From: Terebella lapidaria | Taxonomy: Eukaryota > Annelida > Polychaeta > Terebellida > Terebellidae | Direction of reading: 5' to 3' | Assembly (NCBI GenBank): GCA_949152475.1 | Contig: OX424567.1 | Location: 25,569,402-25,633,401 of the forward strand | Length of the DNA: 64,000 nt | In this document: positions 1-64,000 of the stretch, piece by piece | How the letters are laid out: each line of letters begins with the position of its first letter | Numbering within the stretch: the stretch's first letter is position 1 | Notes under the pieces: model-generated | The model's database searches: none | What the model saw: only the letters and a program-made list of their open reading frames with translations | What the model was told of the DNA's origin: nothing | Position numbers and translations under genes: made by a program

Positions 1-447
1 ATATCTCGGAAACGGTGCTTCGTAGAGCGAAACGGACGTTATTTTCGGACTCGTCGCCCTAGACAAACATGTCTAAAGGGTATTATGGATGAACTTTGAC
101 CTTGACCCGAAATTTTTTTGCCGAGTCAGCATTTTTCGTTTTCGTCGATATCTCGGAAACGGTGCTTCGTAGAGTGAAACGGACGTTATTTTCGGACTCG
201 TCGCCCTAGACAAACATGTCTAGATGGTATTATGGATGAACTTTGACCTTGACCCGAATTTTTTTTGCCGAGTCGGCATTTTTCATTTTCGTCGATATCT
301 CGGAAACGGTGCTTCGTAGAGCGAAACGGACGTTAATTTTGGACTCGTCGCCCTAGACAAACATGTCTAATTGGTATTATGGATGAACTTTGACCTTGAC
401 CCGAAATTTTTTTGCCGAGTCGGCATTTTTCTTTTTCGTTGATATCT
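1..447. repeat. 147-bp tandem satellite, three copies
   Basis: Three head-to-tail copies start at 1, 148 and 295, each opening with ATATCTCGGAAACGGTG and containing TTTGACCTTGACCCGAA. The spacing is 147 bp both times, and the copies differ by a few substitutions and a 1-base length change in a T run. The array decays near 442 (GATATCTAG) and probably continues left of the window. Each copy holds TCAAGGTCA on the minus strand and the inverted pair TAGACA/TGTCTA. Confidence 0.92.
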
Positions 448-1551
448 AGTATATATTATAAATTAATCATCACACCGAAATGCCTCCAAGGCATCTTTAG
501 GCCTTGACGTCTAGTTGATATTGGTTTTTGTGACCATTCGGTCAATGTGACACTATTAATAATTTGGTATGGTATTTGTTTAGCAGAAGTCATTCGTTTC
601 TTTGATAATTGTATTCAAAACAGGTTGTATTCAAACGGACACCTTTTGGAAACAGATGTTTATATATGTTATTTATCACGTGTTTTTGTGGTTTGTTTAC
701 ATGGTCTCAATAACAATGCTCCCTGCTCCGTTATTTGATCTGTTGCTGCGAAAACTCTCCAGGATTTGAACTGACGATGCTATATGCCAATTGACTTTAG
801 CATGGATGAAAAGCAGAAGTCGGGTACTATTTATGTGATTTAGTGTTAGTGATCGACCTCTAATACGTTGTTACCATTGCGATTGTAAGTACGAATAGCC
901 TTATTGATAAGCAGTCTGTCCTGGATCCCAGGCGTACTTGTGAATTGTAAATTGGTCCAGAACTATAACGGTCAGAAAATATGCATTGTATTGGGAGACT
1001 TGAGCTGTTTGCCTGTTGATTTCATGTTCAAATCTAAAGTATACTTTAGATTTTCAAAAGCTATTTTCTGAAGCATATATGTGTATAGATATTTAACACT
1101 TCGTAATGTCCAGTATGTCTTTCTGTTTACAGTGTACATATAAGTAATAAATTTATTATTCGGTACTAATGAAACAAATAAACTTAGAAATTCTTGCGTG
1201 CTTTGAGTTTCCTCGCCACATTTTTACACAATATTGTTGTCACGACGGGAAAACTGTACACATCACGCGATAGTCGTTACGTTCAAAGGAGTCTATCATG
1301 TGTGTCAATGAGAGTTTGCAAACAACATTCTTGTCGTTTAGAGGAAGGTGAACGGAACAGAAATAAAAACCTCATGACATTCTATAGCAGTTCATCCATG
1401 TCACCGTCGCGGTATGACATGGTCCAATCTGCTGTATCCACATGCAGTCGGCAAACGAACATGGTGTCTCTCCTTGACTGCTGACGAACCATAAACCAAC
1501 CAACGTTATTCCACATTTCGAAGAAGTCTCCCACTCAACAACGTGCTATTG
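448..1551. other. AT-rich sequence with no recognised gene
   Basis: Only short unrelated open frames are seen. On the minus strand an AATAAA hexamer lies at 1157-1152, about 395 bp downstream of the stop codon of the membrane-protein gene, so this stretch may hold that gene's 3' UTR and cleavage site. A plus-strand AATAAA overlaps it at 1146-1151. Confidence 0.4.
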
Positions 1552-2768
1552 TCACTGACTGCTGCTCTGGCCGGTTTCCGTACCCTCCTCGACCTCCGCC
1601 ATAGCGTGGTACCGGGTGGGGAACGGGGGCCCCTGTGTGTTGACATTGGTCTTCTTGAAGACGAAGTGTCGGACTTTACGTTCCTTGTCTTCCGGAACTA
1701 TACGGTGTACCTTCAACTTCTTCCTCCTGGTAAAATATGTGAAAACAATATGAATGTCATCCCGCGAACCTAAACCGTAATCGCAATCAGCGCTATGCTT
1801 GTACATTTACGATAAGTGTATCCTATCCGTACATCGCACAAACTCTGCGCGGTGCAATGTCCAATTAACGACAATGGCTAGTTTACCAACGTATCATACA
1901 CGAGATATCTAGTGACAGAAGTATACTTCACACAAATATCGAAAAATCTGCACATGTACATACTCGTAATGAAACATGACAATGCTGACTGAGGCTGAGA
2001 TACAGACCTTTCCAGCAGGTGCACGGTGACGGCCAAGAGGGCCGCTATGACCGCCAACACCGACACCACAATGTACAACACTATATCTGGAGAGGAACGA
2101 TATACATGATTGTCACGAAAGGATGTGAGCTCGTAGTACGCATACTAGTATTATCATATGTTTTTTTTTACAAAATATACAAACCTGTCGACATTTTGGT
2201 AGGTTCCCCGGCAGTCTCTGTCACCAAGCTAACTGTAAGATATAACTATAATTTAGTCCATAGACTTCCCTGTCAGTACAATTATACACACGGGCCATTG
2301 ATGTTGTGTGTTCATGTACTTTGGTACAGGCAATGACGCGCAACTCGGTCGTATTGACATACTGATTAGAAAAGTGAAATCTCAAGACACTTTAACACTG
2401 GATATTCTAAATCACAAGTGATGTGTCGAGAGCGATGGCTCGTAAGAGTAAAAGGGTGTCCCTAAATAATTTTTTTCGATGTAATACTTGTATGTATCTG
2501 TCCAAGGGATGAAAAACTAGACATAGAAATTCATAAATTCACATAATGTGACTGGCGCGTACATGAACATACAGGTACATTTACGCTACAAGAAATTCAA
2601 GGAATGATACTTGCCCGTGTCATTGAAGACAACCGCGTGGACGTTTGTGTCGGTAACACTTCCTATAGTACTGGTGACTTGTGTTGCCAATGAGTAATTA
2701 GTGTCTGGCGTAAAGCTGGACTCGTCCCCAATAGTCGTGAAGTTATCCATCCGGCCCCCGAGTGTCAA
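1552..2768 (-). CDS. 3' exons of a single-pass membrane protein (function unknown)
   Basis: Three minus-strand exons join in phase. The last is 1726-1552, after the acceptor TTTTACCAG and ending in TGA. The transmembrane exon is 2086-2008, with acceptor TCCTCTCCAG and donor AAAG/GTCTGT. An ectodomain exon ends at 2615. Its donor appears to be the rare GC type (ACGG/GCAAGT), which gives phase 1 and matches the next acceptor. The ectodomain piece carries three N-x-S/T sites. The helix is about 22 residues (IVVSVLAVIAALLAVTV), followed by a basic stop-transfer RRKKLK and a roughly 58-residue charged tail ending in QSSSQ. I recognise no family. If the GC donor is wrong, the motif DTGKY could belong to an Ig-like strand. 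The 5' exons are not found: the ectodomain exon runs into a minisatellite at about 2757, and a 13-kb retrotransposon lies beyond. Confidence 0.55.
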
Positions 2769-3826
2769 TGTGGTCCCTCAAAACTTAGGCCTCGGGTGAC
2801 AATGTGGTCCCTCAAAACTTAGGCCTCGGGTGACAATGTGGTCCCTCAAAACTCGGGTGACAATGTGGTCCCTCCAAACTCCGGCCTCGGGTGACAATGT
2901 GGTCCCTCAAAACTTAGGCCTCGGGTGACAATGTGGTCCCTCAAAACTTAGGCCTCGGGTGACAATGTGGTCCCTCAAAACTTAGGCCTCGGGTGACAAT
3001 GTGGTCCCTCCGAACTCCGGCCCCGGGTGTCAATGTGGTCCCTCAAAACTTAGGCCTCGAGTGACAATGTGGTCCCTCAAAACTCCGACCCCGAGTGTCA
3101 ATGTTTTCCCTCAAAACTCCGGCCCCAGGTGTCAATGTAGTCCCTCCAAACTCCGACCCCGGGTGTCAATGTGGTCCCTCCAAACTCCGACCCCGGGTGT
3201 CAATGTGGTCCCTCCAAACTCCGGCCCCGGGTGTCAATGTAGTCCCTCCAAACTCCGAACCCGGGTGTCAATGTGGTCCCTCCAAACTCCGGCCCCGGGT
3301 GTCAATGTGGTCCCTCCAAACTCCGGCCCCGGGTGTCAATGTGGTCCCTCCAAACTCCGGCCCCGGGTGTCAATGTGGTCCCTCCAAACTCCGGCCCCGG
3401 GTGTCAATGTAGTCCCTCCAAACTCCGACCCCGGGTGTCAATGTGGTCCCTCCAAACTCCGGCCCCGGGTGTCAATGTAGTCCCTCCAAACTCCGACCCC
3501 GGGTGTCAATGTGGTCCCTCCAAACTCCGGCCCCGGGTGTCAATGTGGTCCCTCCAAACTCCGGCCCCGGGTGTCAATGTAGTCCCTCCAAACTCCGACC
3601 CCGGGTGTCAATGTGGTCCCTCCAAACTCCGGCCCCGGGTGTCAATGTAGTCCCTCCAAACTCCGACCCCGGGTGTCAATGTGGTCCCTCCAAACTCCGG
3701 CCCCGGGTGTCAATGTGGTCCCTCCAAACTCCGGCCCCGGGTGTCAATGTGGTCCCTCCAAACTCCGGTCCCGGGTGTCAATGTGGTCCTTCCAAACTCC
3801 GGGCCCGAGTGTCAATGTAATCCCTT
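2755..3826. repeat. 34-bp minisatellite abutting an exon
   Basis: About 31 tandem copies of a 34-bp unit. It contains GTCCCTCCAAACTCCGG and the core CCCGGGTGTCAATGTG. Copies before about 3000 are a divergent variant with AAAACTTAGGCCTCGGG. Later copies are nearly identical and show a 170-bp (five-unit) higher-order period at 3273, 3443 and 3613, which indicates recent block duplication. The array starts within a few bases of the coding part of the membrane-protein exon. The long open frames in it follow from a stop-free unit and are not genes. Confidence 0.95.
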
Positions 3827-4791
3827 CTAAGTCAGTGGTACTTAGAGCTTCGAGGCAGGTTTATGATCAGATCCAAGTCCTCATCGGTATTTAACAGGTG
3901 ATTTCTTATTCCAAGTTCATAGGGAAGAGAGTCGCCAAAACAATATGCACAAGTCCTTGCGTGTGATAATCGAGTATGTTTATTTATATGCAAAGTGTTG
4001 AGCTAGTGTCCCATGAGTCTGGGCATGTCGCCTTATCAAATAATATCACATAGGTGATATGCCTTATCACCAACAAGCTGATATTCATCATATATATCCA
4101 GTGCTTATCGTGCTATATTTGTCGGCAAACTTGTCCGCAAAAGCTCTATACGTGTCCAGACCACAAGAAACAATTTACCTTGAGTGAAAGGATGACGATC
4201 ATCTAGTTTTCATGTTTCATGTTCCTACACATTTCGCTATCTTCAGTGTTGATAGCAGAAATAGATAGTTTGACTAATGCGATCCAATACGGTTCACGGT
4301 CTGACTAATACATCGATATACGTGTACATTTAAACATGAACTGTGTGATTTGCACCATTTACACCAATTTTCATGGTACGGTCGCAGGGAATTATACAGG
4401 GTGATCCAGAGAATATGCCCGTTTATTTTATAACTCCTACGTATATACAGGCTATGTTTAGATGACAATGAAGACACTGGCGGATACAGGATTGTTTCCT
4501 TCAATGATGCCAACATGTGTGATCAAACTCCGAGTGGCTCTACGGATCCATGCCGCCGTTGACTGGTCATTTTCACCCCATACGTTTTTCCATGATCAAT
4601 TGACATATAACTCAACGGTCTCATACACATTTTGTGTCACACTGTCACTGTGCCATTACATTGCTATCTCGGGTTGCCACGTGAAAATAGATATCCTGGA
4701 CAGTTTATATCCTACCAAAAAGAAACCCGCGTGTTGTCAAAGCCAAGTACAAAATGCAGGTCTTTTTGATGACATGTTTAACATGTGTAGA
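3827..4791. other. No recognised gene; target region of the retrotransposon
   Basis: Unique-looking sequence between the 34-bp minisatellite and the gypsy element. A 135-codon open frame at 4462-4869 runs into the LTR and has no recognisable domain. The last five bases (4787-4791, GTAGA) are the left target-site duplication of the retrotransposon. Confidence 0.45.
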
Positions 4792-5547
4792 TGTAGTAAT
4801 TTTAGCGACTGTTACTCCCGTCCCTCCCGCGCACTACACATTTCCACAACAAACATTCATTCTACATGACTTACATACAGGACAAGTACACACTATACGA
4901 TCACAGGTATAAACTCCATGTAGTCATGGTTACATACACAGGTCAAACCACGCACCTGCGGCCCCGCTAGCTCAGTACACTCGGCCCCGTTTACTCGACC
5001 TTGACCTTTACATGCACTGACTTCTAAACATAGAACTTGACACACATACTCCATACATCACGTGCACACATACAGGCATTACAAGTATTGACACGAGCCG
5101 GGGAAACCCACTTTCCCGGTGACATCAGCGCATTGCACCACACATTCAACCTATCACAACACCGCTTACACTTGGCGGGAAATTACACAGCCACATGGTC
5201 CCTCGGCCCCAGTCTACTGCGCAGAAGAGTAGTGTAAATCCCAGCGACAGGACGTCTATACAAAAAGCTCCTGTGAAGTCTGTCGATTATCAATATACGA
5301 ACTGAATACAAGTGATATAGAAACCATTGGATATATGTACAAGTTATATAAAGGACTATACTAGGAATATATATAATTCGACTGGGATATCACCCGACGT
5401 AGGTGAGAGTGCGGCCCTGATTGTGAGTGATTGATCATTAGACTTTATCACCGCAATAAACGGTTAAATTGAAACTGCCGGCTTATTGAATCACACGACG
5501 ACCCAGTTAAACCGGCTTAATATCGGCCGTGAACGATATTCTTCACA
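4792..5547 (+). repeat. 5' LTR of the gypsy element
   Basis: A 756-bp repeat with TG...CA ends, matching 17031-17786. It carries a TATA box (5345-5353), a strong potential splice donor (GTAG/GTGAGAGT at 5402/5403) and AATAAA (5455-5460), giving the usual U3-R-U5 plan with transcription starting near 5375. U3 contains CGACCTTGACCTTTAC, two adjacent nuclear-receptor-like half sites in direct orientation on the minus strand. Confidence 0.95.
5345..5460 (+). promoter_or_regulatory. Core promoter and poly(A) signal of the LTR
   Basis: TATATAAAG at 5345-5353 is the only good TATA box of the LTR. The hexamer AATAAA lies at 5455-5460, about 80 bp past the expected start, so 5' transcripts must read past it while 3' LTR transcripts (17694-17699) use it. 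The consensus donor GTGAGA starting at 5403 lies between them, within the predicted leader. Confidence 0.6.
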
Positions 5548-5548
5548 T

Positions 5549-5566
5549 TGGCGCCGTTCGACCAGG
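5549..5566 (+). other. Primer-binding site
   Basis: One base after the LTR the sequence is TGGCGCCGTTCGACCAGG. The leading TGG is the complement of the CCA end of a tRNA, as expected for minus-strand priming. I do not assign the tRNA; matching the 18 bases to the host tRNA set would settle it. Confidence 0.7.
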
Positions 5567-5608
5567 ATCTGAGCTAGTCTCGGATTATCGACCCAGACCT
5601 GACCGGCA

Positions 5609-8188
5609 TTGATGGCATTAGCCCCGGGAGCCTCCCGCGGTGAGCCACTCGACCCTACGGATGATGAAGTGACGATCAATCCGAATCCGGCCTTCCGACC
5701 TTCCGGCCCTCGCTCAGTTGCCATGAGCGATACAGTTCCACTGTCGCAGGAGCAACAACCGTCCGGCCTTTTCGACTCCATTGGCGACCATTCGTCCCTG
5801 AGATCGTTTTCGCCGCCTACCGACCTGGTGCAGGAGTTCCTAGACGAAGACACGCTCGCGCCGTCACATACAGTAAGTGACATTCTGCGTGCACACGCTA
5901 GAGCGTACTCGGCCACGCCCGCTAGAGCGACTCAGAAAAGTGACTTTGCCGACAGAAACTATACGCGCTCACGTCAAAGAGCGAGCGTAGATTGTGATAT
6001 CGACCCAGAACAATTAGCAGTGGACGTTCGGCCGGTAACCATAGACACGTCAATGGTTACGCACCCACCAAGTAACTCTCGGATACGACAGTGGGTTTGT
6101 CAGTCTGACAATGTTCCGGAATCGACCCCGCCGAACGCTTATTCGGCCAATCGACCCCTGGCGCCGTCCATGACGCCGAGACAACACGGCCCCGCGCCAG
6201 AAATGTACTCACGCATACCGACCGAGCCTACGGTGGTAGAGTACACACGACCCAGCCAGACGGGAGCGACATCCGAAGACATCCTGACGACGACCGCTAC
6301 CCGGATCGTGACGCCGCTACGACAACAACGACCCAGCGACACAATGGCGGAATCTCGCGCCACCATGCGACAAGCGCGACCCCGACAAGCACCCTCGACA
6401 TCAAGTCGCCGACCCTGCGACCCCGACACGCCGACTTCCGACACACGCGCTCCCGCGCCGACCACGCACCGACCATCGCCGACTACCGGAGAACAACCGC
6501 GCTTCGATCCGTCGCAAGATCAAGTTGTGTCTGCTCCGGCAGAAAATGTTGTGCCAATGATCGGACCTCCGATCTCACAATCAGTCGGAAACACCAACGG
6601 ATATGGTGTACCGCCAGTCGGATACCCTGGCGCAACAAGCGGTGTTCCAAATGGAGTAGCTGTCGGATACTATTCACCGCATGTCGGCTACGCGAACCCA
6701 CCGCCTGGATATGGTGGCGTTCCCAGCGTGATCGCTGACACCGGCTATCATGGTGCACAACCCGGATTAGTGTACCATGGTGTATGCCCAGATGGATCGG
6801 TATACCGATATCCACCACCGGCTGTATTCCCACCCTCAGTCGGGATACCATGGGTGACGCCTCCATACAGTCAACCGGCTCCCGCTGCACAAGCACCACA
6901 CGACCCCAGTCACACGACGGCACCACCCGCCGCATCGCTCGCCGTCTCCGCGACGACAGCACCGACCGCCCCCGCTAACGCGACCCCGATCGACCCAGAT
7001 ACGACGGCTCCGGCGACTTCGGCTGTTCCGACTCCGACGGCCACTACAGCGACTACACCAGTTGCGGTGAGTGTTGACACGCCCACGCCACAGAGACTCA
7101 CGTCTGAGCCCCAAACGTTGGCTACGGCTAAAATGGCTCAATGGCGTGCGACCTTCAAGGAGGGCAATCTCACTCAATACATTCGGAGTTTCGAACAATT
7201 CACTGCGGCCTTTACTTACTCCGACCTCAACAAGACGACGACCTTCCGGAGCACGCTACGCGGCCGCGCTGAAGCGCTAGCTCTAAATATCCCGGTCGCA
7301 ACTCCCTGGGGAGAGTTCCGTCGCCAACTCCTAGAGGGCTGGGAACCCGAGCCCCGTCGACAGTCGAAACGGGACGATTTCCCGTTCCTCAAGCGGGAAC
7401 GAAAAGAGGACGCGGAACACTACATGGAGCGACTCCAGGCCCTGGCGGAGCAAGTGTTCGACGACGTTACGCCAACGTCGCGGCAACGAACCGTAATTGC
7501 ACAATTCGTGAACGGCCAACCCGACCCCATTGCCGATAAACTGTGTGCCCTCACTTTTAACAGTTACAGTGAGGCACTTACGGCCGTTCTCAAGGTAGAG
7601 AGTCGTCAACAGAGGACAGCCAGAGATCGACATCGAGGCACACGACGTGCTGACATTTCCGCAAGCGGATACGCGGAAGACGACCCTGTCAATGAGGAAC
7701 TGTCCTGTGCCATGGGACAAGTCACTCAAGGGGAAACACTAACCCCAGAGCAAATTGCGGCCTACTACGACCCCGCGGACAGTGACACTACCGGCTTACA
7801 AGGTTGCGACGAACACTCAGTGCCAACCAGCTCACGCGAGTGGGTGGCTGAAGCCTTCCAGTGCGTCCTTAGTGACGAGAATGGATTATGCGAGGAAACG
7901 GCTATCTTCTCTGTCCTACGAACAACGGCCCCGATGAAAGGTGATCGACCCCCGCAACCCGGACGACCCATGGTGTGCTTCTTTTGCAAGAAGCCCGGAC
8001 ATCGCTGGATGCGGTGCTTTCGGCTTAAGGATGTGCTAGTACGTAACGGCATGAAACCGCTAGCATTTCGGCCCAATGGTCCCGGTACTGACAGAAGGAC
8101 AGCTCAAGTGTTGTCAGTACCTAACCAAACCGGTAACCAAACTAAACCGGCCCCACCAACGCCTTCGACCCCGTCGTCAAACCAGTAG
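5609..8188 (+). CDS. gag: Gag polyprotein of the gypsy element
   Basis: An 859-residue frame. Residues 1-505 are proline-, threonine- and serine-rich and probably disordered, with a glycine/tyrosine-rich stretch around 325-365 (VGYPGATSG, PPGYGGV). Residues about 505-675 look like a retrotransposon capsid domain, with KREDAEHYMERL-like helices and a QFVNGQPDP turn. A CCHC zinc knuckle is at 790-803 (C-x2-C-x4-H-x4-C), typical of the nucleocapsid. The role is particle assembly and RNA packaging in the cytoplasm. The frame ends in TAG at 8186-8188. The pol frame is open from 8146, so the two overlap by about 43 bases in the -1 relation. The long low-complexity N-terminal half makes this gag larger than is usual for the group. 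Confidence 0.9.
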   Translation: MMALAPGASRGEPLDPTDDEVTINPNPAFRPSGPRSVAMSDTVPLSQEQQPSGLFDSIGDHSSLRSFSPPTDLVQEFLDEDTLAPSHTVSDILRAHARAYSATPARATQKSDFADRNYTRSRQRASVDCDIDPEQLAVDVRPVTIDTSMVTHPPSNSRIRQWVCQSDNVPESTPPNAYSANRPLAPSMTPRQHGPAPEMYSRIPTEPTVVEYTRPSQTGATSEDILTTTATRIVTPLRQQRPSDTMAESRATMRQARPRQAPSTSSRRPCDPDTPTSDTRAPAPTTHRPSPTTGEQPRFDPSQDQVVSAPAENVVPMIGPPISQSVGNTNGYGVPPVGYPGATSGVPNGVAVGYYSPHVGYANPPPGYGGVPSVIADTGYHGAQPGLVYHGVCPDGSVYRYPPPAVFPPSVGIPWVTPPYSQPAPAAQAPHDPSHTTAPPAASLAVSATTAPTAPANATPIDPDTTAPATSAVPTPTATTATTPVAVSVDTPTPQRLTSEPQTLATAKMAQWRATFKEGNLTQYIRSFEQFTAAFTYSDLNKTTTFRSTLRGRAEALALNIPVATPWGEFRRQLLEGWEPEPRRQSKRDDFPFLKRERKEDAEHYMERLQALAEQVFDDVTPTSRQRTVIAQFVNGQPDPIADKLCALTFNSYSEALTAVLKVESRQQRTARDRHRGTRRADISASGYAEDDPVNEELSCAMGQVTQGETLTPEQIAAYYDPADSDTTGLQGCDEHSVPTSSREWVAEAFQCVLSDENGLCEETAIFSVLRTTAPMKGDRPPQPGRPMVCFFCKKPGHRWMRCFRLKDVLVRNGMKPLAFRPNGPGTDRRTAQVLSVPNQTGNQTKPAPPTPSTPSSNQ

Positions 8189-8334
8189 GGGAAGGTGCTG
8201 AGGAGCAAGGACCTTCCAGACAACAGGACAACGTTCCCCGCTCCACATCTGCGGTTGTCACGACTACTGTACCGGTAACGACACCAATAACGACCCCGCA
8301 GCCGGCCCAGCCCACACCTCAGCTCCTTGAAGGG

Positions 8335-11300
8335 GTGTGTACAAAATGTCAAGCTCCGACCCCGAAATCGGCCTCTTTTCATGAAGGGGTGTCCGCACCG
8401 CGGCCACAGCGACCACCACGTGGAGACCGTCGTCCTGAAGGGGTGTCACCCCCGACCGCCAACGGCACCGGAACGGACAGCATGTCCGAGATCGAGTGGA
8501 TCTCCGACGACGGAGGATTCTACGCTTTTCCGAGTGGACCGGAATCCAAACTGCCGCCTCTGCACACACTCTTCCGGCCACCGCTAGACGACCCCGAAAT
8601 TCCGGCTGTCATCAACAACTCCAGCGCCACCAATCACAAATGCTGGAAGTTGCCGGTACACGTCGGAAACAAGACGATAAAGGCTGTACTCGACTCCGGA
8701 GCGCAGATCTCCCTGCTCCGACGCGATCAGCTACGTCACGTCCCCGCTGACCAGCGACATTTGCGGTCTACTTCGGCTATTATTCGTGACGTCACCGGAC
8801 AGTCAAGCCCGATCGATGGACTGATCGACCTCTCAATACAGGTCGGAACTAACCATATGGTCGTAACCTTTTGTGTGGCTGACATACATGACGACATGAT
8901 TCTCGGCATGAACTTTTTTCGGCAAGCTCACGCTGTAGTGAATTACGGTGAAGGGACGATACAGGTACACAAAGAAATCCTGTTCGCACATAAAGACATT
9001 GAGGCCAATGTTGTCAGAATGGCCGTGCGACGAGCTGTCACCGTCCCCGCACGCAGCGAAGCAATAGTGGAGCTGGTCCCGACTTCCCGAGTTCGAGTTC
9101 GACAACACCCGAGGATAGTCCAGCCACTTACGACCTTTCCCGAGGAAACCGACCTCATCATGGGGAGAACACTTACGACCCTGAATCGGCAGTGCGTAAA
9201 GGTGTCGGTAGTCAATCCAGCAGATACCGGCATCACGCTCACCCGTTCCGACCCTGTCGCCATAGCAAGCCCTGTTGAAAGTGTCGTCGGAGCTCTGCCA
9301 CGACCCGGAGAGGAGCCCGACCCGGCCACGGTAGACGCCAGTCACTACCGCGACCTACCGCCACATCTACAAGAAATGGTGGATCGCGCCGGACTAGCGC
9401 CGGAACAGCATCGGCGTTGCGCCAACCTGGTTCACCAATACCAGGACACATTTATGCACCCAGACGGCCAACTGGGACGGACCCAAGTCGTCCAGCATAG
9501 AATCGACACCGGCAACTCGGCCCCAATTCGACAACGACAGCGACGCGTCCCTCAGGCGCAGCAAAGCATCATCGACGAGGAGATCGACAAGATGCTCCGC
9601 TTGGGGTGTATTGAGCCGTCCGATTCGCCCTGGAGCGCACAGGTAGTGCTCGTGCGGAAGAAGAACGGACAAGTACGCTTCTGTGTCGACTATCGGCTCC
9701 TGAATGACGTCACCCGCAAGGACTCGTATCCCTTGCCCAACATTCAGGACACTCATGACGCCCTGGCAGGCGCCAACTACTTCTCGGCCCTAGACCTGGC
9801 CTCTGGCTACTGGCAGGTTGAAGTCGACCCCAGCGACAGACCGAAGACTGCCTTCGCCACAAGGAAGGGACTCTATCAGTTTAAGGTCATGCCATTCGGC
9901 CTTAGCAACGCCCCGGCAACCTTCGAACGGCTTATGGAGACCATACTCCGTGGTTACTTGTGGACCCGGTGTATGTGCTATCTCGACGACGTGATAGCTT
10001 ACGGCAGAACATTCGACCAGGCACTCGCAAACCTGGAAGCGGTCCTGGATCGAATCAGATCGGCAGGCCTGAAACTTCAGCCCAAGAAGTGTGAGTTATT
10101 CCAACGGGAAATCTTGTACTTAGGGTTCATAGTGAGCGGCCAAGGAATCCGAGTCGACCCCAACAAAGTCAAAGCCATCAGAGAATGGCCGACCCCGTGC
10201 GAGATCACCGACGTCAGGGCTTTCCTTGGTTTCGCCAACTACCACAGGCGATTCATCAAGGACTACGCTGAGATCGCTGAACCTCTCGTAGCGCTTACCC
10301 GAGGTGAATGCCACTTCACTTGGGGACCGGCCCAGCGACGAGCTTTCCAGCGACTCCGCGACGCCCTCATCAAGGCGCCCAAGCTCGCTCATCCGACCCA
10401 GAATCCGGAGGACTACTTCATCCTCGATACGGATGCAAGCGGCTTTGCTGTGGGAGGAGCCCTCTCACAAAGGGTTAACGGGAAGGAGATCCCCATCGGG
10501 TTCGCCAGCAAGACCCTGTCCCGGACCCAGCGGAACTATTGCACCACCTATCGGGAACTACTGGCAGTAGTTGAGATGGTGCAACACTATCGGCACTACC
10601 TCTGGGGTAGGAAATTCCTCCTCCGAACCGACCATAGCTCGCTAAGGTGGCTGAAAAACTACAGCGACGCCGACGGCATGCTCGCTAGGTGGCTCGCCAA
10701 GCTACAGCAGTATGACTTTCGGATAGAGCATCGACCCGGAAAATTACACGGTAACGCCGACGGCTTGTCACGGTGCCACAGTTGCAAACACCAAGACTGT
10801 CCCGGACGACTCGTCACACCTCCGACCGACCCAGAAACCAGTTCCGGAGAACTTCCAGTTCGTCGGATAACTGTTGTTCCGACCCAGACAAGGGCAGACC
10901 TCCTGGACAGTGATTCGATAACATCACCGGTCTTGCCCCAGCTAGTTTCGGCACGCCAAGTTGTTCGAGTCCGTGCTTTGGACGCCACACTTGATGGACA
11001 AAAGTGGCTTTCGGACTATTCGACCCAGGACATTGTCGCGGCACAGCAAGCCGACCCCAGCGTCGGAAAAGTGCGGCAATGGATACTAGCCGGCACCAAG
11101 CCTGACTCGCGAGAAGTCGCCCGCCAAGGAGAGGAGGTAAAGACACTTGTTTCTCGCTGGAACCTCCTGGCGCTACAAGACGGTGTGCTAGTTCGACATA
11201 TAAAACCCGACCCTGCTGGACGGCCCGTGGTGCAAACCGTGCTCCCCGTAGCACTCAGGACACAAGTTCTGCACCAACTACACGACCTCAAGATTGTCGG

Positions 11301-12720
11301 ACATCTCGGCATACAGCGTACCATCGAGAGAGTCAGGCGCCGATTCTACTGGCCCGGCTTGGCGCTGGACGTCGCCCGCTGGTGTGCCCGCTGCCCGCAA
11401 TGTGTGACCCGCAAGGGTAAACCGGCCCCAAAAAGATCGCCCCTGACACAGCTACCGACAGGAGCGCCGTTCGACAGAATAGCGATGGACATCCTCGACA
11501 CCCACAAGGTCACGGGAAGAGGCTATCGGTATGTACTAGTCGTGTCGGACTACTTTACGAAGTACACTGACGCTTTTCCGCTACGGCGACATACGGCCAA
11601 AAATGTTGCCGACACCCTGGTGAATCGGTGGATAGTCTACCACGGTGTCCCCAAAGCGGTCCATAGCGATCAAGGTACTGAGTTCGAGTCGTCCCTGTTC
11701 CGGCATGTTGTGCGTCTACTGGGCGCTAAGAAGATTCGTACGACCCCATACCGACCCCAGAGCGACGGCCAGGTTGAGCGATTCAACAGGACATTGCTCA
11801 ACATGCTGAGTGCGTTCGTCAGCGATCGTGCAAACGATTGGGACTTGCACTTGCCATATGTGTTAATGGCCTATCGAACCTCAGTACACTCGTCCACGGG
11901 ATGCACCCCGCATCTGATGGTGTATGGACACGAGTGTAACTTGCCAGTCGACCTCATGTTTCCGACCTACGACCCTGAGCCTCTACCTCCGTGTGGTCCG
12001 GAGTATGTGGAGTATTTGCGGCAAGCCATCAGAACGGCCCACGGTTTCGCCCAAGACCATCTCGCAAAAGCGGCAATTCGGCAAAAGATGGGTTATGACG
12101 CCCACGCGAAACCACGACCCCAGTTTCAACCAGGCGAACTGGTCCGGTATTATTATCTGCCACTCACGCAGAATAATAAGTTCGCTCGGCCCTGGACTGG
12201 TCCCTGGAGGATCATCGACCGTGTAACCGAGGTTGATTACCGAATCGCCCTGGTTTCCAACCCTCGGAACACTCGTGTTGTTCATCTGGATGTGCTCAAG
12301 CCATACGAAGGTGACAACCAAGCGGCCCACATCTACTCCGACCCTGTACGACCCACAGAGTCGTCAAGCAAGTCCGACCCAGAACAGTCACCCGACCCCA
12401 TGGGACTTCTCAAGGAGTTCTATTACCCTTGGGAGGTAACAGTCCAAGATCGACATACCGATTCAGACCAAACAGCCGAGTCTGATTCGCCCACGACCCA
12501 GAATCGCCAATCGCGATCTCCGACTTCATCCGGCTCAAGTCGACATCGGCAACGGAAAAGATCACACAGATCAAGTTCCGACACTCCAAAACCGGCACGC
12601 AAGACACGCAGGCAAAAGCCTGTGGTATCTTCCGACCCCGAGACAAGCGAGGCTACGCCCCCGCCTGCACGACCAAATCGACCCAGACGCAATGCACGCA
12701 GACCGGCCCGCTACAGATAA
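8335..12720 (+). CDS. pol: Pol polyprotein (protease, RT, RNase H, integrase)
   Basis: Numbered from 8335, 1461 residues; the same frame is open back to 8146, and the first ATG is at 8482. Domains in order: aspartic protease with DSGA at 120-123; reverse transcriptase with YLDD at 549-552 and the preceding MPFGLSNAPATF block; RNase H beginning near DTDAS (Asp698); integrase with an HHCC zinc finger (His983, His990, Cys1020, Cys1023) and the catalytic triad Asp1052, Asp1112, Glu1148, the last two 35 residues apart (D,D35E). A GPW-containing module resembling GPY/F follows. The last 110 or so residues are Ser/Arg/Pro-rich and basic, with no chromodomain. All catalytic residues are present, so the enzyme set looks functional. 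Expression could be by -1 frameshifting from gag or by reinitiation at 8482; no canonical slippery heptamer is seen in the overlap. Confidence 0.95.
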   Translation: MCTKCQAPTPKSASFHEGVSAPRPQRPPRGDRRPEGVSPPTANGTGTDSMSEIEWISDDGGFYAFPSGPESKLPPLHTLFRPPLDDPEIPAVINNSSATNHKCWKLPVHVGNKTIKAVLDSGAQISLLRRDQLRHVPADQRHLRSTSAIIRDVTGQSSPIDGLIDLSIQVGTNHMVVTFCVADIHDDMILGMNFFRQAHAVVNYGEGTIQVHKEILFAHKDIEANVVRMAVRRAVTVPARSEAIVELVPTSRVRVRQHPRIVQPLTTFPEETDLIMGRTLTTLNRQCVKVSVVNPADTGITLTRSDPVAIASPVESVVGALPRPGEEPDPATVDASHYRDLPPHLQEMVDRAGLAPEQHRRCANLVHQYQDTFMHPDGQLGRTQVVQHRIDTGNSAPIRQRQRRVPQAQQSIIDEEIDKMLRLGCIEPSDSPWSAQVVLVRKKNGQVRFCVDYRLLNDVTRKDSYPLPNIQDTHDALAGANYFSALDLASGYWQVEVDPSDRPKTAFATRKGLYQFKVMPFGLSNAPATFERLMETILRGYLWTRCMCYLDDVIAYGRTFDQALANLEAVLDRIRSAGLKLQPKKCELFQREILYLGFIVSGQGIRVDPNKVKAIREWPTPCEITDVRAFLGFANYHRRFIKDYAEIAEPLVALTRGECHFTWGPAQRRAFQRLRDALIKAPKLAHPTQNPEDYFILDTDASGFAVGGALSQRVNGKEIPIGFASKTLSRTQRNYCTTYRELLAVVEMVQHYRHYLWGRKFLLRTDHSSLRWLKNYSDADGMLARWLAKLQQYDFRIEHRPGKLHGNADGLSRCHSCKHQDCPGRLVTPPTDPETSSGELPVRRITVVPTQTRADLLDSDSITSPVLPQLVSARQVVRVRALDATLDGQKWLSDYSTQDIVAAQQADPSVGKVRQWILAGTKPDSREVARQGEEVKTLVSRWNLLALQDGVLVRHIKPDPAGRPVVQTVLPVALRTQVLHQLHDLKIVGHLGIQRTIERVRRRFYWPGLALDVARWCARCPQCVTRKGKPAPKRSPLTQLPTGAPFDRIAMDILDTHKVTGRGYRYVLVVSDYFTKYTDAFPLRRHTAKNVADTLVNRWIVYHGVPKAVHSDQGTEFESSLFRHVVRLLGAKKIRTTPYRPQSDGQVERFNRTLLNMLSAFVSDRANDWDLHLPYVLMAYRTSVHSSTGCTPHLMVYGHECNLPVDLMFPTYDPEPLPPCGPEYVEYLRQAIRTAHGFAQDHLAKAAIRQKMGYDAHAKPRPQFQPGELVRYYYLPLTQNNKFARPWTGPWRIIDRVTEVDYRIALVSNPRNTRVVHLDVLKPYEGDNQAAHIYSDPVRPTESSSKSDPEQSPDPMGLLKEFYYPWEVTVQDRHTDSDQTAESDSPTTQNRQSRSPTSSGSSRHRQRKRSHRSSSDTPKPARKTRRQKPVVSSDPETSEATPPPARPNRPRRNARRPARYR

Positions 12721-14165
12721 CCCCGGCCTTGTTATCTGATTGATATCATTGATGATGAATTATGCATGTCTAATGGACTATGATATCATGTCTTTCCCAA
12801 TAATAATATATTATATTACAATAACAATATATGCATTAAATATGTACAAGATGTCAGTGAGGCAAACTCGATATATACACACTAGATATGATATTATAAT
12901 TATGATGCTGGTGAAAAATTGGTTGCATTATGATATGTGTTTCGACCCCGTATAACATGTACCATTGATCAAGGCGTATGTTACGCAATGACTAAGATTA
13001 TCATGTAAAGCTTCCATCCATGTGCCAGCCGAAGAGGATAATAACCAGTCACACCGTGAGTAAGGCCACTTAGTTGTCGAAGAGGTGATAGTGTGATTCG
13101 TTCTGGAGTATGCGTCGACAGAGCCTCTACTCACTCCATGTAATATTCGGAGGAACGGCCCAGTGGTACGTGAACCAGTCACTACATAGCTATCATGCCA
13201 AGATGCGGCCTGTCATCAAATTCATCACCCAAAATATTCAAAGCGCCGCGGTGTGACCGACCCAGATCAGTGCAATTTCGACCCCTACAATATAGCGGCC
13301 CCGTCGTCCTGTGAACTGGCTGAAAATGAATGGAACGATGTCCGCCCCTGTGAGTGATTGATATTCATATCTCAGCCTTTAATAACTGTGTGTCGTCTGT
13401 GAAACAGCAACTCGACCCCGTAGTTTATTGTGCGCTAACTTGTGGGAGAAGGAATGATGGACTGATGAGTTCACAAGGCACGCACGAGCGCTAATAAACA
13501 TTTTAGCTGTTTACAGCACCTACATGAAGTCGCCCCTAATAATTACAATAGTGAGTCGTCGGGCAAAAAGAGCCCAGTAATCTGAACAGTCGACTAGTAT
13601 AAAAAGACAATGATTCGGCACGAGTTATCCAGGGGACGGCAGATGGACATACGGAAATCTGGACAGTGTGAGGACACCCCTACTGTCGTAATGGACTGAC
13701 CCAAGAGGTCAGAGAAGGATCGCTCCGCGTTTCCTTGACGACGGCCCCGCCTTGCTGTGTGTACGCTTGGAACAATGATACATAGCGTAAAGACGTTTTC
13801 TATACATATAGAGAGCGCCCCCCGGCCCAGTTCTAAGAATCGAGATGCTGTCAGCATCTTTGTGTACGGCATTGAAGATTAGCGGCAATCAGGTCACTTG
13901 TGCCTGAGACTTTGAAGGAGGAAGACGGACTTGAAGTTTCGGCTATTGTAATACAGACTATCGTTCTAAAAACTGTGCTAATCGAACAATACTTATCGGC
14001 CTATAAACTGTGATATTATCGAAATCCTGGTCACAAGACTTTGGAGTTAATTCGGCTTGGATTATCGGCATTTGAACTAGGCTGGTTTTGAAGAAATCCA
14101 GACTTTGTTACAACCAGCCTAGTCAGTACTTGGGAAGTACTTCGGCTTGATTTCGGCCCGTCAGC
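12721..14165 (+). other. Non-coding interval between pol and the third ORF
   Basis: No convincing coding frame in 1.4 kb. It repeatedly contains the words CGACCC and CGGCCC (for example at 12943, 13260, 13278, 13296, 13412, 13743 and 13822), as do the coding parts. A candidate splice acceptor (CGGCCCGTCAG) lies 1 base before the ATG of the third ORF at 14166. Confidence 0.6.
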
Positions 14166-16524
14166 ATGGCTGACAAACCCGGAGACGACCGGGAAAATGG
14201 CGACCCAGGTGACAATCGGCCCCGCACAGTTAAGTTGGACGGCGATAACATCACCGTCCAGGTAATCGACACCGGGGATGAATCAGATCATCCCATAATC
14301 GTCCCCGACAACGAAGTTTCGTCCGGCCCCGACTCGCAGCCTGAGCAGCGCGATCCAGTCACGCTCAGTGACACGGCAAGTGGCGGAATTGATGGAATTG
14401 GTGCCACCTCCCGTGACACCCTACGGAACTCGGCCCATAGACTGGAACAAGGTTCCACTCAACAAGCGAAATCGAAGCGCGGGATACGGCCACATCCATA
14501 ACTTCGATGAGCAATCGACCCTGTCGGAGGGAAACCTCCTCACATTGGCCCCGCTACAGCGTGGAGACGGTCGATTCGAGTGCCCCTTCTGCATCGGCGA
14601 AGAGGAAGGAGCAGGAGAGCGACAGTGGTCCTCCGTGCCACGACGCGGACCTTTTCGGACGGCCCAGAGTCTCGATGCGCACGTGCTAGCGTATCATTTT
14701 CCATTCCTGCGCTACTTCGTGTGTCCGGCCCGCGACGGCTTCCGGACATTGGCCCAGGAGGAGATGTTCCGGCATCTGTCTCAAGCGACCCCGCAACACG
14801 TGACGTCGTTCCCCTTCTACCAGGAGGGACGACTATCGGCATCCGGCCCCATGCTCGTCAGGTTCGCGCTACGCTGCAGAGTCGACATGCAGCCGAACCC
14901 GAATTATCGACCCCCAAGAGTTCCGGCCAACATCCCGATCTTCAGGAGGGATGTCAACACCGTCCTGACGTTCGGCATCTGGCACATGGCGCCAGAGCTC
15001 TTTGAACAGTATCCGCCCAACTCGGCCCCGGAAGTGCAACAGGTACTCCGTCGACTGGAGTACAATCGTGCTTCGACCCCGGCAGACGAGATTCGGCTTA
15101 CCCGCATGGTCAGTGACATCGAGACCATGAACACGCGGGTTCGAATTCGACGACCCAGTACGATCTTCTTCGTTCGGCCCATAAACTACCAGACAACATC
15201 GGTGAGCACGGCGGAGGAGGTCCCGACAACGACCACCGGTGTTTCGGCCTCGGCAGTCGTCATGACGGCTTCGTTCGCGACAGTGGTGTCGCCAGCGACA
15301 ACTCGACCGGTCACCACAGTGACATCTTCGACCCCGTCTAGAGCTCGGCCGTCGGATATCATACCCCGGCGGATGGTTGTGGAACGACCCACGGCCTCTA
15401 ACGTCACGGACTACCGAGTCCGTGAGGGATTGGTCCCTCCACCTGAGGAGTATCCGCCACTCCCAAGTCGACCCCTGAATACCACACCGGTATCATCATC
15501 AACCGGCAAGGAGACTCCCGAGCCGAAGAGTCCAGTTGAGGATCGGCCACCTCCACTCAGGGAGATTGCACCCGGATCTCCTGTACGTGCGACCCCGACA
15601 CCGTTTTCGACCCCGGAATCTTCACCGGAGCCTTCACGACGGATGGTAGAACCCGTCCCGCTCCCGCCGTACCTCACGGAGGAAGTGGAACCTCTGTGCT
15701 CCGTTCCGACACGCGGCACCGATAGAGACCGGCCCCGACTCCAAGTGGACGACCCGGAGCAGCTTGAGTCACTCCACAGAGACCTCGACGAGCGTCTACC
15801 GCTTCATGGGTCCGGTGAGTTCGCGGCCGATTTCCAGTTCCTGCGGCAACACGGCAGACGTCTGGCGACCCGCTCGCTTCCCGGCCTGCAGGCGCTACCC
15901 GGCCAGAACCCCGACCTCACAGACTTTCTGCGGGATGAGGACGCCCAGCGGCTCCCGAACTACTTCGGATTTCACGAGGACTTTTGGACGGCTCGTCTCG
16001 AACAGGCCGCCCATAACGCCGACCCCTTGCTCCTGCCGTCAGAACCGGAGGAGCACCTTCCGACCCTGTCACTCGCCCGCGCTGACGATTTAGCGCACCA
16101 GTACTTGCGACTAATTCGTCGGGAGTATCTGTCGGCCCTGGACCATCACATCAGACAGGCAGAGTACAACGGCCTGTCTGTCGGCTTTGGGATGGGCGCC
16201 CTACATGAGCGCCACCAGCCCACGTTCCCGGACGCCCTGTCCGAGGAAAATCTTCGGCTCCGAGTTCGCGTGACTCAGTTGGAGGATCGAGTTGATAACC
16301 TCCAACAGGAAAACGCTCGGCTCCAAGCAGCGTCGACCCCAACTACTCCGGAGGCAACAGCCCCGACGACCCCGTCTACACCGACCATTCCGGGGGAGCT
16401 TTTGGCCACAATTGTGTCCATTCTGCCAAGGTTACCCCCGGATGAGCAGTTGCAGCTCATGCGACAAGCATCGCCAGCGGCCCCGCCTCCTCCCGCCAGC
16501 AGGCGTGAACGGGAAGAGAAGTAG
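14166..16524 (+). CDS. Third ORF of the gypsy element, zinc-finger and coiled-coil protein
   Basis: This lies downstream of pol, where an envelope gene would be, but has no signal peptide or membrane helix. The first ATG (14166) opens one frame to 14501. The long frame (718 residues counted from 14368, ending 16524) is open from 14299, so the two overlap by about 200 bases and a +1 or -1 shift is needed to join them. Alternatively the protein starts at the internal ATG near 14392. Seen in the long frame: a C2H2-type pair Cys72/Cys75 and His105/His110 with an unusually long 29-residue loop, a Pro/Ser/Thr-rich middle, and a C-terminal heptad-repeat coiled coil at about 623-655 followed by a proline-rich, acidic/basic end. 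The composition matches gag and pol, so it belongs to the element. I do not recognise the family. A nucleic-acid-binding accessory protein is inferred. Confidence 0.7.
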
Positions 16525-17030
16525 GCTCGGCCCCGAACTGTTCGGCCCCTCTGATGCGGCCCAGTGGTGACCGATCATCCTGGTCACAGGTTTATTTGTG
16601 TAAATAGTTGTATATATATTTCATCCTAGTCACGGTATTTCGTTTTTATACATGTAATTTAGTTAAATTTAATCTACATTTTATTTCAGTTTAATAGACT
16701 CTTAAAGTTTTAGTTCCGTTTCACTTTGAAACGTCGAGGAGTTTTGTTTATCATTCCATCTCTTACATTCCATTTCTCATTAGTCATTGTTATGAATGTA
16801 TTTGTATATGTATCATCGTAGAGACTGCTGACGGACTGACTGCTGACGTTTATTTTGACAGTTAGGAATTTTTATTGTATGCAGTGTTTTCGCATTTCGC
16901 GCGGCGTGTGTGTGTGAGTGTTTTTGGGTTTGACCTTTAGGACTTCTTAGCTTTTTATTGTTTAGTTTTTGGCGACGGTAGGGTCCGGGGAGGGTAATTC
17001 CGAGGGCGTAGAATTAATGAAGGGGTGTTA
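16525..17030 (+). other. 3' non-coding region of the gypsy element
   Basis: T-rich sequence after the third ORF with no gene. The purine-rich segment GAAGGGG at 17019-17025, close to the 3' LTR, is the best candidate polypurine tract for plus-strand priming, though it is short and interrupted. A second one, CCGGGGAGGG, lies at 16985-16994. Confidence 0.5.
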
Positions 17031-17786
17031 TGTAGTAATTTTAGCGACTGTTACTCCCGTCCCTCCCGCGCACTACACATTTCCACAACAAACATTCATT
17101 CTACATGACTTACATACAGGACAAGTACACACTATACGATCACAGGTATAAACTCCATGTAGTCATGGTTACATACACAGGTCAAACCACGCACCTGCGG
17201 CCCCGCTAGCTCAGTACACTCGGCCCCGTTTACTCGACCTTGACCTTTACATGCACTGACTTCTAAACATAGAACTTGACACACATACTCCATACATCAC
17301 GTGCACACATACAGGCATTACAAGTATTGACACGAGCCGGGGAAACCCACTTTCCCGGTGACATCAGCGCATTGCACCACACATTCAACCTATCACAACA
17401 CCGCTTACACTTGGCGGGAAATTACACAGCCACATGGTCCCTCGGCCCCAGTCTACTGCGCAGAAGAGTAGTGTAAATCCCAGCGACAGGACGTCTATAC
17501 AAAAAGCTCCTGTGAAGTCTGTCGATTATCAATATACGAACTGAATACAAGTGATATAGAAACCATTGGATATATGTACAAGTTATATAAAGGACTATAC
17601 TAGGAATATATATAATTCGACTGGGATATCACCCGACGTAGGTGAGAGTGCGGCCCTGATTGTGAGTGATTGATCATTAGACTTTATCACCGCAATAAAC
17701 GGTTAAATTGAAACTGCCGGCTTATTGAATCACACGACGACCCAGTTAAACCGGCTTAATATCGGCCGTGAACGATATTCTTCACA
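17031..17786 (+). repeat. 3' LTR of the gypsy element
   Basis: 756 bp with the same ends and internal signals as the 5' LTR, offset by 12,239 bp (TATA at 17584-17592, AATAAA at 17694-17699). I found no mismatch to the 5' LTR by eye. GTAGA follows at 17787-17791. Confidence 0.95.
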
Positions 17787-18219
17787 GTAGATAATCAGAA
17801 ATAATTTCCTGATACCTCTGATAATGCTCAATGTTAATGCTCATAGAAACCCTCACATGCAGTAACTGCCAAATTAATGATATATATCGATCAAATAGCT
17901 GCAGTCAAGCCAACCGTCAATTCTTCTGAATCACCCCGTATAGATCAGTGAATGGTGTGATGTCCCATACGTTTCCATGCAATCGTAAACTCTAGCAAGG
18001 TTTTTATGGTCGTATGCCTTGACGGTCCCTATGCAATCATAATGACTAGGTTTTGACAATCGACACAACCATGCGTCCGGAATTATATTTCATTACATAC
18101 CTATTCATGATCACAAACTGTAACATTCACACATCAACAAAATGATAACAAGTGAATGACGAACCACTTAGTCTGATTGCTCGGTAGTCAGCACACTGGT
18201 GCACGGACCTATCCTATAT

Positions 18220-18795
18220 CCCCCTCCCGTCCACCCCATATCCCATAATCTCCCCCCCCCCCTTCCGTCCACCCCATATGCCAGAATTTTCCCCCAACCC
18301 CCTGTCCACCCCATACCCCAGAATTCTCTCCCGTCCACCCCATACCCCATAATTCCCCCCCCCCCCCCCGTCCACCACATACCCCAAAATCTCCCCCCCG
18401 TCACCACATATCCCAGAATTCTCCCCCGTCCACCCCACACCCCATAATTCCCCCCGTCAACCACATACCCCCAAAATCTCCCCCCCCCCGTCACCACATA
18501 CCCCAGAATTCTCCCCGTCCACCCCATACCCCAACATTCCCTCCCCCCCCCCGTCCACCACATACCCCAAGATCTCCCCCCCCCCCCCGTCACCACATAC
18601 CCCAGAATTCTCCCCGTCTACCCCATACCCCATCATTCCCCCCCCCCGTCCACCACATACCCTAAAATCTTCCCCCCGTCACCACATATCCCAGAATTCT
18701 CCCCCGTCCACCCATACCCCAGAATTCTCCCCCGTCTACCCCATACCCCCAGAATCTTTCCCCCGTCTACCCCATACCCCATACCCCAGAATCCT
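18220..18795. repeat. C-rich minisatellite
   Basis: Irregular tandem units of roughly 30-65 bp with CCGTCCACCCCATACCCCAGAATTCTCC-like content (read as CCCCGTCCACC plus CATACCCCAGAATTC), separated by runs of 5-12 C. Copies 2 and 3 of the dispersed element have only a short poly-C tract at this position, so this is an expansion specific to copy 1. Confidence 0.85.
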
Positions 18796-18954
18796 CCCAG
18801 ACTGGTATCATTTTGCCCATTAGGACCTACTGAATGAAATAAAACATGTCAACAGTAGAACTATAGGGATAACATGTTCAATTGTTTTCACCCTGGTGTA
18901 AAAATTTTCTCCAGAGTGTGAAGATTTTCACCCTGGCAGTTTACAGTTTTATTG

Positions 18955-19615
18955 GTAATCAGACGCCTCAAGGAAGCACATTGATACAGGATATAATGCT
19001 CGACACTATATATTCATTATATTACAGAGGCAAACAGAGTGGGTTCCTATAATTTCACGTTTTTGACAATATAATTTGCATATAACACACTCATTCACTC
19101 CATTGCATTATTCATACAAAGAATAAACTTGCACAATTGTTTCAAATTTTCTCCCTTTGTATTGAATAGATTTCTCATTTGATAGCATGATGGGTTCCTT
19201 AAAAATGTTTGTGGTATAAGCCTTTGTCTGTCATTGTGAAAAAACGTACAATTGGAAATATAATGGAATTCATCTCCCAATTCATTTAGATTACATTTTT
19301 TACAAAGTCGCTGAGTTCTGTCTATGCCATGAATATATCCTTTTCAATTGGGAGTTTGGGACTCCTAACAGCGAAATCTACAAAATATAATGCGCCATCG
19401 CTGGGGCAGTTTAACAAGATATTCCTCAAGTTTGAAATCTGTCTTAAATATTCGGTAATTTATGCATTTACTCGAGTCGAAGACAATACTTTCCGATTCT
19501 TGTTTGAATTGATCATTTGTAATTTGTAAAATCGTTTGTTTCAACCATTCAGGATTTATATTTGACGCTTGAGTCGTCCATACGTAGGATAAACCGCATT
19601 TGTCTAATAAACCGC
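18955..19615 (-). pseudogene. C-terminal remnant of a LINE ORF2
   Basis: Minus-strand frames read, from 19610 downward, INPEWLKQTILQI, CINYRIFKTDF, LEEYLVKLP, then after a frame change LPIEKDIF, then after another change RLCKKCNLNELGDEFHYI and SNCTFFHND. The order tryptophan block, YRIFK, (K)LPIE, C-x2-C...DEFHY...C is the usual C-terminal end of LINE ORF2 proteins with a CCHC-type motif. At least one 1-bp frameshift (about 19340) disables it. No reverse transcriptase domain remains, so it is 5'-truncated. It sits between the left part of dispersed element copy 1 and its minisatellite. Confidence 0.75.
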
Positions 19616-19624
19616 ATTTGGCGT

Positions 19625-20440
19625 AAATATTTTCACCTGGGTGTGAACGTTTGCACCCCTGTGTGAGTGTTTGATCCCGGATGTGGAGGTTTGCACCTGG
19701 ATGTGAAGGTTTGCACATGGGTGTGGAGGTTTGCACCCGGGTGTGAAGGTTTGCACCCGGGTGTGAAAATTTGCACCCGGGTGTGAAGGTTTGCACCCGG
19801 GTGTGAAAATTTGCACCCGGGTGTGAAGGTTTGCACCCGGGTGTGAAGGTTTGCACCCGGGTGTGAAAATTTGCACCCGGGTGTGAAGGTTTGCACCCGG
19901 GTGTGAAGGTTTGCACCCGGGTGTGAAGGTTTGCACCTGGGTGTGAAAATTTGCACCAGGGTGTGAAGGTTTGCACCCGGGTGTGAAGGTTTGCACCCGG
20001 GTGTGAAAATTTGCACCCGGGTGTGAAGGTTTGCACCTGGGTGTGAAGGTTTGCACCCGGGTGTGAAAATTTGCACCCGGGTGTGAAGGTTTGCACCCGG
20101 GTGTGAAGGTTTGCACCTGGGTGTGAAAATTTGCACCCGGGTGTGAAGGTTTGCACCCGGGTGTGAAAATTTGCACCCGGGCGTGAAGGTTTGCACCCGG
20201 GTGTGAAAATTTGCACCCGGGTGTGAAGGTTTGCACCCGGGTGTGAAGGTTTGCACCTGGGTGTGAAGGTTTGCACCCGGGTGTGAAGGTTTACACCCGG
20301 GTGTGAAGGTTTACACCCGGGTGTGAAGGTTTGCACCCGGATGTGAAGGTTTGCACCTGGGTGTGAAGGTTTGCACCTGGGTGTGAAGGTTTGCACCTGA
20401 GTGTGGAGATTGCACCTGAGTGTGAAGATTTGCACCTGGA
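19625..20440. repeat. 20-bp minisatellite (family 1) in copy 1
   Basis: About 40 units of GAAGGTTTGCACCCGGGTGT. Many units carry GAAAAT in place of GAAGGT, and the two types are interspersed in a non-random order (often one GAAAAT after one or two GAAGGT). Each unit contains the palindrome CACCCGGGTG. The outermost units are degenerate. The minus strand is open in all three frames because the unit lacks stop codons. Confidence 0.95.
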
Positions 20441-21093
20441 TGTAAATGGATGGCGGATTTGATACACCATAGGATAGACTGTCCGTGAAACTTCATAACT
20501 AAAAACCAACTTACCACAATGCACAATATCAAAAGAAAATTGCTCTGACATCGAACATTACAACTTTCATATTTTGTTGCAGTCTACGCGAAGAAAATTA
20601 TTTACAACTTGTTCACAATATTCTGATACGCGTTTGAAAATTAGTTAGTGACTTTAGTTATCTGTACATGCTGAAATAAAATTATAAGAATTATATTATG
20701 AAAGTTTATAAAATATACATCAGTAGGCGTAAACATATATATATAAATAAAAAGATGTACATCTTTCACAAAACGACGATAAGTTTTCATTCTACAGACC
20801 TGGAGTATACATTTACATCAAACCTAAACTTTATGTTATGCACGCAAGCACTAAGCCATCAAAATACTACATTTGGTAACTATCCCGAAACAAGCCACTA
20901 ATAATACGTAACACAAGTGGAAAATTGTAAAGTTCCTACAGTTACATATCGAATCTAGGGCACCCACTTTCCATCTAACATTACACACCATGTTTAATAG
21001 GTATACGTGTGTACCTTACATGGAACAAAATATATGGGGGCATTCTTCCGTTTCAATTCTGATGTGTTGTCAATCCATCTCAAGCCGGAACTG
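20441..21093. other. Element right flank and 3' end of the receptor gene
   Basis: To about 20735 this is the right flank of the dispersed element. After that no repeat is recognised. On the minus strand ATTAAA at 20998-20993, about 95 bases past the stop codon at 21094, is the best candidate poly(A) signal for the Schlafen-like gene. Confidence 0.5.
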
Positions 21094-23382
21094 CTACGCA
21101 CTGTTATTGAAGTGTAGCCCACTGCGCACGTCTTGTCCTCCGGAGCCCACGTACACAATGTCCAGCCTTCTGACGGTTCTAGAGGCTATCGCAGTCAAGT
21201 ACTTGGGGTTGTCCAGCAGGAGTCGGCACTTGGTTTCACTCTCGTCGACGACGACTAGGATCACAGCTGTATATGTGACGTTGATGGAGGAGAAAATCTC
21301 CGCCGTATAAACGTTCCACATTGGCCCCGCTCTTAAAGCAGTTGAAATTTCAGCAATGTAGTTTCGATTGCCAATGGAGTCGACGTCAATGACGACTGCG
21401 ATGTTTGCGTCTGCATAGATGAGCCAGTCCCAGTTAGCAATAGACACCAGATGATCAACTAAGATCGTCACGTGTTCTGCGATAGCTTTTGGTGTAGAAT
21501 CATCAGGTAAAATATGAAGCATGATGTCATCGCCGTCTGGGGCACATGACTTCGAGAATTTCTCGTCCAGGACATAAAGCTTTCTTTTTTTCTTCTCCAA
21601 GGACTTTATGAATGATGCTATTTTACAACATGCACGCTGAATGCCGGATATGTGAATGATGTGGCATTCAATTCCAATGTTGTCCCGGCTGTGAGACTTG
21701 AAAGCATTTGTGATAACGTCTGCTGCTCTGGACAGATCTTGGTCCAATTCATGAACGTCTACACACAGAATAGTATGCGTTTCGTCCTGAACAGAGTGAA
21801 GGTCACGGAAAAAGTTTTCCCAGTCAATTTCGCTTTCAAATCTTGGATTGCCGCCAAGATCGATGTCAATGACCACACAGTTTTTCTTTGAGGTTGCGGC
21901 GATGAATTGATTGAGTGAATCGAAGTTCACCTGGAAAACTTCGTAGAAAGTCTCGTCTCTTATTTTCTGATACGTCTCACAGGTGTTCGTGATGAGCACT
22001 CGTATATTTTCATGCCTCTGATAGCCATTCTTCTTCGAAAGTTCTTCAACACTTCGGAGGGCAGTCCAAGTCTTCCCAGCAGAAGGGACACCTATCAGAA
22101 CCACAGAGACACTACTTTTCATGTATTTAAGAGTCTCTGTCTGTTCATCTGTCGTTGAATGACGCACAATACGTTCTGCTAAGACATTTCTTGCATACGA
22201 TTTTGACTGCAGCAGCATCTCTGTCAGTCCCACTTGCAGGGACACCCGTCCATCTTCCGTAGACACCGAGTCAGTGTGCGCAGTGAGGAGACTCGTGTCT
22301 TCCAGGCTTTCAGGTTCATCAGTGCGGGGGTGGAAGACGTAGGCACCTACATGTAAAGTGGCAACGCCAGAAACAAAGAGCAGATGCCGTTTCACAATTC
22401 TGGCAATTTCTAAGGTATATCTCTTTTCCGATGAATCAGGCTCATGTGGATAGATAGAAATGACGCTCAGTCCATGCTGACTACTGAAGCGTATAACATC
22501 TGCCAGAAGATTTGGCGAGGCTTTGATAGTGTCTTCATGTCCGAAACTTCCAGCAAAGCTTGGCATTGCTACTAACCAAGTCGCTCCGTTGACATGATCC
22601 AAATAATTCAAGAAATTTTCGTGGATTGTGCTGCCAGTCATCTGATTATCTGATCGTTTTTGTTCGAGAACGTTTTTGAGCACATCTAATGCAGGGATAC
22701 TCTGAATTCTGTCTCCAGGTGGGAATGGCTCAAATCCCGGTGGAATCTCCATCTTGGAGTTTGTTTTCATCTTACTATCATTCTGCCAGTTGGTGGTATC
22801 AGTCCAACTGAAGATCTCCGCAGTTCCCTCCAGCCTGGACAGGCTACGTCTTGGGTGATCCGCTCGACTGGGACCCTGCTTCTCTTCTTGTAACTGCTCT
22901 TGCAATCCACTGATGTTCGATTTTTTGACACTCCCAGAGGTTGTCAGCCAACAAACCTCTGGGGAAAGCGGCGTTGTCTCGTCTGCTCCAGTCCTTTGTT
23001 CCTCGTCCAGCATCGGCGGAAATAGCTTCCTCACAGTCAGATAGCAAGTTTCACGTTTTCCTTGCTTTTTGGTCGAGTGAAAGCTGATGAACATGGAAAA
23101 CGATTCTGAAGAAATGCCCCGATGATTGTTCGTAATGAATTCTTCTAGTTTGGATTCGATTTTCCTCTCCTTTCCAGGCGAGTCTATTTGGATGGCTATC
23201 ACGCCTCCGCTGGTATTCAACAAGGCATCCAAGCATCCCAGAAGTTTGCGGTTCCCTTCATTAGAGCCTGATAGATCGAGTTCACTCCACTTGAAACTGA
23301 AGGCGTAGTCAGCCACGGATAAGTCATTGTCCCTGTGCTCGTTCATTCTCTCTGCACTGGCATATTTCTTCAGCTTTTGTTT
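21094..23382 (-). CDS. Exon 6: Schlafen-like cytoplasmic region
   Basis: 762 codons in one exon after the acceptor GTTGTGTTGCCAG. Counting from the exon start: AlbA_2-type Schlafen core at 27-122 with LLNTSGG at 54-60; a Ser/Glu-rich linker; a segment near 265-350 matching the SWADL-type linker plan, although the SWAVDL block itself reads PSFAGSFG; QTETLKY and Walker A GVPSAGKT at 431-438; CVVIDI at 502-507 in the Walker B place; HTILCVDVHELD at 536-547; AIASRT near 728. The frame has no ATG at its upstream end (the first is 13 codons in), which agrees with it being an internal or terminal exon rather than a whole gene. I cannot tell whether the RNase residues of vertebrate Schlafens are kept. 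Confidence 0.85.
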   Translation of the reverse strand, partial: KQKLKKYASAERMNEHRDNDLSVADYAFSFKWSELDLSGSNEGNRKLLGCLDALLNTSGGVIAIQIDSPGKERKIESKLEEFITNNHRGISSESFSMFISFHSTKKQGKRETCYLTVRKLFPPMLDEEQRTGADETTPLSPEVCWLTTSGSVKKSNISGLQEQLQEEKQGPSRADHPRRSLSRLEGTAEIFSWTDTTNWQNDSKMKTNSKMEIPPGFEPFPPGDRIQSIPALDVLKNVLEQKRSDNQMTGSTIHENFLNYLDHVNGATWLVAMPSFAGSFGHEDTIKASPNLLADVIRFSSQHGLSVISIYPHEPDSSEKRYTLEIARIVKRHLLFVSGVATLHVGAYVFHPRTDEPESLEDTSLLTAHTDSVSTEDGRVSLQVGLTEMLLQSKSYARNVLAERIVRHSTTDEQTETLKYMKSSVSVVLIGVPSAGKTWTALRSVEELSKKNGYQRHENIRVLITNTCETYQKIRDETFYEVFQVNFDSLNQFIAATSKKNCVVIDIDLGGNPRFESEIDWENFFRDLHSVQDETHTILCVDVHELDQDLSRAADVITNAFKSHSRDNIGIECHIIHISGIQRACCKIASFIKSLEKKKRKLYVLDEKFSKSCAPDGDDIMLHILPDDSTPKAIAEHVTILVDHLVSIANWDWLIYADANIAVVIDVDSIGNRNYIAEISTALRAGPMWNVYTAEIFSSINVTYTAVILVVVDESETKCRLLLDNPKYLTAIASRTVRRLDIVYVGSGGQDVRSGLHFNNSA

Positions 23383-26300
23383 CTGGCAACACAACAGATT
23401 CGATTTGAATTTTTCTACCACCCATTAATTTCACCGTAAATGACAATACATGTATATAAAATATGTACACCATTTTATGTATAGTTAACATTTTCAAACT
23501 TGAGGGAAAACTGTTAACTAGAATGTCCTGTTTCTCACTCGTTTCCAGATGTAGCCTCTTATGTATAAGAATCCGATGCCCACAACTAGGAATACACCCA
23601 GTACAGGGATCACGCCTGCCAGATTTCTTTTCCATTCTCCAATGGCTTTGAGAAATGGAGAAATGCAGAAATGCAGAAAGAGGCTTATAGAATATCATGT
23701 GTACGCGTGCACCAAATGTATTATGTTTGGTATCCTAGAGTGGCCATGTCGTTCTGTCTTCATGTCGGGGCGACAGTAAGACACGACAATACGATGGCAC
23801 GACACGACGGCACGACAGTACGACAGGACAACGCGACAGCACGACACGACGGCAAGACAGTACGACACGACAAGGCGACAGTACGACACGACAAGGCAAC
23901 AGAAGGACACGACAATACAGAAAAATATATTTATACGTCGCTTCGTTTTGTCGTGAAGGCGTTCTCGCGGTTCGCTGAGTGGCATACCTCCACTTGGGAT
24001 AGAGCCGCAACCCCGAGTGCTGTTCCTCCACCAAGACTCGTCAAATGTGGTTTATCCCGGATTCCCAGTAGCCCATACATGTTCATGCACTTTGAGTATC
24101 CCAGTCATCCCTGAATATGACACGTTAAACAAAATATGCTGGCCGCTATCGAGCAGTGCACGACATTCACCAATATCTAATTTGATTGATAAGGTGATTC
24201 CCTCGAATCGAGCTTTCCGTTACTAGTCACATATCTGTTTACATGTTTTGTGTTATGTCATATTACATGTAGGGTTTAAAGCATAGAGACAATGTGATCA
24301 ACAAAGATATTTTGTAATCATTACAAATTCCTTATATCTAATTTGCATATCTGTTTTTTCTTGGTTTTACAAGTGTTGTGGTGTAACACTTTATCCCTAA
24401 ATGTTTTATCGGGCATATTGTAAACGTGAAGGTCAGGGAGCATTTTTGTTGGGTTTTTACTATATACATATCTTTTAAGGATTTTTACTATATAGTTTTT
24501 TGGAGAACATGTATCCTACGGTGGCGAATACATTTTGTAATCCTTATTCACCCCTTATATGTGTAATTTGCTCATATGTGGTTGATATTGATATCATCGG
24601 GGATATGGTGACCGTTCAAATCAGGAAGCATAATTTGTGTTGGGAGTTTCACGGTTTAGTCCATATTTGGGGATTATTTTTTTCGGATAGCCAAATGTAA
24701 TTCAATAAAGGAATTTCATTCAATGTATGTATGCGTGTATCTCAGTCTACAATTACATACAAAACAACAATACACAGCACGGTGTTACCTAACAATAGTT
24801 CATATGGCTCAGGTCAAACAAACAATCGTAAGGCCTCCGACAAGTTGCTATCTAAACATACATAATGTGCTTGTATTTGTTGTCTGAATATGGCAGCACT
24901 GTCAGGTACATATCCGTTGGCGGGGATCTTACCACATTCTTTTGTGTTTGTCGTACATACTAATCGAAAACGCCAGCGCGACAGAACGAAACGACCTACA
25001 AATATTTGTCATAAAGGTGTCGTTTGGTATCATACCGTCGTGTCGTTTTGTCTTCTTGGTGTGTCGTTCTGTCGCTTCGTACTGTCGTGTAGTCCTGTCG
25101 TTCTGTCTTGGTGTACACGTGTTCACTGCATGAGAATGTGCGCATGCACAGAAACTTGCCATGGGACCGCCATCGCGACAACACGAAACGAAATAACGGC
25201 ATTTTGTGTAATTTTGTTGCATCGTTGTGTTGTTGTATTGTGTCGTTATATCGTCTCTTCGTATCGTAGTGTCGTCTTGTCGTATCGTTCCATCGTGCTG
25301 GCGTGTCGTTCCGTCGTACTGTCGTGTCGTATTGTCTCGCCGTCGTGTCGCTGTGTCGTATTGTCGCTCGGTAGTGTCACCCCGACATGACGACTATACG
25401 ACATGACCACTTTAGGACACCATAATTATGGGATGTTCACCCCATAGCGTGTGGTACAGCTTGTGTTTATATATGAGTTTTAACTGTCCACTCACCTTCT
25501 GTTGACATACATCGCTTTGTAATAGTGATAGTTTCCATATTTTGTACTGCAAATTTCAGGACAATGACCAGATCAGAGGTCGGTTGAATAGTCACATTTC
25601 TGGAAGAGCAAAAGGAAAATATCGTCAGCCATATGTACATTCTCGTGATACAAGCGTTTAGGTAAGATGCCAATATTTCAAATTCGGGAAATTCATCTTC
25701 ACAAAAAGTTCAAAAATCCATCAGGAATCCATACCTGGAGCACGACCTGTTGTGCATACAAGGTGGGTGGTTCTCCTCTAGGCTGGAGATGTGGATGGCT
25801 AGAGGCTGGGGTGACTTTGTTGCCACGGTGACGGTGACGGTCTCTTGTATCGTGGACGTGTTGCAGTATCTTGGACGGAGGTATATGGTACTCTCCGCGC
25901 CATTAATCTGGTGACTTTCGTCTCCAGTCTGAATCTTTATCTCGAAATCAGACCCTACGATATGTACGAAGGAACTTCTGTTCAGCGGTTTGTGTTCATT
26001 ATAATATTCACAATGACCTACCTCATGTAGTTTTGTTGTGTATTTTCATTGAGTACGATACTTGACAAGACCATCAATACATACCTTTGACGACGGACAG
26101 CATGGATTTGTCAATGATGCGGAAGTCTGCAAGGCCATCATGATTGGCGTCAGTGGGATCCATCACCCACAGGTGGTAGTGACCGGCGTCATGCGGGTTG
26201 ACATGCTTGAGTCTGATGGTTCCACTGCCCTCGGAGTCCACATACTCAACCCGCAACTCGTGTGTGCCACGGATGAGGACTTGATGGCTCGCCGTCCGAT

Positions 26301-26990
26301 TACATTCCAGGATCTCCGTGGTGGACTCGAGGGACGACGGCTTGTACATGTAGAACAGTATCACGGGGTCGGGCCGGCTGAACCTCCAGGCGAAGGTGGC
26401 GGATGTGCCCTCCAACACTTGGATGTGGCCCGGAGTGCTCAGCCAGGGATCCTCATTTTCCTGGCCTGGAAATACATGTACGTACAAACACACCTTCCAA
26501 TACGGTACATATCTGTATACTCATGGGGAGTCTGGGGAGTCTTATGGATTTCTGAATTGGTCCTGTTGGGGAGTTAGCATACATGTACATGCGCGTATTA
26601 TTACACTTTACATGAAAGTGTTTATATGCTTTTCCTTACCATCTTCTGTAAATTTCGTTTCATATACATACAGACGTCATCGGATGGAAAACACATGATA
26701 CCAACAGCTTTATTGACATGTAGTAGTTTTTTATATGCAAGAAAAAGTGTTTTAGAATAATTTAGTGGTTTGCAGCAGAGGAACTTCCTAAATGTTCAAA
26801 TCAATACCAACAAACACAGACATGCAGCAACGGCAAAAACAGTCTTCATAGCGGCATGGCAATGAACAAAATGTGTTGAATTATCTCGGCCTTGGTTTTG
26901 TCACCGAGACCCACCTTGTATCAAGCCTGGTGGCGGGATCCACAGAAGCACCAGTACAGCCAGACGACACACGCCAAAATTTTCCGGCAT
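21094..26990 (-). CDS. Predicted Ig-domain transmembrane protein with Schlafen-like cytoplasmic half
   Basis: Six exons join without a phase conflict: 26990-26915, 26465-26085, 26017-25735, 25599-25496, 23645-23539, 23382-21094 (3240 nt, 1079 residues). Order: signal peptide 1-25, Ig-like domain to about 153, Cys-containing ectodomain to 281, transmembrane helix about 290-311, then the cytoplasmic part. That part follows the layout of long Schlafens: AlbA_2-type core (about 344-439, LLNTSGG at 371-377), a SWADL-like linker (about 575-670), and a P-loop domain with Walker A GVPSAGKT at 748-755. The Walker B position reads VVIDID, so the usual DE is DI and ATP hydrolysis may be lost. Near the C-terminus AIASRTVRRLDIVYV resembles the last helicase motif. 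Schlafen cores bind or cut RNA, so a cell-surface sensor coupled to an RNA-directed effector is my inference. The exon 3 acceptor is the least certain point. Confidence 0.75.
23539..23645 (-). CDS. Exon 5: transmembrane helix
   Basis: A 107-nt exon after a long pyrimidine tract (CTGCATTTCTCCATTTCTCAAAG), with donor AAACGA/GTGAGA. It encodes WKRNLAGVIPVLG, then a run of hydrophobic residues to FLYI, then RGYIWKR as a basic stop-transfer signal. It leaves in phase 0, which fits the next exon exactly. Confidence 0.75.
23770..23925. repeat. Intronic GACAC-type simple repeat, arm A
   Basis: Degenerate tandem of ACGACACGACGGC and ACGACAGTACG words on the plus strand, inside intron 4 of the Ig-Schlafen-like gene. 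It is complementary in sense to the array at 25018-25372. Confidence 0.8.
25018..25372. repeat. Intronic GTCGT-type simple repeat, arm B
   Basis: GTCGTGTCGT, CGTACTGTCGTGT and related words at 25018-25110 and 25215-25372, with a short stretch of opposite sense near 25150-25200. This is the same family as arm A in the reverse orientation, about 1.1 kb away in the same intron. Confidence 0.8.
25496..25599 (-). CDS. Exon 4: second ectodomain, last part
   Basis: Acceptor TTGCTCTTCCAG and donor ACAGAAG/GTGAGT are both strong. Enters in phase 2 and leaves in phase 1. The peptide begins NVTIQPTSDLVIVL, alternating hydrophobic residues as in a beta sandwich, and ends near KRCMSTE, just outside the membrane. 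Confidence 0.7.
25735..26017 (-). CDS. Exon 3: second ectodomain, first part
   Basis: Open from 26017 with phase 1 entry and phase 2 exit (donor CTCCAG/GTATGG). It carries cysteines in HCEYY, RYCNT, PPCMH and RSCSR and N-glycosylation sites NRSS, NTS and NRS. The chosen acceptor (GAGGTAG at 26018) has a weak pyrimidine tract and makes a 67-nt intron. An in-phase alternative (ATCGTAG, exon from 25954) would remove 21 residues. I recognise no domain family. Confidence 0.55.
26085..26465 (-). CDS. Exon 2: Ig-like domain
   Basis: A phase 1-1 exon, as is usual for Ig domains. The acceptor is ACATGTATTTCCAG and the donor TCAAAG/GTATGT. 127 residues. It has the core tryptophan (FAWRF) and the F-strand motif DAGHYHLWV (D-x-G-x-Y). 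Both canonical cysteines are absent: Ala/Phe occupy the B-strand place and Leu the place after Tyr. One Cys remains (ECNRT), with an N-glycosylation site next to it. A divergent V- or I-type fold without the central disulfide is inferred. Confidence 0.75.
26915..26990 (-). CDS. Exon 1: signal peptide of the Ig-Schlafen-like protein
   Basis: ATG at 26990-26988 has A at -3. The 25 codons read MPENFGVCRLAVLVLLW followed by IPPPGLIQ, a classic signal peptide (short polar start, hydrophobic core, Gly/Pro before the cut). The donor ATACAAG/GTGGGT is in phase 1. This start is chosen because no other ATG in reach gives a signal sequence that splices in phase to the Ig exon. Confidence 0.75.
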
Positions 26991-28132
26991 GCTTCCAGGA
27001 AGTAATCAGCGGCCACAAACCAATGAATTGATTCCCTAAACTTTCGAAGATATTATCGTATTATGCACATCTAAGATGTCCTTCTATGTCCTTCTTCTAT
27101 TCCAACTGAGTATTAGTTTTTCCATGTTACCATAGTGTCATCCGACCATCCGCGCCATTTCTGCCCGACGAGACGGCAGGTGTACAGACTTGCCCAAACC
27201 GAAACCATAGCCAGTAAGCGAGAGGCCTCTCTAGTCAAGGGTCTGTCTGGTGTCTGGGCAATGTCTGGGGGGGGGGGGGGGGGGGTGGAAGAGCGTTGGT
27301 ATTCTTAACGCAACCAAACATTACGAAGACTTGCCAAAATTTACAACTAAAGAAAAATGCTTTAGGCCTAGATGTATAATCCCACAACAGCAGAGACATC
27401 ACGTACTCTTCAATCTTTCGTTGTGGATTACCGTACAAGTTTGAGGTTTCCCTTTGTCCGTGCTTGAATCATCATTGGGATTATCTAATGTTCTCACCAT
27501 AATAGTCCATTCACAGTTATACCACGTGCACTGCACTACAATTTGCATAACACTTCTTCCCATTTGAGTGTCTACCTATAACTTGGAGTGTATGACCGAT
27601 TAAATAGAGTCGAATGTAATATTTACATGTGCATGTAATTTCAGTAGTTGAAGCGAGCAGAACCATTCTCGAGTAGGGTGTGTTTGTCCAATCCACATGA
27701 AGGCCTTCCAAGTTCCCTTCAAGTTGAAAGATTTATCAGCGTTTTTTCTTGAATTCAACATCTAAATAAAGACACGAACGAGAACCTAGAATGATCTCAA
27801 TTCATCGTATACCTATTGAGCATTTCCGTTGGTTCAAAGTAACTACAAATATTTTCGCGGTGAAACTTTTATACGAAAATAGAGAGTGAAATTTACCACA
27901 TTCACCATTCACCACATACCAGTGTATAGGGAAAAGTAGTGTACTTTTTAATATATAGTGTATATTTCCCGACTAGCTCAATGGGTCACGTGACCAAATC
28001 AAGTTGGATCTGTAACCATTCAAAGCAAATGTCCGAGAAACTATTTTTAACGGCGTTCTACCTTGACCACCTCCTGTTCGCGACGATTCTTGCCGTTATC
28101 TGTTCTGAGTTCTTGACGTGATGTGGGAAATT
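26991..28132. other. Upstream region of the Ig-Schlafen-like gene; no other gene
   Basis: The promoter of the minus-strand gene should lie just right of 26990, but no clear TATA box or initiator can be picked. A run of 19 G occupies 27267-27285. No coding frame with recognisable features. Confidence 0.4.
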
Positions 28133-31100
28133 CTTGCAATGTTTTTTATGGCCGTATGCGTTGACGGTTCATAATGATTGAGTTAATGATTGAGTTTTGA
28201 CAATCGACACAACCATGCGTCCGGAATTATATTTTATTACATACATATTCATGATCACAAACCGTAGCATGCACACATCAACAAACTGAGCACAAGTGAA
28301 AGACGGTCCACTTATTCTGATTGCTCGTTAGTCAGCACACTGGTGCCCGGACCTATCCACTACCCCCCCCCCCCCACAACCCCCTCCCCTCACGTGTATG
28401 ATTTTGTCCATTAGGAGCTACTAAATGACAGAAAACATGTTAACAGTAGAACTATTGGGGTACCATGTTCAATTGTTTTCACCCTGGTGTAAATATTTTC
28501 ACCCTGGTGTAAATATTTTCACCAGGGTGTAAATATTTTCACCAGGGTGTAAATATTTTCACCAGGGTGTGAAGATTTGCACCCGGGTGTGAGGGTTTGC
28601 ACTGGGGTGTGAAGGTTTGCCCTAAGGCGTGAAGGTTTGTGCCCAGGTGTGAAGGTTTGCACCCGGGTGTGAAGGCTTGCACCCGGGTGTGAGGGTTTGC
28701 ACTGGGGTGTGAAGGTTTGCCCCAAGGTGTGAATGTTTGCACCCAAGTGTGAAGGTTTGCACCTGGGTGTGAAGGTTTGCATATGGGTTTGAATGTTTGC
28801 ACTGGTGTGTGAAGGTTTGCCCCAAGGTGTGAAGGTTTGCACCCGGGGGTGAAGGTTTGTGCCCAGGTGTGAAGGTTTGCACCCGGATGTGAAGGTTTGC
28901 ACCTGGGTGTGAAGGTTTGCACTGGGGTGTGAATGTTTGCACACGATAGTGAAAATTTGCACCTGGGTGTGAATGTTTGCACCCGGGTGTGAAGGTTTGC
29001 ACCTGCGTGTGCAGGTTTGCACCTGGGTGTGAAGGTTTGCACTAGGGTGTGGAGGTTTGCACCTGGGTGTGAAGGTTTGCACCCAAGTGTGAAGGTTTGC
29101 CCCAAGGTGTGAAGGTTTGCACCCGGGTGTGAAGGTTTGTGCCCAGGTGTGAAGGTTTGCACCCGGGTGTGAAGGTTTGCACTGGGGTGTGAATGTTTGC
29201 ACACGATAGTGAAGATTTGCACCTGGGTGTGAATGTTTGCACCCGGGTGTGAAGGTTTGCACCTGGGTGTGAATGTTTGCACCCAACTGTGAAGGTTTGC
29301 ACCCGGGTGTGAAGGTTTGCAACTGGGTGTGAATGTTTGCACCCAAGTGTGAAGGTTTGCCCCAAGGTGTGAAGGTTTGCACCCGGGTGTGAAGGTTTGT
29401 GCCCAGGTGTGAAGGTTTGCAACCGGGTGTGAAGGTTTGCACCTGGGTGTGAATGTTTGCACCCAAGTGTGAAGGTTTGCCCCAAGGTGTGAAGGTTTGC
29501 ACCTGGGTGTGAATGTTTGCACCCAAGTGTGAAGGTTTGCCCCAAGGTGTGAAGGTTTGCACCCGGGTGTGAAGGTTTGTGCCCAGGTGTGAAGGTTTGC
29601 ACCCGGGTGTGAAGGTTTGCACCTGGGTGTGAATGTTTGCACCCAAGTGTGAAGGTTTGCCCCAAGGTGTGAAGGTTTGCACCCGGGTGTGAAGGTTGGT
29701 GCCCAGGTGTGAAGGTTTGCACCCGGGTGTGAAGGTTTGCACAGGGGTGTGAATGTTTGCACACGATAGTGAAGATTTGCACCTGGGTGTGAATGTTTGC
29801 ACCCGGGTGTGAAGGTTTGCACCTGCGTGTGCAGGTTTGCACCCAGGTGTGATGTTTTGCGCTAGGGTGTGGAGGTTTGCACCCGGGTGTGAAAGTTTGC
29901 ACCCAAGTGTGAAGGTTTGCACCCGGGTGTGAAGGTTTGTACCTGGGTGTGAATGTTTGCACCCAGGTGTGAAGGTTTGCACCCGGGTGTGAAGGTTTGT
30001 GCCCAGGTGTGAAGGTTTGCACCCGGGTGCCAAGGTTTGCACCCAGGTGTGGAGGTTTGCACCTGGGTGTGAAGGTTTGCACCCAAGTGTGAAGGTTTGT
30101 ACCTGGGTGTGAATGTTTGCACCCGGGTGTTAAGGTTTATACCTGGGTGTGACGGTTTGCCCTGAGTTGTGAAGGTTTGCACCCGGGTGTGAAGGTTTGC
30201 ACCTGGGTGTGAAGATTTGCACCCAAGTGTGAAGTTTTGCACCCGGGTGTGAAGGTTTTACCCTAGTGTGAAGGTTTGCACCCGGGTGTGAAGGTTTGTA
30301 CCTGGGTGTGAATGTTTGCACCTGCGTGTAGAGGTTTGCACCTGGGTGTGAAGGTTTGCGCTGGGGTGTGAAGATTTGTACCTGGGTGTGAAGGTTTGCG
30401 CTGGTGTGTGAAGGTTTGCACATGGGTGTGATGGATTGCACCTGGGTGTGAAGATTTGCACCTGGGTGTGAAGGTTTGTACCTGGGTGTGACGGTTTGCC
30501 CTAAGGTGTGAAGGTTTGCACCTGGGTGTGAATGTTTGTACCCAAGTGTGAATGTTTGCACCCGGGTGTGAAGTTTTGTACCTGGGTGTGAATGTTTGCA
30601 CCTGCATGTAGAGGTTTGCACCTGGGTGTTAAAGTTTGCACTGGGGTGTGAAGATTTGTGCCTGGGTATGAAGGTTTGCGCCGGTGTGTGAAGGTTTGCA
30701 CATGGGTGTGAAGGATTGCACCTTGGTGTGAAGATTTGCACCTTGGTGTGCAGGTTTGTACTTGCCCTAAGGTGTGAAGGTTTGCTCCCGGATGTGAAGG
30801 TTTGCGCCTGGGTGTGAAGGTTTGCACTGGGGTGTGAAGGTTTGCACACGGGTGTGAAGGTTTGCACTTTGGTGTGAATGTTTGCGCCTGGGTGTGAAGG
30901 TTTGTACCTGGGTGTGAAGGTTTGCCCTCGATTGTGAAGGTTTGCAACTGGGTGTGAAGGTTTGCCCCTGCGTTTAAAGGTTTGCAACCGGGTGTGAAGG
31001 TTTGCACCCGGGTTTGAAGGTTTGCCCCCGGGTGTGAAGGTTTGCAACCGGGTGTGAAGGTTTGCAACCGGGTGTGAAGGTTTGCACCCGGGTTTGAAGG

Positions 31101-31345
31101 TTTGCACCTGGGTGTGAAGGTTTGCACCTGGGTGTGAAAGTTTGCACCTGGGTGTGAATATTTACACCCTGGTGTAAATGGGTGGCGGATTTGCTGCACC
31201 GTAGGTTAGACTGTCCATGACACATTGCTCGGACATTTCAACTTTCATGTTTTTGTTGCGGTCTAAGCAAAGAAAATTATCTAGAACTCATGTTCACAAT
31301 ATTCTGATACGCGTTTAAAACTAGTCAGTTAGTGAGTTTAGTTAG
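28133..31345 (+). mobile_element. Dispersed minisatellite-bearing element, copy 2
   Basis: Same plan as copy 1: left flank with CGACACAACCATGCGTCCGG, a short poly-C tract (28364-28376), CAACAGTAGAACTAT-like block, GTTTTCACCCTGGTGTAAAT, minisatellite, then TGGTGTAAATGGGTGGCGG and the right flank ending near TTAGTTAGCTCACTGG. No LINE remnant is present here, so the remnant in copy 1 was added after the family arose or lost from this copy. Confidence 0.75.
28500..31175. repeat. 20-bp minisatellite (family 1) in copy 2
   Basis: About 133 units of GAAGGTTTGCACCCGGGTGT with many variants (ACCCAAGTGT, CTGGGGTGT, CCCAAGGTGT, GCCCAGGTGT). Variants recur in fixed order: for example a block around 29100-29340 recurs around 29340-29460 and 29580-29700. 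This shows higher-order duplication of groups of units. Confidence 0.95.
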
Positions 31346-31545
31346 CTCACTGGCGTCGGAACCGGGGGGGGGGGGGCTCTGGGGGCCCGTGCCCCCTCAC
31401 TTTTTCGACAGCGGGGGCTCGAGTATGTTTGGCCCCCCCCCCCCCCCTCAGATTTTCGCGAATTTTTTTTGGCATGAAACTACATATCACCAATACGACT
31501 CTAAAACATTATATATATAGTATACATTTCCAAAAGATTTCATTT

Positions 31546-32260
31546 AAAGACCTAGTAGCATGCCGATGAAAGTGCTTTTCATTTAGTCCATTATGAATAG
31601 TTATCTGTAAATTCGAACGAATTTTACAAATACAATCAATGGGTTTTGAGATATTGAATCAAATAGGTACTCCTTCCGTAAATTGCCGAAGATTTTGATC
31701 ACGATATTAGTATGGGTCACGTGGTTTGGGACGTCATTTGAGGCAGTACTGAAAGTACATGTAGCCAGCAAGGTAAACTGCATGTCGCATATTCATTCTC
31801 GTTGTGTATGTTTGACAATTCAAGTGAACAGGTGAGATGGTTGGAGTACGGCATTTCTTGTCTTGATATTTAGAATCAGTACTATTCATTCTCCCAGAAG
31901 AGAGGTTTGTTGAACTGCAAGATGTCCAGTATTTGTTGGTTTTCATGTGTTTTCTTTTGAATCTCATGCATTTTGGAGTGGTTTTCTATCTTTGAGCTGA
32001 CCGCCCAAATTACGTGTTTTACGTTTTTGGCCAGCCATCAAAGCACATTTTGCCTCAACTGACGTCACGATTACGGAAACTGCCGAAGCTATTTTTTTCA
32101 TCGGCATGAGAAGGCGATTGCAATACTGGCTCAATATACTCGATTATATGTTGCTGTTATTAATTACCAATTAACGCGAACATCTTTTTTATCACCAAAT
32201 GTCCACAATGCCCTTATCTGAACAGGAATAAAACCATATAATGGTACCTTGCTACTATGA
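31546..32260. other. Segment present only in duplication unit A; no gene
   Basis: Unit B passes directly from TTCATTTAA (37254-37262) to TTGAATGAAAAATCACGTG, whereas unit A has about 715 bp between those points. No terminal repeats or coding frame are seen. It may be a deletion in unit B or an insertion in A. Confidence 0.5.
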
Positions 32261-32993
32261 CTTTAATTGAATGAAAAATCACGTGTCCCAGAAACCCATG
32301 GACTATGCGTAATGGATCTACTGAGAAAATCATTCCGGTTATTAAATCGCGGGAGATTTTCCAAACCTGACTCAACTAGCAACGATATAAACAACTGAAA
32401 AATGAGTAGACCCTCGATTGGACTACTCTACGGTGGGGCGGTGAAGCAGGGGTGGCAGGAAAGGTGGTCAGGGGCGCTATATAGGCCTACCCTCACATCC
32501 CCGTTAGGAAAATTGTACAAAAAAATTTTAATTTCATTGGTTAAAACTTGAGAAATATATGATTCTATCGTGAACCCTGTCTGAATTTTCCAAAAATGTT
32601 TTCTGTATACGTATAATTCGTTTACATGAAATCAAAAAGTAAAAATTCACACACATTTTGTATAGAAGAAACCGAGCAAAATTCAACAAGATCGATAAGG
32701 CCTTAATCACTGAATGATCAGAATAAAGTCATAAGAGTATTTCAAAAAGTTATGGAATCCGGAGAATGGAAGCCAGGCCTGGAGAATGGAAACCACCCGG
32801 TCAACACATGACATTACGCAACCTCACAGTGATATCACATACACCTCACACCTTTGATGTCACATTTGTGATGCCACAGGGATATCACAATGACCTCACA
32901 ACTTTGACCTCTATCGTGTTGCTCGGTTGCGATTTGTGTACATATTTTAGACCCCCCTCTCAGGGAGGTCAGACCGATTGCGAGGGAATCCTG

Positions 32994-35900
32994 CAAGTGA
33001 AAGACGGTCCACTTATTCTGATTGCTCGTTATTCAGCACACTGGTCCTATCGGACCTATCCACTACCCTCCCCCCCCCCCCCCCCACAACCCCCTCCCCT
33101 CACGTGTATGATTTTGTCCATTACGAGCTACTAAATGACATAAAACATGTTAACAGTAGAACTATTGGGGTACCATGTTCAATTGTTTTCAAACTGGTTT
33201 AAATATTTTCACCAGGGTGTAAATAATTTCACCAGGGTGTAAATATTTTCACCAGGGTGTGAAGGTTTGCACCCGGGTGTGAAGGTTTGCACTGGGGTGT
33301 GAAGGTTTGCTCTAAGGCGTGATGGTTTGTGCCCAGGTGTGAAGGTTTGCACCCGGGTGTGAAGGCTTGCACCCGGGTGTGAAGATTTGCACCCAAGTGT
33401 GAAGGTTTGCACTGGGGTGTGAAGGTTTGCCCCAAGGTGTGAAGGTTTGCACCCGGGTGTGAAGGTTTGAGCCCAGGTGTGGAGGTTTGCACCCGGGTGT
33501 GAAGGTTTGCACCCGGGTGTGAAGATTTGCACCTGGGTGTGAATGTTTGCACCCGGGTGTGAAGGTTTGCACCTTGGTGTGAAGGTTTGCACCTGGGTGT
33601 GAATGTTTGCACCCGGGTGTGAAGGTTTGCACCTGCGTGTGCAGGTTTGCACCTGAGTGTCAATGTTTGCATTAGGGTGTGGAGGTTTGTGCTGGGGTGT
33701 GAATGTTTGCACCCAGGTGTGAAGGTTTGCACCCGGGTGTGAAGGTTTGCACCTGGGTTTGAATGTTTGCACCCAAGTGTGAAGGTTTGCACCTGGGTGT
33801 GAAGATTTGCACCCAAGTGTGAAGGTTTGCACCCGGGTGTGAAGGTTTGCACCCGAGTGTGAAGGTTTGCACCCAAGTGTGAAGGTTTGCACCCGGGTAT
33901 GAAGGTTTGCACCCGGGTGTGAATGTTTGCACCCGGGTGTGAAGGTTTGCACCTGCGTGTGCAGGTTTGCACCCGGGTGTGAAGGTTTGCGCTAGGGTGT
34001 GGAGGTTTGTGCTGGGGTGTGAATGTTTGCACCCAAGTGTGAAGGTTTGCACCCAGGTGTGAAGGTTTGCACCCGGGTGTGAAGGTTTGCACCCAAGTGT
34101 GAATGTTTTCACACAAGTGTGAAGGTTTGCACCCAAGTGTGAAGGATTGCACCCGGGTGTGAAGGTTTGTGCCCAGGTGTGAAGGTTTGCACCCGGGTGT
34201 GAAGGTTTGCACTGGGGTGTGAAGGTTTGCACCCAAATGTGAATGTTCGCACCCGGGTGTGAAGGTTTGTACCCAAGTGTGGAGGTTTGCACCCGGGTGT
34301 GAAGGTTTGTACCTGGGTGTGAATGTTTGCACCCAGGTGTGAAGGTTTGCACCCGGGTGTGAAGGTTTGTGCCCAGGTGTGAAGGTTTGCACCCGGGTGT
34401 GAAGATTTGCACGCAAGTGTGAATGTTTGCACCCGGGTGTGAAGGTTTGTACCTGGGTGTGACGGTTTGCCCTAAGGTTGGAAGGTTTGCACCTGGGTGT
34501 GAATGTTTGCACCCAAGTGTGAAGGTTTGCACCCGGGTGTGAAGGTTCGTACCTGGGTGTGAAGGTTTGTACCTGGGTGTGACGGTTTGCCCTAAGGTGT
34601 GAAGGTTTGCACCCAAGTGTGAATGTTTGTACCCAAGTGTGAAGGTTTGCACCCGGGTGTGAAGGTTTGTGCCCAGGTGTGAAGGTTTGCACCCGGGTGT
34701 GAAGGTTTGCACTGGGGTGTGAAGGTTTGCACCCAAGTGTGAAGGTTTGCACCCAAGTGTGAAGGTTTGTACCCAAGTGTGGAGGTTTGCACCCGAGAGT
34801 GAAGGTTTGTACCCTGGTGTGAAAGTTTGCACCTGGGTGTGAAGGTTTGCACCTGGGTGTGAAGATTTACACCCAAGTGTGAAGGTTTGCACCCGGGTGT
34901 GAAGGTTTGTACCCAAGTGTGGAGGTTTGCACCCGAGTGTGAAGGTTTGTACCTGGGTGTGAATGTTTGCACCCAGGTGTGAAGGTTTGCACCCAAGTGT
35001 GAAGGTTTGCACCCGGGTGTGAAGATTTGCACGCTAATGTGAATGTTTGCACCCGGGTGTGAAGGTTTGTACCTGGGTGTGACGGTTTGCCCTAAGGTGT
35101 GAAGGTTTGCACCTGGGTGTGAATGTTTGTACCCAAGTGTGAAGGTTTGCACCCGGGTGTGAAGGTTTGTACCCGGGTGTGAAGGTTTGTACCCGGGTGT
35201 GAAAGTTTGCACCCGGGTGTGAAGGTTTGCACCTGGGTGTGAAGATTTGCACCCAAGTGTGAAGGTTTGCACCCGGGTGTGAAGGTTTGTACCCAAGTGT
35301 GGAGGTTTGCACCCGAGTGTGAAGGTTTGTACCTGGGTGTGAATGTTTGCACCCAGGTGTGAAGGTTTGCACCCAAGTGTGAAGGTTTGTACCCGGGTGT
35401 GAAGATTTGCACGCAAGTGTGAATGTTTGCACCCGGGTGTGAAGGTTTGCACCCGGGTGTGAAGATTTGCACGCAAGTGTGAATGTTTGCACCCGGGTGT
35501 GAAGGTTTGTACCTGGGTGTGACGGTTTGCCCTAAGGTGTGAAGGTTTGCACCTGGGTGTGAATGTTTGCACCCAAGTGTGAAGGTTTGCACCCGGGTGT
35601 GGAGGTTTGTACCTGGGTGTGAAGGTTTGTACCTGGGTGTGACGGTTTGCCCTAAGGTGTGAAGGTTTGCACCTGGGTGTCGATGTTTGTTCCCAAGTGT
35701 GAAGGTTTCCACCCGGGTGTGAAGGTTTGTACCCGGGTGTGAAGGTTTGTACCCGGGTGTGAAAGTTTGCACCCGGGTGTGAAGGTTTGCACCTGGGTGT
35801 GAAGATTTGCACCCAAGTGTGAAGGTTTGCACCCGGGTGTGAAGGTTTGTACTTGGGTGTGACGGTTTGCCGTAAGGTGTGAAGGTTTGCACCTGGGTGT

Positions 35901-37974
35901 GAATGTTTGTACCCAAGTGTGAAGGTTTGCACCCGGGTGTGAATGTTTGTACCCAAGTGTGAAGGTTTGCACCCGGGTGTGAAGGTTTGCACCTGGGTGT
36001 GAAGGTTGGCACCTGGGTGTGAAGATTTGCACCCAAGTGTGAAGGTTTGCACCCAGGTGTGAAGGTATGTACCTGAGTGTGACGGTTTGCCCTAAGGTGT
36101 GAAGGTTTGCACCGGGTGTGAAGGTTTGTACCTGGGTGTGACGGTTTGCCTTAAGGTGTGAAGGTTTGCACCTGGGTGTGAATGTTTGTACCCAAGTGTG
36201 AAGGTTTGCACCCGGGTTTGAAGGTTTGCACCTGGGTGTGAAGGTTTGTACCCAAGTGTGAAGGTTTGCACCCGGGTGTGAAGGTTTGCACCTGGGTGTG
36301 AAGATTTGCACCCAAGTGTGAAAGTTTGCACCCAGGTGTGAAGGTTTGAAGGTTTGCACCTGGCTGTGAATGTTTGTACGCAAGTGTGAAGGTTTGCACC
36401 CGGGTGTGAAGGTTTGTACCCGGGTGTGAAGGCTTGCACATGGATGTGAAGGTTTGCACCCGGGTGTGAAGGTTTGCACCCAGGTGTGAAGGTTTGCACT
36501 GGGGTGTGAAGGTTTGCACCCGTGTGTGAAGGTATGCACCCAGGTGTGAAGGTTTGCACCTGGGTTTGAATGTTTGCATCCAGGTGTGAAGGTTTGCACC
36601 TGGGTGTGAAGGTTTGCCCTCGGGTGTGAATGTTTGCACCCGGATGTAAAGGTTTGCACCTGGGTGTGAAGGTTTGCCCTCGGGTGTGAAGGTTTGCAAC
36701 TGGGTGTGAAGGTTTGCCCCTGGGTGTGAAGGTTTGCAACAGGGTGTGAAGGTTTGCACCCAGGTTTGAAGGTTTGCCCCTGGGTGTGAAGGTTTGCAAC
36801 CGGGTGTGAAGGTTTGCACCGGGGTTTGAAGGTTTGCACCTGGGTGTGAAAGTTTGCACCTGGGTGTGAAAATGTACACCCTGGTGTAAATGGGTGGCGG
36901 ATTTGCTGCACCGTAGGTTAGACTGTCCATGACACATTGCTCGGACATTTCAACTTTCATGTTTTTGTTGCGGTCTAAGCAAATAAAATTATCTAGAACT
37001 CATGTTCACAGTATTCTGATACGCGTTTAATACTAGTTAGTTAGTGAGTTTAGTTAGCTCACTGGCGTCGGAATCGGGGGGGGGGGGGCTCTGGGGGGCC
37101 CGTGCCCCCTCACATTTTCGACAGCGGGGGCTCGAGTATGTTTGGGCCCCCCCCCCCCCTCCCCAGATTTTCGCGAATTTTTTTTGGCATGGAACTACAT
37201 ATCACCAATACGACTCTAAAACATTATATATATAGTATACATTTCCAAAAGATTTCATTTAATTGAATGAAAAATCACGTGTCTCAGAAACCCATGGACC
37301 TACTGAGAAAATCATTCCGGTTATTAAATCGCGGGAGATTTTCCAAACCTGACTCAACTAGCAATGATATAAACAACTGAAAAATTAGTAGATCCTCGAT
37401 TGGACTACTCTACGGTGGGGCGGTGAAGCAGGGGTGGCAGGAAAGGTGGTCAGGGGCGCTATATAGGCCTACCCCCACATCCCCGTTAGGAAAATTGTAC
37501 CAGAAAAATTTAAATTTCATTGGTTAAAACTTGAGAAATATATGATTCTATCGTGAACCCTGTCTGAATTTTCCAAAAATGTTTTCTGTATACGTATATT
37601 TCGTTTACATGAAACCAAAAAATAAAAATTCACACACAATTTGTGTAGAAGAAACCGAGCAAAATTCAACAAGATCGATGAGGCCTTAATCACTGAATGA
37701 TCAGAATAAAGTCATAAGAGTATTTCAAAGTTATTGAATCCGGAGAATGGAAACCAGGTCTGGAGAGTGGAAACCACCCGGTCAACACATGACATTACGC
37801 AACCTCACAGAGATATCACATACACCTCACACCTTTGATGTCACATTTGTGATGCCACAGGGATATCACAATGACCTCACAACTGTGACCTCTATCGTGT
37901 TACTCGGTTGAGATGTGTGTACATATTGTAGACCCCCTCTCAGCGAGGTCAGACCGCTTGCGAGGGAATCCTGC
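32994..37974. repeat. Tandem segmental duplication, unit B
   Basis: Follows unit A with no gap. It includes the minisatellite, right flank, G/C-run block (37074-37165) and the shared non-coding block to GGGAATCCTGC. Compared with A it has a longer minisatellite (about 3.7 against 2.7 kb) and lacks the 715-bp segment. Single-base differences are scattered, so the duplication is not brand new. Confidence 0.85.
33210..36890. repeat. 20-bp minisatellite (family 1) in copy 3
   Basis: About 184 units of the same 20-bp family, with the same variant types as copy 2 (CCCAAGTGT, CCTAAGGTGT, GTACCTGGGTGTGAC) and with repeated blocks, for example 34980-35110 resembling 35350-35540. Ends in TACACCCTGGTGTAAATGGG at 36876. 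Confidence 0.95.
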
Positions 37975-38671
37975 TGCCACCCCTATAAAGAACACAAATA
38001 CAGTCCACCTATTTTATATCGCACCCATCTGTTCTGCTCAGTAACTTTTCATAAAGATAATAAAAGATGGAGTGGCTTGAATTCTTTGGGCCTATTTTAG
38101 GTGATAATTTTCCATTCAAAGAAAATTAAATTTCTTGATACCCCACAAAAATAACCCTGAACAGGGCCCAAGGTACACGCCAGGAATGTTCTGAGAGAAC
38201 ACCAAATTAGAAAATTTTCTCGGGGGGGGGGGGGGGGAGGGGCTTACGGCGCCTCCCGAACTCCCAGACCGGACACTTTTCCCACACTTTTCAAATGCTA
38301 CCTACGCCATTGAGTTGGCTGCACATACTGAAATGAAATCATAAGAATTATATCATGAAAATTTATGAAATATACATCAATAGGCGTAATATTTTTGTCG
38401 AAATATATTACTCTGCTGCAGTTATTGAACATTTTATTTCAAATATATATTTTTTGAGCCAAAATGTATGAGCCAAAAAAGTCAGGACCGTACGGTCATG
38501 CAATATACCAACTATTTTGGCTCATGCTATATATTTGTATATCTATGATAATACCATTTTGGCACATACCATTTGGGCACATACCAGTATATATTATGTG
38601 TGTTGTAAAACTGTCTAATATTTTGCCAGTGTATTTTAACTCTTTTAATCCAGTGGTAAGATGAGAGTGAA
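37975..38671. other. No gene; contains the outer right flank of the dispersed element
   Basis: A poly-G run at 38222-38237. From about 38316 to 38395 the sequence (CTGAAATGAAATCATAAGAA, ATACATCAATAGGCG) matches the right end of copy 1 at 20668-20735. In copy 3 the inner and outer right flank are therefore separated by about 1.25 kb (37065-38316). Confidence 0.5.
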
Positions 38672-39280
38672 AATGGTCCTATTCACAGACCCCTCCTCAA
38701 ACTCCGTAGTTCAAACTGACCAATCGCAGCTGCGCGCAATCTTCGGAAATCTGGGGGAAATCCCAGCTTGACCACGTGTAGCAAAACCACTCATAATGTC
38801 GTGTGACACGCATGATATAGTGTTCGGGCCAAAAAGAAACCTGACATTATGTAACAATCGCATATATATCGAGAAAAAGTACCCGTAAACCCATCCATTC
38901 CCCCGTTGAGACCAACATTGCCCGTAAAATCATTTTACTAAGTAGCCAGAACTATTTGTTTACATACACAGCGCGAGGATCACCATGGTCACTCGCACGT
39001 GTTTCCCTCACTGGGATTTCCTCAATACTGTGTTGACATTCTGACCAAACTCGCATCGTCCGTTTTTGGTGATCAACTGGCTAAGAAACCCTTATTTCCA
39101 TACAGCCTTGTTGCAGAAAATGGGGCATCTAGGTTAAATATAATCTGTATTGCCGTCTATGATGAGAAAATGTGCGATAAACTGAACACTGCGGATTTGT
39201 TTATTACCGTTACTGCGCGCAGCTGTGATTGGTCGGCACTCTCGTGACCAGTGGCGGGAAATTCTGTGAATAGGACCATT
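38672..39280. mobile_element. 609-bp inverted-repeat (MITE-like) element
   Basis: The left end AATGGTCCTATTCACAG is repeated inverted at the right end (CTGTGAATAGGACCATT, 39264-39280). Further in, GACCAATCGCAGCTGCGCGC (38719-38738) matches the reverse complement around 39216-39235. The imperfect terminal inverted repeats are about 65-70 bp long. No target duplication is obvious and the 82-codon internal frame looks non-coding, so this is a non-autonomous DNA-transposon-like element of unknown class. Confidence 0.7.
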
Positions 39281-40049
39281 GGAAGAGGATCGATGTATCT
39301 TTCTTGCGGTGAGTCGTGACTCTATTCACCGGGACGCGGTCGGTTGGCCGCATTTCCCGTTTTGCTATCCATGTTAATCATGCAGGCGAATGATTACATG
39401 GCGATGACATCGCACAGGGGCCCAATTGCACCACTTGCAAAACCTGCCCGTAACATTCCGAAGCACTTGCGCTTGGCATGTTGCGTTTCGGAAAGTTTTC
39501 TCTGTGTTTTCATCATTGATTTCATATTATAATATATTCACCACAACCAAATTAAGCACTCAAGCGTGAATCAAAACACGACACGTGACTCGTTTCTGGT
39601 AAATAAGGGAATAGTCGAAACGGCATGCAAGCAATATTGCAAAATTCTGTGTTGCTCACTGATATAAACAACTAAGCGATATCATTCCTAGCGCAACAAA
39701 AACGCGAATGAGTATGAAATATACAATTTCGAAGTATCTTAGATCTCAGTATGCCAATCATGTAAAGATGTATCTGAAATTCTCAGATAATCATGCATTC
39801 GAAGGGAAGCTGCACACAATGTTCAAAGCGCTTCCATTGCCTTTGGTGTGCTCAAAAAGCACATCACATGTTCGCATCTCAGGTACGTTTCTGAGGTACG
39901 CATCTTAACTAAAACCTTGAAATAAAAGCATGACATTTTTTCAATCTTTCGTTTGATGAAGGAAGAATATGGATCTAATTTTTTTTGCTGTCTGTCTTAC
40001 TTGTAGATCATTCTGCCTAACATGAACACAATATTAGATTGGGCTGTGG
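39281..40049. other. No gene recognised
   Basis: AT-rich sequence with short open frames of no recognisable content, between the MITE-like element and the second minisatellite. Confidence 0.4.
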
Positions 40050-41397
40050 CACCGTATAGGTGCGGGACGTGCATGGCTAGTTGTACAGGGTAATTGCGGG
40101 ACGTACAGGGTAGATGTGCGATGTACAGAGTAGATGCCCAGTTTACAGGGTAGGCGGAATTTTACAAGGTGGGTGCCATGGTACGCGATGTTCAGGGAAG
40201 GTGCGATGTATAGAGTAGGTGAGGAACTTACAGGGGAGGTGGAAGGTGTACAGAGTAGATGCGCGATGTACAGGATAAATGCGAGATGTACAGGGTAGAT
40301 GCAATTTACAGGGTAGGCGGAATTTTACAAGGTGGGTGCCCTGGTGCGCGATGTACATGGTAGGTGGAAATTTTACAGGGTGAGTGCTCTGTTGTGCGAT
40401 GTTCAGGGTAGGTGCGATGTATAGAGTAGGTAAGGAACTGACAGGGGAGGTGGAATGTGTACAGAGTAGATGCGCAATGTACAGGATAGATGCACGATGT
40501 ACAGGGTAGATGCAATTTACAGGGTAGGCGGAATTTTACAAGGTGGGTGCCCTGGTGCGCGATGTACAGGGTAGGTGAGATGTATAGAGGGGAGGTGGAA
40601 GGTGTACAGAGTAGATGGGCGATGTACAAAGTAAATGTGCGATGTACAGGGTAGGTACGTCATGTACACTGTAGAGGGAATGTGTGCACGGCAGTTGCGA
40701 GAGAGATGTACAGGATATATGTGGAAGGTGTACAAGGTAGATGGAAGGAGAACAGAGTAGGTACGCGATGTACAGGGCATGTGGAAAGTGTACAGGGTAG
40801 ATGGAAAAATACAGAGTAAGTGGGCGATGTACAGGGTATGTGGAATCTGTACGGGGCAGGTGCGCGATGTACAGGATATATTTGGAAGGTGTACAAAGTA
40901 GGTGGAAGGAGAACAGAGTAGGTACGCGATGTACAGGGCATGTGGAAAGTGTACAGGGTAGATGGAAAAGGTACGCGATGTACAGGGTATGTGGAATGTG
41001 TACGGATCAGGTGCGCAGTTTACAGTGTATGTGGAAGGTGTACAGGGTAGTTGCGATGTATGCTGGGTAGGTGGGAGGTGTACAGGGTAGGGGGAGGATG
41101 TACAGGTTAGTTGAGAGATGTAAAGGCTAGGTGGAAGGTGTACAAAATAAGTGCGTGATGTAAAGTTAAAGTTATCACATTTGATATAGCGCTCTTTTCA
41201 GCCGAACTTAATCCGCTTTCAAAGGCGCTTTGTCCGACGCCTTATCCACTGCACCACTCACTCCACTGCAGGGTAGGTGAACAGTGTACAGTATAGGTGC
41301 GCGATGTACAGGGTATGTGGAAGGTGTACAGAGTAGGTGTGGCATGTACAGAGTATCCGCGTGATGTACAAAGTATCTGGAAGGTGTACAGGGTATA
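40050..41397. repeat. 20-bp minisatellite (family 2), left part
   Basis: Degenerate units of GTGTACAGGGTAGGTGGAAG and GATGTACAGGGTAGGTGCGG. The array is cut by the fold-back element at 41398 and resumes at 46812. An unrelated fragment lies within it at 41158-41275. Confidence 0.92.
41158..41275. repeat. Fragment of an interspersed repeat inside the minisatellite
   Basis: Non-minisatellite sequence with TTTGATATAGCGCTCTTTTC, CAAAGGCGCTTTGTCCGACG and a CCTTATCCACTGCACCACTC stretch. The GCGCTTT words are typical of dispersed SINE-like fragments in marine invertebrates. That resemblance is from memory and the class is not established. Confidence 0.4.
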
Positions 41398-42175
41398 GTA
41401 CAGGAGCCAGGGGCCGAAAATAGGAATTCCGTCGGCTTTTAGTACTTATGGACAAATTTGGTATCATTGGAAAGCTGAGGGGCTGTAGATCACGAATCTG
41501 CCACATGTAGAATTTTGAAATGTATCCGTAACCATGGTAACGAGGGTTGAAGATGACCATCTAGAAACCACTGAAATCGGTAAAATTTACGGCAAAATTT
41601 GCGGTATACCGTTATTCATTGTATGTTTCGGTTTATGCACTGGATTAATATTTAATCCGCTATGTAGATAGAGAAAAGAAAGAGAAATACAATACAACAC
41701 TCTCTTAGAAGTGTTGACGGTGGTAAATCGAAATATGTTACCATAGAAACCATATGTATAGTCAACATTGATATTTAATTAGTTGATAAGCAGTATATTG
41801 CTTCGGATTATGATTATTGAAACTTGGATATGAAAAAAATATCGCCATATTATCAAAATAATTATGATCACTAATGTTTCATGTCATGTAATATTATCCA
41901 CATAATTATACACATAATTAATCAAAATTACCATAGCAACACATGACTGTATAAACTTGTATGGCGAGTCCTTTACATATAAATCACAAATAAATCCCAG
42001 CACAGTTTATTATCGGGTTTAGATCATCTTAAAATGTAAATATATACACAATTAATTTACTCATTAGCTTAAAATAACTTAACCAATTCATGGGTATCCA
42101 TAGCAACGGAGATACACAAAACAAACCATTGACATGGCAACGGGATGAACATATATAACAAAACTGCAAAAGTGC

Positions 42176-43739
42176 ATCACTGAGCGACACGATTTCGTAT
42201 GCATTGTGATAGTTTACCTTTTTTCTATAACAGAATTCCCAGCAGCCAAGCCACTGAGAGATTTAATTTCTATTCATTCACTGCGCTCCTCAAGAAGACA
42301 GCCGCCGGGTACATGTGAATGCACCCTACCTTGATGTTGTAACGCAATATATGCCAATGGTACTTCAAGCGAATTTTCTCTCGAATAAAGGGCGAATTTT
42401 GAAATAAAAATCCTTTTGGTTGGTTGCGTGATACATGTGTTACAGGCCGAATACAGATATGTTTTTTCCCCATTTCTACACAAAATATATTGAGAATATG
42501 CTCGTTTGAGTTTGTTCACCGTCCGTGAACACTATTCATAAAGATTATGGCTGACGAAACACGAAAACAAGTCACACCCTCAACGCTTTACTGTTATATG
42601 GCTGACATCACATCGATGGAATGTGGCATGTACAATATATATCTAAAACATGTAACATGTATGCCACAGGGCAGTGGGAGTACAATTCCTGCCTGCCGCT
42701 CTCAGACGATGGCACATTCCAACCGGCTGGTGAATTGAAATTTCGGGGGTTTGTAGAATTTTAGGTGATATATATAAGATATAGTTTACAAAAATAATTT
42801 TTGTGCAGTGTGGATATTCTGAAATCTATAGATATTCCGCTCTGGGGTTTAAGGGCTGAAAAGCCCTTGAGAATTTTTTGGAATTTGTAGTATGTCAGAG
42901 GATTCGTACAACTCTTTCAAATGAAACATGTTATGTAGCAACTCTTTAACCCAAAGCCTTCCACACACAATTGCCACTTCTGTTATAGCGAGGGGGTGGG
43001 TGTTGTAATACACCAGGGGCACTCCCGCCTGGATCCGCCAGTGCATTTTACCCTTCAACACATAGGAGCAAAACTACCTAGAAATGTAAACTGCATTTAT
43101 ATAGGTTTAATATTCATTCTAGACGGTCAAATTGCAAAGTAAGCCGCTGTATTGCCTTTATTCAGATATATACAAACTCGTGTAGTCCTGTTGTACTTTT
43201 CCTAATATTTTCCGATCAGGCAATATACTGACTTTCTGCAGTTCCTAGTTTCTGGAGTCCAATATTCAAAGCATCATACATGTATGCATATTCCAATTTC
43301 ATTGTTGTCATCAAAAAAAGATTTCCACAAAAATGAACAATCATGTCCCATTTTTTCTTACTAGTTAAGGGATAACCACACTGTATATATTTATGAAGTC
43401 ACTCGCGTTAATTGATCATGATCGCGTACCTATCCTTCCATAACGGAGGACCACGTGTGTTTCGTATGGTATTCCAGGCATGTTGTCTAATTGAGTAAAG
43501 TTGCCAGACAATGTCAGAGAAATTAACGAGACAATCAGAGATTGCAGACCCTCGCCCTTCAGATTTAGTCACTAAAATTAGGCGATAATTGAGAGTTTTG
43601 GTCTTAAGACCATCGGTTGTACATCATACGATTGGGATTTGGCCAAGGAAAAATACAAGAATAGTTTGAAGATTTAATATTGATTAGAACCGGAGTTATA
43701 GCCAATTATGTGATTTCCTTTTTTCCGTTGCCATGGCAA
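42176..43739. other. Centre of the fold-back element, no gene
   Basis: AT-rich with short open frames only. It ends at a perfect palindrome GTTGCCATGGCAAC (43727-43740), where the LINE endonuclease fragment begins. Confidence 0.45.
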
Positions 43740-44300
43740 CCGTTTTCTGAGCCACTACCATAGCACTCCAGCCCTATATCCAGGGTGTGTCCTCTGACAT
43801 GTGTCGGAACAGAGACATGTTGAGTCATCGAATGATGTGAGAGTGTTCCCAGAAGCTTCGTTGCTGCAGCGTTCCGGATGTCGTCCATGTGAATATTCAC
43901 ATCACCAGTAACCATGATCTCTGCGGTGCTTCCTGCCAGCTCATGCAGTAATCCATCGATGTCGTCGAGCAAATGTGGGATGGACGAGGACGGCGGTCGA
44001 TAAACGGCGGCGACAATCAGACGACCTGGTGGCGCATTACTTGTGATGGAGACAGCCAGATGTTCGAAGCTGTCGTAGGTTGGTGTGTCGAGGACCTTAC
44101 ACTTGAAGCGATCTCGATAGAGGACAGCCACCCCACCTCCCCGTCTGCCACCAGCGCGGGGTTTACTGATGATGTTGTAAGCAAGAGGTGTCAGGTCCTT
44201 GCTGATATCGTCTTCGTTGTGTTGAAGCCACGTTTCTGTCAGAATTGCAATGTCAGCTGCCATGTCTGCGGACATCACTCAGATACACGATCATCACCGT
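43740..44300 (-). pseudogene. LINE endonuclease (APE-type) fragment
   Basis: A minus-strand open frame with the APE endonuclease signature of non-LTR retrotransposons: ADIAILTETWL (catalytic Glu), a glycine-rich GGRRGGGVAVLYRD turn, VAAVYRPPSSS, MVTGDVNIHMDD (normally GDFN) and HTLDIGLE. The fragment stops before the SDH motif, and no reverse transcriptase follows. It is unlike the 49113-55203 element in sequence, so it comes from another LINE. About 300 bp of GC-richer sequence to 44600 may be its 5' UTR. Confidence 0.75.
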
Positions 44301-44789
44301 GGTGTTAACTGTAAGGCCGGCTCGCCGCGGTCCGACACGGGGGATGGAACCCCGGACAGCCCAATGGTCCGCCAGAGCCTGTGTCACACCATCCCAGGTG
44401 GGAGACCGGTGATCCAGAGGGCGTACAACCCCGAGTCATCAAGATCTTCCCCACCTGGGCCCCCGTATGGAAATTGTCCCAGGGCCCTCAGGGGCCTTAG
44501 CCAGTGAGTGAGGACGTAGAGCTCATGGCCGAGCCCTCCGTCGTTCTCTCGCCTTGCTCAGCTCTGAGACAACTCCACTGAACAATGCGGCTCCAGAGTA
44601 TTTATAGTCCCTGAATCACGAGATACGAGGGAAGTGACGTAAGACCATTGTTACAGCATACTGGGCGAGAGAGTTAGAACGTTGCCAAGCAACGCACGTG
44701 CTTCGAACAGAAGTGTCCAAAAACAAAGGCCAGAAACAAGAGTATTTAGAAAGAATCACCTGCCACGATCTTTGGGCAAAATCGCCACA

Positions 44790-45040
44790 CATATTGCATA
44801 TTATTGTATGCAATGCGGGCTTGCTACCAAACCTACTTCTGGCTGGATTCTTTGACTGCTCAACTAACAATTCCGTCCCCACTGGAATATGGATGGGAAA
44901 TGGACTCAGCCCCTAAGAACCTTATTGAGATAGTCACATACAATTGCAAGGCCTCCAATTGTAGGGGACGCTGCTCCTGTGCACTAGAGGCTTGCAGTGC
45001 CCCAAAGCATGTACTTGTCAAGCCTCTGAAACCTGTCTGA
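44790..45040 (+). pseudogene. Fragment with a Cys-rich (CXC-like) tail
   Basis: The frame reads ACYQTYFWLDSL, then IPSPLEYGWEM, APKNLIEIV and NCKASNCRGRCSCAL. This order (YQ..W, P-P--YGW, AP..L.E, then clustered C-x4-C-x3-C-x-C) resembles a domain I know from uncharacterised invertebrate proteins often tied to transposons. It is short and has no start, so it is a remnant. Confidence 0.4.
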
Positions 45041-45675
45041 ATGGTAACTTAGAGGAGTCGAAGGAAACAGACAATCTGAATCTGAATAAACATGTGTTTA
45101 TGGAATTCCAGATGATGCAGTTGTAGAGGTGTACACTGTTCAGTCTACAAAAACTAAGTCATACCAAATCAACATTGCAAACGTTGACAAAATGTCTGCC
45201 CATACCAACTGGTAGTTCATCCCATTTCGTTCATTCCCGTCCATGTATGCATGTCACTCATCTCATGTCGTCCATCCCTGTTGTAGGTGCGCCACAACCT
45301 CGCTTTTGCCGCCACTTGCAATGGGTTATATGTTTGTAATGTTGCTGTTATGAGTGTGCCACAACCTCGTTTTGGCTGCAGCTCATATCTGGTAGTATGA
45401 TTCATGCTCTGTATTGTGGATATGATCATTCGAGTGTAAATACCACATATGAATGCGTGATTAATTCTTCTGCATGTACGTACAGACATGCATGTTAATG
45501 CTATTGCTTGCTATCAAGCTTTTTGATATAGTTTGGCCTGACAGTGGATGAGAATCAGCAGACTACACAGATAGGTATAATATATCAGTATGGTCGCTAC
45601 GACAACTAAATGGAAATAGTTATTGCCGTCTGAAAAATAATACAGGTGCTCACACAAACTATATTAAAATTTGTT
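45041..45675. other. Centre of the fold-back element, no gene
   Basis: Contains a short direct repeat of GTGCGCCACAACCTCG-like sequence (45289 and 45354) and otherwise nothing recognised. Confidence 0.4.
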
Positions 45676-45961
45676 GCAGTATAAAAGCTACACAATCTAG
45701 TTGTGTATACAATCGTTCAATTCAACCATAAAAAATAGATCAACATACATGTGCGTTTATTTGTTACTAATGTTATGTATTGTAGTCGTTGCCATGGCAA
45801 CCAATTATGAAGGATGTTGTAGTATAAAAGCTACACAATCTAGTTGTGTATACAATCGTTCAATTCAACCATAAAAAATAGATCAACATACATGTGCGTT
45901 TATTTGTTACTAGTGTTATGTATTGTAGTCGATGCCATGGCAACCAATTATGAAGGATGTG
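45676..45961. repeat. 143-bp tandem duplication
   Basis: Two copies, with ATAAAAGCTACACAATCTAG at 45681 and again at 45824, differing at a few bases. Each contains a GTTGCCATGGCAAC-type palindrome near its end (45788-45801 perfect; 45931-45944 with one change) and sits next to the right arm of the fold-back element. Confidence 0.9.
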
Positions 45962-46811
45962 TTGTGGTAAGACTGCTTTTCCGTAGTTACTTGCTGTATA
46001 TGTATACTCTAATTAGGTTTGCCTACATGAAAAAAATGCCTTTTTGCAGTATTGCGATATCCGTGAATTCCGTTGCCATGGAAATGGTTTGTTTTGTGTA
46101 TCTCGGTTGCTATGGATACCTATGTAATGGTTCAGTTATTTTAAGCTATTAATTGATTGAATCGCGTATATATTCACATTTTAAGATGTTCTAAAACCGA
46201 TAAAAAACTGTGCTGGGATTTATTTGTGATTTACTTGTAAATAACTCGCCATACACGTTTATACAGTCATGTGTTGCTGTGGTGATTTTGATTAATTTTA
46301 CAGTATAATTATGTGGATAATATTACATGATATGAAACATTAGTGATCATAGTTATTTTGATAATATGGCGATATTTTTTGATATCCAAATTTCAATAAT
46401 CATAATCCGAATCAATATACTGCTTAGCAACTAAATATCAATGTTGACTATACATATGGTTTTTATGGTAACATTTTTCGATTTACCACCATCAACACTT
46501 CTAAGAAAGTGTTGTATTGTATTTCTCTTTCTTTTATCTATCTACATAGCGGATTAAATATTAATCCAGTGCATAAACCGAAACATACAATGAATGATGG
46601 TATATGGCAAATTTTGCCATAAATTTTACCGATTTCAGTGGTTTCTAGGTGGTCATCTTCAACCCTCGTTACCATGGTTGCGGATACATTTTAAAATTCT
46701 ACATGTGGCAGATTCGTGATCTACAGCCCCTCAGCTTTCCAATGATACCAAATTTGTCCATAAGTACTAAAAGCCGACGGAATTCATATTTTCGGCCCCT
46801 GGCTCCTGTAC

Positions 46812-49060
46812 TAGTAGGTGGAATTATTACGGAGTAGGTGCGTGATGTTCAGGGTATGTGGAATGTGTACAGGGTAGGTGGAAAGAGTACAGAGTAGGTG
46901 CGCGATGTACAGGGTATGTGGAAAGTGTACAGGGCACGGGATGATGTACCGGGTAGGTGTGAGATGTGAAAGGTGTGTGGAAGGTGTACAGAGGAGGTAG
47001 GTGACAGGGTATGTGAAGGTGTACAGAGTAGGTACGCGATATACAGGGTAGGTCGAAGGTGTACGGGGTAGGTGCGCATTCTATATGGTATGTGGAAGGT
47101 GTACAGTGGCGGTGCACGATGTACAGCGTATATAGCAAGTGTACAGGGTCGTAGTTGTTTGATCGTAGAAAAAGTACAGAGTAGATGCGCGATGTACAGG
47201 GTATGTAGAAATTGTGTCAAGTAGGTGGAAGGAGTAGAGAGTAGGTGAGCGATGTAAACCTACAGGGTAGGTGGGAGGTGTACATGGTAGGTGGAAGGTG
47301 CACAAAGTAGGTGCATGATGTGCAGGGCATTTGGAAAGTGTACGGGGTAGTTAGAAAGAAGTACAGAGTACTTGAGTGATGTCCAGAGTATGTGGAAGGT
47401 GTACGGGGTAAGGTGGAAGGTGTACAGGGAAGGGGAACGATGTACAGGGTTGGTGTGAGATGTAAAGGTTAGGTGGAAGGTGTACAGAGTAGGTAAGTGA
47501 TGTACAGGGTAGGTGGAATGAGTACAGGCTAGGTGCGCAATCTAGAGGATATGTGGAAGATGATCAGTGTCGGTGCGAGATGTACAGGGTATATGGAATG
47601 TGAACGGGTAGGTGTACGGGGTAGGTAGGAAAAGTACAGAGTAGGTGCGTGATGTACAGAGTATGTGCGTGATGTACAAAGTATGTGGAAGGTGTACAGG
47701 GTATAAATATTACGGAGTAGGTGCGCGATGTACAGGGTATGTGGAAGGTAGGTTCATGATGAACAGGACATGTGGAATGTGTACAGTGTAGATGGAAGGA
47801 GTACAGAGTAAGTGCGCGATGTACAGGGTATGTGGAAGGTGTACAGAATAGGTGCGGGATGTACATGGTATAGGTGTACAAGGTGGTGTACAAGGTAGGG
47901 GGATGATGTACAGGGTATGTGTGAGATGTAAATGCTATGTGGAAGGAGTACAGAGTAAGTGCGTGATGTACAATATATGTGGAAGATGTACGGAGTAGGT
48001 ACATGATATACAGGGTATGTAGAATGTGTTGAGGGTAAGCGGTAAGAGTACAGAGTAGGTGCGCGATGTGCAAGGTACATGGAAGGTGTACGCAGTACGT
48101 ATAGGATGTACAAGGTATGCAGAAGGTGTACACGGTAGGGGGAGGATGTACAGGGGAGGTGGAAAGTTTACACGGTAGCTAGAGGAGAAGGTATGTGGAA
48201 TGTGAACACGGTAGATGGAGTATGTACAGGGTAGGTGGAAGGTGTAAAGGTAGGTAGAGGATGTACAAGGTATGTGGAAAGTGTACACTCTAGAACGTGT
48301 GTACAGGGTAGTTGAAGAATGTACAGGATAGGTGGAAGGTGTACATGATAGGTAGAGGATGTACTAAGTACGTGGAAGGTGAACATGTCCGGTAGGGGGA
48401 GGATGTACACGGTAGGTGGAAAATGTACATGATAGGTAGAGGATGTACAAGGTATGTGGAAGGCGTATATGGTAGGTATAGGTTTTAAAAGGTATATGGA
48501 AAGTGTACACGGTAAAGGAAGGATGTAGAGGTTAGGTAAAAAGTGTACAGGATAGGTTGAAGGAGTATGCGGTAGAGGGCCATGTACATGGTAGGTGGGA
48601 TGTGTACAGGCTGGAGATAGAATATACAGGGTAGGTGGAATGAGCACACGGTAGGTCGAGGATGTACTGGGAAGGTGGAAAGTTTACACGGTAGGTAGAG
48701 GATGTACAAGGTATGTGGAAGGCGTAGATGGTATGAAAGGATTACAGGGTAGGTGGAAGGTGTACATGGTTGGTAGAGGACGTGCAAGGTATGTGGAAGG
48801 TGTACACGGTATGGGGGGGTGTACCTACAAGGTAGGTAGAGGATGTACAGGGAAGGTGGAAAGTTTACACGGTCGGAAGAGGATGTATGTGGAACGTGTA
48901 CATGGTAGGTAGAGGATGTACAAAATTTGTGGAAGGTGTACACGGTAGGGGGAGGATATACAGGATAGGTGGGATGTGTACATGGTGGGTAGAGGATTTA
49001 CAAGGTATGTGGAAGGTGTACACGATAGGGGGCGTGTACAGGGTAGTTAGAGAGTGTACA
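46812..49060. repeat. 20-bp minisatellite (family 2), right part
   Basis: Continuation of the array at 40050-41397 after the fold-back element, same orientation and unit (GTGTACAGGGTAGGTGGAAG). Toward 48100-49060 the units change to a GGATGTACACGGTAGG/GGAAGGTGTAC subtype, so the array is made of distinct blocks. Confidence 0.92.
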
Positions 49061-49152
49061 GTATATAACATTATCATCTATATACTATCCCGAACATGCT
49101 GGCAAATTTTATATACATATTTTTATGTATATTTTATATACATTGCTTCAAG

Positions 49153-49988
49153 ATGGCGGCCGCCAAAGGTGGTGTGATTTTTTCGTGCTGTTTTTTAATA
49201 GTTTTAGTGAAAATTATAAATGCTCTACAGTGTACCAGCAATGAATATGATCAGAAACACCGTGTTGAATGCTGTGAGAACTACCTTGTGTCGAAAAATG
49301 GCAAGAACTTCGACTACGGACAGGGGATAGTGTACCTTCGCCTATTATCGCTCAGGGCGGATCACGTCAAGGTCAAAAGCCAGAAATGTCAAGTACGTTC
49401 AGTGACTTCATACTCATCAAATTCACCGTGGTCTACTTCGAATCAAACCAAGAACTGTCTGGTTACTCCCTCTAAAGCTAGTAAAATCCTGCGAACTGTG
49501 GTTGTAACACTGCTACTGTGCGGGGATATTCATCCTTGCCCTGGACCTATCAAACGTACACCGAAATACCCCTGCACAACCTGTAACAAGGCAGTGAGAT
49601 CCAATAGTAAGGCCATCTCATGTGACTCGTGTGAGCAATGGACTCATGCTAGATGTGCTGGCATTTCGACACAGAAGTACGATGAGACAGCCAGGTCAGG
49701 TGATGACATCAGCTTCACGTGCGACAGGTGTACGATCTCAGATATGCCGGGCCCAGACTTGTTTGATGACCCGGATAGTGACACCCCACCGGACGCCACG
49801 ACTGAAGATTCCACGCCTCGCGGGAAAGAGGATGACGACACCTACACACGCTTTGACGCCAAGGGCCTTCACTTCCTACATATAAACATTCGCAGTATGC
49901 TTCCCAAAATGGACGAGCTCCGCCTCATCGCTACGCGCACCAAGGCAGCAGTCATCGGGCTATCGGAGACGTGGATTGATGGTTCCGT
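49153..49988 (+). pseudogene. LINE polyprotein, 5' part (PHD finger, start of endonuclease)
   Basis: The ATG at 49153 (AAGATGG context) is preferred to the in-frame ATG at 49096, which lies in host target sequence. A hydrophobic stretch follows (VIFSCCFLIVLVKIINALQ), then a C4HC3 PHD-type finger at residues about 141-193 (CTTC, CDSC, HARC, CDRC), an acidic linker, and the endonuclease start with LHINIRSML and GLSETWIDG. The frame then enters the inserted LTR and stops at 50167-50169. PHD fingers in such elements are thought to bind chromatin or nucleic acid. Confidence 0.85.
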
Positions 49989-50432
49989 TGTAAAATTTGC
50001 GATTTTCTCCATATTCACAAATTTCACAAGTCTGTATTTCTGTCCAGGCCGGACTGGCCAAAGCCAGCCGGCCTGGGTTCTGTGTTTGAAGACAGACAAC
50101 AACGATGTGTATAGTTTGAAATCAAATCCAAAACTGACTTTATTGAAAGCCTTGCCGGCATATATATGAACAAGAGCACATTAATTGGATCCTGACTCCT
50201 CCCCTGTGCATGTACATTGAATAAACACAGACTAGCTGTGATTACAGTCCCCTGGCGGGACTTGGCAGCTTAATCAATATCCGGAACAGCAGGGGTTGGA
50301 GTCACTTAATGAAAACACATAGCTTCATGTGTACATGACATGCAAGAGCAGATGGCCCATCCTGATTACATTTTCTGATAATAATTAACGAACATTTTGA
50401 ACTGAACTAATTACTGTAATGTGGATCTTACA
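49989..50432 (-). repeat. LTR of the small element (3' LTR in its sense)
   Basis: 444 bp. Read on the minus strand it begins TGTAAGATCC and carries CATATATATGCC and CAATAAAG about 25 bases apart, which could serve as TATA box and poly(A) signal. It supplies the premature stop that ends the LINE frame. Confidence 0.9.
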
Positions 50433-51794
50433 CACGCCCTCTCTCAATAAGTAAAAATTATATTTTTACTCAAAAATTAAAAAGATATAAGATACACATT
50501 ACTCAATTATCCGTGGAGAATAATAATAATCAGTATCTCCACAGGTATACTGTTTTACGCCTAAAGATGACAAAATACAAGCATGTGGCAATACTGTTCA
50601 TGAATGAAAATTTGACAAAATAGCTGAAACCATATACTAATTAATTCGCGGGATCGACAAAAATATAAACAAAATATTTTCACAAAGAAATTGGTCAGTT
50701 TCTGATGTCACCATTCAACAAATATAATTGAACATAAAAAGTTATGCATATTGTCTCTCAGTACAAACTATTTGAATAACATCTCGGGCTGCACCACCGC
50801 AACCATCAATTTACGGCACAGATCCATGACATGTTGTAAGACATGACCCCGGCAATTCCTGCGCGCGTCCATCAGCGTCGATGGGCAACATATCAATCAC
50901 GATGACGTACGATCGAACGGTATCAACCAGTGAAAACAGTTTTCTTTATTAACCTGATGTTTCTGGACTGGCAGACGACACCAGGCAGTGTCCATCTCCA
51001 CATCTACGTCCTGCGAAGTTTTGTCGGAGCTCTGTAGCGTCTCTGCACTCTCTGTGGTTGTCGATAAAACCATGTTGATTCGTTGTACACATCAGATGCG
51101 CCTTCATCTGTAACTCGGTTCCTTCTGTAGACGCGGTGACACACAAAATCAGTCGTGCCAACGCAAAATTCGCGGGTGCTGCGAACGACGAACGATAATC
51201 TCGGGGCGGATCCATCTCGTGTTGTTAACGCCAAATTCACCTCCGGCATTCTCGCGACCCTGGCATCAGTTCCTGATCCGGCAACTGTTCTGATATCAGT
51301 ACGTCGGTTGGTCAAGTGGTGAAGGGCGATGGCATCCTGTCTCCTAATTCGAGGCTGCGATTTGGCTGACAGCTCCGGAGTATGTCGATAATAAATAGGT
51401 CTGGCATAGGTGGGTCAAAACGGAGACCCCCAACGAGCAGAAACGGATGCCAGCCTGGGATCGCCCGTATATTCCGGAACCGTCAATTGTCTAGTTTTCG
51501 GTCTGGAGCCTGTCCACAGCTGTTGCTCACGCAGCCCCACGTCTACCGCGGCACAATTCGGACATGTGGTGGTGTCGCCGTCAGCACTCCAGACGTACTT
51601 GCTACCTTTTTCGCAGCCTCTCCTCATGACTCAAGCAGCCATCACAATCACTTTCCTGTAGCTCGCCAACCAGAGAGCATGTCTCTGGATTTCTGTCTGG
51701 GCATGTAACACATTAAAACTTCCTGCACAATCTGCCTTTGGAAATGCAGAAGATCCCATTTTTTTCTGTTCAGTCCTGGCTAACGCGACGCCAG

Positions 51795-52238
51795 TGTAAA
51801 ATTTGCGATTTTCTCCATATTCACAAATTTCACAAGTCTGTATTTCTGTCCAGGCCGGACTGGCCAAAGCCAGCCGGCCTGGGTTCTGTGTTTGAAGACA
51901 GACAACAACGATGTGTATAGTTTGAAATCAAATCCAAAACTGACTTTATTGAAAGCCTTGCCGGCATATATATGAACAAGAGCACATTAATTGGATCCTG
52001 ACTCCTCCCCTGTGCATGTACATTGAATAAACACAGACTAGCTGTGATTACAGTCCCCTGGCGGGACTTGGCATCTTAATCAATATCCGGAACAGCAGGG
52101 GTTGGAGTCACTTAATGAAAACACATAGCTTCATGTGTACATGACATGCAAGAGCAGATGGCCCATCCTGATTACATTTTCTGATAATAATTAACGAACA
52201 TTTTGAACTGAACTAATTACTGTAATGTGGATCTTACA
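51795..52238 (-). repeat. LTR of the small element (5' LTR in its sense)
   Basis: 444 bp, nearly identical to 49989-50432. The primer-binding-site-like TGG begins at 51793, one base inside the element. Confidence 0.9.
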
Positions 52239-52242
52239 CCGT

Positions 52243-54970
52243 CGATGATGCGGAGATCGAGATCCCGGAGTACATAGTGCACAGGAACGACAGAAATCGC
52301 AACGGAGGTGGTGTATGTGTTTATGTGCATCAGGACATTGCGTACAACCCCCGTTTTGACTTAACTGATCCAGGTCTGGAATCCATCTGGGTACAGCTCA
52401 ACCTACCCAAGACTCGCCCGATCTTGATAGGGGTGTGCTACAGGCCGCCGACTCAATCAGACTTTTATGACATATTGTCACGTGTTTGTAGTAATGATGT
52501 GATAGAATATGAATCAGTGTTAATGGGTGATTTTAATACTAATACGCTGAAAGGTTCTCATGCCAACAATACTCTAGTACGGGCCATGCAAAACTTCATG
52601 TACATGTACAGGGTAACGGATAGTAGTGAGTCGTGTATAGATTTGATTATGGTAACCGATCCGTATAGAGTGTACCAGTCAGGTGTGTTGACAGTAGGTG
52701 TTAGCGACCATCTGCCCATATTTTGTACAAGAAAGGTTAGGAGGTCTCCTATCAATAAGCATAAGTTTGTTAAACTTCGCTCACTAAAGAACTATACTCA
52801 AGATAGACTTATCCACGAACTTGAAAATGTTGATTGGTCCAATGTATTAGATAACAATGATGTTGACGATGCTTGGTATGGATTCAAAACAAACCTCACC
52901 AAAGTTTTGGATATATTGGCTCCACATAAGGAAATTAGGATAAAACAGCGTACAGAACGTTGGATGTCAAGTGACATTTTAGATTGTATTTCCCTTAGGG
53001 ATAAATTCTTGCACAAATCCCGGAAAATAAAAAACCAAGGTGACTATGAAATGTATCTTCACCGCAATCAAGTCAATTATAAAAAGCGCAAAGCTAAGTC
53101 AGACTATTATGAATCAGCAGTAAACGAACATAGAAACCATCCCAAAAAACTTTGGAAAGTGTTGAAGGATATGGGATTGTCATCCAACATGTCTAAAGGT
53201 AATTCTAAAAGCAGTAAAGTAGGTTTAAACATTGATGATGAAATATGTTTCGAACCCAGTAAAGTAGCAGAACATTTCAACTCATTTTTCACCACAGTCG
53301 CCTCTAAACTGGTGGATAAACTACCCCAATCTTCGGGCAGTTATGGGTCTGAATTTCTGTCTAATTTCTATAGTAATGTGTCCACTGATAGCTTCCATTT
53401 ACAATGTGTATCAGTCGATGATGTCTGTAATCTTCTATCAGGAATTAGTCCAGCTAAGGGTACAGGTTTAGATAAGTTGCCAGCCAGATTTATTCGTGAT
53501 GGTGCTAGTGTATTAGCTGCTCCTGTATGTCATATTATCAACTTATCCATATCTTCTGGTAATGTTCCACAAGATCTCAAGTTAGCTAGGGTAGTACCAT
53601 TACACAAAAAACAAAGCAAAACAGATGTTGCAAATTATAGGCCGGTGTCTATTCTAAGTATCGTCTCCAAAGTGTTGGAAAGAGTAATTTACAACCAACT
53701 TAACGAGTATTTGACTAAAAACAATCTACTTTATGAACTACAATCTGGGTTCCGTTCCACATTCTCTACCGATACTTGTCTTATACATTTGTGTGACTAT
53801 GTCAGAGGTCATTTGGACCGTGGGGAATATACCGGGATGATTTTGATCGATTTGCAAAAAGCTTTCGATACGGTTGACCATGGTGTATTGTTAAACAAAC
53901 TTAGTATTTTGGGTACGTCTCGTAATTCTGTACATTGGTTCAGATCCTATCTGTCAGATCGTCGGCAGGTTGTAGACTTGGGTGGGTGTTTGTCATCCGA
54001 AAGGGAGGTCACCTGTGGGGTGCCTCAAGGCTCCATACTTGGCCCGCTTCTATTTCTGGTATATATAAATGATCTATCTGCAGCTGTCAGTTGTAAGTTA
54101 ATGCTTTACGCAGATGACGCTGCACTCTTGGTGTCAGGAAAAGATGTACCAGGGATTGGAGCAGAGCTGGGTGTGGAGCTTGAGGCAGTCCAGGGGTGGC
54201 TGGTTGACAATCGTCTGTCGCTCCATCTCGGCAAGACCGAAAGTATGTTATTTGCATCCAAAAGGAATCTACGTAAACATGATCATATAACAGTACAATG
54301 TGGTGGTGTATGTATCAAATCAAGTAAGTGTGTGTCGTATTTGGGCGTAACCCTTGATCAATCTCTGTGTTGTGACATCATTGCGAAAAACCTCATAACA
54401 AAGTGTTGTAATAAACTTAAATTTTTGTATCGTAATGCTCGTACACTAGATCTCAAAACCAAAAAACAGTTGGTGTCCTCTCTTATTCAATGTCATTACG
54501 ATTACTCATGTTCTGCATGGTATAGTGGTTTAACAAAGGCAAACAAACAAAGGCACCAGGTCACTCAGAATAAAGTCATCCGGTTCCTGTTAAACTTATC
54601 TCCCAGGACCCATGTGGGACCAGAGGAATTTCAAAGTATAGGTTATCTCCCCGTCTCATATAGGATTCAACAAATAAAACTTAATCATATGTACAATATC
54701 CATCATAATATTGCTCCTATGTACCTAAAGTCTCAATTTTCTCGTTCTGTAAATTGTCACAGTACAAGACACGGTGCATTGTCCTACACAGTCCCCAACG
54801 TTAAAGGTTTTGGTTGTAGTTCTTTCTATCATACTGGTGTCAAACTTTGGAATAACTTACCATCCGATATTAAGGAGTGTGAATCTAAAATAATGTTCAA
54901 ATCTAAAGTCAAACGTCATCTTATGTCACAGTATCTGTCAGTCAGCCACGATAACTTCATGTACTATTAG
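52243..54970 (+). pseudogene. LINE polyprotein, 3' part (endonuclease and reverse transcriptase)
   Basis: Continues the endonuclease (GGGVCVYVH, GVCYRPP, MGDFNTNTL, VSDHLPIF) and then the reverse transcriptase: ANYRPVSIL, LIDLQKAFDTVDH, GVPQGSILGPLLF, YADD at 54107-54118. The C-terminal domain has GYLPVSYRI and WNNLPSDIK, typical of CR1-like elements. No stop or frameshift occurs up to 54970. Only the upstream insertion separates it from its start, so it is not expressible as a whole. Confidence 0.9.
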
Positions 54971-55203
54971 TCCAACATAGTATCCATAGTATTACACCTA
55001 TATTAGTATTATATTTTATATTTTATACATCATCTTTGCCGTCCATCATCTCGTTCCTAAGGACCACAATGGAAACAAGCGCATTTGGCGCTTTTTGTGC
55101 TATCCTTGACGGATCATGATAACTATGGTTTTATACGTATTGTATTCTTGTATGTTTATCATGTTCTGTCCAATAAACAAATAAAAAAAAATCAAAAAAA
55201 AAA

Positions 55204-55309
55204 TATCAATCCGCCCAAGAATGAATGTGCTTGCAATCATGTATGTGCGCCCTCTCATTGTGAGACCTCGTTAGGAAATGTATATCTTGAAATGTTGGGG
55301 GGGGGGGGG
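55204..55309. repeat. Composite-satellite spacer, right piece (split by the LINE)
   Basis: TCAATCCGCCCAAGAATGAATG and GCGCCCTCTCATTGTGAGAC match 58464-58540 and 62655-62720. The left piece, ending in ATACTATCCCGAACATGCTGG, lies at 49061-49112 on the other side of the LINE. Confidence 0.85.
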
Positions 55310-56875
55310 GGATAAAGTGGGTAGACGGGGGATGCTCAGGGTAGGTGGAGAATGTAGGCGTACATGGAAGGTGGAGAGTACTAGTAGGTGCGGGATGTAT
55401 CGGGTAGGTGGGAGGTTTACAGATTACGAGGGATATACAGGGCAGGTGTTTAGTAGGCCTACATGGCAGGTGCGTGATATGAAGGATATAGGTGGAATGT
55501 TCACAAAGTAGTTGTTGAGGAATATAGGCTACAGTGTAGGTGGAGGCTGTAAAGGGTACGTGCAGAGTAAACGAGAGGTTTAGGCTACATAGAAGATGCA
55601 GGATTTACAGGGTAGGTGGGGAATGTGCAGGGCGGGTTTGGGATGTACAGGGTAGATGCAGGATGTACAATTCCTTTGCGGGATGTACAGGGCAGGTGTG
55701 GGATATACAAGTCGGGTGTGGGTTGTACAGGGCGTTTGCAATATGTACAGAGTAGTTGCGGGATATACAGGGTAGTTGCAGTATGTAGCGTATAGGTGCA
55801 GTATGTACAGGGCGGGTTTACCGGGTAGATGTGGGATTTACAGGGTAAATGGAAGGTGTATAGGGTAGGTGCAGGATGTGAAGGGCGGGTGCAGGATGCA
55901 TACAGGGTAGGTGCGGGATTTACAGGGTAGGTGTGGGATTTACAATGTAGATGGAAGGTGTATAGGGTAGGTGCAGTATATACAGGGCGGGTGCGGGATT
56001 TACAGGATAGTTGGAAGGTGTATAGGGTATGTGCAAGATGTACAGGACGGGTGTGGGATTTACATGGCGGGTGTGGAATTTATAGGTTAAGTGGAAGGTG
56101 TACTAGTATAGGATATGTGTGGGATGTACATGGTAGGTGCAGTATGTACAGGGCGGTTGCGGGATTTACAGGGTATGTGCGAGAATTACAGGGTAGGCAG
56201 AAGGTGTATAGGGTGTAAGTGCAGCATGTACAGGGCGGGTGCGAGATTTACAGGGTAGGTGTGGGATTTACAGGGTAAGTGGAAGGTGTATAGGGTAGGT
56301 GCAGGGTGTACAGGGCGGGTGCAGGATGTATACAGGGTCGGTGCAGGTTTTACAGGGTAGATGCGGAATTCACAAAATAAGTAGAAGGTGTATGGGGTAG
56401 GTGCAGTATGTACAAAGCGGGTGCGGGATTTACAGGATATTTGGAAGGTATAGGGTATGTGCAAGATGTACAGGGCGGGTGTGGGATTTATAGGGCAGGT
56501 GTGGAATTTACAGGTTAAGTGGAAGGTGTACTAGTATAGGATAAGTGCGGGATGTACAGGGTATAGGTGCAGTATCTCAGGGTGGTGCTGGATTTAAAGG
56601 GGAGGTACGGGATTTACAAAAGGTATATGGAAGGTGCATATGGTAGCTACGGGATGTACAGGGTAGGTGCAGGATGTACAGGTCAGGTGCGGGATTTACA
56701 GGGTAGGTTGAAGGTGTATAGGGTAGGTGCGGGATGTACAGAGTACTACAGATGCAGGGTGTACAGGGCGGGTGCCGGATTTACAGGGTAAAGGTGGAAG
56801 GTATACGCTGTAGGTGCGTGATATACAGGGTAGGTTGAGAGTGTGCAGGGCGGGTGTGGGATGTAGAGGGCGAAT
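55310..56875. repeat. 20-bp minisatellite (family 2), composite-satellite array 1
   Basis: Units of GGATGTACAGGGTAGGTGCG with GATTTACAGGGTAGGTG and GGAAGGTGTATAGGG variants, in the same orientation as the arrays at 40050-49060. The stretch 55990-56150 is repeated in diverged form at 56420-56580. Confidence 0.92.
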
Positions 56876-57479
56876 ATGTAAATCCGATCCAATCCAATCG
56901 GATATCAAAGATTTTCCACACCAAGATACATGTAGCTAACTCGATACATGTAGCGACTAACTGGATAGTGACCCCCTATTTTTTTCAGTTTTAGGATGCT
57001 GATCAGTTACTCTAAAAAATATGTCATTTTGAAGCTCTAGATTTTGTTAATACAGTCATTTATTTTGAGAAACTCTTTGACCCCCTCCCCTCACTGTTTG
57101 GAGCGGACTACCTTAATATCGTTCAGCGTTTTGCAAAAAAAAAACCATCGCACTGTTGCACAATTTTTAATCAATGAGTTCGATATATATATATATATGA
57201 CATGAAAATTGGACAGATTTAAAGACCACATGGTTTGCTGTGGGTGATAATTCATCAATATTTTGGAAATATTATCTGATTATTGCATGATAAATCCAGT
57301 GTGACGGAATAGCGACTATATATTAGGGCTTTTGTTGTGTAGATTTTTTTTTCAAATTAACGATAGCCTATATTGTATTATAACATTATTATCCATATAC
57401 TATCACGAACATCTCATTGTGAGAACTCGTTCGGAAATGTATCTTGAAATATTTGAAGGGGGGAGGGAGGAGAGGGGCA
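56876..57479. repeat. Composite-satellite spacer 1
   Basis: Begins with TCCGATCCAATCCAATCGG and ends with ACTCGTTCGGAAATG and CTTGAAATATTTG. It shares its two ends with spacers 2 and 3, but the middle (56960-57200) is partly different and the GTCAATCCGCCC segment is missing. No gene. Confidence 0.8.
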
Positions 57480-57962
57480 AAGTGGGTAGACGGATGATGT
57501 ATAGGGTAGCTGGAGAATGTAGGCCTACAGGGAAGGTGGAATGTGTACAGAGCACTAGTAGGTGCGGGATGTAAGGTAGGTGGAAGGTTTACAGATTATG
57601 CGGGATATACAGGGCAGGTGTTTGATATACCAGTAGGCCTACATGGCAGGTGCGTGATATACAGGATATAGGCGGAGTGTTTAAAAAATAGTTGAGAAAT
57701 GTACAGTGTAGGTGGAGACTGTAAAGGGTAAGTGCGGGATGTGCAAAGTAAGTGGGAGGTTTAGCCTACATATAGAAGGTACAGCATTTACAGGGTTGGT
57801 GGAAGGTGTAAAGGGTAGGTGAGGGATGTACAGAGTAGGTGCAGGGTGTACAGGGCGTGTGTGGGATTTAAATGGTATAGGTGGAAGGTGTACGGTGTAG
57901 GTTCGTGATGTACAGGGTAGGTTGAGAGTGTAAAGGGCGGGTATGGGATGTAGCGGGCGAAC
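57480..57962. repeat. 20-bp minisatellite (family 2), array 2
   Basis: Short array. Its first 250 bp (GGATATACAGGGCAGGTG, CTACATGGCAGGTGCGTGA) match the start of array 1 near 55430 and of array 3 near 58690, showing that each array begins with the same set of variant units. Confidence 0.9.
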
Positions 57963-58589
57963 ATGTAAATCAAATCCAATCCCAATCCGATATCAAAGAT
58001 TTTCCACACCAATATACATGTAACCAACTCACGTTATTACGTGCGAATAGTGGCGCCACAGAGTTTCTGTAAAAATGACGTTTTGATGGTAAACGGGCGC
58101 ACGAATTCTAGCCCGACATGCAGCATTCAAATGCAGATTACGAGAATTCTAGCATCGTTACCCGCAGATTTTTTTTCACTAATCTCATACGTACAGTCCG
58201 ATAAACATGTAGACTAAGTTTTGGAAGTATGATATGATTTTTTTTTCTAGGGATGTTAATTCATTTTAGTTAGTGAAATATCTTTCACAGTTTGCAAAAA
58301 CATTTTGGAAATATTATCCGATTATTGCATGATAAATCCAGTGTGACGGAATAGCGACTATATATTAGGGCATAATTTTGTTGTGCAGACGTTTTTCAAA
58401 TGAGCGACATATTTTATTATAATAATCTATATACTATCCCGAACATGCTGGCAAAATTTATGTCAATCCGCCCAAGAAGGAATGTGTTGCAAATGCTTGC
58501 AATCATGTATGTGCGCCCTCTCATTGTGAGACTTCGTTCGGAAATGTCTATCTTGAAATATTGGGGCGGGGGGGATAACAAATTCTCAA
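57963..58589. repeat. Composite-satellite spacer 2
   Basis: Contains CAGCATTCAAATGCAGATTA (an inverted repeat, GCATTCAAATGC), CAGTGTGACGGAATAGCGAC, and the uninterrupted LINE target GGCAAAATTTATGTCAATCC (58450-58469). No gene. Confidence 0.85.
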
Positions 58590-61195
58590 CAAAGTGGGTA
58601 GACGGAGGATGTACAGGGTAGGTGGAATGTGTACAGAGCACTAGTATAGGTGCGGGATGTATAGGGTAGGTGGAAGGTTTACAGATTATGTGGGATATAC
58701 AGGGCAGCCGCGTGATATACTAGTAAATGGCAGGTGCGTGATATACAGGATATCAGGTGGAGGTGGATATAGGTGGAGTGTTTACAAAGTTGTTGAGGAA
58801 TGTACCGGGTATATGGAAGGTGGACAAGGTAGGTGTGGTATGTACAGGTACGGGATGTATAGGGTGGGTGCGAGATGTACAGGGTATAGATGTGGGTTGT
58901 ACAGGGTAGGTTGGATGTGTACAGGACCGGTGAGATATGTACAGGGCGGGTGGGAGTTGTACAGGGTAGATGCAAGGTGTGCTGTAACAGGGCAGGTGCA
59001 CGATGTATAGGGTAGGTGGAAGGTGTACAGGGCAGTTGAGAGGTGTTGAGGGCGGGTGGAATGTGTACAGGGTAGGTGCCATATGTATAGGGCGGATGCG
59101 GGATGTACATAGTAATGGGAAAGTCTACCAAACAGATGCTGGATATAGAGGGTGGGTGGAAGGTCTACAAGGTATGTGCCATATGTATAGGCAGACGGGG
59201 GATGTACATAGTAGGAGGAATGTCTACAGATTAGATGCTGGATATAGATGGTAGGTGGAAGGTCTACAGGGTACACGCGGGATAAAGAGGGCAGGTGCAG
59301 AATGTACGGGGTAGGTGTTGGATGCACAGGGTAGGTGGAAGGTGTACAGGGCGTGTGAAAGGTGCACAGAGCAGGTGTGGGATGTACAGGGTAAGTGGAA
59401 GCTGTACGCGGTAGGGGAAGGATGTACAGGGTAGGTGGAAAGTGTGCTATATGAGTGGAAGCTGTACGCGGTAGGGGAAGGATGTACAGGGTAGGTGGAA
59501 AGTGTGCTATATGAGTGGAAGCTGTACGCGGTAGGGGAAGGATGTACAGGGTAGGTGGAAAGTGTGCAATATGAGTGGAAGCTGTACGCGGTAGGGGAAG
59601 GATGCACAGGGTAATTGGAAAGTGTGCTATATGGGTGGAAGCTTGGGTGTTGTACAGGGTAGGTGCGGGATATACAGGGTAGGTGGAAGTTGTACAGTGT
59701 AGATGCAAGGTGTGCTGTAACAGGGCAGGTGCACGATGTATAGGGTAGGTGGAAGGTGTACAGGGCAGTTGAGAGGTGTTGAGGGCGGGTGGAATGTGTA
59801 CCGGGTAGGTGCCATATGTATAGGGCGGATGCGGGATGTACATAGTAATGGGAAAGTCTACCAAACAGATGCTGGATATAGAGGGTGGGTGGAAGGTCTA
59901 CAGGGTAGGTGCCATATGTATAGGCAGACGGGGGATGTACATAGTAGGAGGAATGTCTACAGATTAGATGCTGGATATAGATGGTAGGTGGAAGGTCTAC
60001 AGGGTACACGCGGGATAAAGAGGGCAGGTGCAGAATGTACAGGGTAGGTGTTGGATGCACAGGGTAGGTGGAAGGTGTACAGGGCGAGTGAAAGGTGCAC
60101 AGAGCATGTGTGGGATGTACAGGGTAAAGTGAAAGCTGTACGCGGTAGGGGAAGGATGTACATGGTAGGTGGAAAGTGTGCTATAGGGGTGGGAGCTGTA
60201 CGCAGTAGGGGAAGGATGTACAGGGTAGGTGGAAAGTGTGCTATATGGGTGGAAGCTGTACGTGGTAGGGGAAGGATGTACATAGTAGGTGGACTGTGTG
60301 CTATATGGGTGGAAGCTGTACGTGATAGGGGAAGGATGTACAGGGTTGGTGGAAAGTGTACTATATGGGTGGAAGATGTACACGGTAGGGGAGGATGTAC
60401 AGAGTAGGTGGAAGGTGTACTATATGGGTGGAAGATGTACACGGTAGGGGAGGATGTACAGGGTAGGTGGAAGGTGTACAAAGTAGGTAAAGGATGTACA
60501 GGGTATGTGGAAGGTGTACAAACTAGGTAAAGGATGTACAGGGTAGGTGGAAGGTGTAGCCTACAGATTACGTGTGGGATGTACAGGGCAGGTTTGGGAT
60601 GTATAGGGCAGGTGCGGGATGTACGACGTAGATGGAAGGTGTACGGGGTAGAGGGTAGGTATGATAAGTATAGGGTGGATGCGGGATGTACATAGTAGGG
60701 GGGTCTACAGAGTAGATGCTGAATGTACAGGGTAGGGGAGGATGTACAGGGTAGATGGAAGGTGCACAGAGTAAGTACGGGATGTATGGGTAGGTGTGGG
60801 ATGCACGGGGTAGGGGCGGTATGTATACATGGTGGCTGGAATCTGTACAGCGTAGGTGCGGGATGTAGAGAATGGGTGGAACGTGTTCATGGTAGGTGCG
60901 GGGTGTAGGGAATAGTTTGAAGGTGTACAAGGTAGGGGTGGTATGTACAGGACATGTAGGTACGGGATGTATAGGGCGGGTGCGAGATGTACAGGGTAGG
61001 TGTGGGTTGTACGGGGTAGATGGAATGGGTACAGGACGTACGACAGATGTACAAGACGGGTGGAAGGTGTACAGGGTAGATATGGGATGTACAGGGTAGG
61101 TGGAAGGTGCAAAGCAGGTTTGCGATGTACAGGGTAGGTGGAAGTTGTACATGGTAGGCGCGGGATGTACAGATTGAGTGGAAGGTGTACGAGAA
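58590..61195. repeat. 20-bp minisatellite (family 2), array 3, with nested duplications
   Basis: A 2.6-kb array. It holds a 733-bp internal duplication (about 58970-59420 repeated at 59703-60150) and, at 59395-59640, four copies of an exact 60-bp period (three 20-bp units, starting GTGGAAGCTGTACGCGG at 59395, 59455, 59515 and 59575). More diverged 60-bp copies follow at 60125-60440. Confidence 0.92.
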
Positions 61196-62040
61196 CGTGG
61201 GTGTTGCTGGCCTCGGCCACCACTAGTACTAATTCCCGGCCCGTCTGAGAATTTTGTGGTACAGATTTAAGGTATATTTGCATTAGGAATTTAGGAAAGA
61301 GTTGTCCGATCCCCAGGGAAATCCCAGCTCAGCTTGACTCCTTCTGTATTCCTGATCATACTTGAGGACATGTTCCCACTGGAAGGACCCTGCCAGTGTA
61401 GCTCTCTCTCAGTGTAATCACGTATAGGCCACGTGTTGCATGACATCGCAAAGACCCGCACTATCCTCCGTAACCATCAGCCGCGTGATGCGTAAGCTAT
61501 AGCTTCCATATATACTGGGATATTTTGACAAATTCAAGTGGTATTTTGCTGTCTTTCCGGCAGAATTCTCTATAAAAAACGTGGTCTGTTTGAAATATCT
61601 AAGCATGACTTCGACATATTTATACACAGCAAATGGCCCTGGCATTTGTTAACGGTTGAAACGGTTAAAAAAAACAGGCCGTATTCACTGTCCGCCATTG
61701 TTGGATAACAATTAGGGCATTCAGTCTCAGTGATACATATCATTTCTCGAGAATATCCAACATGTTTGGGCCGTGCGTTTTTAATGGTGTTCGCGAATTT
61801 AGCACCTGATATGTTGTCCTCCGGCGGGGGAGGACATTAAACTTCGTGCTGGGTGAGAATTACGGTTGCTGCACAGGGATTCTCAGCGGTGGTTAAGGGG
61901 AAGCTGATAGATGTACCGTGATCTGTTTCAGGCCGCTATAGAAATTCTGACAATGCATTACATACACAACACAAAACAGGACCCCCACTGGAAATAAGTG
62001 CATGCACTTTCCTGGGTAATCCTGAGGGCTCATATTCCTA
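61196..62040. other. Block with no minisatellite and no gene
   Basis: About 845 bp between array 3 and spacer 3, without counterpart at the other array-spacer junctions. Short open frames only. It may be an insertion; no terminal repeats are evident. Confidence 0.5.
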
Positions 62041-62769
62041 AATAAATCCAATCCAATCCGATATCGAAGATTATGCACACCAAAATACATGTAGCTAACT
62101 CACGAAATTGCGTGCGACCAATTGAACAGTGGCACCACGGACACTCTGATGACGTTTTGATGGTGAACGAATGCACGAATTCTAGCCTGACATGCAGCAT
62201 TCAAATGCAGATTGCGAAAATTCTAACATCGTTACCTTCACATTTTATATCATCAATTTCATACGTACATTCCGTTAGACATGTAGACTAAGTTTTGGAA
62301 ATTTTCACCGTATGAATTTTTTTCTAAGACTGTTCATTCATTTTAGTAAGTGAAATATCGTTCAGTGTTTTGCAAAACAAAATCCATCGCAGTGTCGCGC
62401 AATTTTTAATCAATGAGTTTGATCTATACATATCACATGAAAAATAAAGACAGACTTGAAGATCACATAGTTTCCTGTGGGTGATAATTTATCAACATTT
62501 TGGAAATTATTGTCCGATTATTGCATGATAAATCCAGTGTGACGGAAAAACGACTATATATTAGGGCATTTGTTGTGCAGATTTTGTTGAAATCAGCGCT
62601 ATGTTTTATTATAACATCTGTATACTATCCTAAACATGCTGGCAAATTTTATGTCAATCCGCCTAAGAATGAATGTGTTGCAAATGTTTTCCATCATGTA
62701 TGCGCGCCCTATGATGCGCGTTCGGAAATGTCTATCTTGAAAAACTTAATAGGGAAGGGATAGAGAAAA
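62041..62769. repeat. Composite-satellite spacer 3
   Basis: Full-length spacer: AATCCAATCCAATCCGATATC start, GCATTCAAATGC inverted repeat, CAGTGTGACGGAAAAACGAC, uninterrupted LINE target (GGCAAATTTTATGTCAATCC, 62641-62660), and an end near ACTTAATAGGGAAGGG. Confidence 0.85.
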
Positions 62770-63420
62770 TTGGGTAGGATGTACAGGGTAGGTGGAGAAT
62801 GCAGGCCTACTAGTACAGAGTACTAGTGGGTGCGGGATGTATAGGGTAGGTGGAAGGTTTACAGATTATGCGGGATATTCAGGGCAGGCGCCCGATATAC
62901 TGGTACATTGCAGGTGCGTGATGTATCAGATAATGGGCGAGACGCATGTCATTATGCGGGATGTACAGTCTAGATGCATGTACAGGGCGGGTGCAGGATT
63001 TACAGAGTAGGTGCGAGATTTGCAGGGTAGGTGCGGGGTTTACAGGGTAGGCGGAATTTGTATAGGGTAGGTTCGGGATGTACAGGGCCGGTGCGGAATT
63101 TACAGGGCGGTGCGGGATATACAGGGTAGGTGCGGGATTTACAGGGCGGGTGCGGGATTTAAAGGGGAAGTGCGTGATTTACAGGGTATGTGGAAGGTGT
63201 ATAGGGTAGGTGCGAGATGTATGGAGTAGTTGCAGGGTGTACAGGGCGGATGTAGGATGTGAAACGCGACAGTGTAGACAGTAATTCGGAATGTGTAGGC
63301 CTATACAGGTAAATGTGTACGGTGCACAGAGTAGTAGGTTATGGGGAGTATTACATAGTACGTGTGGAATATACGGGGTAGGTGGGTCATGCGTGTGGTA
63401 TAATCTCGCAATACAATGTA
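62770..63420. repeat. 20-bp minisatellite (family 2), array 4
   Basis: Same unit family and same starting order of variants as arrays 1-3 (AGGTTTACAGATTATGCGGG at 62854). It decays after about 63400. Confidence 0.9.
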
Positions 63421-63734
63421 TTGAATGCATAAGGTGTTCATAAATATATATATACCGGTATATCTACCTTTTTGGCTCACGGTCTCAAATGTAACCAGAC
63501 ACGGTGTCACGAATTGGCCAATTTATATATTTTACCATTTACACACGAAACCTGGCCATTATGGGCTATATGTGATGTACTAGTATAAAGTAGTAAAATA
63601 TAAAAATTCGAAGTAAATATATACGTGAAACTAAAGAAAAAATTGATAGCCGCAGGGACCCTCCTTTAAGTTTTTTTTGGAAAAACCCATGGTTATATGA
63701 CGTCACTTCCGGTTTCGGTTTAGGGTTCGTCATA

Positions 63735-64000
63735 ACGTACCCATAAATGTTTGGAAATCATAATGTACCCATAAATGTTTGGAAAATCATAACGCACCCA
63801 TAAATGTCTGGAAAATCATAACGTATCCATAAATGTTTGGAATATCATAACGTACCTATGAATGTCTGGAAAATCAAAATGTACCCATAAATGTTTGGAA
63901 AATCATAACGTACCCATAAATGTCTGGAAAATCATAATGTACCCAAAAATGTTTGTAAAATCATAATGTACCCAGAAATGTTTGGAAAATTATGTAAATT
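63735..64000. repeat. 28-29-bp tandem repeat at the window edge
   Basis: About nine units of ATCATAACGTACCCATAA plus ATGTTTGGAAA, alternating TGTTTGG and TGTCTGG versions. It is cut by the end of the window, so its full length is unknown. Confidence 0.93.

Follow-up and report, generated by a model that had tools for sequence, protein, structure and literature searches.

The window, a 64,000-nucleotide stretch of DNA that seems to come from an annelid worm, carries on its minus strand a gene of six exons. All five junctions have GT-AG borders with compatible phases (1, 1, 2, 1 and 0), and the joined frame is open over 1058 aa, in agreement with the first-pass annotation, which had proposed six exons with matching phases. 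Rfam and tRNA scans of the window returned no matches. The features of the gene, with the basis for each in parentheses, are as follows.

26915..26990, minus strand: exon 1, start codon and putative signal peptide MPENFGVCRLAVLVLLWIPPPGLIQ, donor phase 1 (translation; tandem copy B 84% identical)
26085..26465, minus strand: exon 2, predicted Ig V-like ectodomain without the usual cysteine pair, phase 1-1 (translation, profile searches)
25735..25954, minus strand: exon 3, first part of the second ectodomain, phase 1-2 (translation; known fold not found)
25496..25599, minus strand: exon 4, second part of the second ectodomain, phase 2-1 (translation; homologs in L019, L021, L016 and L045)
23539..23645, minus strand: exon 5, single predicted membrane span and basic stop-transfer, phase 1-0 (translation; counterparts precede 8 of the 10 diverged exons examined)
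23560..23622, minus strand: hydrophobic helix LAGVIPVLGVFLVVGIGFLYI (translation)
21094..23382, minus strand: exon 6, predicted cytoplasmic Schlafen-derived region with core N-lobe, linker and degenerate SF1-type helicase domain, 762 codons plus stop (translation, profiles, tree)
23203..23223, minus strand: LLNTSGG, Schlafen core N-lobe signature (alignment A1)
22069..22092, minus strand: Walker A GVPSAGKT (translation, alignment A1)
21850..21876, minus strand: degraded Walker B VVIDIDLGG (alignment A1; VVLDDAH in L005, L007 and L017)

Exon 1 encodes LAVLVLLWI, a run of hydrophobic residues of the kind usual in signal peptides, and the helix of exon 5 is followed by RGYIWKR and then by KQKLKK from exon 6. 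The signal peptide, the one hydrophobic helix with basic stop-transfer and the 762-codon last exon of the first-pass annotation all stand. As read from sequence, with the spans of paralogs called by hydropathy, the features of a type I single-pass receptor (signal peptide, ectodomain, one span and basic cytoplasmic flank) are all present. Read inwards from the outside, the protein would begin with a cleavable signal peptide and the Ig V-like domain, followed by a second, short domain and one span; its cytoplasmic Schlafen module would be made up of core N-lobe, linker and SF1-like NTPase. We regard this receptor-like architecture of ectodomain, membrane span and cytoplasmic Schlafen module as highly probable.

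Ectodomain and cytoplasmic module

A profile of exon 2 and the Ig exon of the diverged paralog L021 was searched against PDB sequences. The best match was the SCN2B Ig domain (E 1.6e-4), and Ig-domain proteins by name accounted for 11 of 11 rows at E <= 0.01 and 49 of 52 overall. The Ig exon of a second paralog, L045, scored 28.8 bits with the V-set profile, above the cut-off of 26, which window exon 2 alone (17.4) and L021 (19.1) did not reach. The Ig-like domain noted earlier is Ig V-like. No cysteine lies at the B-strand or F-strand place of the canonical Ig pair in the three exons (window copy and two paralogs); by our reading these places hold W in the B strand and L or V in the F strand. 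Because this pair is absent, as it is from some Ig domains that lack the disulfide between these strands, exon 2 is assigned a predicted Ig fold and not a canonical V-set. A regular-expression search for the Ig pattern D-x-G-x-Y found no match, and the L021 Ig exon was later detected by a phase scan despite this negative. The structure model of exon 2 (pLDDT 55) gave no Foldseek match at E <= 0.001; its rows began with a Csp protease, followed mostly by TCR and antibody V domains, and by Z the top four were Csp proteins (9.3 to 7.4), followed mostly by TCR V domains at 5-6. The Ig call therefore draws on the sequence profiles. Exons 3 and 4 matched no Pfam entry or family, with one PDB sequence match at E 0.05; exon 3 of the window aligned with a stretch of L021 at a score of 39, which 15 of 1000 shuffles reached.

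By profile comparison, exon 6 is Schlafen-derived. The top matches of the exon-6 family profile among PDB sequences were SLFN5 (E 4.4e-8) and SLFN11 (E 1.8e-7), and hhalign aligned the family with seven other long Schlafens of the genome at E 2.2e-52 over 555 columns and its N-lobe with seven other Schlafens of the genome at E 3.7e-11. The family has the linker and SF1-type helicase domain homologous to those of SLFN5/11; PF09848 (SLFN-g3_helicase) was above cut-off in paralogs L005, L007 and L017 and not in the window copy. This recovers the domain order of long Schlafens recognized in the first pass, namely core N-lobe, linker and SF1-type helicase domain. In a tree, eight receptor-type rows fell together on one side of a branch with 100/100 support and the other Schlafens fell opposite; the label "cytosolic" for the latter reflects their predicted start codons, the first Met lying no more than 7 codons from the preceding stop in 7 of the 9 other Schlafen frames read. 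N-T-S-G-G-V is invariant across all 8 members of alignment A1, and LLNTSGG aligns with ALLNSGGG of SLFN5/SLFN11, at scores that are not significant alone.

The claim of an AlbA_2-type core holds in part. The N-lobe is recognized, as above, but the core C-lobe is absent from the window copy in alignment A1, and Pfam AlbA_2 (SLFN_AlbA_2, PF04326) did not match the window copy. The 23 PF04326 places reported in the genome include none on the exon-6-like loci, whereas all 7 of the genome's other Schlafens tested match. A C-lobe-like stretch is kept in the L005 group. Because only the N-lobe of the two-lobed core is found, we class the window gene as Schlafen-derived rather than as a complete group III Schlafen. 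The SWADL-like segment noted earlier is uncertain: there are two candidates for the SWAVDL linker motif, FSWTDTTNW near residue 190 and ATWLVAM near residue 266, neither of which aligns decisively. NCBIfam gave only weak generic matches. The single-sequence structure model of exon 6 had a mean pLDDT of 36, with blocks between about residues 28 and 120 that reach 50-69 in the order strand-helix-strand-helix-strand-strand; Foldseek with this low-confidence model listed AAA proteins and assorted others, with no Schlafen among the best 50 listed, and we treat model and list as uninformative. A bacterial or viral origin of exon 6 was also considered and set aside: searches of a 5.8-billion-protein collection with exon 6 alone and with alignment A1, which scored only candidates sharing most words, gave no homolog at E <= 0.001. 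An internal Met at exon-6 residue 13 is a possible start of a cytosolic form.

Paralogs, tandem copies and selection

The genome holds 13 diverged exon-6-like places at 25-29% identity, with several related places on C14, C5 and C59. Upstream DNA was examined for 10 of the 13. A membrane-span exon (phase 1-0) lies in phase with the Schlafen-like exon (phase 0) at 8 of these 10, and none was found within the upstream DNA examined at L017 and L020. Exon 4 (phase 2-1) is repeated in four diverged loci (L019, L021, L016 and L045), and the Ig exon (phase 1-1) in two (L021 and L045). A signal-peptide exon was not convincingly recovered at any of the 4 diverged loci searched; it was recovered in tandem copy B. 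Because exon 4, the membrane-span exon and the Schlafen-like exon recur in that order with the same phases in diverged paralogs, the exon chain is more than chance. The receptor-like, membrane-anchored, Schlafen-derived architecture first proposed for the window is thus supported by the six-exon frame and by the phases of the paralogs, and the receptor type is, on this exon evidence, a family in the genome and not a one-locus accident. A tblastx comparison of the upstream stretches was dominated by repeats.

Selection was estimated from dN/dS. Values were 0.61 for the window copy (A) versus tandem copy B and 0.58 for A versus C, and 0.36-0.43 across six pairwise comparisons within the L005 group, on whose tail net purifying selection acts. 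For exons 1 and 3, dN was about equal to dS between A and B, of which B is a damaged copy. In the one comparable Ig exon pair (L021 versus L045), dS was 1.49 and dN 0.24 (dN/dS 0.16), and the Ig exon is therefore kept as protein.

The same copies bear on two alternative accounts of the locus. The exons could be real and the receptors mostly pseudogenes without present function. In copy B, five bases are deleted from exon 2, the membrane-span exon is partly missing, the exon-6 acceptor tract is lost and exon 4 was not found; in copy C the exon-6 end is shifted and exons 1-3 were not found in roughly 18 kb searched; and one TAA interrupts C5:20055755. Exon 3 is shifted in L021 and the AG is missing at the expected acceptor of the membrane-span exon in L045, so some copies may be decaying. 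Against decay of the whole family, which we consider quite improbable, stand the undamaged six exons of the window copy, the low dN/dS of the L005 group and of the Ig exon pair (well below 1 in each), and the 960-1012-codon open frames listed for 10 of the 13 diverged places, one of which carries the TAA. Alternatively, two genes could have been read as one: an Ig-membrane protein that ends just past exon 5, and a separate Schlafen without introns whose start lies within exon 6. A read-through TAG lies 18 bases past the exon-5 donor, in copies B and C as well, and both the early Met in exon 6 and the acceptor loss in copy B fit this account. Against it, the phase-0 donor after the span and the phase-0 acceptor before the Schlafen-like exon persist in eight diverged paralogs, whose Schlafen-like exons lack an initial Met, in contrast to the early Met of most other Schlafen frames. 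Because this phase-0 junction recurs in eight diverged paralogs, we reject the two-gene reading as the main account and consider it very improbable.

Nuclease signature, NTPase motifs and proposed mechanism

Within the first 420 residues, E-x4-E-x-K was found in 0 of 6 receptor-type proteins and 7 of 7 other long Schlafens, and it is invariant in alignment A4. The SLFN11 article gives E209, E214 and K216 as essential, and its Fig. 2 legend mentions dimerization-induced nuclease activity (PMC9482658). Receptor-type tails thus seem to have lost the RNA-cutting site. Walker A, as first annotated, is present in the window copy; it is retained in 4 of the 5 other receptor types scanned and broken in L006. 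Its Walker B in the window copy reads VVIDIDLGG and is degraded (versus VVLDDAH in L005, L007 and L017); both motifs are intact in 3 of 4 members of the L005 group. Since the core C-lobe is absent, Walker B degraded and the nuclease signature missing, direct RNA cleavage by the window-copy tail is unlikely. Direct action on RNA by the RNA- or nucleotide-directed effector of the earlier suggestion is not supported.

The reading that we favor, and judge probable, places the product of the window gene in a family of Schlafen-derived receptors with type I membrane topology; its tail is a proposed adaptor for nuclease-competent Schlafens, a class that includes SLFN11/12/13/14. It seems that an enzyme of immune type was converted into a receptor. 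The Ig domain would bind a ligand or a neighbor and so cluster the receptors; the catalytically dead tail may then serve as a regulated adaptor that dimerizes with nuclease-competent Schlafens of the same cell and positions or activates them, with nucleotide binding by the retained P-loop as a possible switch. This partnering of dead tails with active Schlafens is a tentative proposal that we hold to be less likely than not.

Two other readings accept the receptor architecture. The receptor may signal alone, its P-loop NTPase tail oligomerizing on ligand binding like a STAND NTPase and needing no other Schlafens as partners. The retention of Walker A in most receptor types and of VVLDDAH in three paralogs is consistent with this, as are matches of nSTAND3 to 7 of 8 members of A1 at E <= 1 (best 6.1e-9), but the P-loop match is unspecific, many AAA families matching the same stretch, and the window copy has a degraded Walker B and L006 a broken Walker A; we think lone signaling unlikely. 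The protein may instead act in adhesion or self-recognition at the surface, in which case the Ig ectodomain would do the work and the Schlafen tail would be a remnant with a structural or regulatory role. The related places on C14, C5 and C59 and the fast protein change in the tandem and L005-group comparisons would fit, whereas net purifying selection on the L005-group tail, its mostly intact Walker motifs and the conserved Ig exon pair weigh against a mere remnant, and we hold this reading to be unlikely.

A role in innate immunity or self-recognition is plausible. That ligand-bound Ig surface proteins assemble and switch on the cell's Schlafen nucleases through nuclease-dead tails, as a novel type of receptor for immunity or self-recognition in animals, is a bolder and rather unlikely extension. 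A receptor branch with signal peptide, Ig domain and span, of an age that allowed divergence to ~25% identity within one genome, would mean that the Schlafen module had come to serve as the cytoplasmic half of a receptor. It would offer a definite case, open to experiment, in which a signal from outside feeds into a Schlafen machine. Receptor-type Schlafens that are nuclease-dead would then occur naturally in one organism beside others whose nuclease signature is intact. Were the receptors to switch on Schlafen nucleases, recognition outside would lead directly to tRNA or RNA cleavage and translation arrest, without kinases or transcription.

Comparison with known systems

Schlafens have been studied as intracellular restriction factors and tRNA nucleases. 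To our knowledge, no described protein combines an Ig ectodomain, a membrane span and a cytoplasmic Schlafen module, and none appeared among the matches listed in the open-licence full-text literature, as the first-pass annotation had supposed. In the text retrieved from two Schlafen articles, "transmembrane" occurs 0 times in one (PMC8789055) and once, in the reference list, in the other (PMC8875196). The long (group III) Schlafens SLFN5, SLFN11, SLFN13 and SLFN14 share with the window gene the order of core N-lobe, linker and SF1-type helicase, and other long Schlafens of the genome match SLFN11 at 3.6e-36. In contrast to group III, the receptor type adds a signal peptide, an Ig ectodomain and a membrane span and has lost the nuclease signature, and the window copy is without the core C-lobe. 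Ig surface receptors and adhesion proteins (SCN2B, CEACAM and CAR among the PDB matches) have the V-like Ig domain and type I topology in common with the predicted protein, but the window copy and two paralog exons lack the canonical cysteine pair, and the cytoplasmic part is a Schlafen module. SAMD9/SAMD9L likewise place an AlbA-type domain before an NTPase; they differ in the variant Sir2 domain named in their abstract (PMC5445408), which is absent from the full Pfam list of the window copy.

A precedent for the adaptor reading is PUCH of Caenorhabditis elegans. Animal Schlafen-fold proteins are not all soluble like the cytosolic or nuclear ones considered in the first-pass annotation: the C-terminal transmembrane helix of SLFL-3/4 brings PUCH to mitochondria (PMC10567574). 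These proteins have a single Schlafen fold, and the portion of that article available mentions no ectodomain, signal peptide or helicase domain. The window gene is not of PUCH type, since its span lies on the N-terminal side of the Schlafen part, after a signal peptide and ectodomain. Yet SLFL-3 and SLFL-4, like the receptor type, are Schlafen-fold proteins held at a membrane by one helix, and they work with a separate catalytic Schlafen-fold subunit; the proposed division of labor would resemble PUCH, in which membrane-bound SLFL-3/4 tethers the nuclease subunit TOFU-2 (PMC10567574).

Exon chain in the window and at diverged loci

Translation of the window bore out the six exons proposed in the first-pass annotation: they lie on its minus strand, every border is GT-AG, their phases (1, 1, 2, 1, 0) fit, and joined together they form an open frame of 1058 residues. 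The frame runs from a signal peptide through a 126-residue exon with Ig features (exon 2), roughly 108 residues encoded by exons 3 and 4, and one hydrophobic helix with basic residues after it (exon 5, the membrane-span exon) to a 762-codon exon (exon 6). The gene and its surroundings are arranged as follows, with retrotransposon frames named by eye:

5603-12720, plus strand: LTR retrotransposon frames, gag-like and protease/RT/RNase H/integrase-like
19365-20492 and 28519-36999: repeat arrays flanking the receptor gene on either side
21094-26990, minus strand: the gene studied (copy A)
23382-21094, minus strand: exon 6, the cytoplasmic exon
23739-25400: intron 4, with short units such as CGACACGACAGTACGACGG repeated in tandem (seen by eye) and an opposite-strand version nearer exon 5
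49069-50169, plus strand: retrotransposon-like frame with CGDIHPCPGP, which we take to be perhaps a 2A-like variant
52226-54970: RT-like frame close to the preceding one

Read on the minus strand, several frames of the flanking arrays encode recurring units like CKPSHPGANLHTxVQTFTPG, and the long open frames that the arrays form are probably spurious. Exons 4 and 5 lie about 1850 bases apart in the gene studied versus about 190 in its damaged tandem copy C.

We judged the fusion by recurrence of the arrangement at sequence-diverged loci. A search of the 761.6-Mb assembly (438 contigs) with exon 6 returned 22 matches: six in the tandem cluster on C14, the contig on which the window occupies positions 25569402-25633401 (the gene studied and its damaged copies), 13 at diverged places on contigs C5, C59, and C16 (25 to 29% identity to exon 6), and three weak matches on C13. 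Because the tandem copies are similar in introns as well as exons, they prove little about the fusion. Upstream DNA was examined at 10 of the 13 diverged places, and in eight (L016, L018, L019, L021, L044, L045, L046, and L047) a membrane-span exon lies at most about 3.2 kb upstream of the Schlafen-like exon. Each of these exons encodes a single span with a basic flank and ends in a phase-0 donor (for L044 and L047, as read a few bases beyond the end of the listed stretch), and the Schlafen-like exon opens with a phase-0 acceptor, like that of the gene studied. The L016 membrane-span exon was recognized by hydropathy and position, the other seven also by sequence; none was found in the upstream stretches examined at L017 and L020. 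Exon 4 equivalents (phase 2-1) precede the membrane-span exon in L016, L019, L021, and L045, and ahead of these in L021 and L045 is an Ig exon, phase 1-1 as in the gene studied. Exon 2 of the window scored 83 against L021 (top of 1,000 shuffles, 57), and exon 4 scored 56 against L019 (top of 1,000 shuffles, 37). Exon 3 scored only 39 against an L021 stretch, a value reached by 15 of 1,000 shuffles, and was otherwise recognized in paralogs only by eye; in L021 it carries a frame shift, and in L045 it seems to be divided into two. The four diverged loci searched yielded no convincing signal-peptide exon.

Several observations concern other contigs. The membrane-span exons of L018 (C59) and L046 (C5) are 98% identical, so the 444-kb contig C59 could be another haplotype of the C5 receptor cluster (C5:19.58-20.09 Mb) or a piece of it that has not been placed. 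Two pieces of a second COX1-like sequence, with TGA codons, lie at G000:C417:44633-46450, separate from the mitochondrial contig C438, and may be a nuclear copy or come from a foreign mitochondrion. All genes on C438 (15,973 bases) read from the same strand as nad4L-nad4-C-M-(M)-rrnS-V-rrnL-L-A-S-L-nad1-I-K-nad3-S-nad2-cox1-N-cox2-D-atp8-Y-G-cox3-Q-nad6-cob-W-atp6-H-nad5-F-E-P-T, the usual annelid order (22 tRNAs by ARAGORN, with no certain tRNA-Arg; protein genes from open frames, named by eye; rRNAs placed in gaps), which makes an annelid source likely.

Ectodomain and selection

A profile built from two sequences, exon 2 and its L021 counterpart, matched the SCN2B Ig domain best among PDB sequences (E = 1.6e-4, nearly full length), and Ig-domain proteins, by name, accounted for all 11 rows at E ≤ 0.01 and for 49 of the 52 rows overall. 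L045 passed the Pfam V-set cut-off; exon 2 and L021 fell below it, and no Cys occupies the canonical Ig cysteine places. Exons 3 and 4 matched no known family, and single-sequence structure models of the ectodomain were weak and added little.

Because dS was 1.49 and dN 0.24 between L021 and L045, the Ig exon is, by this measure, kept as protein. Schlafen-like exons of the L005 group gave dN/dS of 0.36 to 0.43 (six pairs), and the tandem copies 0.61 (A/B), 0.58 (A/C), and 0.72 (B/C). Counting against the receptor reading, dN approximated dS in exons 1 and 3 (A versus B), and the short membrane-span exons ranged from 0.34 to 1.73 (20 of 21 pairs computable). Lesions were present in several copies (B, C, L021 exon 3, and the L045 acceptor).

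Schlafen ancestry of the cytoplasmic exon

Exon 6 alone matched no Pfam family above cut-off, and its match to SLFN5 in the PDB sequences reached only E = 0.41. With a profile of exon 6 and paralogs (eight sequences), the top PDB matches were SLFN5 (4.4e-8) and SLFN11 (1.8e-7), covering the linker and P-loop lobe; the core motif ALLNSGGG and, against SLFN11, a helicase C-lobe stretch also lined up in matching order, neither score being significant alone. Three paralogs (L005, L007, and L017) exceeded the PF09848 SLFN-g3_helicase cut-off.

Pfam AlbA_2 (PF04326) was reported at 23 places in the genome, with 17 lying in open frames 946 to 1,613 codons long. In seven of nine frames read further, the first Met falls at most seven codons after the upstream stop; L042 has its first Met at codon 38. 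L025 (G000:C2:27898594 region, frame from base 367) is a long Schlafen with a hydrophobic N-terminal stretch, then GNVELNPGP, which we take to resemble a 2A ribosome-skipping motif; it could yield two differently targeted products. Seven of the nine were aligned, all with a PF04326 match, and this alignment matched SLFN11 at 3.6e-36, along with SLFN14, SLFN5, SLFN12, and Schlafen 8 chains. Profile-profile alignment joined the exon-6 family to these Schlafens over 555 columns that run from the linker to the C terminus (E = 2.2e-52), and the N-lobes to each other at E = 3.7e-11. In an unrooted maximum-likelihood tree, one 100/100 branch parts the eight receptor-type sequences from nine other Schlafens, labeled cytosolic from their start codons (L025 and L039, as long rows, are less surely placed). 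The profile matches, profile-profile alignments, and tree split together indicate that the exon 6 tail is Schlafen derived and are compatible with the receptor type having arisen once.

Nuclease site, P-loop, and proposed mechanism

The nuclease signature E-x4-E-x-K, whose residues E209, E214, and K216 are essential in SLFN11 (PMC9482658), was present, at an invariant place, in all seven aligned other Schlafens versus none of six receptor-type proteins (window copy, L005, L006, L007, L016, and L017; first 420 residues scanned). The C-lobe that would bear it is absent from the window copy and L016. The P-loop reads GVPSAGKT in the window copy, GPPGTGKT in L005, L007, and L017, and GFPYSGKT in L016, and is broken in L006; Walker B reads VVIDIDLGG in the window copy, VVLDDAH in L005, L007, and L017, and VVLDDKN in L006. 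Direct RNA cleavage by the receptor is therefore unlikely, and nucleotide binding by its tail is possible. Of the RNA- or nucleotide-directed effector first proposed, direct action on RNA was thus not supported.

Sequence comparison establishes the architecture, ancestry, and nuclease-site loss. Beyond these, the receptor would be displayed at the cell surface, a ligand would drive its clustering, and the tail would act through partners. We tentatively favor a tail that would serve as an adaptor pairing with nuclease-competent Schlafens, a proposal made by analogy because PUCH of Caenorhabditis elegans is described as dividing tether and catalysis between separate Schlafen-fold subunits (PMC10567574) and the Fig. 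2 legend of an article on SLFN11 mentions nuclease activity induced by dimerization (PMC9482658). The main rivals to this adaptor role are self-contained NTPase signaling by the receptor and a function in adhesion or self-recognition.

The initial description of known animal Schlafens as soluble has an exception in SLFL-3/4, the membrane-tethered subunits of PUCH. Among the papers listed by searches of open full text, none describes a signal peptide, Ig domain, and membrane span placed ahead of a Schlafen module; automated annotations of such proteins in other annelids may well exist. The domains are known already; the receptor arrangement that joins them, maintained in evolution, appears to be unreported, and its derived Schlafen tail is predicted to be nuclease dead.
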